Source: Hydra vulgaris (taxonomy: Eukaryota > Cnidaria > Hydrozoa > Anthoathecata > Hydridae). Taken from it: a stretch of DNA of 64,000 nt. The notes below the pieces were generated by a model. It worked only from the letters and a program-made list of their open reading frames with translations. It was not told the origin of the DNA and did no database searches. Position numbers and translations under genes: made by a program. Position 1 is the first letter of the stretch, and each line of letters starts with the position of its first letter. The DNA lies in the NCBI RefSeq assembly GCF_038396675.1, contig NC_088921.1, positions 71,381,001-71,445,000 of the forward strand. The letters run 5' to 3'. Shown in pieces: positions 1 to 64,000 of the stretch.

Positions 1-596
1 CAACTTTATGTAAAAAGATATCGCTATTTTGATTTTATTTTGCAATTTTTTTTAACCATATTCTGAAAAAGTAGCTTATAGCTTTGCTATAAAGATCTAT
101 AATTGATATCCCATAATTTAAAGTGATTTAAATATGGCCATGGAAAATGTTTTTTTTCACAACATTTAAATCTCTAAATTTTAGTATCTCAGACTTGATT
201 TTATGGCTATGTATACTACTAAAACTGAATAATTAGGCGCTTATTTAAATTTTTAGGCTTTAAAACCTAATATATTTTAAAACAACAAGAGTTTCTGTGT
301 ATTTTAAAAAAAAAATTAGACTTGGGTTACTTTTTTAAGTTTAAAAACAGTGTACATAAAATCCTATTATTTGTCTATAAATAAATATAAAAATGACTGA
401 GTCTCACATAACAAAATTAAAAAAATTATGAGAAAATCTTGGAAATTGTAGCGTTTTTTTAACAAACCATGTAATTAGAATAGAATTGCATTTTTTTACT
501 AATCTTAAATTAAGAACCTGGATTAGCTATTGCAAGAAATGTGAATGTGTTTGCTTCAAAGTAAATAAAGGAAAAAACCAAATAAAACTGTAAAGG

Positions 597-802
597 GAAG
601 CCCCTTAAGTAATGCTTATGAAAAAATTTGGACTCAACATTCAATAAATAACAAACAAGCTAAACTTTTATCTCTACCAACTTTAAATCTAAAACTACAA
701 GACATTAACCTAAACTTTAACCCACATGTACATCTTTGTGTCTGTTATATTTGTAATGGTATTATGTATAAACCAGTTATTTTAAAAAACTGTCTGCATT
801 CG
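597..802 (+). pseudogene. RING-finger-like coding fragment, cut at its 3' end
   Basis: Read in the frame of AGC at 599, about 68 codons are open. They end in a cysteine-rich stretch, [20 protein letters not shown], followed by LHS. The order C-x2-C, a hydrophobic spacer with KPV, then C-x-H is the first half of a RING finger. A normal RING would continue with x2-C and further Cys pairs, but the frame is lost at 803, where a sequence that looks like a transposon end begins. Another frame just upstream (about 515-590) carries a C-x2-C-x-C-x-C cluster, perhaps an exon of the same gene or a frameshifted part. RING domains of this kind occur in RAG1-like/N-RAG-TP proteins as well as in E3 ligases. 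The RAG1-like reading is a guess. No intact gene is present. Confidence 0.35.
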
Positions 803-1552
<750 letters not shown>

Positions 1553-2906
1553 TTTATTTAATTTTAATTTAATTTTAATTTAATTTTAATTTAATTTTAA
1601 TTTAATTTTAATTTAATTTTAATTTAATTTTAATTTAATTTTAATTTAATTTTAATTTAATTTTAATTTAATTTTAATTTTAATTTAATTTTAATTTAAT
1701 TTTAAATTAATTTTAATTTAATTTTAATTTATTTTTAATATTAATTAATTTTAATTTTTTAATTTTAATTTAATTTTAATTTAATTTTAATTTAATTTTA
1801 ATTTAATTTTAATTTAATTTTAATTTAATTTTAATTTAATTTTAATTTAATTTTATTTTATTTTAATTTAATTTTTAATTTAATTTTAATTTAATTTTAA
1901 TTTAATTTTGATTTAATTCAATTTAATTTTAATTTAATTTTAATTTAATTTTAATTTAATTTTAATTTAATTTTAATTTAATTTTAATTTAATTTTAATT
2001 TAATTTTAATTTAATTTTAATTTAATTTTAATTTAATTTTAATTTAATTTTAATTTAATTATAATTTAATTTTAATTTTATTTTAATTTAATTTTATTTT
2101 ATTTTAATTTAATTTTTATTTTTATTTTAATTTAATTTTAATTTAATTTTGATTTAATTCAATTTAATTTATTTTTAATTTAATTTTAATTTAATTTTAA
2201 TTTAATTTAAATTTAATAATTAAGTTTAATTTTAGTTTAATTTAATTTTAGTTTAATCTTATTTTAATTTTAAATTAATTATAATTTAAATTTAATTTAA
2301 TTTTATTTTATTTTAATTTAATTTTTATTTTTATTTTAATTTAATTTTAATTTAATTTTGATTTTATTTTAATTTAATTTTAATTTTTATTTTAATTTAA
2401 TTTTAATTTAATTTTAATTTAATTTTAATTTAATTTTAATTTAATTTTAATTTAATTTTTAATTTTTTAATTTAATTTTTAATTTAATATTTAATATTAA
2501 TTTTATTTAATATTAATTTTAATTTTATTTAATATTAATTTTTATTTAATTTTAATTATTAATTTAATAAAATTTTAATTTTATTTAATATTAATTTAAT
2601 ATTAATTTAAGTTAATTTAATTTTTAATTTTTTAATTTAATTTTTAATTTAATTTTAATTTAATTTTAATTTAATTTTAATTTAATTTTAATTTAATTTA
2701 AATTTAATTTAAATTTAATTTTAATTTAATTTTAATATTAATTAATTTTAATTTTTAATTTTTTAATTTTAATTTAATTTTAATTTAATTTTAATTTAAT
2801 TTTAATTTAATTTTAATTTAATTTTAATTTAATTTTAATTTAATTTTAATTTAATTTTAATTTAATTTTAATTTAATTTTAATTTAATTTTAATTTAATT
2901 TTAAAT
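1553..2906. repeat. 11-bp minisatellite, (ATTTTAATTTA)n, about 1.35 kb
   Basis: More than 100 copies of an 11-bp unit made only of A and T are visible. Nearly perfect blocks alternate with blocks disturbed by indels and rare G or C, mainly at 2080-2760. The longest clean blocks are at about 1560-1730, 1920-2060 and 2760-2900. No ORF of note crosses it because the unit brings in TAA stops. Confidence 0.95.
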
Positions 2907-3321
2907 TTAAAAAATATTTGGGGGTTAAATTTTAAATTCAGTTAATTTAAGTCCAACAATAATAATATGTCTGCGGATTTTTTTAAATTTACTTTGTCAA
3001 CATTGCGATCGTTAAAAACAGTTTATGGGTTCATAATTTTTCTTATGAAAAAAATATCATAATACGTCTTAAAATATCTACATTGCTTTCAGAGCAATAT
3101 TATTATTATGCAATATATATTATTATTATTATCTCACTCTGAAAATGAAGAATATATGAAGCTAGTATTTGAACCACGCATAATTCACTTTAAAGAGAAA
3201 AAAAAAGAAAACTAAAAATATAAATCATAAATAATACCTTTTGCTCGGATTTTAATAGATATGTTATTTCTAATATTTTTTATTTTGGTATTTTGTATTT
3301 ATAACTGTATTTTGTATTTAT
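2907..3321. other. AT-rich spacer, no feature seen
   Basis: No coding frame or transposon end was recognised between the minisatellite and the fragment at 3322. Confidence 0.5.
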
Positions 3322-3485
3322 ATGAGGATCAATTCCAATATTTATATTCATTGATCTCAGAACTGAAAATAACGAAAGAAACTGACCATGTAAAGATGTC
3401 ATTTGGTCCATTAGTAAATAAACTCCCCGAGGTATTCAATTTGTTAGGAAAGAAAAGCATACCATGGAAAAAGTTTTGTAGATAA
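3322..3485 (+). pseudogene. Short coding-like fragment of unknown family
   Basis: From the GATCAATTCC at 3327 the frame stays open to the TAG at 3483. It has balanced amino acids unlike its neighbourhood: charged residues plus a segment KMSFGPLVNKLPEVFNLLGK. A possible acceptor AG precedes it. I do not recognise the family. It lies in the same orientation as the conserved-looking fragment at 4059-4487 and could be an upstream exon of the same decayed element. The 74-codon ORF starting at 3261 adds a hydrophobic leader that may be chance. Confidence 0.25.
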
Positions 3486-3594
3486 CCATTTTAACAAAAT
3501 GTTAAAGGTAAACTAACCATATAGTCGTTAGACGTTTATTCCAAATCAAAAAAAAATGTACATTTAAACAGGTAAGGTGAGTATGTATTTGTTT

Positions 3595-3840
3595 ATATCG
3601 ACTGTATAGAGCACAAACGTAGTATGTCCACATTTTTATAAAATCAATGTTTTACTATATTCTTATTGGCAGTAACATAAGCTTGTAGAGGACATTTGTA
3701 ATATGATACCCATCATTAGATATAACACAAAACACAAGTGTAATATCTTGATTTTAGCAAATACTTTGAAAATTGAAATCCGTTTTTCTCCGTATTTTGG
3801 TTTTTGGACATGCTACGTTTGTGCTCTATACAGTCGATAT
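3595..3840. mobile_element. MITE-like element with 36-bp terminal inverted repeats
   Basis: Positions 3595-3630 (start ATATCGACTGTATAGAGC) are the reverse complement of 3805-3840 with a single mismatch. They enclose about 174 bp without coding capacity. Terminal repeats this long on a 246-bp unit point to a non-autonomous DNA transposon. No clear target-site duplication could be fixed because both flanks are TA/GTAT-rich. Confidence 0.7.
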
Positions 3841-4058
3841 GTATATGTATATCTAATATATATATATATATATGAAAAAAGTGTAATTTGAAAGTGTAAT
3901 TTAACATATATAACTTTTATTTTTATTTAAAAAACTATAATTTTATTTAAAAAACAATATTAGATGAAAAGTATCCTGGAAACTATGCAACACAATACCA
4001 AAGCTTGTAATTGAACTTGACACAAAGAAACTATTGAACTTTGTCAGAACTTTAAAAT

Positions 4059-4487
4059 CCTATTTGATAAGTTTGGGATTTGCGACAAGCTTATTAACTC
4101 CTGCAAGCAGTTTAACAAAGAAAACGTTCAAAATCTTGGTATGACATGTATTATTATTATTATTAATTACATTATTATCATTATATATTCACAGAAAATC
4201 AAATTGAAGATTTTATGAGACACTTCCGTGATAATTGACCAAATGATTCAATTACACCTAAGCTTCATATGCTTGAATATCATGCATATTTCATTAGGAA
4301 ATGGGGAGTAAGACTTGGTACTTATAGAGAACTGGGTGCAGAGAGTATTCATGCTGAATTCAACAGCATGAAGAGTATCTACTAGCACATAAAAGGAACA
4401 CGTAAACTCAAAAGTATAATGAATAAGCACTTCATAAATAACCACCCAACTGTAAAAAAATATCAACAAAAAACTCTGCCTAAGTAG
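4059..4487 (+). pseudogene. Decayed two-exon coding fragment (SIHAEFN motif), transposon-derived
   Basis: Exon A (about 4059-4138) reads FDKFGICDKLINSCKQFNKE and ends in a GT donor at 4139. A 56-bp intron ends with TTCACAG at 4194. Exon B continues in frame as NQIEDFMRHF, then TPKLHMLEYHAYFIRKWGV and GAESIHAEFNSMKSIY, ending at TAG 4487. Two in-frame stops (in place of a residue before PND and after SIY) show it is dead. The KLHMLE-H...F-x-WGV...GAESIHAxFN pattern resembles a module I associate with uncharacterised multicopy cnidarian and mollusc proteins that seem transposon-borne. The assignment is from memory of the pattern only. Confidence 0.5.
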
Positions 4488-4529
4488 AAAAAAATTGCAG
4501 ATACTTAAAGTAATTTTATGAAACATTGC

Positions 4530-5873
4530 AAAAGGGTTTTCAGATATTTCAAATGGGTTTTCAGAATATAAATGGCGGTGTTATAGCGTAAATATTACTT
4601 CTGTCAGTATTTTTAAACGTTCAAATAAAAAGAAAACTTATCAATTTTTAAAAGCATTAAATTATAACAAAAAAAAGTAACCAGAATATAATTTTAATTT
4701 TAAATAATTCACACACTACTAAATTTTAAAAAAAAACTAAAGGTAATGACTAAAAAATTTGCAACTCCAAAATATAGACCTTAATGTAAGCACAGGTTAA
4801 ACTTTCCCAAAAAAACAGCGAAGTCTCACTTTAGTTCCACATCTTTTCTCCTCCTGAAATTATTTAAATGATAGCTTTGGTAAAACCTACCATACCTAAT
4901 TAATACTTCGTAGAGATAATTTAGCATTATCCACAAATAATTAAAGTTTAAAGTGTATACAACTTTAGTAAAAAATCCTTTTTTAACCGCGATCGTTTCT
5001 TTTTATAAACGTTTGAACAAAATATGACGCATACGCGTGTTTAAATTCCATTACTAAACCACCTTGATTTAAATCAAGTTTTTTTTTTTTCAAAAAAATT
5101 AAAGATTATTTTTTGTGTTACAAAGAAGCATAAAATAGTTAATGATTCTAAACCTCTCCTTTTATTGCTTAGTTAAATTAATTCATACATTATCTTTCAA
5201 ATGAGTTATTGCAACACTATTTCAGACGTAGGATGTCAAATAAATTGATTTTAAATGATGATATATTTAAAGTACTTTTTTAATTAAAATTTCACTTAAA
5301 TAATTAAATACTTTTGCGGTCCATGGTGGTTCAATAATGCGTGTCTTAAAATAATTTGTTCAATATGTAGATTAATAATATAAGTTTGATTTATAATCCG
5401 TGGATGTCCGCCTGTTGTCTAATAATGATTTTCACACGTTTTTTGTTTCCAGGATCCGATTATCTTGTTTTTTTGCGAAACATCCTTTTTTTGACAACAA
5501 AATGAACATATAAATACTTCTAGTTTGCTCTATGTCTAGAAGTTGATTTTTAATGCCGTATTATTTCGTCATTTTAGCGACGTATTTTTTCCATTCGTTA
5601 ACGTACATAATTTATTACGTAGCAATGACCAAATTATTACTGAGACGGCGAGAAAATTGCAAGTTTACGCATTTTTTTACGTTAAAATAACTAAGTTTTA
5701 AATTTTAAACGAATAAACTAAAAAAACTAAGAAACAAATTTTCCGACAAATTCGTTTCATTGTTTATAGCATCGGTCCCAGGTTAAGATATCTTTCTAAC
5801 AGTAAAAGAATTCTGTAAATCTGACGTACCGATAATGAGATGTACTAAAAATTGCTCAACAAATATAAAGATG
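4530..5873. other. AT-rich spacer, no gene seen
   Basis: No ORF or inverted-repeat pair was recognised. Local GC-containing patches at about 4985-5045 and 5560-5660 have no identifiable coding sense. Confidence 0.5.
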
Positions 5874-6690
5874 CAGTGGCGTAGCGAGGATTTTTGCGCA
5901 CAGAGTAAAAATAAATAAAAAAATTTTTTACAATAAATTAAAAAAAATGTTCTTATGTAAAATAGTTTCTTTTTGCTTTTCTTGTTTCTTTTTTCCCATT
6001 TAAGCCTTCATGCCCTACCCAGTAAGCACAGATCGTTTTTAAAACGTTTAAAAAACTGTAATATTTGTTTTAATAAGTTTTTAAAACGTTTTTAAAACTA
6101 CACTTTTTTTCTTATTTAGTTGCTTCTCATGGTACTTTATACTTGGAATAATTAAAGAACATGTTGCATAAGTATTGCCTGAAAGAAAAAAACAATTTTT
6201 CTGCACTTAGTTAATGTTTTTGCAATAAAAAAGAATTTAGATGAACTATCATTTTGACCTTTTTCAACTAAATCTATGACATATTTTACTGCTAATTGCA
6301 AAACATGCCCCATGCATCTTATTGGTTGAATGTTTAAACTAACTTTTCAAGAATTTAAACAGTTTACGTTACTGGCGTTGTCGGATACTACACTCATTAT
6401 TTTATCGTCTACCTTGAATTTTTCTAAAATTTTCCGTAACGCTATCTATCAACATAAATGAAACACAATAGGCAACAATGAATATCAAAAGACTTCTATT
6501 AATCTTATTGCTATTTTCTTTTGATAAACCACTAATGTTTCGCTTCTTTTTCTTTTATAATTTCGTAAGCATGTTCAAGATGATAACCTAGTATACTTTT
6601 TGATGTTTCACTTGAGTACTTTTTAGATCAGTTATTACTACATTCATTGTATACCCATTTTGAAGTTTTCTCCTCATCTGAGTAATACTC
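5874..6690 (-). pseudogene. hAT-superfamily transposase relic
   Basis: Translated on the minus strand, several short frames line up in hAT order. About 6678-6540 reads SKWVYNECSN, then YSSETSKSILGYHLEHAYEI, which looks like a BED-finger region (paired Cys, then L-x-x-H-L-x-x-H). About 6400-6250 reads VSDNASNVNCLNS and then IRCMGHVLQLAVKYVIDL. This is the hAT core pattern of DNAxN followed by CxxHxLxLxV. About 6250-6163 reads SSSKFFFIAKTLTKCRKIVF. Stops and frameshifts separate the blocks. The plus-strand end at 5874 begins CAGTGGCGTAGCGAGG, a typical hAT terminus, and would be the 3' end of the element. The 5' terminus was not found. Confidence 0.75.
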
Positions 6691-6699
6691 GTATGTCGT

Positions 6700-7142
6700 T
6701 TGACTGGATAAAAAACTTAAACTTGTTTTGCCACCGTTTTGATTTGGAGAAAACGTAATACTACTTGACAGTTTAATTAAAGTAATTTAATTTCTTAAAA
6801 TAAATTTAAAGATACTGTTTAGAAGAACTATTTATCTAGTATGAAGCAGAAAACCATTACTTTTAGGTTTTAATAAGGGCATTGCATAAAATTTGTTGAG
6901 GTGAGAAATTTAATGAAGTTATCACAATCAAATCAATTTAAAGACATTCATTAAATTTCCTTTAAATTTCAGAAATATCAAAAACCATATTTGATTTGTG
7001 AAAAATAGGTAAATAAAATGTTTTGTCTGTACATGTATTGCCCCAAATGATATTTTACTGAATTAAATAACAATCGGATTTTTAGCAGAATAACTTGGTT
7101 AAAACAGCTGATATTTTAATAAAAAATAATTTCATACAGAAC
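6700..7142. other. Spacer, no feature seen
   Basis: Only AT-rich sequence; it may include the decayed 5' part of the hAT element. Confidence 0.5.
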
Positions 7143-7584
7143 CAATGACGGATTAAAGTATTTCAGGCTTTAGGCAGAGACACTTCGAGGGCCTCATTTG
7201 ATGCCAACTGAGGGTCTTTTCAAAAGGACTTTTTTAACTGCTTTTTTTTTATTAAAATATCATTTTTTTATTAAAATGTCATTTTTTTATTAAAATGTCA
7301 TGGCCCATAAATTTAGGCATTTCACTACCAAATTTTTTTTGTAAGTTGTATTTTGATAAACCATTTTTTCTGTTTAAATTAAATCATAAAATTACTAATA
7401 TTAAACAATATTAGTAACAAAATATTTAACTAATATATGCTATTTCATTTATTATTTTTCTTTTTAATTTAATACAGTATATATCTATATCTTTTATATA
7501 TTTGTTTCAGATTATAATTACGAGCCTTTTTTTTAAGCAGACCTAAGTCAACTGCTTAGTTTATCTTATAAAAAATCCGTCGTT
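7143..7584. mobile_element. Possible short hAT-like non-autonomous element
   Basis: The left end CAATGACGGATTAAAG (7143) and the right end AATCCGTCGTT (7574-7584) are roughly inverted copies of one another over 10-11 bp. The left end resembles hAT termini. The TIR is short and no target duplication is clear. The interior carries three copies of a ~20-bp unit ending in ATTAAAATGTCAT (7236-7302). Confidence 0.25.
7236..7302. repeat. Three direct copies of a ~20-bp unit
   Basis: TTTTTTTATTAAAATRTCA is repeated three times head to tail, differing at one base. Confidence 0.8.
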
Positions 7585-8591
7585 ATATCGAATGGATAAT
7601 AAGTTAATTTATTTTTTACAATTTTTAAAATAAAAATAAATAGTTTAACAGTTATTCAATTAAACAATATAAGTTTAATAAAAAACTTTTATCGTCTTAA
7701 TTTTACAATCTAATTGTCGTAAATAAATATATTAGCGCTTTAAGAATGTAGAGCTAACTAATTTACGAGTTTTTACATCAAAAAATGATTAGAGGTGTTA
7801 CATAAAGGAAATCCGAATATAGTTCCGGCACAAAACCTAACTTTAAAAAAAATATTGCACCATCTATTTTTATGAATTTGTTTCACATAATTATTTTTAT
7901 TATTACATATAGTTTAAGTATAAATCGAAAACTATTTCTCTTCAAAAACCTGAAAAACTCTGAAAAGCAAACCTTTAAATTTAGCAAATTACAACTGTAA
8001 ATTGTAACTTACAGAAATTCGTAAAGACAAATGAATAAATTCTTGGAGATCTAACCTCTTCACATCATAAAAATTATTTTTGTGTAATAGTCATAATTAG
8101 GGAGTTTATACAATTTTTAGGTCAACTTAAAATTTTTTTTAATAAATTGCATTTTTTAAGATATTTCATTTTTAAAATGGTTGTAACCACCTCTGTTACT
8201 TACACGGCCGGCGCAAGTTGGTATCACGTCAAGAGCGCCATTAAAATTGTTGCTGACTGGAAAAGAAAATGAAAGTCTCACTTTTTAAAATTTGCTTACT
8301 GGCTGGTCTGACCCAGTGAAAAATAAAACCGTGGGTTTCCTGTGGGATTTGCATGGGAATTAATTTGAAAGCTGGAAACTAAAAAAAATTTTTTTTTTAA
8401 AAACTAAAAAAAAAATTTTAAATTGCAATTTAAGACATTGCATTGCGTTACGTTTATATTGTGTGAAAATATTTTATATTAATATAGAGAATGGCAAGCA
8501 AGTATGTAAGTACCACGAATAATGTTTATCTTTCTTTATAGAAATAAGATTAAGATTTGTGCAAATAGACTTATTATTAGGATAATATAAT
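7585..8591. other. AT-rich spacer, no gene seen
   Basis: No supported gene. At 8310-8365 there is a GTGGGTTTCCTGTGGGATTT patch related to the tandem-repeat family at 18720-18970. Confidence 0.5.
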
Positions 8592-10188
8592 AGTTATTTG
8601 AATATAGATCTTGAGTAAATTATTTGCAAACAACTGATGCAAGTTGAAATGTTGTCAAAAACCAATCTTGCATGCATGGAACACTGCAGTGTCCCACAAA
8701 GAAATACAGGTTTGAAAGTTAATGAATTTTCAATTTTTTTTATTAAAAAAAGAAAAAAATAGGATGGAGATGGGTTTCTGTAACTTTTTTTATACTCCAA
8801 AACTTTTAACTTTAGATATAATAAGGTCCTTAAGACTTAAGGGACTTACGAACTACATTAAGAAACAAAAACAGATATTTAAAAATAGATATTTACAGAA
8901 ACTTTTCAATTTTTAATCTGGAGTACCACAGTGTTATTGAGAATAAAGCCTCAGGCTCCAGTTTTCAAAGTAATATGATCTAAAGTAATGTTTAAATAAA
9001 ATAATATGCTTTAAAATAGGTATGTTACATCCCGCGTTTTACGGAACCGATTTTTGTGCTAAAAAACTGTTCCACGTTTTTAAAACTTGGCGTTTAGGCA
9101 GTATGGTAGGATGATGTTTTGTAGCATATTTTTTTAGAATTTTATATTAACTTAGAAGTTTTTTTAAAAGTAGAATGGTTGAACTTTTTTAAAGAGTATT
9201 TTTTTATTATATTGACGAAAGTTAAAGAGTTATTTATTGATATCAAAAAGTGTGTTGTACTTCTTGTGCTTAGTAAATGTTGAAGATATTATCTTTTTTT
9301 TTTCTATCCTATTCTTTTTTTTAAGTTTATACGTTTTCTATGCACATGCCAAATTTCAAGAATTTATTTTAACTAGCAGATACCCTATTTTTACCCTCAC
9401 TTTTGGTACCTAAATTTTGTTTTCCCGTCTTCTGTTTGGGGGAGAAGGGGGGTACTGAAGGGTATTGAATATTCCTTTTTAAAAGCCAATAATATTAATT
9501 ATTAAAAAATTTATGTGATTTTTCTATAAAGTGATTTTGTGATATAAGTACTAATATTACATTTATAAAAAATCAATATCAAAATAGCATTTATTATATA
9601 TTAAATCAATAATACATGTTTTTTGCTCAGTCCAATCATACTATTACATTTTTAAAAAGCTTTATATCATATAATAATATAATATATTGCTTTTTTACGT
9701 ATTTAGATTATATCATATATTAGTAATATACTAATATTTGTCTAAAAATATATAGACATATATAATATATTTATAGTATATTCAATTTAATATACTATTT
9801 ATAGTATATTATATTTATACTATATTATATACTTAATATATACTATATTATAGTATATATTAAATATATACTATAATATAATATATATATATTTAATACA
9901 TACTATTCCGATATGATTCCGATAGAGCAATGACCGTCTTGCACAATAGCAGAATACTAAAACTTAAAAAAAAACATAGTAAGGCTATTACTATTTCTTA
10001 CTGGACTAGAAAAGAAAATGATTCTGAAACTGTTGACTATTATATGAAAAAGTTCCAGCTGGTTGCTGACATTGTAGTTGATGTTTTCATTGAGTTGATG
10101 TTTTACTAATGTGAATATGTTGCCAATATTTTTTGATAATTGGACATGCATTTTATTATCTTACTACATGATTTTACTATTTTTTGAC

Positions 10189-10312
<124 letters not shown>

Positions 10313-10371
10313 AATTATGTTAGTGTATTTTACAAATAGAGTGCTCAATGTTCTTAAAGAGCAGAGCAATA

Positions 10372-10525
10372 ATAAATTAGTAAAAAACACTTGTCAAAAT
10401 TTTTCTTCAACTTGAAGCTTCACTATTGCTGGATCATCAGGAAGAGTTCTCAGGAACTCCTCCTGATGATCCAGCAATGGTGAAGCTTCAAGTTGAAGAA
10501 AAAGTTAGATAAGTGTTTTTTACTA

Positions 10526-10530
<5 letters not shown>
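10372..10530. repeat. Near-perfect palindrome between two TA arrays
   Basis: The arm TAAATTAGTAAAAAACACTT...GGATCATCAGGA is mirrored after a ~16-bp centre (AGAGTTCTCAGGAACT, itself palindromic) to TACTAATTTA at 10530. Stems are about 70 bp with few mismatches. The adjoining block 10325-10371 (GAGTGCTCAATGTTCTTAAA) recurs inverted at 59300-59345, so this belongs to a dispersed family. Confidence 0.9.

Positions 10531-10603
<73 letters not shown>
10531..10603. repeat. (TA)n microsatellite
   Basis: An uninterrupted run on the right side of the palindrome. Confidence 0.95.
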
Positions 10604-10608
<5 letters not shown>

Positions 10609-10950
10609 ATGCAGCAAGTAGTGGAACTTGCAAAAAAAATATACAGCAACTAGTCAAACTTGCAAAAAAAATTTACAGCGAGTAGTGGAACTTGCAAATA
10701 AAGTTACAGCGAGTAGTGGAACTTGCAAAAAAAATTATAGCGAGTAGTAGAACTTGCAAAAAAAATGTACAGTGAGTAGTGGAACTTGCAAAGATATGTA
10801 CACGGAGTCGTGGAACTTGCAAAAAATATGTACAGCGACTCGTGGAACTAGCAAAAAAAATTTACAGCGACTCGTGGAACTAGCACAAAAAAAATTACTG
10901 CGAGTAGTGGAACTTGTAAAAATATAAAGTGAGTAGTGGAACTTTTTTTT
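10604..10950. repeat. Minisatellite, ~35-bp unit, about 10 copies
   Basis: The unit is approximately ACAGCGAGTAGTGGAACTTG followed by CAAAAAAAATT. Copies differ by point changes (AGTAGT versus ACTCGT, CTTGC versus CTAGC) and by A-run length. Variants cluster: the ACTCGT form occupies adjacent copies at about 10800-10890, as expected from stepwise tandem duplication. Confidence 0.92.
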
Positions 10951-11939
10951 GATAGATGGATCTAGCTTACATTCACGTCGTGTCTATTGTTAACAATGAT
11001 TATTATATAGTTTCATTAATGGAATTTAATATCTTAATCATTAACTAAAAGCCAAGATGTAAACTAATTAAAATAATATTATAAAACATTTTTTGTTTTT
11101 AAAAATTTTTTCAGGTCAGAGGGGGAACCATCTATAACTATCACTAAGCATTATGTGATGTATTTTGAATTTTGGTAAAAGAGGTTTTTATATTAAAGTT
11201 TATTATTTTAATTAAATTTAAATATTTTTTCGAATCTCATTAAAAATATAATTTTTTTTAGGTTGTGAAAGAGGGGGGGGGGGTGATGATACGCCCCTTC
11301 CCCATCTACACCCCTTGAAACAAAGGGTGCACTGCTAGTGATGTGAAGTAGTAAAATATAATTTTTGATTTGATACTAGATTTCTTTTTAATTATAAAGA
11401 TTAATATTTATTAAAAAAAAGAGTCATTTTTGACAATAGGGTGTTTGAAACCATCACCCTTACATCCACCCAAAGACAATGATAAAACTTCTATATTTGA
11501 CTTTGGTCAGATAGCTAATTACAAAACATCTTGTATATAAAAATTTATATTTTCATTAAAAAAAAACCACTTTTTTACGAATACTGTTAGTCTTTATTGC
11601 CGGTATTGATGGTGGTTTTGTGCCCCCTCTTACCCCCGGATGCACCCGTAATCTAGAAACCTTTATAAATTTGTAGATAACTCTTGAATCCATCTTTTGA
11701 TACCAAGATGTAAACTTTTGGATAAGAATTGATTAAGTTATAATAGTTTTAGTTAATAAAAACTTTATTTTGACCACAGTTTCTTCAACAAATCCTAATA
11801 TCAAAAAATCGGTACTTAAAACGTCATAACTTTTTGTAGGGTGGTTCGATTTTGAAAATTTTTTCACTTTTGGAATAATGAAATAAATCTCTTTTTAATG
11901 ATATATAACAACCTAGAACTTTATGAATTTAAAAATTTC
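10951..11939. other. Right part of the inserted transposon, no gene
   Basis: It holds C/G-rich patches such as GGGGGGGGGGGTGATGATAC (about 11271) and CCCCCTCTTACCCCCGGATG (about 11624) in a loosely repeated arrangement of about 180 bp. No coding frame was found. Confidence 0.5.
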
Positions 11940-12417
11940 ATGTAACATACCTATTTAAAATGCGTATAGTTATACATATAACTCCTGATAGTTAACTATA
12001 TGTATAACTAGTTATACATATAATTTGTTATAAAAACTTATTTTTTAAGGTTATGCTTGAACAAATTAGTACCAATTAATTCAAATTCAAGATTTAGTTA
12101 AAGTTCAAGTTCTTATTTATTCATTGTTTTTGTTAATTTTATATTTATTTGTTCAAATTTATCTGTTTGTACTATTTTTTACTACAGAAAGAATGTTTAT
12201 CATTGTTGAACGTGATTTTATTAGTAACTTAATTTTATTTTCAACATATTTTGACAACACCCTTTATATTTTAAATGATGACAGCTTTACTTTTCTATTC
12301 ATGTTAAATTTATTACGTTTCAATAACTCGGATTGAATCTTAACTGAATTATTGTAAGCTTTGTAGGGGTTTGTTATAAATCAAATGGTTTTGTAAATAA
12401 AGTAAAAATAATATATA

Positions 12418-13513
<1,096 letters not shown>

Positions 13514-14569
13514 TTTACTTTATTTACAACACCATTTGATATACAATAAACCCTTACAAAGCTTACAATAATTCAGTTAAGATTCAATCTGAGTTATTAA
13601 AATGTAATAAATTTAACATCAATAGAAAAGTAAAACTGTCATCATTTAAAATGTAAAGGGTGTTGTCAAAATATGTTGAAAGTAAAATTAAGCTACTAAT
13701 AATATCACGCTCAACAATGATAAATATTGTTACTGTAGTAAGAATTAGTACTAGTTAACAAATTTGAACAAATAAATATAAAATAGTGAAAAAACAATGA
13801 CCAAATAAGAACTTGAACTTGAACTAAATCTTGAATTTGAATTAGTTGGTACTAATTTGTTCAAGCATAACCTTAAAAAAAAAGTTTATATAAAAAGTTT
13901 TATGTATAACTAGTTATACTTATAGTTAACTATCAGGAGTTATATGTATAACTGCATGCATTTTAAAGCATTTTTTTAAATATATATATATCACTTTAGA
14001 TCATATTACTTTGAATACTGGACCCAGAGACTTTTTTCCCAATTACACTATGGTACTCCAGATTAAAAATTGAAAAGTTTATGTAAATATCCTGTTTTTG
14101 TTCCTCAATGTACTTTGTAAGTTCTTTAAGTTTTACAAACCTTATTATATATAAAGTTAAAAGTTTTGGAGCCTAAAAAAAGTTACAGAAACCTCCCTAT
14201 CTCCCCCCTATTTTAATACTTTTTTTTAATAAAGAAAATTTGACTTTCATACCAGCATTTCTTTGTGGGACACTGCAGTGTCCCATGCATGCATGCTTGG
14301 TTTTTGACAACATTTGAACTTGCATCAGTCAATTGTTTGCAGATAATATACTCTAGAACTATGTTTAAATATCATACGAACATGTTAGAGAATGTTCATA
14401 TGATATTTGAACATCACAAGTTTAATAATATTGTTGTGATATGTTATATAAATAATACCATAATAGATTATAATATGAAAATAAGATAGGATATGAAGGT
14501 AATGATCAAAGAATAAATTTACTTATAGAAATTTAGATGTTTGTTTATTAGTTTCAGAATATTATATTA

Positions 14570-14577
14570 TGTGTGAC
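14570..14577. other. Target-site duplication TGTGTGAC (left)
   Basis: An 8-bp direct repeat, identical to 17643-17650, flanking the P-type transposon. An 8-bp duplication is the rule for the P superfamily. Confidence 0.85.
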
Positions 14578-17500
14578 CGCGGCCTTCTATAATAATAGGC
14601 CTTGACATCGCGCAACAAAGTTGTTAAACTGAAGGCCTATTCCTAATACTGTGTAAACACAGTATTATACACATTTTCATCTTTTAACATTAGACGAAAG
14701 TTTGTGTTTACGCTTTTTTAATAAATCTTTAAAATTTGATTGGTTTATAAATTAGATAGCGCAACTTCAAGACGATAACAATGTAAGGTTTATTGGGTTA
14801 ACATTGTAAGGTAATAATATTGTCAAACCAATGATAAGTTTTTTTAATAATTAAAATGCCTTTAAAATGCTGTGTATCTCTTTGCAAGTCGAACTATTTC
14901 AACTACAACAAAAGTATCAATTTATACAACTACAACTGCAATATGAATTGCAACTACAACAAAAATATCAATACTCAACTACTACAAAAATATCAATTTA
15001 TAAATTCCCGAAGAATCTAGAGGAGAGAAAAAGATGTAGTGAAACTATCCCAAGAACTGGTTTTATTTTTACAGAATATACATCAATATGTCAACTGCAT
15101 TGGCCAAATGAAGCACCTTTTAAAAGCAAAAATGGGAAGCAACGACCTTTAAACCTACCATCTGTTTTTAAAAATATTCCGCCTAGTTGTTTAGCCACAC
15201 CAGCAAGTTAAGTTAGAAAAACTGTAACTTCAAGCAGTTTTTGAAGCATTTTACCAAATGAGTTAAATGATTTTCTATAAGAGGATGAACTTATATTTGG
15301 CGATATTCAATCTTTGTTAAGTGATAATAATGATGTTATTGTTTTCCAGCTTAATAAAAAAAGTTTACACATACAATAAAAATATTTATTTGAGTAATTT
15401 TCATTGATTATTTATTTGTAGCTAACCATAGTAGCACAATTTGTAGTATTTCATCTTTAGCTGTAAACAAATTAAAGTTAATAAAAACAAAATCAGCTTT
15501 ATTTGAAGCAGTTAGATTTTTAAAAAATAAAGAAAGTTCGCTTCAGTTAAATATTCTATTCGATCACCTTAATGCTATGAGAAAAGTTAATGTTGGTGAA
15601 GTTTAATATACTTCAGATATTATATGTAGAGCATATGAGTATTTTGCTATGCGACGAAGTTTATATGATAGTTTGTGTATTGACTACAAGTTGCCAAGTA
15701 TAAGGACTTTATCACGATTGACTTCAAAAATAAGCTCAATGGAGGACCTAAGTTTCATAAAGAGTATTTTTATGAATTTAAATCTATTGAAAAGAACTTC
15801 CATACTACTAATTGATGAGTTCTATGTCAAAGCTTCATTACTTTACCAAAGAGGTGCTTTGTTTGGTCAAGCAGCAAACTACCCTGAAAGGTTAGCTAAA
15901 ACAATTTCATCACTTATGAATAAATGTCTTTTTGGAGGTCCAGAATTTATATGTAGATCTCAACCTGTTGCAAATCTTTCCTCTGAATTTCAGTTTGCTC
16001 AATGTTAACAAATTGTTGATACGATAAATAATATTGAAAATAGTAAGACACTGGTAATAATTACTGATGGTAACCGTGTAAATCAAAGATTTTTTAGAAT
16101 GTGTAAAACAGTTGATAATAAACCATGGTTAACAAAATCAGGTATATATTTATTGTATGATTATGTGCATCTCTTAAAATCTATACGAAACAATTGGTTG
16201 ACAGAAAAGACTGACGAACTTCAATTTTTGAACAATAAAGAACTGGCTTTGGCTAAGTAGAGTGATTTAGAAACTTTATATAAAACTGAGTGCAATAGTC
16301 TTTTTAAACTCTCTAAACTTACAACTAAATCAGTTTATCCAAAACCAATAGAGAGACAATCTGTAAAGTTTTGTTTGTCTGTTTTTTGCGAAGAAACAGT
16401 AGCTGCATTAAGAACGCATCTAGAGATTGAAAATAAAGCATCTGAAGGTACTGCTGTATTTATTGAAAAAATAATTTTTTTTCGAATGTTGTTAATGTCA
16501 AAGCACAAGCTTACGCTAGATACTAGCAATGCAATAGTGTATTCATGTTATGGCTTTATTGATCTCGTAGAAACTTTGTTGAGTAATGGAGCAAAGTATG
16601 TCTTATTAGGTTGGTTTTTAATAGATCCACTTGAAAAAGCTTTTTCTAAGCTTTGACAGGTATCTGGAGGTACTTACTTTATAAACGCTAAATCTGTAAT
16701 TGAAAAAATTAATATTCAACATACTAAATTGTATGGATGGTCATACTTGTGGCATATGTTTTAAAGATATTTCTACTGATGAAAAAGAACTTCTTGATAG
16801 TATACATGATCTTAAAAGTTCAGTTAATAAATCTACATTAGAGGCTATAGTTTACATAGCTGGCTATGTGCAAAAAAGCGAAATAAAAATTTATGATGAT
16901 TCTACCAATTATTATTATAAATATGGAAGTTATCTGTATAGCCAAAACAGAGGCGGACTTGAAATTCCTTCTGATACTCTTGTCTAATGGTCAATATTTT
17001 GCTTTTTTTTTTTCAAGGTGCTACTGACCCTTAATGCAGAACATTTTGTGTTACTCAGTTTCAGTTCATTGCTGCTAAATATAAATTTAAAATCACAAAA
17101 AAACAATGCAGAGTATATTCTGATATTCTGCCAAAGTATTACAAACTAATTACCACTCCCAAAATACTAAAGCTATCATAATTTATGTGAAAATTAGTTT
17201 TGTAATTTATTATGCTATTTACTTGTTATGTTTTTTATTTTCTCATTAGCCTATATATCTCTCAATATGTTTGGATTTGTAAATATTTACCGTGTTGAGA
17301 TATATTGATAAAACTTTTTTTTCGCTTGAATCAACTTTTGTTGGTGTTTTTTATTGTTGGTGATTTTTATTGTTACCATTTTTAGCAAAAAATATTAAAA
17401 AAACAGTTATCTTACTAATATATAGATATATACTTTGATATTGTTCTGCTTGTTATTGATACTATTTAACATTATATAAATATTCTTAATGAAATTTGAA

Positions 17501-17642
17501 ATACAAAAAATATACATAGACTGCCATAACACCCTACCTTATATAAAAATATATCAATATAAGTAAAAGTAAAAGTTTAATCGGCCTTCATTTTTTACGG
17601 CATTTTGCGCGATGTCAAGGCCTGTTATTATAGAAGGCCGTG
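14578..17642 (+). mobile_element. P-superfamily DNA transposon, 3,065 bp, both ends present
   Basis: The left end CGCGGCCTTCTATAATAA and the inverted right end (reverse complement CACGGCCTTCTATAATAA) extend as imperfect TIRs for about 37 bp, into the GACATCGCGCA core. The termini are flanked by an 8-bp duplication. Further inverted GGCCTTCA copies lie just inside both ends (about 14630 and 17583). The enclosed coding region is a THAP-domain transposase (separate entry). Clear ends and a perfect duplication suggest a fairly young insertion. The transposase is already broken, so it probably moved with a transposase supplied elsewhere. Confidence 0.92.
14856..17160 (+). pseudogene. THAP-domain P-element transposase, decayed
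   Basis: The start at 14856 gives MPLKCCVSLCKS, the first Cys pair of a THAP C2CH finger. After a low-complexity AC-rich stretch (14900-15000) the frame shifts, and the finger resumes as FPKNLEERKRC...ICQLHWPNEAPF...LPSVFKNIPPS, matching THAP order (C-x2-H-W-P, then a PSVF-type motif). The RNase-H-like core follows: SILLIDEFYVKAS (15812), VIITDGNRVNQRFF (16055), YDYVHLLKSIRNNWLTEK (about 16159) and YPKPIERQSVKFCLSVFCEE (16336). The C-terminal block reads EAIVYIAGYVQKS...KYGSYLYSQNRGGLEIPSD. At least five in-frame stops or frameshifts (near 15000, 16006, 16258, 16655, 16985) inactivate it. It resembles P-element/THAP9-type transposases. Confidence 0.92.
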
Positions 17643-17650
17643 TGTGTGAC
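17643..17650. other. Target-site duplication TGTGTGAC (right)
   Basis: An exact copy of 14570-14577, immediately outside the right TIR. Confidence 0.85.
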
Positions 17651-17900
17651 GAAAAAGTTAAGATACTTTTGCATCCAGTGGCTATTGCACCCAACATCTA
17701 CATCATTGAAAAGTAGGTTTTTACATTTTTGTTTATGTTTTTTTGTTTAACTACTTATCCTAATTGATCACTTTTTTTTAGGATTCTCCTCATGGGTTCA
17801 AGCTCATTACGCATAATATGTGTTCAATTACCCATAATACGTTAGTCATTGTAAGTAATAAATTAGGAAATAATTATTTGTGAAATATTGTAGTCATTAA

Positions 17901-18172
<272 letters not shown>

Positions 18173-18424
18173 TATATTTATATATATTTGTATTTATATT
18201 TTTTTTTTTAGAAAATGTTTGAAGAAAGTTAGAAGATACTAAAAACCTTGGTATTATGCAAGCCGAAGCGATTTAATCAATTCAATCGACAATAAACGGC
18301 GTGTAAATCGCAAAAGAAAAAATAATATTTTTAATATTCATTTTGGATGTATTGATTAATAGCATTTATTTTAAAATAAATTCATTTTGCAACACGTTTT
18401 TTAATTTTATAAAATTTCGTCATA

Positions 18425-18975
18425 ATAGTTGAAGGTAAGTCCCACATAGGTTATAGGTGGAAAACATCACATGTAAATGATCAAAAATGCTACACATTTT
18501 GAATACCAAATGGGTATAAAAGTACCAAATACCAGATTAAGTTAAGCCTCTCTGAAAGCTTCGATGATTAATTTTAAATTACTATTCAAGTAATTTTTAA
18601 ATTAAAAGAATTTTAAGAATTATCATAGAAGCATTCGGACTTTCATTTGCCTAGTATTGACTTCTTTTATACTATTTGGATTAAAATATGTGGCATTTAA
18701 GATCTATAACATGTAGTATTTTCCACCTATATCCCATGTAGGATTTACCACATAAAACCCCTGTGGGATTTACCATATGAAACCCACATGGGACAAAATA
18801 ATAATCCCCATTTGGGTTACATATGGTAAAAACCCACGCGTATCCCATATTTGATTTACCATATGGAATCCATGTGGGATTTACCATATGAAACCCACAT
18901 GGGACAAAATAATAATCCCCACATGGGTTACATATGGAAAAAATCCACACGTATCCCATGTGCGCTTTTTCACTG
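18425..18975. repeat. Diverged tandem repeat of a CCCACATGGGAC-containing unit
   Basis: A block of roughly 110 bp occurs twice (about 18765-18860 and 18875-18965). It carries TTACCATATGAAACCCACAT, GGGACAAAATAATAATCCCC and GGTTACATATGG. Weaker relatives flank it (18440-18480, 18725-18760) and a further one lies at 8330. The minus-strand frame at 18681-18959 is a by-product of the repeat. The TCACTGGGATA at about 18968 resembles CCAGTGAAAA at about 8310 inverted, so these may be the ends of a repeat family. Confidence 0.75.
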
Positions 18976-19167
18976 GGATATAGGATGGTAGATAGAAAAA
19001 TATAACAAATAACTTTTTTTAAATCTGGATGAATCTTTAGCTGATTTTTTCTAGGAAATATGCTATTTTCAAATGAAGACTAAATAAAAAAAATATTTAA
19101 TTGCAATATCTATAAATAGTAACATTACTGGTAATGTCATCATGTTGTGAACTTAAACGTATTCATC

Positions 19168-19224
19168 ACTCGATGAACTTAAACGTAACAAGCTACATGG
19201 CCTGTTACGTTTAAGTTCACCGAG
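19168..19224. repeat. Hairpin at the 5' junction of the retrotransposon fragment
   Basis: CTCGATGAACTTAAACGTAA is mirrored as TTACGTTTAAGTTCACCGAG around a 13-bp loop. A third copy, GAACTTAAACGTA, lies at about 19149. The right stem is where the reverse-transcriptase frame begins. Confidence 0.85.
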
Positions 19225-20349
19225 AAATATTTTGCATGCGGTGTATTTGTCGATTTACAGAAAGCGTTCGATACAGTAGATCATTCAATTTTGTTAAAAA
19301 AATTAGAATATTATGGGATCAGAGGCGTACCCCTTAAATGGTTTATTTCGTACTTAAACAATAGAACACAATTTGTTGCTATTAATGACTCAAAATCTAC
19401 CCTTGTAAAATGTTCTAATCTCAAGGTTTTACAGGGTTCAGTATTGGGACCACTGCTTTTCCTTCTTTATATTAATGATCTTCATACGTCCATTAAGTTT
19501 GCTACTGTTTACCACTTTGCTGATGACACTAACCTAATGCTAATTAATAAATCCTTAAAAAAAATTAACAAACACATTAACCATGATCTTGCCAATCTAG
19601 TTCAGTGGCTTCGCTCCAACAAACTTTTTCTAAACTCTAACAAAACTGAACTTATTATCTTTAAATCAAATAAAACAAAAATCTATAAACATATGAACTT
19701 TAGATTAAGTAGCAAAAAAATTGAACCTGTTAACTCAATTAAATATCTTGGTTTAAAAATTAATTCAAATCTTTCCTTTTTATCCCACTGTGAAGACTTA
19801 GCAATGAAACTAAGTAGATCTAATGGTATGTTGGCCAAAGTTCGCCATTATGTTAATCTTGAAACACTTTTGAACATATACCATGCTATTTTCGGCTCAC
19901 ATCTTATATATGCATGCCAAATTTGGGGGCAGTCCCATCAACAAGCTCTTATTACCCCACCTCCAAAACAAGGCTTTAAAAATTATTTATTTTCAGAATA
20001 TTAAATTTAATTCTAATGTGCTCTATCTAACTTCTAAAGTATTAAAACTATGTGACTATATTCAATTTTCAAACTGCCAATTTGTCTGGAACCACCAACA
20101 CAATAACCTACCTTTAACTTTCATCAATTTCTTTTCCAAAAGTGCCAACTCTCGTTATCACCTTCGTTCCAATAGTAATTTAAACCTGTCTGTCTCTAAA
20201 CATTGCTCTCATAAATAATGGGACATAAATCTATAAAGTATCAAAGCATTAAAACTTGGAACAACCTTCCTTATGAACTAAAAGCTCTCAATTCATTCTC
20301 AACCTTTAAAACTAGATTATTCTACTTTTTATTAAAGAAATATAGTTAG
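19201..20349 (+). pseudogene. Non-LTR retrotransposon reverse transcriptase, 5'-truncated, two frameshifts
   Basis: From 19201 the frame gives FACGVFVDLQKAFDTVDHS (RT palm motif A, F-D in LQKAFDTVDH), then GIRGVPLKWFISYLNNRTQ, VLQGSVLGPLLFLLYINDL (motif B) and HFADDTNLM, which holds the catalytic FADD box (motif C, about 19519-19530). Next come LRSNKLFLNSNKTELIIF and IKYLGLKIN (motifs D/E). The frame shifts at about 19930, continues to about 20210, then shifts again to TWNNLPYELKALNSFSTFK and ends at TAG 20347-20349. The endonuclease and the first RT blocks are missing, as expected from 5' truncation on insertion. The style fits the CR1/L2/Jockey group; I cannot place the clade. Confidence 0.93.
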
Positions 20350-20733
20350 TGTTTATAATTTCTATTATCAATTTTTGTTGTCTTTAGTATTTTTTTTTTT
20401 AATTTTTATTATATATTTTGTTGTCATTACTATTGCTTATTGTTATTTCTATAAATATTTACATTACTATTATTAACTACTTTTAACTATTACTACTAAT
20501 ATTAATATTGTTATCATTATTATTATTATTTTTGTTATTATTGTTATTATTATTAAATATATTACTATTATTATTATTGTTATTGTTGTTATTATTATTA
20601 TTATTACTAAGATTAATTGTATATAAATAAAACTATTTTTTAAGGTATTTACTTGAGATTAGTATTTCAATACTATTTGTAAATAGCCGTGAAAATTTAT
20701 TTTCAGAATATATATGATTGATTGATTGATTGA
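20350..20733 (+). mobile_element. 3' UTR and (TTGA)n tail of the non-LTR element
   Basis: After the RT stop there is a T- and ATT-rich stretch (imperfect TTA/TTG repeats at 20465-20620). It ends in ATTGATTGATTGATTGA at about 20716-20733. A short tandem tail instead of poly(A) is usual for CR1/L2-like elements and marks the 3' end. Confidence 0.75.
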
Positions 20734-21377
20734 GTGCTTTGTATAACTCATGTATTTTTTATTGCATATACGAGTTGTGGGTTTTTCTCCAAAGTTTTTA
20801 TTAAACACACTAATTGGCCCTAATTAAAATATGAGGAAATCCGAGTTGATTTTGAGAAAACGACGTAAAACTGAATTTCTCATAGTTGCGCATCAACAGA
20901 AATAAATATTTTCTTTGTTTTTTTTAGAATAACAAAACTTTTAATTGATCTAATATTTATATATACGATTAATTTCAGTATATAGAATGTGGAAATGGAA
21001 TTAGCTCTAAGTTTTTATTTCTGTGGCGTTTTGCAGTTGGGTTCCACCTATTTTTGTTTCACTTAATATAACTTTGTTTTCAAAAGTTTTTTTTCAAAGC
21101 AAGAAAACCTTTTTTTCTCTTTTTCAGTTAGTTTTTAACAAGTTTTCCATCAAAATTATATTAATTTAGCTGTTTAAAATAGTAAATTACTTTAGCTTGT
21201 TTTAAGCTTTTCGAAAAACTTTTGAATTAGTTTTTTGGACGAAAGTTTGTTAATTAGTTTTGCACTCTGTTTTGGTCTTTTTTGGACTTGCAATGTTTGT
21301 CTTTTTGATAATTTTATTAAGTTCTGTCATTTATGGGTTTTTAAATTGTTTTTTTTTATTTCAGTTGTTAATTTCGA

Positions 21378-21442
<65 letters not shown>

Positions 21443-22342
21443 ATAAATATTTTGAAAAGTAATATATATATATGTAATGAATATTTTTGGTTTTTAGTAC
21501 GTCTTGTACTAGCGATTTTAATATAGAGCCTGCTATAATTTAATCTATAGTAAGGAACAAATATTGTTAGTATGTTGGGTTAGCAAACATGTATTACTTA
21601 TATATAAACATATTTTTTTTTTTCATTTAATAGTCTTAGTATAATATTAAATTTAATTTCTAATTTTCAAGTCTATATTTTTATGAGATTTACTTTTGTG
21701 ATGATGGTTTTTTTAGAATATTTTATGAGTGGTTCTTAATGACAAGACGTTCTTGGTCTTCTGTGAGTCTTGGCGTTCTTTTGATATTACTATGTACTTG
21801 TATATTCGTTTTATTCTTTACTTATCTTTTATTGAAAAGAATTTTTTAACTAACTTATTTTATTACGACGTACGAATAAATCTTGTCACATAGATAGATG
21901 AACAAACACCTAAATCTTCTAATATTGGAAACAAAATTGGAAACAGATTTCAAAAGTCGTACTGAGGCCTAAATTTATTTCGACCCATTTATGACGTTTT
22001 CAATTTTGACCGATCTTGTTTTTAACCAATTTAAGAGATTGTTGTTTCTTAATTTTTTTTAATTATTTGGTTTACATTTTAGTTGCAACTTTCTTGGTTA
22101 TGAAAGCATCATAAAAGTAAGTTGACCAAAATTTTGCTAAGGTCTGGATATTATAAGACTAGCATACTTTACTTATTTTATTAACGGTTCAGGGTCTGCG
22201 TGAATCTGCAAAAAAAAAAAAAAAAAAAAAACCAAGTTGTTTAACAGACATAATAATGTTTTTGATCTTTTCGCCAGGCAGGCTTATATATCCTGTTTCT
22301 TCAGATTTGGGTTTAAGAAATACGAGTATTGTAAAAATAATA
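20734..22342. other. Spacer with a small TA array, no gene
   Basis: It holds (TA)n at about 21379-21439 and a 22-base A run at about 22209-22230. No coding frame with family resemblance was found. The ORFs at 21235-21526 are TA-array by-products. Confidence 0.6.
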
Positions 22343-22569
22343 GGCCGGATGAATAAAAAAAAAGGAATTGCTTTTACTCAGCGTATTTACACGAATAAAA
22401 ATTTTAGCAAAATTGCTCAAATTTTTATCCACGTAAGGTTAAGCAATTTACTCCAATAACTATTCAGCTTTACGTGAATAAAATTTTAATCAAAATTGTT
22501 GAAGGGTTTATTCACGTTAAGCTGACCAATAACTGAGTAAAGCAATTGCTTTTTTTTATTCACCCAGCC
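22343..22569. mobile_element. MITE, ~38-bp TIRs, TA duplication (Tc1/mariner type)
   Basis: The left end GGCCGGATGAATAAAAAAAA...GGAATTGCTTTTACTCAG is mirrored on the right by CTGAGTAAAGCAATTGC...ATTCACCCAGCC. TA occurs immediately outside both ends (22341-22342 and 22570-22571). The interior has further inverted GTGAATAAAATTTT segments, so the whole unit can fold. It has no coding capacity. Confidence 0.85.
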
Positions 22570-22571
22570 TA

Positions 22572-24524
22572 ATGTGTATTTTTAAAAAAAGTAGCTCTGT
22601 TGACTGGTTGCGGCCTCCTCAGCTGCAGGGAAATAAAAATGTTTTAAAAATTATAATACGGACTGAAATAGCAATATTTTTAGATTGTTTTTATTTTTGA
22701 AAACAAAATGTTTACAAATTAAAATATTTTAAAAACACTTGATTAAGTACCATAATATCTGTAAGATTTTGAGATCTCAGAAAACAATTATCTAAACCGC
22801 TAAACACTAAAAATATAATATCATTTTATACTTTCACCGAAAAGGAGGGAAGCATAAACTTCCTATCTAAATGCTCTTTCGTAGTGCTTGGTGACAAGAC
22901 CGTCAGGTCTTCTTGGAAACTTTAAACAAAATATTTAAAGTATTGTTTAAGATAACTGTTTATGATACCATTTAGCATATTGAGTCAACAGGTAGCATAA
23001 TATTAGAAAAATCATGTGGAGAACCAAGAATTACTATTTTAAAAACCAAAAACATCATACACCGTTTGCCTGTGAAGGACATGCAGATTTCCCCTCGCAA
23101 GTTATTACTCAATTGCCTCTTAGTGTGATTGTTAGTGCCTGCACAGTTCTAAGACGTCTTGCTAATCGATTGTACTCTGCTGCGTTAAAGCCTCGCTATT
23201 CTTATAAAAATGTTTAAGGACGCCTCAAATTGTGCGAAGAACACAAGGATTGAAATGTTAAAATGTGGTGACGTATCATAATTTTGGATGAATTGCAAGT
23301 TAAGTAGTTTGCATGACACAAAATTAATGTTTACGGGTCAATCACTGTCAACCCAGCAGGTATTTGGTCCTAAAAAGACGTCTTTTAACATTCAAAAGAC
23401 GTCATTTAGGGCCAAGTGGCGGCTTAGAACTGTTGTTTTATTTATAAAGGTTTTACAATTACACATTTTACAATAAGTACAATTTTACGAACTATTTGAA
23501 AATTTTGAATAACATAGTGTCTAATTGGTTTCAAGTTATAAAATTCAATATTTTAACCCACACAACTTGCCATTAGACAAAAATGTCAAGACATAACTCC
23601 AAGAAAATGTAACTAATGTTCTTGCACAGTGGCCAGCCGATATCCAGTTGATAAAAGGTCCAACACAATCCAAAAACTGTTTGGTAAAATTGAAAGCATA
23701 AGTATCTAAATAATAAAAATTGCTCAAAAAAGGTAAAAGATAGAGGTAAAAAACAGATGTAAAAAGTACTAAAAAATGATTTATTTTTTTTCTCCTTTTT
23801 ATTTATTTTTAGTTGCTTATGTTCATGAGTGTTATTTTATAATTTAAAACTTTTTCTTGTAATAATAGAATTTATATTGATTAACAAAAGACAATTTTTA
23901 AGTTTTAGAGATTGTTGTGACTCCAGGTGGAATGGGCACCGCTGAGCCCCTGATGGAATGAGCACCACTTTTTTCATTCAATTTGTATAGTAAATTTTAG
24001 ATTAATATAATTTAAAGCTAATTATAAACATTTTAGAAAACCATTCGTTTAGAAACTTTTTCTATTGGTGAAAAGAGGTACTTTGTTTACTGATGCTGGG
24101 AAAATCCTTCAAAGATGGGCAATTCGACAAAAAACAGCAAAGAGTTTGAACCATAATAATCCTTTATTTTTTTCTTTTTATTGGTCATGTTTTTTAAATA
24201 TCTAATTACGTATTACTGTGCGTTATTAGGTAACCATACGTATTAGAACTTTACAACATAAACCACTTTTTTACTCATCTTTAATCATCTAATTAAATAT
24301 ATCCGTTATATTCTAAATTCTATACACTTACCAAATTAATTCACTACGTCAGCACTACTTATTTACGATAGCTGTTAACATTGTATAAATAGTATAACAT
24401 TGTATAAATCAATTTAAACTGTACTGAATACGGTAGCGTGTTCAACTAAACTAGTAATTAAATTAAAATTTACAAATACATAAAAAAAAATTTGGTTCAT
24501 TTTGTTTGAAAAGTTCAAAGAATA
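22572..24524. other. Spacer upstream of the secreted-protein gene
   Basis: No supported gene. The segment 22846-22905 recurs inverted at 43085-43190 (a dispersed repeat). AAAAGACGTC is duplicated at about 23375 and 23393. The ORFs at 23014-23217 and 23288-23476 show no recognisable family. Confidence 0.5.
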
Positions 24525-30160
<5,636 letters not shown>

Positions 30161-30870
30161 TTGGCAGAGAAGAGGTTTTTCATTGTTAAGCAGTGTTTTT
30201 TCTACATTATTAATGGAAAAATTTTAAATGTGTAATCAATGTGCAGGTCCATCAAAGATTTCTTTTTGAAAAAGATCTTTTAAAAACGCCATCTTATACA
30301 ACATGTAACAAAACCAATATTTCAACTAAACGATACAAAAGTAACAAATATATTAGATTCAGTGTTTTTCAGCCTCTTCTTTTTGTATATTTAGCTTGGT
30401 ACATATGGATCCCTTGAGAAAAATAACAAGTAAATTTAAAAACTAATATTTAAAACCCAATGCTTTTATATATTATTAAAAAACAAATTTTGCAATCAAT
30501 TTTATTCTGATATTACTGTTTTATTTTATTAAAATTCGGCTGTATGCGTGTGTAAAAAAAACCAAAAGAATTCAGGAAGATGCGAAACACGAACCACATG
30601 TATTCCATTTAGTCAACGCCTTATCCAAATATGCTAAACTTGAGGATAAGTAGGTAAACAATCAGTATACTTATTTTAAAAATTACTATTTTTCCATATA
30701 AAAATAAACTTAATTAAAATTTACCAAATTAATTGGATTATCACAAAGCTAATTATTGCACATTATATTGACATCAAGCAAGAGTATGCAAAATTTGAAG
30801 AAAATCAGGAAGTGACTCAAAAATTGATTACAAGATTTAATGCTCACAGACAAACAAACAAACAAACAGA
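30161..30870. other. Spacer downstream of the secreted-protein gene
   Basis: No supported feature. A clear polyadenylation signal close to the stop was not evident. A CAAA repeat lies at about 30851-30868. Confidence 0.45.
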
Positions 30871-31165
30871 GACGACGAGTTAATAAAAGCATTGGTAAAA
30901 AGAGGTCATCATGTTTTAAGTTTTAATTTAAATTATCAAGCACACTATTGAAAAAATGTAAAAGTTACTATAAAAGACTACGAGTATACATAAAAGGAAA
31001 TTATGATGAACTTCAAAATATCTAAACAGACTTGCAGTCACGAGTTTACTGAATTGATGTTGATCAGTGTTATGAAAGGTTTATCTGATTTCAAAATATT
31101 AGATCAAAAAGAAGAATATAACTTAAAAAATAAGTTAGTCAAAAATCTTGTAAATATTACAATAA
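30871..31165 (+). pseudogene. Possible UDP-glucuronosyltransferase-like N-terminal fragment
   Basis: The frame from 30871 reads DDELIKALVKRGHHVLSFNL, then KNVKVTIKDYEYT, FKISKQTCSHEFTELMLISV and [14 protein letters not shown], with two in-frame stops. The LxKRGHHV block followed by a spaced hydrophobic/acidic region is how the N-terminal half of UGT proteins begins. No catalytic C-terminal half (nucleotide-sugar signature) is nearby, so this is at best one dead exon. A chance match is possible. Confidence 0.3.
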
Positions 31166-31173
31166 ATAAATAA

Positions 31174-31301
<128 letters not shown>

Positions 31302-31499
31302 TGCAACAGAATCGAAAAATAATTTAAAAGAAGTTTACGTTTATATTAGTAGTGAACTAAATCTATAGACCATAAATCTATAGACGATATATCTATAAAC
31401 CATAAATCTATAGACCATATAAAAGCAATTTCAATTGAAAATAACGAAACATCAACTGACAGTTAAGTTATTGCTAAACAATAAAATAAATTTTTTAAT

Positions 31500-32160
31500 T
31501 CCGTATCTATTATAGAAAGGATTACTAATATGCCAAATACATGTAAAAGTATAACAGAAAAATATTTTCCAACCCCATGGATTAATGAGAAAGATATAAA
31601 AAAAAAACGATTATTAAATTGAAGTTTTCACAAGTCTTCTGGTAAAGATAAAATTCATTCAATGTTTACTTGTAGAAGATTACCAACAAGCTGGTTAAAG
31701 CAAATGTTATAACAACTTATAAAAACGGGGATAGGTTGCATGCAGGTATCTACCGTCCGATTTCATTAGTCTATGTCGTTTGTAAGGTAATGGAACGTAT
31801 TGTTAAGGGCACAATAATGAATCATTTAGCTAAAAATAAATTAATGAAACCAGAATAACACAGATTTGTTAAGTTAAAAAATCAAGCGTGACAATCTTCT
31901 TGCAGACTTTAAATATAATAACAGAAGCAATAAATGATGAAAAACTTGTTGATGTTGCCTTTTTGGATTTTTCCAAGGCATTTGATTCAGTTCCGCATTC
32001 CAGGCTGCTCTTGAAACTAAAATGTGTAAGCTAGTGTAAAGCTTTTTTAGCAAATTGAAAACAGAGAGTTGTTTTAGGTGTATTTAAATCAGAACGGGAA
32101 TTAATTTGTTATGGGGTACCACAAGGTTCAGTTATAGGACCTTTGCTTTTTATAATACAT
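31500..32160 (+). pseudogene. Non-LTR reverse transcriptase relic
   Basis: Blocks in order across frameshifts are KANVITTYKNGDRLHAGIYR then PISLVYVVCKVMERIV (KxGDxxxxxxYRPISL, first RT block), IITEAINDEKLVDVAFLDF then SKAFDSVPHSRLLLKLK (motif A with its D), and GVPQGSVIGPLLFII (motif B). The reading is cut at about 32160 in a TA-rich stretch, before the FADD box. A Tc1 element begins 40 bp further on. Upstream, 31500-31640 looks like the endonuclease/RT linker. It differs in sequence from the RT at 19201, so a different family is likely. Confidence 0.85.
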
Positions 32161-32201
32161 ATATATATTTTTATAATATATATATATATTTATAACATAT
32201 A

Positions 32202-33856
32202 CACTGCCGCTCACGGAAGTTAGGACAAAAATATTTTTTCAAAAGAACAATATTAAAATGTAGTTACGTTACAAAAATTATTTACTTATATTAGTGAAAT
32301 TTATGTTTATATAAAAATAAATCAAGTTAAATAAAATTTGTATCAAAAAAATTCTAAATTAAGTTATTTTAATGTAAATATATTAAAATAACTAACATTT
32401 AAAATAACATAAATTGTACTCACAAGTCTTATCATTTTAAATAAATAAATAGAGAACGCAGAAACATATTAAAGGTCACGTATAAACCTGTATTTTACAT
32501 TATCAACTCAAATCTTTTAAGTTTGTCATTTAACAAGTATTTCTATTGTTTACTGTGTTTTTGCAGATATTTTGTGTATTTTGTGTTAGTGCTTTAAAAA
32601 TTTCAAGTACAGAAGTTCTAAGGTAAAATTAAAAATTATTTTTTTAGTGTAAATTCAAAATATTGAAAAAAATATGCCTAAAGGTAAGCCAATAAGTGTT
32701 GAAAAAAGGACAGCAATACTCGCTTTGCTTCAAGAAGGCTATACAGTTAGAAAAATAGCTGAAAAATTAAACCTGAGTAAATCAACAGTTAGCTATACGA
32801 TTCGTCGAAATCGAGAATCTGGAAGTTTGGAAGACAGAAATCGTCCAGGTCCTTCTCGCATAACAACAAAAACTGATGACCGACGTATAAAAATCATCAG
32901 TAAGCGTAATCGAATGTTAACTGCTCCACAAATAACAGCTATTTTCAACTGTGATCGAGAAAAAAAAGTTTCTGTCAGTACAATCAAACGAAGATTGCAA
33001 AAAACTAATTTGCATGGTCGTGTTGCTATCCAAAAACCATATCTACGAAAAGTTAATCGACAGAAGAGATTCCATTGGGCACAGCTCCACAAAATTGGAC
33101 GATGGATGAATGGAAACAAGTACTCTGGACCGATGAGTCGAAATTTGAAGTTTTCGGAAATAAGCGAAGAGTTTACGTTAGAAGATCTGCTGAAGAAAAA
33201 TGCTAACTCAATGTCTGGTTTCGGTAGGCCAAGGTCTGTAATAGTTTGGGGTTGTTTATCTTCGGATGGAGTGGGATATTTGCATAAAATCGATGGTATA
33301 ATGAAATAGCAGAACATTATAGAGATATCCTGAAATAAGTGCGATCCCTTCGGACTTCGATTAATCGGGAGATAATTTTATTCTGATACTATAATGACCC
33401 TAAACATACTGCATTATTATGTAGAAATTATTTAGAATCAAAAAAGCTGAAAATATATTACGTGTAAAGACCTGACCTTATCGCATTACTATGGGATGAG
33501 CTGGATAAAAAACTAGAACTGTATGTCGAACATCAAAATCATCTCTATGGAACATTATAGAACAGGAATGGAATAATATTCAAAAAGAAACGATTAGAAA
33601 ATTAATTGAAGCAACCGCCACGAAAATTGTTAGCTTATTAAATCAAGGGCTGGTTTTTTGACGAAAAAAAAATTTAATTATTATAATGATTTTTGTACAT
33701 TTTTATTACATAAAACTGACTAATAATATCTTATTGAAAATGTATAAAAAATATAATTTTTATTAATATAAATTAAAAATTCTATAACGTAATTATATAT
33801 TAATTTTGCTTTTTCGAAAAAAATCTCCACTGCTTTAACTTCCGTGAGCGGCAGTG
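32202..33856 (+). mobile_element. Tc1/mariner transposon, 1,655 bp, both TIRs, TA duplication
   Basis: The left end CACTGCCGCTCACGGAAGTT is inverted at 33837-33856 (AACTTCCGTGAGCGGCAGTG). TA flanks both ends (32200-32201 and 33857-33858), the hallmark of Tc1/mariner insertion. The element sits in a TATATTTTTATAA-type repeat, parts of which occur on both sides. It encloses a decayed transposase. Confidence 0.95.
32674..33661 (+). pseudogene. Tc1-like transposase, frameshifted
   Basis: The 5' part is intact from MPKGKPISVEKRTAILALL. It includes a first helix-turn-helix (YTVRKIAEKLNLSKSTVSYT, about residues 24-45), a GRPR-like hinge (RNRPGPSRITTK) and a second HTH (to about residue 125). At about 33085 the frame shifts. 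In the other frame the catalytic D block reads WKQVLWTDESKFEVFGNKR. Then come VIVWGCLSSDGVGYLHKI, YYNDPKHTALLCRNYL (second D) and PDLIALLWDELDKKLE, where the usual PDLNPIE has lost the region of the third catalytic acid. The end reads IRKLIEATATKIVSLLNQGL with TGA at 33659-33661. It is inactive. The antisense ORF at 32793-33317 is a shadow. Confidence 0.93.
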
Positions 33857-33858
33857 TA

Positions 33859-34729
33859 TATATTTTTATAATATATATATATATTTTTATAATATATATG
33901 CTTTTTATAATATATAAAATATATATATAAGTGGTAATTTTTGAAAAATTAACGTGCTTCCCGGTACTTTTTATGGTTGAATGGTCCAATAAAATAAACG
34001 ATAACAGAAAAATTCGATCTACTTATAGAATTAATGAAGGAATAAGTTGAGAGCAGTCGAATAAAGGAAATAAACAAAAATGACAATAATTTGAAATAAG
34101 AGGTATAGGCCCCATCCAACCAGGGTTTTAAATACTACTTTTGAGATTTAAAATACTTAGTGATGGTTTTTCTGGATATGTTTTTAAATTGTTTATTTCT
34201 AAACCTTAAATTTAAATATTTTTTTTGTTGCGCTTCAATTATCTGATTTTTTCCGCCCAAAAAGTTCTGCTTTAACCGCCTCTTGCCGACCTTTTTGAAT
34301 ATTTGTCATTATTTAATTTATCCCTTGGGATTTGATGTGGTTCGCTTGGTGTTGTTTGATGGTCCAACGAAAATTTAAATAACTTCAATTAAGAAAAAAA
34401 ATACGAAAACTTCCAACAAATATGTAAACAATTATCAGCAAAGTTAAATCTTATATAAAAGTGTTACAATTCACAATCATTTACCTCAAATTGACGTTAT
34501 GATTTCATCAATTGTGATATAAAATAAAAAATTTAGTGTTGTTATATAGAGAGTGAATAATAATACAAGACCAATCGGCAATCTTGAAAAGTCTTGTCAA
34601 GTCTTGGTATTCTTGAAATGATTACAATGTAACAAGACTGCAAAATTGTCTTGATAGGTCTTGAAATGTTTCAAGACCGTGTAGGTTTAATCTTGGTATT
34701 AGTATAAAACTATTTTAAGACGCAGACCC

Positions 34730-34733
<4 letters not shown>
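33859..34733. other. Spacer with TA-rich and TCTTGAAA-type repeats, no gene
   Basis: 34570-34690 has several copies of GTCTTGAAA/TCTTGGTA. No coding frame was recognised. Confidence 0.5.

Positions 34734-34792
<59 letters not shown>
34734..34792. repeat. (TA)n microsatellite abutting a hAT end
   Basis: An uninterrupted run ending exactly where CAGTGGCGGAACTTC begins. Confidence 0.95.
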
Positions 34793-34795
<3 letters not shown>

Positions 34796-37447
34796 TGGCG
34801 GAACTTCAATCTTGGGGCCCCCCCCCCCCGTGAAGAAAAAAAACTGTTTTTTTAAAAAAAATAAAGCTTCACATATTAAATAGATATTTATTTCATATAT
34901 CATATTTAAAAAGAAAAAATTAAATAAAGATAAAGATAACTTCAAAACGAAACTAAAAGTTACCGAAACTTAAATAGTGCAGGTTCTCCTCGTATTCAGA
35001 TCGGCAAAATCGGTAATGATGTTTTTCATTTCCATTTTTCCAGCCGCTTTTGCCTCAATAGAAACTATTGCAAGGTCGCTTAAATGTTTCTTTACCAATG
35101 ATATTTCGTAAATAATTTTTTATTTTTAAGTTTCGAAAGAACGTTCAGCTGATGCAACAGTAACAGGTAATGTAAGAAACAGTAACAATGCTGTTATCAC
35201 TTGTGGAACAACGCTTGCAGCTATAGTTGACAATTTTACTATTAAAAGGTTTAGCCAATTCACGTATAGATGATATTTTTGATATTTCATTCGTGTAACA
35301 TTGACTTTACCATAACCATTTGCAGCGGAATTCAGTTGTTATATCTTCACTATATTTTCTCTGAATGGCTTCTGCACAGCTTATGATCTCATGTTTCTTT
35401 CATTACCATTAATTTATTTATATGGATGCAGGAAAATAATTATACCACTTCTTGCATTCCTTTAAATCTATTGTCGAATTGGTTGATAACGACGTCCAAA
35501 ATTTTTATAAAAATATTGATGCCAAAAAAAAATTTCCTCACTACTACTGTGATCTGTAGATAATTCGTCAAAATGCCTTTTCACAATTTTTCTTCTTTTT
35601 TGAAAAAATATTGCAGGAATCTGCCACGTAGTCGCTGATCTACTGCTTTAGTTTTGCTGAATCAATCATCTTCTATATTGTTTTAAATTTTTGCTGGGAT
35701 TGAGAACTGAAACCTCGTAGATCTAAATTTTTGCAGTAATTTGAAATTGAATATGTACCTCATTAAGGATTTTAGATAAAAGCACGCATAAAAAAACAAA
35801 TTCGAAAACTGCTCATATTTTTGTATTCGTACTGCTTCTTCGTGTTTTGGTCATCATGATATCGGAAGGCTTTCATTATATCAAGAAAGTGAATTTTAAC
35901 GGCGGAAAGAGAAAATATATATCCTGCCCATTGTGTTGGATTTAACCTTTTTAATGTTATTTATGATCTACACTTTGGATAGTAGATCCCACCTGTTTAT
36001 GCTATTTCCGACAAATGAACAACATCCATCATTACAAAAAATGAAGCAACTTCAACACAACATTTAACCGCATCGTTATAGTATTTAAATTTCCGAGCTG
36101 CGCAATGCATATACATAGCATCGGGTTGATTTTTCTTAAAAAGGGCCTGACCCCATTGTATAGCCTTTTCGGCACCATCATAACCTTGACCCCTGCAGTT
36201 ACTTAATTTTATATGATGTTTTTCTAACAGATTTAAAATTTCTTCATGTAGTCCAGCAGCAGTGTGGTTATATATTTCCGTGAATCCCAAGCAAAAATTG
36301 AATTTCAATTGATGTGGCTTCATCTTTTTCATTTTTAATAATTTTTACTCATGAACTTGACTGAGCTGATCTCTTTTAGTAATATCTTGTGTTGTATCCC
36401 ATTATAATTGAATAAAAAGGTGAACTATTAATATCAGCAGTAAGAGTGGCTTTTAAATGCGTTGCAAGGCAATGTATGACTTCATTTTGAATTTGCGGCT
36501 TAAATATTTTATAGATCCATTTGGCACAACTCAGCTTCATAGCATTATCATATTTAGCTAAAGTTGAACTTGGGTTAAAAAATTACCATTATATTCATTG
36601 TCAAATGATTCACTGATGACCACGAAAAGCCAAAGAATTTTTAAGCGTGAACGTTATATTTACTATCGTCAAGATGTATCTAAAATATTTCGGGTATCGT
36701 ATTTGTTCTTCTATATTTTATCGTGTCAATTGTTTCATTATGTCGCCCATTTTTCAGGACGGTACAAAGCAAATATATGTTGTCGACTATTTTCGTGAAT
36801 TTTAATTTTTTTAGAAAGACCACGCCAATCTCTGACACCATGCTCACGCCAGTTATCCTTTGCTTTTCGTTCTTCTGAGAAAAGCCAACAAGGCTCGCAA
36901 TAAACGGTATCAAGTTTTGGGGAATAGCAAAGCCACATTCTTTCTATAGATCCATATTTTGAGTATTTTAAAATATTCCTTGGAAAACCTACGGTTTTCT
37001 TGCTAGGGGTCGCGTATAAAAGGACCTTCTGGCCGACACGATTCCGATAATATCATTTTCTTAGATCTTTTGTTAGTATTTTACCATGAAAATTTGCAAT
37101 GTCAGTAGAAAATAATTCACTTGATTTTTGAAATTAATTTGTTCAATGGCGTCATTCGTATCAGAGTTTGAATCTTCCTGGTCTTCATTTCGTGGTTTCT
37201 CGGAGACCTATTCACATCTTCTTCGTTCACATTTTTATTACCAGAAGAATGTTTTCTTCGATATCATCATGTTCTACTGACTGATTTGTACATGACGTCC
37301 GAGAGTTTTGACTTTCCACTTCCGTTTCTCTGTTGTTTTTCGATTGGTTTCAAAAACGTTGTTAGCTTCTGAATTTAGCTAAAGTAGTTGTTTCTTTTAA
37401 CTTTCTTCTTTTGCTGCACCGCTTGTACTACTTAATTTCTTTTCCAT
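34793..37447 (-). pseudogene. hAT transposase with TTF/ZMYM-type finger (DUF4371 family), decayed
   Basis: The minus-strand start near 37447 gives MEKKLSSTSGAAK. After an acidic linker, blocks appear in family order. About 37010-36740 reads MWLCYSPKLDTVYCEPCWLF then SEERKAK and LSKKIKIHENSRQH, a TTF-type zinc finger. About 36330-36000 reads KFNFCLGFTEIYNHT, then LSNCRGQGYDGAEKAI, DAMYMHCAARKFKYYNDAVK and CVEVASFF. This is the hAT core (N-CRGQGYDGA...HCxAHxLNL), with H/L/N partly lost. Near the 3' end, about 35190-34975 reads TVASAERSFET and SDLAIVSIEAKAAGKMEMKN, the hATC dimerisation region. Multiple stops and shifts are present. The plus-strand terminus CAGTGGCGGAACTTC at 34793 is the 3' end. 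No matching 5' terminus was found. Confidence 0.9.
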
Positions 37448-39212
37448 TATTATGAGTCAAAATCTAAATTATTACAAATTTATAATTTAGTACCTGTTGT
37501 AAAATTTTTAATTATTACAAATTTATTAATTACCTTATATTAAATATATCAGTGAAGTAATAAACTCTCGCGCAACAATACTTTATTATTCGTAACACGA
37601 TTAAATAAATTGGAGACTAGTAATTCGAGATAAAATAAGAAATGAAAAGTTAACTGTGGTCGACTACCACCTTAGGGAGACTTCTAAAAAAGAATGAGTT
37701 TATTGACGACTTAAAAGATACATATCTAAAGTATTATATCGAAAACGAGTTTTGTAGACGCATTTTTTTTGTAATTTTAACAGTTAATGCTTAGATCTAA
37801 TATACAGAATATTTTTCTCCCATCATTATTTATTCCGTAGAAGATTTTTTTCGAGTAATTTGAAGTTTTGCTTATTTCGCCAACAACATAACAGTCAACA
37901 ACATAACAGTCAACAACATAACAGTTTAAAACAGGTGAAAACTAAAATACTTTTTAAATTTTTATTGACTAAAATATAGACTAAAAGGTTTTTTTATTGT
38001 CTCAGTTGTAAAGAATTCGTTGTCAACATAGGACTTTTCCTACTTTTATTCGCTTGATCATTTCGGATATTCCTCCTGTAATTCACCCTACTCTTTTATT
38101 GTTTTTTCTCTTTCAGAAGATATTAGTGTATAATCTGCAGTTTGAACCTTGCTTGAGGTGATTTATCGGAGCACCATGTTTATTTTAGGAAAATCATCTA
38201 AATAAATAAAAACATTGTATTATGAACTGTTTTAGGTTGTCAAACAATTTATTTATACTTCTAATATTTATGTGTATCACAGTGAAACTCTTTTTTCAAA
38301 GTTTCAAGTTTTAAATGAATCTGTTTTAAATTATTGCAAGTCAAAATTGTTCATTGTAAAAACTTGCGTTTCTGCGTTGGAAAAGTTGTAAAATATTATT
38401 ATCCATTTCTATTTATTTAACCATAAAATTAAAAATTACAAACTTAATTACAATTTATAAAGTTAAGTTCGATGTTACTGATATAATTAAAAACTTGTCA
38501 ATGGACCTTAAATAACAAATAAAATACAAAAATATTAAGACAAGGAAATACTGAAGTAAACTACAATAACACAAGTAATAAAAAAAAAGTAATAGGAACA
38601 ATAATATTAAAAAAATTGGAATCAGAAAAAAAATATTAAAGAAGTAAAACTGATATAAACGAAAAAAAACGAAAAAAAAACCGGATAAGATGAGTGAGAA
38701 TAAAATGTACGAGAAAACAGAGCCTGGGTGTGCGAGAGGTGCAGTCGCACTGGACGGATTATCATCATTGTATTATTTCATTACTTATAAATAATTAATT
38801 ATTGTATACATATAATTTTTGCATATGCGTCACAATAAACTATTTTAACTTCTGCATCAAATAGAAATGGGGGAGGTAATTTTAAAAACAGATAGTAGAA
38901 AGTAAATACAATGAATGTATGAATGAATGTATGTGACATCGGATCAATTAACTTGCAATTTTACCGTTTATCCAGATTTCATTGCATTGCATCAAGCTTA
39001 ATAATTTTAACGTTTTTGTTATGTTAATTTTAGATGTTTTTTATTTATATATTTTAGTAAACTTTCCTTTAAGTTTTTGTTTAATTATATTAAGTATATA
39101 TCAAATATCAAATTGTTATATAAAATGTAGAAACTCATTTTTTAATTGTGAACAGTGACAGTTGCATCTTGTGAATGAAGTTTTATTAAGTTGAAGATAA
39201 TAAAAAACTATT
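37448..39212. other. AT-rich spacer, no gene
   Basis: A 14-bp unit AACAACATAACAGTC is repeated three times at about 37881-37925. A GC-richer patch at 38705-38760 may be decayed transposon sequence. Nothing else is supported. Confidence 0.5.
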
Positions 39213-39523
39213 AAAGGTCTTCAATGGGCCGAGACAGATTATCAAATTTGTCTATCACCATCAATTAAATCAACACTAACAAGCTCACTTAATTATGAAG
39301 ATGTTATAAATGATTTCGCATTACTGAAGGCCAGAAAAGTAAACTTAAAATTATATTTGAAAAACATTGAAACATTGTTATTATTGAAGTTTAATAAAAA
39401 TGAAAGTTAGCTTGAACTTTTATTATTATTATTATTAATTTTTTATTTTTTTTGAAGGAGGGGGGGGGAGGGACCGTCAAACTTCAGCCTCGCACCGGGC
39501 GTCGTTTTGGCTTGCTACGGCAC
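39213..39523 (+). pseudogene. hAT transposase C-terminal fragment with 3' terminus
   Basis: The frame 39213-39410 reads GLQWAETDYQICLSPSIKST, then SLNYEDVINDFALLKARKVN. The end block LNxEDVIxxFAxxKARKV is the usual finish of ZMYM-type hAT transposases. About 110 bp further on, GTCGTTTTGGCTTGCTACGG ending at about 39523 resembles the inverted form of a CAGTGGCGTAGCAAG-type hAT terminus. The element is opposite in orientation to the relic at 34793-37447 and probably a separate copy. Only the 3' end survives. Confidence 0.6.
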
Positions 39524-39620
39524 GGCGAAGGAAATATAGATACCCTTGTTATCAAGTATAACACTAATATAAAACAAAACAAAAACAAAAAAACAAACTG
39601 GCTTTAAAATTTTTATTACC

Positions 39621-39678
39621 AGTTTTGAAGACATTAAAACGCATTTTTAAAACATTGCGTTTTAATGTCTTTGAAACT
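39621..39678. repeat. Hairpin, 23-bp stems
   Basis: AGTTTTGAAGACATTAAAAC (GCA) is mirrored at 39656-39678 around a 12-bp loop, with one mismatch. Confidence 0.9.
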
Positions 39679-39679
39679 G

Positions 39680-40251
39680 CTGTAAAGCTAATAACTAGTT
39701 AGTTTGCTATTTAAAAATATAAAGCTAAAAAGCACTTTTTAAAATCTTGACAATATATTTTTTTAATTTTCAAAACTGCGCATTTATCTACGCTTCGAAG
39801 TCTTTTTTGAAACCTTCTCTCATAACTTCTTTCGTTGTTCTATTGCCTTGTTAATTTTCTTGTCTATTCTCAAAGTCTTTGTATATATGGATGGTTAAGC
39901 GCCAAACTAGCCTATACAACGAATATGTTGAAATGAGATAATTTGATTAATTATGTTGTATTCCATTTTATTGCTCCTTGGTAGAGTTTTTTATGCTAAG
40001 ATATTATAGAGGAACCACATTTACAATCTTAAATTATTTTGCAAGTTAAAATATTCTTGATAAAGTTTAAACTGTTTTATCTAAATAAGGCCTTCCGCAG
40101 CTGCATCCTACTTAATAAACACCTGGTTTGCTAAAACTTTGTAGCTTAGATTTATTCCTAGTTGTTTAAAATGACTATAAATAGACCCAAATTTAAAAAC
40201 GGTTTTATAAAAAGCATTTCGATAGTTTTTTTAAACTTAGGGCCTTAAAAA
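39680..40251. other. AT-rich spacer, no feature seen
   Basis: No gene or structure was recognised. Confidence 0.5.
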
Positions 40252-40299
40252 CTTTGGAGGTATGAACATAAACATATATGTGTATTCATACCTCCAAAG
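40252..40299. repeat. Hairpin, perfect 15-bp stems
   Basis: CTTTGGAGGTATGAA and TTCATACCTCCAAAG enclose CATAAACATATATGTGTA. Confidence 0.92.
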
Positions 40300-40398
40300 C
40301 ATTTTTTTTGGGAATGGCATATAAACATTTTTGAAAATGTTACTTTTAAAACTATTTAATTTTGCTCAAGAACAATGGGCATTGGACATCTCAAGACA

Positions 40399-40440
40399 TT
40401 CGACAAACATCAAGTGGATGTCCGACAAACATCAAGTGGA
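40399..40440. repeat. Two direct copies of a ~22-bp unit
   Basis: CGACAAACATCAAGTGGATG and CGACAAACATCAAGTGGACG are adjacent. The second leads into the inverted-repeat unit at 40439. Confidence 0.85.
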
Positions 40441-40671
40441 CGTTAGAATTATCTTGTTCTCCACTTTTTGAAAAATTTGAGTTATTGATAGTGCTGTGTA
40501 CCTCAGAATAATGTTTTTCTATTGCATTGAAACCTAAGTTAAAAGTAAAAAAGTTGTGAAAAAAACAGTTTTAAAAAAAAATTTATATGCCGTCTCCTAA
40601 AGTCTTTCTTTTTAATCGTTTTATCTCAAAAGTCAAAAAATGTGAAGATAAAACAAGATAATTCTAACGTC
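40439..40671. mobile_element. MITE-like unit with 20-bp TIRs
   Basis: GACGTTAGAATTATCTTGTT (40439-40458) is perfectly inverted at 40652-40671. The interior also pairs weakly (CCACTTTTTGA versus TCAAAAAATGTG). It is 233 bp and non-coding. Confidence 0.8.
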
Positions 40672-40708
40672 ACGATGTATTAAACTTAAGAATATAATTT
40701 ATACTAAA

Positions 40709-40845
40709 AAAGTTATGTGACTTTTTTAAGCACGTTATGTGTTAAGTTATGTGACTTTTTTAAGCACTTTTGACTATAACTATATATATATATATTTTGA
40801 CTTTAACGTTAAGTTATGTGACTTTTTTAAGCACTTTTGACTATA
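40709..40845. repeat. Three direct copies of AAGTTATGTGACTTTTTTAA
   Basis: Copies lie at about 40709, 40743 and 40809. The last two extend through GCACTTTTGACTATA and are separated by a short TA run and ACTTTAACGTT. Confidence 0.9.
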
Positions 40846-40861
40846 TATGTTTATAAATTAG

Positions 40862-41924
40862 ATTTTATTTAACCATTTAAAGTGGTACTCTATGATATAT
40901 CTTATATAAAACTTGATATATCATTTAAAACTATGATATATCTCTAAAACTATGATAAATCATTTATCGATAAAACTTCATAGTGTTCTAGGAGTTTCCT
41001 TTACAATAGAATGTTTATATTTAAAAAAACAATTGTTTTATTTTTACATTTTACTTTGTTAAACTTGTTAAACTACGTTATATAATGTTATGTTTTATAT
41101 ATTATACGTTGCATTATATTAAGTAACATAATTGTAACGTAATGAAGTGTAAATATATTGAAGTAATTATATAGGGAATCCGAATATATAAACTTGAGTA
41201 TTTAGAGATTGGAATGTTTTTTTTACCATTTGACACCAGAGAAGGGAATAGAAAATACTTTCAACGCCATCTAAAACTAAATGACAATTCAATAATAGAA
41301 TTGAGACTTCATCAAAAAATGTCTTGGTTTTGATGATGACCGTGCAGTAGTTAAAACCCAGCTCAATTGGAAGTTTAAATCACAAAGATCTGGCTTGGAA
41401 AAATTAAAAGATTTGAAAACTTCGCGTAGTTGCGCTATTAATTTTGAATGTTCATACTTATGAAGTGTTTTTTATGAATCGCTGTAAACATTAAACTTGA
41501 TTTTTATATACCTTAAGACTTACCACAAAGTATAGTGATAATCTGGTTTACCACGAGTATTCTAATAGACCACGTGATACATCAGATATATGATAATTGG
41601 GTAATCTGATGTCACTTGACAATCTGATTTTTCACAATGATATGGTATTTTTGTTTGTCAAAATCTAAATTGAACATAAATCTTTTTGTACTAATGTAAT
41701 ATTTTTGTATTTGTGCTGAGAGGCTCGTTGATATTACTACAAATAGTGTTTTATAGATATGATACTGATATTTTGATATAACTTTGATGTTGCTATCAAA
41801 TACGACAATACAATAATGTAAACATATATCTTTTTATTCTTCTCATTAAGTTTCTAAATTTTTCAGGTGTTTTAATGAATATGAATTTATCGCATTGCTT
41901 AAAAAACTATACTTTTTCAAATGT
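40862..41924. other. AT-rich spacer, no gene
   Basis: Imperfect TATGATATATC repeats at 40890-40960. A possible decayed frame at about 41235-41330 has no family resemblance. Confidence 0.5.
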
Positions 41925-42180
41925 TTTTTTTTTTTATGTTATTCATTTCCCCAATGTCGAGACAGCCACTAAAATCAAGGAGCCTAATTTTTTTTTTTTT
42001 AATGTGGTAACAAACTACTCTTAACTCTTTCAACTCCGATAAACAAACCTTGACAAACAAAACCGCAACGCGGAAAAACAAGTTGAGCGTGGTGTTTTTA
42101 GACGTGGTATGGATCGAATTTGGAACTTCAAGCTAATGATGCAAGCGCTCTATTACAACCCTACTACCGTCGTTGAAGAG
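41925..42180 (-). mobile_element. tRNA-derived SINE, diverged copy (same family as 63512-63747)
   Basis: Read on the minus strand from 42180, it has a tRNA-like head with GTAATAGAGCGCTTGCATCA and AAATTCGATCC (box B-like). The body, CCACGCTCAACTTGTTTTTC, GTCAAGGTTTG and GAGTTGAAAGAGTTAAGAG, is shared with the copy near the window end. Its 3' side contains TAGTGGCTGTCTCGACATTG and an A run. Compared with 63512-63747 it carries a ~13-base extra A run at about 41989 and many substitutions. Confidence 0.8.
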
Positions 42181-42393
42181 TATGTGGTGCAAAAAAAAAA
42201 AAGTAAGAAAAATATTTATTCATTGACTAATCCAAGTATTATACAATACTGAATAAATGATGAATTTCGAATAATATTAGTTGACTTGCTGTAAAACATA
42301 TTTTAAAATCTTTAAAAATTGCCCATTTTCTTTATATATCTAATCAGCTTAAGAATTTTAAGTCTAGATTGGAAAAATAAAATTCATAAAACA

Positions 42394-42565
42394 GTAGCCG
42401 TGGCGAAGTGGGTAGAGTTATGGCGCATAATCAATAGGTTCGACGTTAGCTCTGGCTAAACAATCTTGCGACACCGATATGAAAGAAGGAGTGCACTTTC
42501 TGGTTAAATGCTTTTCTACGTTACTCTGTGATAGATTGTCAAGTTTATCTTTAAAAATTCCTCAA
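42394..42565 (+). mobile_element. tRNA-derived SINE, second family
   Basis: The head reads GTGGCGAAGTGGGTAGAG, where TGGCGAAGTGG is a perfect match to the RNA polymerase III box A consensus. A box B-like GGTTCGACGTTAGC lies about 38 bp on. The tRNA-unrelated body continues through GAAAGAAGGAGTGCACTTTC and TGTGATAGATTGTCAAG. The acceptor stem is not tRNA-like, so it is not a functional tRNA gene. Confidence 0.7.
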
Positions 42566-42596
42566 TATCTTACTTAAAAACCTTTTTAATATAGTA

Positions 42597-42720
42597 TAAC
42601 TGTAAAATCCCGATAAAAGTAACCCTCGAACTTCAAGTAACTCAAAGTATATTTAAAATTTTCCTTTAAATCCGGTTTTCCATAAAAATCAATAACTCGA
42701 ACTTTAACTTTAAGTCTGAC
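42597..42720. mobile_element. pogo/Tigger-like transposon end fragment
   Basis: ACTGTAAAATCCCGATAAAA, then GTAACCCTCGAACTTCAAG and AATAACTCGAACTTTAAC, resemble pogo/Tigger termini, which begin CAGTxxAACCxCGxTAACTCGAAC with repeated CTCGAAC. No transposase reading follows. The ORF at 42736-42933 does not look like one. Confidence 0.45.
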
Positions 42721-42933
42721 CATTTTCTTTGTCTCTTGGTTGTTCAAGAGTTTAAACAATATTTATGGCACATTAAGGTCAGGGTTAGGGGTACTGTTAA
42801 AAAACTTTTACTAAATCTAAGAAAGATGATGAACGGTGCTTCGGATTTAAATAAATTTTTCCTATTAGAATTATGGTTTATTCTGCGAAATGTTAATTTA
42901 AAAAAAGTACTTTTATCTCATTTGATTGAGTAG

Positions 42934-43573
42934 ATATTGTCTAAAGTTTATTGGGATGATCAACCTGCCTCAACAGGGTATCAATGGATAAACGAATATG
43001 CATGGTATAGAATTTAGGCGTAAGTTGCATGGTATAGAATTTAAGCGTGTCTATAGTTTATAAATCTTTTATATTTTGCGTGGTACTTAAAGCACTTCAA
43101 GAAGTCCTCACGGTCTTGTCACGAAGTACCACTCTGTGGAAAAGCATATAACGTAAGAGCATTTAGCTAGGAAACTTATGCCTCCTTCCTTACCAATGTT
43201 GCTTGTCTGGCCAGAGTTGGTATCGAAACTCGACTTTATGATTTGGAACCAAAACTAACCGCTGCGAATTTATACACTTTAATGATATAGGAGAAAATTT
43301 TAAAAAGCAAGAAATATAAATTGTTGTCAAATATGCTTAACTTATCCCTATTAGACTAAGTGACACATTAGTTAGATTTTAAAAAGAACAGTTGGATATT
43401 GGATAAAAAAACCTATAATTTTGTTAAATATTAACTCATTAGAGATGCAGATAAAAACTTCGAAGAACTTAAGAGTAAAATAATATTTTTTTTTTTCAAA
43501 TTTTTTTGGTTAAAAATAGAAAAGTGCCTATGCATCATAGTCGATTGCTATCTAATCACTCTCTCCTAGGAGC
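42934..43573. other. Spacer with a dispersed repeat copy
   Basis: TGCATGGTATAGAATTTAGG is duplicated at about 42999 and 43027. 43085-43190 (contains AAGAGCATTTAGCTAGGAAA) matches 22846-22905 in inverse orientation, showing a dispersed repeat family. Nothing coding was found. Confidence 0.5.
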
Positions 43574-43920
43574 ATTGGTATGACTACAATGTGAACCTCA
43601 GTCAAACATTTACTAGAATATAATTAATTTCTTAATTTTTATGGTAGAGTAGTACTATTTAATCTTAATAAATTTTTAGCATTATTCTTGCAGTAGAGAG
43701 ACCAGTTTGGCAGATTAAATAATCTCAATAACTACGCGTTGCATGACAAGACATCTAATGAATGAAAGTTAAGTAGTTAAAATGCACAGGATCCTCTCTA
43801 CTTCAAGAATAATGCTAAAAATTTATTAAGATTAAATAGTACTTCTCTACCATAAAAATTAAAAAATAAATTATATTCTAGTAAATGTTTGACTGAGGTT
43901 CACATTGTAGTCATACCAAT
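43574..43920. mobile_element. Foldback MITE with ~128-bp terminal inverted repeats
   Basis: ATTGGTATGACTACAATGTG at 43574 is mirrored at 43901-43920. The match continues through CTCAGTCAAACATTTACTAG and TTTTTAGCATTATTCTTG to about 43702/43795, with few mismatches. A ~90-bp non-coding loop (43703-43794) separates the arms. Confidence 0.92.
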
Positions 43921-45378
43921 TTTAAAATTTTTTGGAAAAAGTTCAAAGCGTTTTGACAATATCTTAAAATATTTGAGAAACTTTGAGAACAAAAAGTGAT
44001 TTTTTCAAAAAATGAAAATAAAGATAAAAATTAGTTTATAATTGGTTGTACTAGCCGCCAGGCTAAAAATATTTGTTTCAGTAAATAAGTATATATTAGA
44101 GAAAGTACTACAAGAAAATTCCCCCTAAGCAACGTTTCTATAAAATTTAATTTTTTAAATAAACACATAGTGACCTAAAATAATTAAGAAAGTTTATGTT
44201 TTTCAGCTTAGATATGTATTTTTTTTCCTCAGAAAAAAAAATTATTTTTTTTCCTCAGAAAAGAAAAGTTGACAGAAGTTTCTGTCAACTTTTCACTTAA
44301 TTTAAAAAGTCGAAAAAACCAATTTTTTTTACTTGTTTAATGGTGAAGCACCTTAAAATCATTATAAAAAAGTACTTCAATAAAGATTTTAAAATACTCC
44401 AAATTCTATATATTAGAAAATAAACTACTTAGTTTACAAAAATGGCTTGTAAGTTTTATAAACAATTTGAGTGAATTACTTAATGATTAAGCTATATTTT
44501 TATTGTAAATTGACAAAACTTCTAAGAATTTCCCGCCAATTTAAGTTTGTTAAATTTAATTTACTTGATTATTTTTATATAAAATTAAATACTTTTAATA
44601 GTTTTAATTATTCCTTTTATCATTATGATATAACTGAATTATCTTTATAGTTAAAAATGCGATCTAATGATCAAAATTTTTTCTTTATTTCAAGTAGAAA
44701 CTACATAAATAATAATTAAAAAAATCAAAGTGTACACTTTGCTTTCGATAATGCCTTTTTATATCAAGGTAATAAAATTTTTGAATGGATTTTGTATGGG
44801 TTCTTTGGGTAAAATGTCCAAAATTTCCCGCCAATTAGAAATATTTTAGGCGCTCAAAAAAATTAGATTTTTAAATCGAATTTCCAACATTTCTGAAAGG
44901 AAAATTTTTTTTGCTTAAAACCATTTATGAAAGAAAAAAGAAAAAAAGAGGAAGAAAAAAAGTAAAATTGCATTCATTTAAATTTCATTTATTTGACAAT
45001 AAAAAAAATAATTTACATTAATTATTAACATTACAAAAATTAATTTACATTAATTAATTACAATTTAAAGAACATTTTGTTTTTTATACATAAATATTAT
45101 ATATGCGTTAATAAAAGAAATTAATAAAGTAATATATTTATATATATTATAACATATATATGTTATAATATATTTAAATAAACATATATATGCGTTTAAA
45201 ATACCTTTTAAGTTAATTATTTTTAAATCTATCTACATGATAAATTAATGGACGTGCCTAAAGCCAAACCACACTTTTTACAAATTTTTTTTAGCTTTGA
45301 TAGTTTATAAATTAGAACTTAAGAAGTAATTACAAAATCATTATTTTGTTTATATTTTTGATATTAATTATTCCCTAA
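43921..45378. other. AT-rich spacer, no gene
   Basis: There is a perfect hairpin at 44263-44294 (GAAAAGTTGACAGAA and its mirror). TTTCCCGCCAATT occurs at about 44530 and 44822 in direct orientation. Palindromic TATATATTATAACATATATA lies around 45140-45190. No coding frame was found. Confidence 0.55.
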
Positions 45379-45383
45379 TATTC

Positions 45384-45642
45384 AGGGGTTGTTCATAAAG
45401 CGCGAACGCTTTTAATTCGACCTCCCCTCCCCGCATTTTCCCATACGCTCTTTTGTGTATGGGAAAATGCTTCTTCCTCCCTAAAAGTACCTCCGCTTTT
45501 AACACATCCACCCAACATTTTGTGATATTTTAAAAAAAATTTAGTCTACTTACTTTTATGATTGACCCACTGGCCATCTTATTTACGCCAATTGCAAACC
45601 CCATCTTCCCCTCCGAGCGTATGTACTTTATGAACGATCCCT
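45384..45642 (-). mobile_element. MITE copy 2 (TTCATAAAGTACATACGC family)
   Basis: The left end AGGGGTTGTTCATAAAG and right end CTTTATGAACGATCCCT are inverted copies. TATTC occurs on both sides (45379-45383 and 45643-45647) and is a likely 5-bp target duplication. It is inverted relative to the copy at 25266-25500. Inside, CGCATTTTCCCATACGCTC and its mirror GTATGGGAAAATGC make an extra hairpin that copy 1 lacks. Confidence 0.88.
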
Positions 45643-45647
45643 TATTC

Positions 45648-48296
45648 ATATTTATGGTAATAATAAAAATGTAAAAAGAAATGGTTAGATCTTCACTTTA
45701 ACGGTTAATTTAAGGGTCAAATTATACAATGGTGGTGGTGCTCAAAATTCTTTATTTTATTAATTGACGGGACAACCCCAGATATTAAACGCGCTCCTAC
45801 TATTATCAAAAAAATAGACTTGGATTCATTTGGATTGAAATTTTGCAAAATATAACGTTACGTTTTCAAAATATCGAAAAAAGGACATAAAACATATTTC
45901 TGCTAAGAAATAAAGACAAATCTGCTGAAAAGTTTTTCATATTCCACGTATTATATAAGAATGACAACTTGTTTGCCGCTGAAGCATTTCTTCTAATTTT
46001 TTTAAACGCATTTTAAAGTATAATGATGATATATAATATATATGGATAAATATAAGCCATTTTGCTAAAAAAGACAAGTATTACAATCTAGCCCTTGAAT
46101 AATAACACGGCAGTCAGTCACATATCATTTTTTTAATTCAGCAGATATTTTAAAAATTCAGTATATTTAAGTTGTAGATTTTCTCGAAGTTTGTCGCTAA
46201 ATTTTGTCTTTATATATATCCAAACTCCTAAAAAAAAAAAGAAAAAAAAAAGCAATATCAATAACATGTTTACAATATATAATACGATAGTGGAGAAGCA
46301 AGAAAGTCTCAATGCAACTAATCATTAGCCTCATATATTAACACTTAACTTATAAAAAGAAGCAATGATAAGAAAAACGATTAGGAAAACATTTTTTTAT
46401 TGCAAGTTTTTTTATTTTTTTTTTAAATTAATATTTTATAAATAAAATCTTTGCTAACAATGATTACTTAAAGATAATTTAATCACAACTAAAAATATAT
46501 CTAAACTAATCGCAAAAGTAAAAACATTCAAAATGATCTATACAATCATAAAAACAATTTAATAAAATAATGAAGAGTTTAATATCGTCAGCATACAAGG
46601 GAAATGTCCAAAACATCATTTTGAGATAATGAACAAATATTTGCGTTGAAAAGTTTTTTTTTACAAAAAAACTCATTAATAATTAATTTATTAAATTTGT
46701 GGTATATCTAACGATAGAGAATTTAAAATACTAAAATAGTGGTATAACTCTATAATGCCAAAATGGAAAAATCAATTACTTAAGGTAACTTAATAAATGA
46801 GGTAATAAACTAAACGTGATAGGTTAATAAGATATTAAAGTCAGGAAAAATACATTTATGACTATAACAATATACTAAAGAATTCTTACTACTAATTTTA
46901 CTTGTTTAAAAATTTAAAACGTTTTAAAGTACAGAAAAAGGTAGCAATATTAAAATAATACTTTTGTTGTTGTGTTTTGATTCATTCCGTTTTGATTGCC
47001 TCAAATTGATCAATGTTAGCAAATGTTGACGCCAGGTCTCTCTTAATCAACTAAAAAAATTAAACTTGTTTCTCTGAAGTTAAAATTGTTTCTCTGAAGT
47101 TAAAATGTCATCTTATGATGGCTATTGAAACAATACGTGACATACTAAGGGTTATCGATAATTACGTAAATATCGCGTATTCTTCGTATAACACAAATCT
47201 TTATATAACCTAATCAAACTTAGAGACTTAATAAAACTTACGGTACTTTGAGAAAAAACTAACTAAATCAAAACACTCCCCGCATAAAAACTTTTATGAA
47301 TATATGAAACATATTTAATGTGAACACAGTAACATATTCAAACATATAATGCGCAAAGACTGCGTGAATGAGGCACCTTTAACACTATTAAATATAGCAA
47401 TGCAGTGTTTTATTTATAAAATAAATATTTTAAATAAAATAACTCATTCATTCCATAAATAAATATAATTGCTCTTAATTTAGAAAATATACAAATTAAA
47501 CATAAATTTTAAGAAATAAGTTTTTATTTCTTCTTGAAAAAATAAATAATTTACTTAGCTGTTACTGTTTTGTTACTTTTTTTCAACTTAATTTAATTAA
47601 CTAGAACTATCACTGGCTGATATCACAAAAACTTTATGATGGATTAAATAACTTAAAAAACAATACTGAAAAATTGGTAAGCTCGATAGAAAACTGAAAC
47701 AAGTCTGTTAACAAATATTATTTGAAAACAAATAATAAAATTTATTCCTTTTTTAAAAAAGAAAAATTTTTTTTTTAAAAGAAAAAACATTTGAATAAAT
47801 AAATAAACAACGAAAAATACAAACAAAGCCCTAGACTTTTTGCATAAAACACAAAAATTATCTTTTTCGTTAACTGCGAAGATGCAATATAAACTGCAAT
47901 TAAAAAAATAGATACGAACCTTAAGCTTTATTAATGCTCCAATCTTTTAAACTAATAATAAAAAAAAAATTAATTCTAAAAAACAAAGCCGAACCAAAAT
48001 ATCTTAAACATTTTTAAATTATTAAACATTTCTATTAGCATTTTTCATAAATCTTAACATTTCTACATAAAATTAATATAGATTTTTAAATTATTAAACA
48101 TTTCTACATAAAACTTAAACGATTCAAATGATAATTTAAGATTAAACAATACTTACTTGTATATAGCGTATGATTCTTCCTATTTAAGGAACGCGTTAAC
48201 GAAGTTAACGAAGTTCCTACTTAAGGAACGCGAACGAACGAAGTTAAAAATAAAAAGTGTATTTTACAGAATCGTAACTAAGAGGCTGTTTATATG
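45648..48296. other. Gene desert, AT-rich
   Basis: No ORF or mobile-element end was recognised. A TTGTTTCTCTGAAGTTAAAA duplication lies at about 47064-47105. The AACGAAGTTAACGAAGTTCC/GGAACGCG cluster at 48190-48245 is a short local repeat. Confidence 0.5.
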
Positions 48297-49955
48297 AAGC
48301 GGGCTGCATATTGTGAAACCCTATACAGGCTCAGAAGAAGCGTAATCTGATTAATTGATTTTGAAATAGAGGCATTACACGTTTGTTAAAATATTAAAAA
48401 AATGTCAAAAAGCGAATTGAATGCTTACAAAAAAAAAATTAAAAAAAAATAATCGCATAAAAAAATCAAATAATAATAACCGAAAATTTGATTTTTCTAT
48501 AAAATTTTGTTCATTAAAGTAGTTATACTTTTACAAAATTTTTCAAATCAAAACATCCGTGCTTTTCAAAACATTTTCTTGAAAATCAAAGGTTTTGAAA
48601 AAATAGTTAGTTTCTCTAACGGTTTTGATAATTGTGATATAAAATTAATAACGGTTTTAATAACTTCGATGAAACCAAATGATGAAATTTGACTATGCTG
48701 CGATTCTCATACGATAGATTTTTCAAAACAGTTTTATAATTCAATAAAATAAATAGAATATTAGTAACTTGCTATAACTTTTTTCACATTCAGTTCTATC
48801 ATTCAGCTAGAAAAATATAAAAATAAAATTACCTTATAGCTTTTCAGAACTTTGTCTTAATTGGAGTAATTAAGATATAAATTATATAATATATAAATTA
48901 TATACATTACTAAAACTTTAATTTTGAGAAAATTGGTAGTTGGTTGTTATAGCTAGCCTAGGTAATTTGCAATATTCTCAAATTAAAAGCGATTGTAAGC
49001 ATATAGCTGATTTGGATTGGCCTAAGTATTGTATTGCAATAAAAGATTAACAAAACAGTGTAGCATTAAGTCTATGACCTGATGTCTACAAGTTTGTTTT
49101 GATATAGCGAAATGATTACCAAAACTTTTGGTAAAAAAATAACTCTTAACATACCACACTTTTATGGAGAATTTAAAAGTATTCCTTTAGAAGTTCCCCT
49201 AACCAGCCTTCTCAAAATTTAGGTTAAAAAGATTCACATGGAACATGTAAGCTAATTCTTTAGAACATCAGTAAAAATTTTCTTTTTGCAAAAACTTAAA
49301 TGTTTAACTCTATAAAAATAAAAGGTTTTTATAATTAACAAGTAATTAACAGATTAAAAAACGTTGTAGCATTATAAATTATCAGAAAAAAATTGATGTT
49401 TAAATTGCCAAATATTTGTATTTATAGTATATAGTAATTGCAAAAAGTTAGTTAATCACCTAATGGAATAACTCTTAACATGCCCACCTTAATGGAAACC
49501 TAAGGGTAAAGAGGTAGAAAAAAGAAAATTGCACACATGCAAAATCATGTTGAATGTACTATTTAAAGAACTTACATATTAAAAGAATTTAAATTATTAC
49601 ACATTAAAAGAACTTACATTATTACATATTTAAAGAATTTACATACAAAACACATGTTTGTTAGATTATAGTTGTTAAATTGAACAAAATACTGGTTTTT
49701 GTATTCTACGATTGGTAAAGAAAATACGAAAAATTACCCTCTAACAGCAATGGATTTTAAATCATTTTAAATGAAAGAATAAACTTTAATAAATTTATAC
49801 TTAATACATTATCATATAACATTATTTTACATTAAATACTTTTAAAGAGCTAAAATAAAAACTTGTTAGCTCAAGAATAATGATACCTCATAATAATGAT
49901 ACCTCAGATAATTTTACTACAATAAATATATATTTTTACTAAACTTAAAGGCTAC

Positions 49956-50028
49956 AACCTAACTAAAGCCATTTTAGCTTAAACAAAAAAACATTGCTGT
50001 TTAACCTAAAATGGCTTTAGTTAGGTTT
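49956..50028. repeat. Hairpin, 29-bp stems
   Basis: AACCTAACTAAAGCCATTTT (AGCTTAAAC) is mirrored as GTTTAACC TAAAATGGCTTTAGTTAGG around a 14-bp loop, with one or two mismatches. Confidence 0.9.
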
Positions 50029-50550
50029 GTCAAAAAATCAGTTCCGTTTTCTAATAATTTTATTATCTTTTATTCATTACTCTTTTTCAATAAATTTGTC
50101 TAATTTTTATAACTTAGTTTTTTTAGTTTAATTTTTTTTCAATTATTACAATACAAAAAAAAGGACACAACCATTTGCATTTTTTTGATGCCATAATCCA
50201 TCAATAATTTTTTTTGCTAGTAATGTCAGTGTTTATATGCAACTGTACAAACAATTACTGTTCAAAAGGAAAACATGAAACTTACTTATTTTGTTAAATT
50301 TCCAAATAGAGTGTCAATATCCAAAATTCATCTTTTTTATATAAGTAAAGGTAGCCTGCCAAACCTTTTAAATCTTCACAAAGTGTTTAATGGTTTAAGG
50401 ATGATGTTTTATTAGAGTTATGTAATAAAAAAGATATCAGTTTCATCAAAATTAAGGTTGAAACAATATAGGAAAACAAAATCTTCTTAGAAATCATATA
50501 TTCATGTGGCTTATGTAAGCTAGTTTTGCAATCAGTACAATTTTCTTTTT

Positions 50551-50680
50551 GAAAACCCTCTAATGCTCGACACTTTATAATCAACGACTCTAATGCTCGA
50601 CACTTTATAATCAAATAAATAAAGTTCTTCAACAGTAGTCTGGTAAAACTGCATATCTTCACCAGTAGTCTGGTAAAACT
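50551..50680. repeat. Two pairs of direct repeats (27 bp and 26 bp)
   Basis: CTCTAATGCTCGACACTTTA (TAATCAA) occurs at about 50559 and 50589. CAGTAGTCTGGTAAAACTG occurs at about 50632 and 50662. Confidence 0.9.
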
Positions 50681-51131
50681 GTGTATAAACTTTGTATTTG
50701 AGTATGCTTCAAGGCCAAGGACAATATATTTTATGAGAAACACATTTATAGATTTTTTCTAATTTATTTTAAAAACATTTTTTATTGCATACAATTAACA
50801 ACAGATAAAATCTCCATGACCAGATAAACTTTATTAAAAATTTGAGATTTTACGAGTGAAAGTTCTCTTGTTCAAACAGATTTTGATACCGATTGATTTT
50901 GATATTAAATGCTCTAAAGAGTACTAAAATAAAATAAATAAAACAAGACTTGTATTGATAAACTTAGTTTATCATTTCTTTGAAATTTATTTCTTAAATC
51001 TGCTTGCTTTGATTTTAATTATATTTTTCAACAAAAGCGCACTTGCCTCTCTTTCAAAATCAGCAAATCAGATTGCTCATATTTCTGCTTTTTCTGAGTA
51101 TGTATAGGGTTTCAAAATATGCAAGCGGACT

Positions 51132-52003
51132 GACTAAAAAATGTAATTGTAACTAAAAAATTTTATTATTACCGACTAAACAAACTAAAAGCTGATTTAG
51201 TCGGGTAATAATACAATTATCTTTTCATCTGATCATTATATATATTTTTGATTTTTTTTTTAATTGGTAGAGTTAAATCAAAAAAAAAAGATAAAAACAT
51301 ATAAAATAATAGATAAAAAGAAAATCTTGAGTCTTTGATAAAATGGGGGAGGGAGAAAGTTTAATAACTTTTGGGAAATTTAATAAATTTCCCAAAAGTT
51401 ATTAAACCATCCATCCTAAGTTTATTAAGATCCCCCACCCCCCATATATTAATTTTTAATTGTTATCAACAAAAAATTTATATCTAAAAACTAAAAAAAA
51501 ATTTAGTGAAAATAGGCCTTAAAAATTAGAAAATAATTACTTCAGTCACTGATAAAAACAAAAACTTTCAGTGTAAACAGGCTTCGAAAATCTTTGATCC
51601 AGCAAATTTTGATGTCGAAAACGAGCTTTTCATTTATTTCTCACTATAAATCAAGTATAAAAACTAATAACAGCATATTAAATCCTATTGAAATTATGAT
51701 AAAACAGCTGTTAAAAAATGCGCATTTGACCAAAAGCCACACTTGAATTAAATAGTTTTATGTGTGTTTTTAAAAAAATATTATTTTGGATTTATAAATT
51801 GAAATTTTTCTATAAAAAATACCCTATATTGTAACAAGAAAAAAATCACCAAATCCCAAAATATATATAGCTTATTAAAATAGCAGAAACTTAGCTTCTT
51901 TTTTTATAAACATTCACCTTAACATGTTTAAAAAAAAAATGATTTTAAGATGTTTCAATGATTGAAAATACTATTAATTGAATATGACATTTTATTTCTT
52001 TAG
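51132..52003. other. Spacer upstream of the kinase exon, one hairpin
   Basis: 51359-51407 is a perfect hairpin (GTTTAATAACTTTTGGGAAA (TTT) and its mirror) flanked by G-rich and C-rich runs (GGGGGAGGG, CCCCCACCCCCC) that can extend the stem loosely. No upstream kinase exon was identified. Confidence 0.6.
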
Positions 52004-52958
52004 CTATTTGGATTGTGCATCAGCTGTCTGATCAGCAACCTGATTTATCAACACAGCTAACTTTGTACAGTTTGTATCTGAAAAAAAATGAGTTTTTTTA
52101 CTTTTAAAATTAGCGAATTGGAAAAAAAAGTGCAACACCTGGAGATCCCAGAACTATCAATTAACTTTGACCAGCTAATTGGTGAAGGCAGCGCTGCTAA
52201 AGTATACCAATCAAACATAAGGAAACAGCAGTTAGCAGTAAAAGTTTTCAAGACACAGTTTTCAAAAAAACAAGTTTTTACAGTCTGTGAAGAGCTAAGA
52301 CAAATTTGGCATAAAAATATTGTTAACTTTATTGGGTACAGTGTTCGACCAACAGCTCTGTGTTTTGAAATATGCTGTGTTCATGTCCATGACACTTTTG
52401 TCTATTCTCTAAAAGAATTAATAAATATTTTTAATGACAATGAATACTTTAATTTAACTGAAAGAACATCATATTTAACGCAAGCTTGCGAAGGAATAAT
52501 GTACCTCCACGAAAAAAACATTATACATAGAGACATTAAGCCAACTAACATGTTGGTCTGTGGTTCCATTCAAAATTTGATAATAAAAATATCAGATTTT
52601 GGTGATATGACAACAATAAAAAACACAGTCACATGCACTATCAATGACAGCTTAAAAGGAATAACAATATGTTATGTAGCGCCAGAGCTTTTAGATCGAA
52701 ATACAAATAAACTTTCGGTGTTAACTGACATTTATGCCTTTTTTATTTCAAGAAAAAAATCTTCCTATAATCAATGATGTTTTACTCCTCCAAGCCATTA
52801 AAAACAATGAAAGACCAGATACTTGTATACTTAGTTTTCTTTACAAAAACAATGAAAAAGATATTAAAAAAATAACAAAAGCAATAAAATTAGGTTGGAA
52901 ATCATCACCAGAAGAAAGATTATCAATGAAAAGTGTAAATGATTTTTTTAATTTGTAA
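52004..52958 (+). pseudogene. Protein kinase (TKL/RIPK-like) domain, frameshifted
   Basis: An acceptor AG at 52002-52003 opens a frame IWIVHQLSDQQPDLSTQLTL...LKKNEFF that joins the kinase frame only if one T is removed from a 7-T run at 52093-52099. The kinase then shows [11 protein letters not shown] (glycine loop), LAVKVF (ATP-binding Lys), [13 protein letters not shown] (catalytic loop with D and N), ISDFGDM (DFG) and VAPELL (APE-like). It ends SSPEERLSMKSVNDFF at TAA 52956-52958. At about 52737, after TDIYAF (subdomain IX), the frame shifts and several residues before LFQEKNLPI seem to be missing, so helix F is broken. All catalytic residues are present, yet two frame breaks argue for a recent pseudogene or assembly errors. 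Substrate is unknown; the protein is presumed cytoplasmic. Confidence 0.85.
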
Positions 52959-53380
52959 CTATCAAAATATTTTTACATATTAAAGATTTCCAAGAGACTT
53001 TCTGATAAAAAAAACACATTTCCTATGAGTTGTACAATAAAATTTACAAAATAAGAATGTTATAAATAAGAATATGACATAAAATTAATATTCTAAAAAA
53101 AAATTAAAAAAAAGGAACACATTGTAAACTCTTGGGAAGCAATTAAGCTAATAGTATTGTGATTTCACAGACATACTTGACATCTGTGATTCCACAACAG
53201 TTTAGAGTTAAAAATTGGAAACCTAAAATTCCTATAAGCGCTAATATACATAATGTAATATTTAGCACTAGCAAAATATAATTAAAATATTATTTTATAA
53301 TAAAATTTAATTAAACTAATTAAAAAAACAACTTAAAAATATTAATAAAAAGGTTACAATAAATGTTTTTAATGTTTTAG

Positions 53381-56300
53381 CTATTGAAAGCGTTTCATTC
53401 AATAAATGAAAAGGGAAGTGAATTTATCAGTGTAAGTATTTTTTGTTAAATTTCCTAAAAATTGAAAAATAACTTAATAATAAATAAAAATAATAATCTA
53501 TGAATATAAAAACCATGAAATATTGAAAACAAGGTGAAGTAAAAACTCAACACTATTTTTATTGTAGTAATTTATATCATTCCATCCATGGAATGATATA
53601 AATTACTATAATAAAAATAGTTGTCGCTGTTTGGGAAGGTTATTGTGTGAGGAAAGACCACTTGGTCAGATGAAACTAGACGTAATATTTTCTTCTACTT
53701 CAGATGAAAACATAAAAACATTTTGATTTTAGATTAACTTTGCATTCTTTGTAACTATTGTGGATCAAGAATGGACATTTAATAAAATATTTGTACCATT
53801 GTTTTCTCAATAGACTAGATGCAATTTCAAAACGGTTAAAATAATCGGAGGTTAAACAATGAACAAAACTTTGTTAAATACGCTATCAGTATATAATAGT
53901 TAATATAATTTCAAGTATTTTACAGTATTTGTTTATTTACAGTTTTCTATTTAATTTTTCACAATAAATCACAGTTCTCTTCAAAATAAATAAATAATAT
54001 TGATTTGGACTGCAATATTTACTTTAATAAGTGTACCCTTTTCGAAGGATTTTTTAAAACATATTTGATAAGGGTGCATTTTAATAAGAATCTGATTAGT
54101 AAAACAAAACATTCATACATCTGTATCAAAACATGTTTTTTTTATTATACCAATTTGAATAAATGATGTAATCATAAAAAATTAACTCAGAACATAATTA
54201 GAAATTTTTATAAATTAATTTTTTTTTGATTGTTAAAAGTTTAGATTTTAAAAACAATTCAATACACTTAAGCTTTTAAGCATAAAAATTCATTTTTCTG
54301 GTATACTTTATTGATCTAATATTTATCAAATAACAGATATTTTGAATCCACCAAAACTAAAAAAAATTGTTTTTTGGGATAACTTACTTTATGTATAACT
54401 TAATACCTTATGCCATTTTAAAATATACTAACCCCACCTTTATTTTTATTTACACACAAAATAACTTGGTGTTAAAAACATACCTTTAAAACACTTTGAA
54501 GCAACATTCAAAAAAAAAAATGCTTTTTATGTCAAAAAAAAAATTAATTTAATAATTTGATTCTAAAAAAAGTATTAATATAAAAATATAGATAATAATA
54601 AAATTATAATTCAAAAACACTTTTTACAGAAAAGACGCCTTTCTCCAATTGAAACTGCAAAGAGCTATATAGAAATGGAAAAAGACCCAGAGAATTTATA
54701 CAAAAAACTAATAGACAAAACAAAAGGTAAATAGAGTATTATTTTTATTAATGTGTTTCAATTTATCATAAAATTGCATAACTTGATATTTTTCCAACGT
54801 TTTTTTCAATTATAATTTGGATGATTAAAGCTAATTTTTACAATAAAGGACCTGTTTATTTAATTATTTGATTTTGCTTACAACAATTGAAAATTATGAT
54901 TCTTTGGAAATACTAAAAATAGATTAACATTTTTAAAATAGGAGAAACAAGGGATTATATGCCTTAAGGAGCTTTTGAAAGAAAAAAAAGCAGCTAAATC
55001 AAAACGAAGTGGCAATTTGAGATAACGCACTTACACATATATTTATATTATATAAATATATATAATAGAACAAAGATGTCCCAATAAAAATAAAATAAAA
55101 TTCCAAAGGTGTCCTAAAGTCAAATAAATGCTAAAGGTGTACCAATAAAATGTACAGTATTGCTTTCCAAATTATTTTATGATTTGTAAAGAGCTGTTAA
55201 AACTTCTTTATATCTTTGTCATTTTTAAATAAAGGTTTTGGCGTCTTTTCTTTTGAAAAAATTTATAAAGGTCAGTTCATTGCTCAATATAGAGGAGACT
55301 TAGTGCCAAAAAAGGAAATGAATGATAAAATAAAACATTACGAAGAAACAAACGCTGGTAGCTACGTTTATGACTTTATACACAATAATATTGAATACAG
55401 GTAACTATAAATTTTATTGAATTATACTGTGTTAAAAAAATTGATGGTGAGAACATAATAACTTTGTTGAAATTGTTTAGTATTGATGCCACATTACATT
55501 TAAATTATGTTGGACGTTACATTAATGATTCTAAATATTTTCCGAAAGCTGTGATGAAAAAAGTTTTAATCAAAAACACTCCATCATTATGCTTGTTTGC
55601 ATTAAAAGATATTGAACCAAATGAAGAAATACTGTATTTCTATGGTGTTGATAATTTATCATGGCATCCTGAGGTAAATTTTAAAAATACATTTTAAAAA
55701 TTATATTAAACTTTTTTTGACATCTACTTCTTTACGTCTTTACAGGAGTTTAAAAGAAAACAACAAAAAAGAAATAAATCAAAGGTAAACCACTATGTAA
55801 AAATGATGTATGAAATATATTTAAAAATAGACTAAAATTTAATTTCTGAAATTATGTTTCTGTCTCTTAAGGGCACAAGACCTGTTTTATATGTTTATAA
55901 AATATATTAATAAGTTTTAAAACACATTTTAGATGTCTTAAACATGTCTTGTGCCACTAAGTCAGCTATAACAGAGACCAGAAAAGTAAAACCTGCTTCT
56001 TCTTCTTATTATTATTTTTTTCTAATCAAATTCACTCTCAACAAAGCTGCAAGCAACCACTATTAAGTTGGAGTTACATTCAAAACAAAAAATAGAGTTA
56101 AAGAGCGAGATAACAGTTGATGGAGGACCATCACATATGCTTTATTAATTTTTTTTTCTGTTTATCTCACCAAGGTCAAAGGGTCTCTATTGTCGAATAG
56201 GCTACTCTTTTCCTTTTTTTAATACTGTGTGTACCATCCTCTCCTAACTCTTTAACTCCAAAACTAAAAATATATTTGAACAAGGTCTCTACATAATATA

Positions 56301-59300
56301 TAAGATCAGTTTATGATTTAGTAAAAAGACACAAAAGTTAATGATGTAATTTTTAGATATTGTGTCCGGTAACCAAGAAACAGTTCTTGATAAATTCTTA
56401 ACTTAAATTTTTATTAGTTTTAGTAAACTTTTCAGTTAAAAAAATAATAAGTGTGTTATAATATTCAAAACTAGGACCAAGATAGTTCTTCGAAAAACAT
56501 AACTTTGGTTGAAGAAATCAAAAATGGTATAGTTTAAATTCTTTTCACAAAAATTTCAAAGTTTTTACTAGAAATTGATAAAATAAAAAACAACACTCTG
56601 AATTTGACATTAAAATGAGATTGAAAAATTGACAATAAAATGAGTTTGAATAAAAAGATCTAATTTCAAAATATGTATTAATCTGTTTTATTTAATTTAA
56701 CAGATTTAGGTATTGAAAAAAACATTCCATTGGAAGAAACATTATCAATATCGCCAATTACAGAGGTGGGTGTATATTATAACATAGATAAAAAAATAGT
56801 GAAACTTTTTTATTTATTTTCGCTTTTTTATCTTTTAAACAAAACCACATTGTGTTTATATTTAAGTATGCAAAAAGTAAGCATTTTGTTTATATTTGAT
56901 TATGTAATTTTTGCATTGAGAATGCAAAAATTAAAAGAAGAGCACCAAAAAATATTTATTCTAGCAATAAACAAGTATTGACATTTTATAAATTTCAAAC
57001 ATAACATGTAAATTAAAGCTTTCTTTTTATTAAAATAAATAAACATAAACATTTATAAATAAACATAAATATTTAGGTTCACAATTGTTTTTCTATAACA
57101 AAGGACACTGAATTAGATGACGAAACCCAACTAGGTATTGTTTAAAAAATTTACTTTAATGTAGCAATTTTTTCTATGGTTTGACACAAATTTTTGATTT
57201 GACAGATTTGCATAATATAAATATAAATAAAAAATACAATTACTTTTTAACAAGCTAGAAATTTTTCAAAAAACTATTTATAATGATGGTTATAATGATA
57301 CTTGAGGTTTGCTGTATTAAACCATTTCTAAATTATTCTGCAACACCTTGTATCATATATATTTAAAAAAAGTTTACATGGTTTGTTGTAGTATAGATCT
57401 AACCATTTAAATCCTCTCCTGAATAGTTTAGTTTTTGGCAGATACAAGGTATTGCTTCTCAACCCTCAAAATAGCTATAATCGCTTAGTATGATATGAGT
57501 GAATTTATTTTTTATAAGAGTTTTTACTTCTATTTAACTTTGGTTTTTTTATGTTAAATTTTTATAGAAAACCATTACATTTTTTTCTATTTTAATGTAT
57601 ATTATGCCTATTAAAAATGATTTTTTTTTATAGATTTAGATAATGAAGAAAAACACTTTTTTCTGAAAATTGCTATAGCTAATTTAACAAGTTCTGAGGT
57701 TTGTGTTTCTATCTTATTGAATTGGAAAATATAAAAATACATGTTTAATTAAAAAATATATAGTGATCTAAGTTTAAGCTTTAAGTAAATTACCACAAAC
57801 TAAATCATTAAAATTATGGTTCATTACAATGAATTTGCAAAAAACAAGTTTTTTCTTTAAACAAGTTTTTTCTTTAAAGTAGAAAATAAGTCATTCCATA
57901 CTATTTAAAACTTGCAGAAGTGTAAAATCCTATTTAATTTTTGCTTATGTCCACATTACTTCAATTTTAGTGTTACTTTATTCTTATTTTTATAAGTTTA
58001 GACAATCAAGAGATATTAATTCCATTTAATAATATATTAATAATGATATTAAATAAAAGACTTAAGTAAAATAATAAACCAGTTATTAGTTTTAATTAAA
58101 ATTAAAAGCTTTTGTCGAAACAAGCACTGAAACAAAAAATTTTGCAATTATTAATTATCTAGTATCTCTATTAAAACAGCAAATAAATAAAAAAAGTACA
58201 ATAAATAATTTTATGTTCTTTTACTTTAGCTTTATTGCAGTTTTTCAGTTTAGGACCCAAATGCCAATGAAATATCTAATGATAATATTACTATGAATAT
58301 GATAATCCTTTTCAAGGGCGACAGTACATGCTAGTAATAACCCATACAATGTAAACTTGAAATCCTGCATTAACATCCAAAAAATTTTTAGAAACTTTAA
58401 AGTTTTTATAAAAAATTAATTATTGAAAAGGAAAAGTTGTATATACACATGTAACCCATGAAATCCTAGATTAACATTTCATGGGTTTGCTGAACATATG
58501 AACATATACTTTTTCACGTCTTTTTTAGTTCTGCTGTTATCAATTTGATGTTGTTTTACCAATCACAAACTGATCAACTGAGTTAATGGCAGAGTTGGTA
58601 AGATTGATTTAAACTTGTAAAGATAATGCACAGCTTTTGTTTTACTTTTAGAGAGTTTGCTAATTTAAATTCTGTCATAATGTCATCATTGAAATCTGAT
58701 TTCCAGATTAATTAAACACTGCAGTTTTTATTTTAAAACATTTCTCAGGAAAGCTGTATATACACATATACACATATGTGTATATGTGTATATACATATA
58801 TGTGTATATGTGTATATACAGCTTTCCTGAGAAATGTTTTAAAATAAAAACTGCAGTGTTTAATTAATCTGGCAATCAGATTTCAATGATAACATTATGA
58901 CAGAATTTAAATTAGCAAACTCTCTAAAAGTAAAACAAAAGCTGTGCATTATCTTTACAAGTTTAAATCAATCTTACCAACTCTGCCATTAACTCAGTTG
59001 ATCAGTTTGTGATTGGTAAAACAACATCAAATTGATAACAGCAGAACTAAAAAAGACGTGAAAAAGTATATGTTCATATGTTCAGCAAACCCATGTAATG
59101 TTAATCTAGGATTTCAAAATTGCTAAGTACTTATGAATAGAGTTTTCATAAGATACTTTATTGATATTAGGGTCCTAAATTTACATATCCTGTTATCCTC
59201 AACAAAGAAAATAAATAAATGCATATTTACCTATTTACGTAAATATATATAAATTAATTTATATATATATATATACGTAAATATATAATATATAAATTAA

Positions 59301-60643
59301 TTTATAATTGCTCTGTTCTTTAAAGAACATTGAGCACTCTATTTTGTAGAATACATTTTAAAGTTGTTTACATATATATCTATATCTATATGTATATAGG
59401 CTTGTTCTTCTACATTAAAAAATAATGCACCAGATAGTGAACCATCAGAAGGTATATCTTTTAAAAAAAGTTTTTATAGAAAAAAGTTTAGGAATTAATC
59501 ATAACATGGAAAAATATTGTTTTCTGAAACTGTTTTACAGATTTAAACATCGATTTTTGTGTGGAATGTGCAATATCTAACTCGTCATTTCATAATACAA
59601 GCTTAGAGGTTTAAGTTTGTTTAGCTTGAAATACAAAAAAAGTGTTCTAATTTTATTTGTATGTTACATTAATGTTTACGTTAATGTAATTGTGGTGTTG
59701 TGGTCAATATAATAGTGGAGTAGTGGTCAAGCCCTTGCTTTGCAAAGAAGTTCCAAGTTCAATTGTTACTATGTCACTGGTAGTACTGGGTCCAACTTGT
59801 AATTGGGTTGCTGGTAGTAACTTGGCCAAACTAATTGGCTTAACAGCTGCCTATTTTACAAAGGTTTGTGTTTTAAAGTTAAAGAGCTGGGAAAGGGTTG
59901 TAACCACAGAATAAAAAAATAAAAAAACTAAACTAAAAAAAAAATTTTATAGATGGAATGCCTGAGAAACTCAGCTCGTCACTGAAACAAAGCTAGTCTC
60001 TACCACTACACCACTACTGTATAATATATGAAATCAGTTTAGGATTTAGTTTAAAAACAAAAAAAAAATGATGCGATTTTTAGATTTAGTATTCTTAATT
60101 AACCAAGATAAAGTTATTGATATATTTTTGGCTCAAAAACAATTTTTTGTAATAAATTAGGATCAAGATTGTTCTTCAAAAAACATAACTTTGGTTGAAG
60201 AAATCAAAGAAGGTATAGTTTAAATTTTTTTCATAAATACTTCTAAAATAAGTAATAAAACACAACATACACACTAAGTATTATTAGTATTATCCCACAC
60301 ACAAAGAATACTAAGTACTATATTATACACAACACATACACACTAACAAGACACACACTAAGTATTATTATCTAGTATTATTAGTATTATTTCACACACA
60401 AATAATATTAAGTACTATATTATAAATTAACACTAAAATATTTTAACAAAAACTGTTAAAGTAACTGTTTTTAAACAAATGAAGTTGATTTGAGGACAAT
60501 TGAAACTGAATCATAAAAATGAGTTTGAAAAAAAGATCTAATTTCAATATAGGTATTAATCTTTTTTATTCAATTTAGCCGTTTTAGGTATCGAAAAAAA
60601 GATTCCAGTGGAAGAAACATTACCTGCATTGCCAATCACAGAG
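53381..60643 (+). CDS. SET8/KMT5A-like SET-domain protein, 13-exon partial model
   Basis: Exons: 53381-53431, 54630-54726, 55235-55400, 55481-55673, 55746-55784, 56475-56526, 56704-56765, 57077-57134, 57634-57698, 59400-59451, 59541-59608, 60161-60212 and 60579-60643. All are open, GT-AG bounded and phase-matched (340 codons); first and last exons are not found. Exons 2-4 form the SET domain: KGFGVFSFEKIYKGQFIAQY, GDLVPKKEM, AGSYVYDFIHNNIEYSIDAT, then NYVGRYINDSKYFPKA, PSLCLFALKDIEPNEEILYF and YG. The IDAT...GRxIN...YxYG order is that of SET8-type histone H4 lysine methyltransferases. The usual GRLINHS is GRYINDS (His to Asp) and YDYG is YFYG, so activity is doubtful. After a basic stretch (FKRKQQKRNKSK) the tail is four repeats of an exon pair. 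Alternatively it is a transposon-spread KMT5A-like copy. Confidence 0.75.
53552..53620. repeat. Near-perfect hairpin, 32-bp stems, in intron 1
   Basis: CTATTTTTATTGTAGTAATT (TATATCATTCCA) is mirrored at 53589-53620 with one mismatch and a 5-bp centre. Confidence 0.93.
56165..56290 (-). mobile_element. SINE 3' body fragment (same family as 63512-63747)
   Basis: CACCAAGGTCAAAGGGTCTC and GTACCATCCTCTCCTAACTC, then TTTAACTCCAAAAC, match the corresponding parts of the 63512-63747 copy. The tRNA-like head is missing. It lies at the start of the duplicated segment that carries exons 6 and 7. Confidence 0.55.
56300..56945 (+). repeat. Segmental duplication unit A (exons 6-7)
   Basis: It matches 60020-60770 in the same orientation. 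Shared landmarks are TTATGATTTAGT/TTAGGATTTAGT, the 52-nt exon (ACATAACTTTGGTTGAAGAA), AAAAAGATCTAATTTCAA, the second exon (GAAGAAACATTA), and intron sequence TATATTATAACATAGATAA. Identity is highest in the exons and their immediate flanks. Confidence 0.85.
58459..59116. repeat. Large palindrome, ~310-bp arms, in intron 9
   Basis: Left arm 58459-58767 (TGAAATCCTAGATTAACAT, GCTGAACATATGAACATATA, TTAGTTCTGCTGTTATC, CCTGAGAAATG in inverse) and right arm 58799-59116 are almost identical, with only a few mismatches and a ~10-base indel near the outer ends. The centre is TATACACATATACACATATG-type alternating sequence, itself self-complementary. It is non-coding and looks like a young foldback MITE between exons 9 and 10. 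Confidence 0.95.
59300..59350 (-). repeat. Dispersed repeat copy shared with 10325-10371
   Basis: TTGCTCTGTTCTTTAAAGAA (CATTGAGCACTCTATTTTGTA) is the inverse of the segment beside the palindrome at 10372. Confidence 0.85.
59690..59930 (+). mobile_element. tRNA-derived SINE, diverged, with A-rich tail
   Basis: Head: GTAGTGGTCAAGCCCTTGC (box A-like) and CCAAGTTCAATTGTTAC (box B-like), spaced as in tRNA. The body ends with GAGCTGGGAAAGGGTTGTAA CCACAGAATAAAAAAATAAA, comparable to the GAGTTGGGAGAGGG of the family copy at 63512-63747. Just downstream (59950-60020) a second tRNA-like head lies on the minus strand (TAGTGGTGTAGTGGTAGAGA read inversely). Confidence 0.65.
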
Positions 60644-60770
60644 GTTTATGTATATTATAACATAGATAACAAAATAATGAAACTGTTTTATTTATTTACA
60701 TTAATTTTATTTCATCACTTGAGTGTAACAACATTTTGTTTATGTTTGAGTATGCAAAAATTGAAATAAG
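60020..60770 (+). repeat. Segmental duplication unit B (exons 12-13)
   Basis: The partner of 56300-56945. The 52-nt exon differs from exon 6 at few positions (DQDCSSKNITLVEEIKE versus DQDSSSKNITLVEEIKN), and exon 13 matches exon 7 apart from 3 extra nucleotides and several substitutions. An intronic tandem duplication (60263-60422) is private to this copy. Confidence 0.85.
60263..60422. repeat. Intronic direct repeat rich in CACACACTAAGTATTATTAG
   Basis: Two copies of a unit of roughly 90-100 bp (CACACTAAGTATTATTAGTA ... TACTATATTATA) lie in intron 12. Confidence 0.8.
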
Positions 60771-61197
60771 AAACTTAAAAAAAACTTTAGTTGGACTAAT
60801 ATTAATTTTTTTATATTGTATAAAAAATTAATTTTACTGCAGTATTATTAGTAATTTTTAAACCATATTTAGAAAAACAAAACTGTTGCCACCATTTAAA
60901 AAGTTATTTTAATGGTGGTAGAAACCAGTACTTTTTATTACAGAGTGTTTAGACAGGACAATTTGAGGATACATGACGTTAGTTTTAGCACTAATTTTGC
61001 TTTAACAAAACTGTTGTTTAAAGTTGTTGTTGTTCATACAATTAACCATAGAAACAATTTTGAAATATTTATATTAAACATCTATAAAAAATAAGATTAC
61101 ATGTAATTGAAAAAAAACTGCTTTTTATTATTTTTATTTTTTGGGTTTTTTTTTTTTTAAATTCTCTTAGGTTTAGTTTAGCTTAGTTTTTAATTAA
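60771..61197. other. AT-rich spacer, no supported exon
   Basis: The ORF at 60912-61094 lacks family resemblance. No further exon pair fitting the module rule was found. Confidence 0.4.
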
Positions 61198-61566
61198 AGA
61201 TTAAAAAAAAGAATATTCTGGAGTCTATCAACTTTGACCTTGGAGCCCTTAGTCCTGATTGAAAAAATTGATAAAATTTGGCATCTGACTTATAGAAAAC
61301 GTATTAAACAGGAGTTGAATCAACTCAAATTTGTTGGATTGTTTGATTTTTGTGGGGGAAAAAGCAGCTCTCCTCCTGCCTCTTTAATTTTTTTGAAGAT
61401 AGATTATAATAGAAAATTTTATGGTGATAATGATTTGTATATAAATATAGACTTGAAAATAATGAAAAGAATTCAAAAGTTAAAAAAAAATTATATCATA
61501 AAAAATAAAAATGCTAAACATTACAAAAAAATTTCAACATCATTAAAAATTTATAGAGTAACATAG
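61198..61566 (+). CDS. ORF of unknown function (possible exon)
   Basis: The frame is open from 61198 to TAG 61564-61566 and contains TLEPLVLIEKIDKIWHLTYR, LKFVGLFDFCGGKSSSPPAS and FYGDNDLYINIDLKIMKRIQ, followed by a Lys-rich tail. There is no good ATG at the start of the coherent part, so if real it is an exon or a relic. GC content is slightly above its surroundings. I do not recognise it. It lies about 550 bp after exon 13 of the SET-domain model, in the same orientation, but a splice junction linking them was not evident. Confidence 0.3.
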   Translation, partial: RLKKRIFWSLSTLTLEPLVLIEKIDKIWHLTYRKRIKQELNQLKFVGLFDFCGGKSSSPPASLIFLKIDYNRKFYGDNDLYINIDLKIMKRIQKLKKNYIIKNKNAKHYKKISTSLKIYRVT

Positions 61567-61679
61567 TGTAAACTAATTAGTGTTAGAGATCATTTTTAAA
61601 GTACACAAGGTACTAATAATCTTTTAATTTCAACTAAAAGTTAAATTTTGTCATATTTTGTAAATAACCACTACATTTG

Positions 61680-61870
61680 CATAATAAAAAGAACTCAATT
61701 GAAGTTGAAAAGAACTGGAAAGAATTGAACTGCAAAGAACTAAACATTGATTTGCAAAGAAATAAACAATTTATAAACAAGGCATTATAACTACTTTATT
61801 GAAATGCAAAGAACTAAACGATTCATAAACAAGGCATTATATAATACTTTATTGAAATAATTATTTAATA
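61680..61870. repeat. Tandem repeats: short AAAGAACT units and a ~53-bp duplication
   Basis: AAAGAACT-type octamers recur at 61688-61765. A unit with TGCAAAGAACTAAACGATTC (ATAAACAAGGCATTAT) then occurs twice, at about 61752 and 61805. Confidence 0.85.
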
Positions 61871-63511
61871 CTTGATTGAAATAATTATTTAATATATATA
61901 ATTATGAAAAAAAAAAATTATTTAAAATAATTATTCATTTAAAATAAATATTAAATATAAATAAGTATTTTATTTGAAATAAAAATAAGTCTTACTTATT
62001 TTTATTTAACATTTAATATTCAATTAATTCACTAACTTTCAAACAAAAATATCTTTATAATATTTTGCCAACGTTTCAAAAATAGTCAATTAAAAAAAAT
62101 CACAATAATGAATTTAAAAAAATGCCTTTTTAAAAAATAAAACTCTTAGTAAAGTTTATCATGCTTTGAGAACAGTTTTTTAATTTAACTCTATATAGTA
62201 CGGTTTTTGAACAACTTTTTGAATAAAATAAAAAAATTTAATTAGTCTGATGGTAATTTGATTAGTTTTGGGAAATTATAACTTTAAATACTAGTCCTAG
62301 TGAGTGCTTAAAAGACATGTTCAATTACACAAAAAATAATATACAAAATTTAAGAAAATTCAAAGATAGATTTAGAAAAATAAATTTCTTTCAATAACGT
62401 TGGTTTGCAAGTAATTTAAATATAAAAAAGTTTAAAATCAGTTGTAAGTTAAGTTTCAACTCATTGATTACATAGCATTTAAATAATCTGGCGTTTTAAA
62501 TTTACAACTAAATAGTTATAAGTGAAATATTTTATTTTTAAAAATTATTTAATTTAACAAGCAATAATTATCTAATACCTAAAAAAAAACCATTGCAATT
62601 TCCTTAATTCAAAAATTTCAAGATTGCCAACTTCTTTCAGACAATAGCAATTTGTGACCACTTAAAATACTTTTTTTTATTAATGATATCTTTTTTCTTT
62701 ATCTAAATGCTTAACTGTTTAATTTCTAACTTTTAATTGTCTGGTGTCAAAAATTCATAGAGATAAACGGTCTACATAAAATTAAAAAAAAAGGTAATTG
62801 TTAAACAAAAATAAGAAAGTTTCAGAATACGTTACTTATCTTTTTATTTAGGAATTCACTTTAAGTTATAATTTTATTTAGCTCTTGCACAAAACAGATG
62901 CATGTTAAAAAATCTTATTTTTCAGATGACCATTGGTCATCTGATATATAAGATTCTATAATAGGTAAATATGACATTTTATAATACTTATACAAAAATC
63001 ATATGTTCAAAAAGAAGTAACACTTATTTAAAAAAATCTAAACAACTATATAAATTTTTTATATACCTTTATAACATTGTTTTCCATTATAAATATTCTT
63101 CCTCCAACGGTTCATCTTGAAGAATTTTTTGAAATATTTTATCATCCATTGATTTAATAAGATATATAAAAATATTGTTGTATACCCAATCAAGACAAAT
63201 ATAAGTTGTATGTTAATAGTAAGGTTATTGTTATATATCTAAAACAAACATATCATATATGTAAAACAAACACAATCATATATAGCATGCATAATATAAT
63301 TATAAGATAAAATATTTTCATAGTTTTGCTTAGTCGCGAGAACTAGTTAGTAGTAACAAAACGTTGTAATAAAATCTAATTAGGCTACAAACTGTGGGTC
63401 TAGTAAGCGACCGGGGTTGATATTTGATCAGGGCCGAGGCCGGGTTTGATAAAACATAGCCAGGTCCGGGTTTGTGACAGGGGCTGCATTAATATTGATA
63501 TTCCTTATAAA
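61871..63511. other. AT-rich spacer, no supported gene
   Basis: A sequence after TTTTTCAG at 62925 could be a terminal exon reading DDHWSSDI and stopping. It fits the phase-1 entry of a module second exon but lacks a partner, so it is not annotated as coding. Confidence 0.45.
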
Positions 63512-63747
63512 TTTTTTTTTTTTTTTTTTTTGTAATTTACCTCCCCAAGGCCAAGAAAGCCACTAGAGATGAGGATGGTACTTGTGGTTATAACCCTCTC
63601 CCAACTCTATAACTCCGAAACACGAACCTTGACGAACAAGGCCGCTGCGCGGAGGAACAAGTTGAGCGCGGTACTCCCAGGGACGTGGTGGGAATCGAAC
63701 TCAGAACCTCTCGCTTATGAAGCGAGCGCTCTACCACTACCGCATCA
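63512..63747 (-). mobile_element. tRNA-derived SINE, best-preserved copy, poly(A) tail
   Basis: On the minus strand it starts GATGCGGTAGTGGTAGAGCG, with box A (TAGTGGTAGAGCG) and an anticodon-arm-like CTCGCTTCATAAGCGAG hairpin whose loop would carry CAT. Box B (GAGTTCGATTCCC) comes next. The body follows: CCACGTCCCTGGGAGTACC, GCGCTCAACTTGTTCCTCCG, GGAGTTATAGAGTTGGGAG. It ends after GGCCTTGGGGAGG in about 20 A residues (the T run 63512-63531 on the plus strand). RNA polymerase III transcription and LINE-dependent copying are inferred from class knowledge. It is not a tRNA gene because the acceptor stem does not pair. Confidence 0.88.
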
Positions 63748-63802
63748 AATATACTATTGTTATTTAAAATTCATGATACATTTTATATAAAGGTATATAT
63801 AT

Positions 63803-63945
63803 CATCTCATCGTCATCATCATCACCACCATCATCATCATCATTATCATCTCTACATCATCATCATGATCATCATCATCATCAAGCACACAGTTGATGAT
63901 GATGATTAAGATGATTATGATGACAATGATCATCATCATCATTTT
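63803..63945. repeat. (ATC/GAT)n trinucleotide repeat with internal inversion
   Basis: CATCATCAT units run to about 63881. GATGATGAT units then occupy 63892-63930 and CATCATCAT returns, so the array can fold back on itself. Confidence 0.92.
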
Positions 63946-64000
63946 AATCGTTGGCATCATTACCATCTTCTCTGATGCACACTATAAATATAATTACTCT

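Follow-up and report, generated by a model that had tools for sequence, protein, structure and literature searches.

SETMAR is one primate gene in which a SET methyltransferase is joined to a mariner transposase, and Starships are giant elements with a DUF3435 recombinase near the 5' end and cargo genes. In KMT5A an NHS motif in the cofactor site is needed for activity. The SET domain of KMT5A/SETD8 lies at the C-terminal end of the protein (PMC10368294). KMT5A-like genes with an N-terminal SET have been counted in hydrozoans and sea urchin (up to 65 in Hydractinia, 24 in Hydra and 61 in sea urchin) and treated as H4K20 methyltransferase genes, in an account whose main text does not contain the word "recombinase" (PMC10368294). 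Crypton DNA transposons, which are present in cnidarians, encode a tyrosine recombinase (YR) with the tetrad R-H-R-Y; in animal Cryptons, as they are described in the same source, no terminal repeats were found and the YR is the only recognisable domain (PMC3212892). Tandem exon duplications, in which neighbouring exons are duplicated within a gene, have also been described (PMC9013439). Among the literature matches listed, no paper links a Crypton with a SET domain in Hydra.

The window is a 64,000 nt segment of Hydra vulgaris C2, and all positions are given on its scale. On its + strand we have found a gene which is probably a degenerate member of a dispersed Hydra family, whose long form codes for a SET8-like head, a module linker, a zinc-finger-like part and a tyrosine recombinase. 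The many scattered and frequently broken copies of this family were probably spread as a mobile element. All 13 exons of the original prediction were confirmed in place, with open reading, AG/GT borders and consistent phases. Exon E1 (53381..53431, donor GTAAGT) is followed by the pre-SET exon E2 (54630..54726), in which a Met aligns with residue 1 of the paralog P0002, and by E3 (55235..55400) and E4 (55481..55673, with GRYINDSK and YFYG), which encode the first and second parts of the SET domain. The proposed SET8-like head was upheld by a Pfam SET match across E3 and E4 (3.5e-13) and by best PDB matches to KMT5A/SETD8 (from 5.3e-15), and a SETMAR chain was present among the PDB SET matches. 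NHSK is replaced by NDSK in both the window copy and P0002. The basic exon E5 (55746..55784) either uses the donor GTAAAC or, as in the annotated protein P0001, is extended as far as the stop codon 55833-55835, so that P0001 ends before the modules. The predicted extent of the gene, 53381..60643, did not hold at either end. The N-terminus of P0001 maps upstream, to a first coding exon at 52734..52934 which encodes the tail of a kinase C-lobe (donor GTAAAT), and matches to the paralog reach about 74.2 kb, past the window.

The four exon pairs said to follow the SET domain under one rule of length, phase and GAG ending do so, with an AT start in 3/4 of the second exons. On the + strand, the first exons of modules 1 to 4 lie at 56475..56526 (DQDSSSKNITLVEEIKN), 57077..57134, 59400..59451 and 60161..60212 (52, 58, 52 and 52 nt, phase 0 to 1), and in the exon model the second exons lie at 56704..56765 (DLGIEKNIPLEETLSISPITE), 57634..57698, 59541..59608 and 60579..60643 (62, 65, 68 and 65 nt, phase 1 to 0), so that 38, 41, 40 and 39 aa are encoded. 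GAG precedes GT in 4/4 second exons. The second exon of module 4 has its acceptor AG 3 nt upstream of the AG that aligns with the module 1 acceptor. Could the modules be short open AG-to-GT stretches in AT-rich DNA, picked by eye? The GC content is only 25.5%, and first-exon candidates abound, at 7.3 per control window, but this reading is very improbable, as GAG-ending second-exon candidates number 4 in the module region versus a mean of 0.04 per control window (n=45, of equal size, taken from the entire - strand and, on the + strand, from the DNA left of 52 kb). A chain of four pairs under the GAG rule, which was first read off the data, arose in 0/200 Markov sequences. Without that rule the pattern is weak: the module region has 5 chained pairs where control windows average 2.1 (range 0-5), and a chain of four arose in 4/200 Markov sequences. 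Modules of the same phase and similar exon lengths were also found at other loci, and homologous ones in the annotated protein P0002. Chance was therefore rejected on the control windows and the paralog homology, and is refuted for modules 2 and 3.

P0002 is a paralogous Hydra protein of 1064 aa with the same head (SET 125/150 identical), in which the counterpart of E5 continues directly into a module. Its parts run in the order SET, four module-like units, a CxxC..H..C zinc-finger-like stretch and tyrosine-recombinase-like motifs. A module query of the protein database gave no match at E up to 10 among 269 candidates of 187-595 aa, and a longer query gave two among 7,995 scored, namely P0002 and an unrelated fly SET protein. 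P0002 contains evident homologues of modules 2 and 3. Module 2 was identical to P0002 module B at 22/37 positions, and module 3 to modules A and C at 26/37 and 27/40, with 0/5000 shuffles as good in each comparison; modules 1 and 4 had no clear counterpart in P0002 in the module-by-module comparison.

Modules 1 and 4, although not adjacent, are a DNA duplicate of each other, introns included (47/52 identical in the first exon; dN 0.11, dS 0.25). In L005, a relative on another contig, three adjacent pairs of 52 nt and 62-68 nt exons, each ending GAG|GT, are homologous symmetric units in tandem, as in tandem exon duplication. The suggestion that the array grows by duplication of exon pairs as symmetric 0-0 units is supported, because both the duplicate of modules 1 and 4 and the tandem pairs of L005 point to it. 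Unlike the cases described in PMC9013439, the unit here is an exon pair, and it forms a linker in a multi-copy gene. Module content also varies between copies by plain deletions, in C14 and in C11, where the deletion cuts through module 2.

The tail of P0002 matches + strand DNA at 66611-68206 and 74100-74222, and the recombinase-like tail thus begins 2.6 kb past the right end of the window, in the orientation of the module gene. The array, which had been predicted to be C-terminal, lies in the middle of the gene. As judged from the order of the parts, it is a linker between the SET head and the zinc-finger and recombinase parts and not a free tail, because a zinc-finger-like and recombinase-like tail follows it both in P0002 and at the locus, just outside the window. 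The SET domain is accordingly not C-terminal in either, unlike that of KMT5A. The catalytic residues of E. coli XerD (R148, K172, R247, H270 and Y279) align with R, K, R, H and Y in P0002 and in P0004, which is open over 539 aa. On these motifs the C-terminal part of P0002 looks like a tyrosine recombinase. Searches of this part in Pfam, PHROGs, NCBIfam and PDB gave no recombinase family or chain (with the profile A1, SET matches swamped the search), and its hhalign comparison with XerD was not significant. The adjusted motif pattern was found in 89/200,000 shuffles. Viral contigs gave 20 pattern matches, of which 0 were confirmed; the single-sequence fold of P0002 was unusable (mean pLDDT 33.5). 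At the window locus the frame is broken after box I, a His stands at the expected position of the catalytic Tyr, and the match contains 9 TGA and 2 TAA. Recombinase matches at C8, C14, C2:37.5 Mb and C11 have 0 internal stops, that of C11 covering only 30-476 of 539.

Like SETMAR, the family joins a SET methyltransferase to an enzyme of mobile DNA, but it has a recombinase, a SET of the SET8 type and many copies. The locus does not fit a Starship, with no Pfam match for the recombinase part, which lies about 29 kb to the right of the shared left edge. The catalytic-type R, K, R, H and Y of the relatives are absent as a set in the window copy; P0002 and P0004 share the R/H/R/Y residues of the tyrosine-recombinase type with the Cryptons of PMC3212892, whereas the Hydra gene, unlike animal Cryptons as described there, has a SET head and linking modules before its YR and a kinase upstream.

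A segment that occupies 37658..64000 (+ strand) of the window, and runs on beyond it as far as 75.7 kb or more, is found again in the same order at C14, C8, C11 and C2:37.5 Mb, as compared by blastn with C8 and C14 DNA and, for the right part, by further searches. The alignment is continuous for C8 and, with gaps, for C14 and C11, and C2:37.5 Mb is anchored by search matches only. The left edge at 37658 (query position 1659) is common to four other loci. The C8 copy is 99.5% identical over 10,014 bp, and 69 recombinase places were found on 15/15 contigs. At 19/64 SET-domain places a recombinase follows in the next 15 kb of the same strand (about 0.04 expected), against 0/64 with one upstream and 0/64 with one on the other strand; the 45/64 SET places without one within 15 kb come from a Pfam search that also picks up ordinary SET genes. 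The pair recurs in divergent subfamilies, and these too contain nearly identical members on separate contigs, such as L017, L018 and L022, whose mutual identity is 96-98% across about 8 kb or more, aligned in pieces. Near-identical copies dispersed over several contigs are what a mobile element leaves, and from these comparisons such an element is the likeliest source of the copies.

It was also considered that the copies are interspersed segmental duplications of a host gene, KMT5A-like with an ancient domesticated recombinase, and that no self-moving element is involved. This is rather unlikely, yet large segmental duplication keeps a share of the probability, since no 3' edge, target duplication or empty site was seen in the shared sequence followed to 75.7 kb. 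The length of that sequence (37.7-75.7 kb), with sparse recognised coding matter, would suit it, as would a mosaic divergence from C8, as by gene conversion, with 0 mismatches in seven 1-kb bins at 51-57 kb and 27-71 per kb after 63 kb. Recurrence of the SET-recombinase pair in divergent subfamilies, its presence at 19/64 SET places and a recombinase frame that is open and carries the five aligned residues of catalytic type argue against it and for the mobile element. The left edge adjoins another repeat, which, like the mosaic divergence and modules 1 and 4 lacking a clear P0002 counterpart, counts against the reading of the locus as a decayed member of a mobile SET-recombinase family. Under the mobile-element reading, the family would spread as a recombinase-driven, Crypton-like element whose SET head might mark the chromatin bound by the recombinase. 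The modules may serve as a tolerant flexible spacer whose length is altered by duplication or loss of exon pairs, a change that the 0-0 phase of each pair would allow.

The original prediction had seen in the tail an adaptable linker or interaction region. The linker stands, given the P0002 tail matches beyond the window, but its adaptive use at the window copy is not supported, because exons diverge there about as fast as introns and P0001 lacks the modules. Between the window and C11, 482/495 exon and 1588/1621 intron positions are identical, suggesting little or no coding constraint on the window copy, which probably yields at most a short SET protein without modules. Production of a long SET protein from the locus, with the module tail added by regulated splicing as an adaptable interaction region, is improbable. 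It would fit the intact frames and phases in the window, the module exons of C8 (one base different), the good E5 donor (AAG|GTAAAC) and the dN below dS between modules 1 and 4. Against it, besides the end of P0001 and the 0/269 candidates matched by the module part, stand a stop in module 2 of C11, no identified terminal exon, and GTAA donors in 0/8 module exons versus 5/5 supported exons, though by whole-consensus matches the two sets overlap (p 0.02).

The genes of PMC10368294 resemble this family in their N-terminal SET8-like domain, long proteins, many non-adjacent hydrozoan copies and conserved long C-terminal part; unlike in that account, the C-terminal part here is tyrosine-recombinase-like and occurs in dispersed copies. 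If this is true, a dispersed SET-recombinase fusion would amount to a mobile element that writes chromatin, and the published H4K20 methyltransferase gene expansion would be recast. The linker offers a clear-cut example of exon pairs being duplicated inside a gene of this kind. More tentatively, and on balance doubtfully, large tyrosine-recombinase elements of Hydra, tens of kb long, might carry a kinase and a SET8-type methyltransferase fused via a linker growing by exon pairs, and the hydrozoan and sea urchin KMT5A expansion might consist largely of mobile-element genes that mark chromatin at their own target or copies. A protein kinase reading frame does lie upstream at 52088..52777 on the + strand (Pfam Pkinase 6.8e-29); it breaks near 52734, and the remaining kinase sequence is in another frame. 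A kinase match was found at the same place in the divergent subfamily of L017, L018 and L022, with a DNA match of about 68%.

When the gene model was rebuilt base by base, it was borne out: all 13 exons are open, in phase and bounded by AG and GT, with a head of five exons (E1 to E5, 53381..55784; SET domain in E3 and E4) and four two-exon modules (56475..60643). The lengths and phases claimed for the exon pairs were confirmed in all four, and GAG before GT closes each second exon. Second-exon candidates ending in GAG numbered 4 in the module region against a mean of 0.04 per control window (45 windows of equal size, drawn from the plus strand up to 52 kb and from all of the minus strand), and none of 200 Markov sequences held a chain of four pairs obeying this GAG rule, which had been derived from the same data prior to testing. 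Without the rule, the region had 5 chained pairs where the controls averaged 2.1 and never exceeded 5, and a chain of four was reached by 4 of 200 Markov sequences.

A protein search returned one protein, P0001, the KMT5A-like isoform X1 annotated in Hydra vulgaris, which is identical across the head, ends as a read-through of E5 and contains none of the modules. Its start is the C-lobe of the adjoining upstream kinase (52734-52934), and its next segment runs from 53381. The kinase gene itself (52088-52934) has a frame broken near 52734, and an annotated SET protein beginning in the kinase tail amounts to a kinase-SET transcript. The five donors used by P0001 all read GTAA, a form that the eight module donors lack (Fisher p 0.0008, from a small sample), and matches to the whole donor consensus overlap, at 5-8 for the P0001 donors and 4-6 for the module donors (p 0.02).

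A longer query found a paralogous Hydra protein, P0002 (LOC124810008 isoform X2, 1064 aa), the head of which shares 125 of 150 residues with the window and is followed by four module-like units, a stretch that by eye is zinc-finger-like and is without a Pfam zinc finger, and then a region with recombinase motifs. Module 2 is identical to unit B at 22 of 37 residues, and module 3 to units A and C at 26 of 37 and 27 of 40, none of these three matches being reached in 5000 shuffles. No clear match among the P0002 units was obtained for module 1 or 4, the best being equalled in 72 of 5000 shuffles. Because the E5 counterpart in P0002 runs directly into a module, a splice from E5 to a module is plausible in principle. 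In the next 40 kb past the window the same strand carries further P0002 matches, which on the window scale lie at 66611-66790, at 66882-68206 (a pair that overlaps) and at 74100-74222. Since the P0002 order of head, modules, zinc-finger-like part and recombinase is repeated at the window locus, the array is a linker within the genes of a SET8-recombinase family. The array itself is real, but it is no free tail, since the recombinase part lies downstream.

That the C-terminal domain is a recombinase is likely, not proven, judging from its sequence. P0004, a recombinase frame from another SET-domain locus (L022), shares 246 of 537 residues with P0002, including the conserved islands NARRGGEPARLLL, TGKGNNHLVP, NRxRxSTL and HMGHSxAINxNxY. 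R, K, R, H and Y of the two proteins align with R148, K172, R247, H270 and Y279 of E. coli XerD, the catalytic residues of that enzyme. The domain went unrecognised by the profile and structure libraries searched, namely Pfam, PHROGs, NCBIfam and PDB, and the motif pattern alone occurred in 89 of 200,000 shuffles.

The proposal that the array grew by exon-pair duplication is supported, the best evidence being two sequence comparisons. Modules 1 and 4 are a DNA duplicate, intron sequence included, with 47/52 identities in the first exons, 52/62 in the second, 98/130 in the left flank and 91/115 in the right; the module 4 second-exon acceptor lies 3 nt upstream of the position aligned with that of module 1. 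Over 111 codon-aligned bases dN is 0.110 and dS 0.255, and the 14 differences in total are too few for showing selection. At L005 (contig C6), three pairs of the module 3 type stand in tandem (52 nt plus 62 or 68 nt), each closing with GAG|GTTTGC. Among comparisons of window modules other than 1 with 4, protein similarity exceeded shuffles only for 2 against 3 (1/1000 shuffles). Second-exon candidates of 59 nt and similar sequence were found at L017 and L018 (two each) and L022 (one). A 658 bp palindrome (58459-59116; 646 positions match the reverse complement) sits in the intron that separates module 2 from module 3; it resembles a foldback or MITE insertion and is present in the C8 copy too. 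The intron after E1 holds another of 70 bp (53552-53621, 94% matching).

The family is probably mobile. The copy on C8 (L013) matches the window at 99.47% identity through 10,014 bp of exons and introns. Loci on C14 (L029) and C11 (L014) are likewise close to the window; L023 (C2:71.08 Mb) is older, at 79-89%. A divergent subfamily on three contigs (L017, L018, L022) has long pieces 96-98% identical and the gene order kinase, SET, recombinase, as at the window. We examined 28 SET-domain places (L001-L008, about 3.4 kb each; L013-L032, 10 kb each). The P0002 head was matched by 16 that by eye look like the window family and by L001 and L025, which resemble other SET genes; the remaining 10 were without a match at E 1e-3. 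The recombinase lay within the fetched stretch in five (L017, L018, L022, L027, L032). Genome-wide, once pieces no more than 5 kb apart were merged, there were at least 66 SET matches in 64 places and at least 89 recombinase matches in 69, the latter spread over all 15 contigs; the match counts are lower bounds because the search scores best candidates only. Among the matches listed, 19 of the 64 SET places, window and C8 included, had a recombinase downstream on their own strand and no farther than 15 kb away, where about 0.04 would be expected, and none had it upstream or on the other strand.

One study counts up to 65 KMT5A-like genes in Hydractinia, against 61 in sea urchin and 24 in Hydra; it reports N-terminal SET domains for the majority of the Hydractinia and sea urchin genes, and C-terminal ends conserved between the long genes of these two (PMC10368294). 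Its main text does not contain the word recombinase. Elsewhere, cnidarian Cryptons are described (PMC3212892) and one Hydra SETD8 protein is spoken of (PMC10031314). A search confined largely to open-access papers found no literature joining Crypton, SET domain and Hydra, or Starship, tyrosine recombinase and Hydra.

The window copy is decayed. Its recombinase frame is broken, with 9 TGA and 2 TAA stops inside the match and His at the expected position of the catalytic Tyr; the matches at C8, C14, C2:37.5 Mb and C11 have no stops, that of C11 spanning just 30-476 of 539. Deletions have removed modules 1 and 2 from C14, and the second exon of module 2 together with modules 3 and 4 from C11, and stops occur in module 2 of C11 and in module 1 and E3 of L023. 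With deleted bases left out, the window and C11 agree at 482/495 positions in E2-E5 and 1588/1621 in four introns, and the window and L023 at 454/494 in E2-E5, 208/232 in the four module exons present and 1266/1403 in four introns; on these figures there is little or no sign of constraint.

On the window scale, the sister loci are homologous from 37658 rightward as far as 75700 or more; measured by end points, the matching stretch at those loci extends 34-41 kb. Alignment to the window is continuous for C8 over 42247-72139 and gapped for C14 and C11, the fetched C11 DNA left of 54268 giving none; C2:37.5 Mb is anchored by search matches only. The left start is 37658 at all four sister loci. 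Directly to the left lies another repeat, which stops at 37655 in most of its copies and is shared over its full length with C12, so this edge could mark either a true end or the site of a second insertion. That repeat (30500-37655; full-length match C12:62360474-62367796, parts at dozens of places) contains a Tc1/mariner-type transposase frame at 32674-33309. Among frames of at least 95 aa, a minority of which was searched, the only coding matter recognised at 41-74 kb was kinase, SET, modules and recombinase. Over the 41000-72000 compared, mismatches to C8 are 0 in seven 1-kb bins at 51-57 kb and 27-71 per kb past 63 kb, which suggests gene conversion or mosaic assembly. About 220 bp at 63527-63747, tRNA-like in part by eye, break the alignments to C8, C14 and C11 and are probably a SINE insertion. 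Right of the window, L009:7167-9987 (71167-73987 on the window scale) has about twenty partial copies, mostly 77-85%, at C2:0.2-12.4 Mb, a local repeat cluster. Inside the window, a reverse transcriptase fragment lies at 19291-20004.
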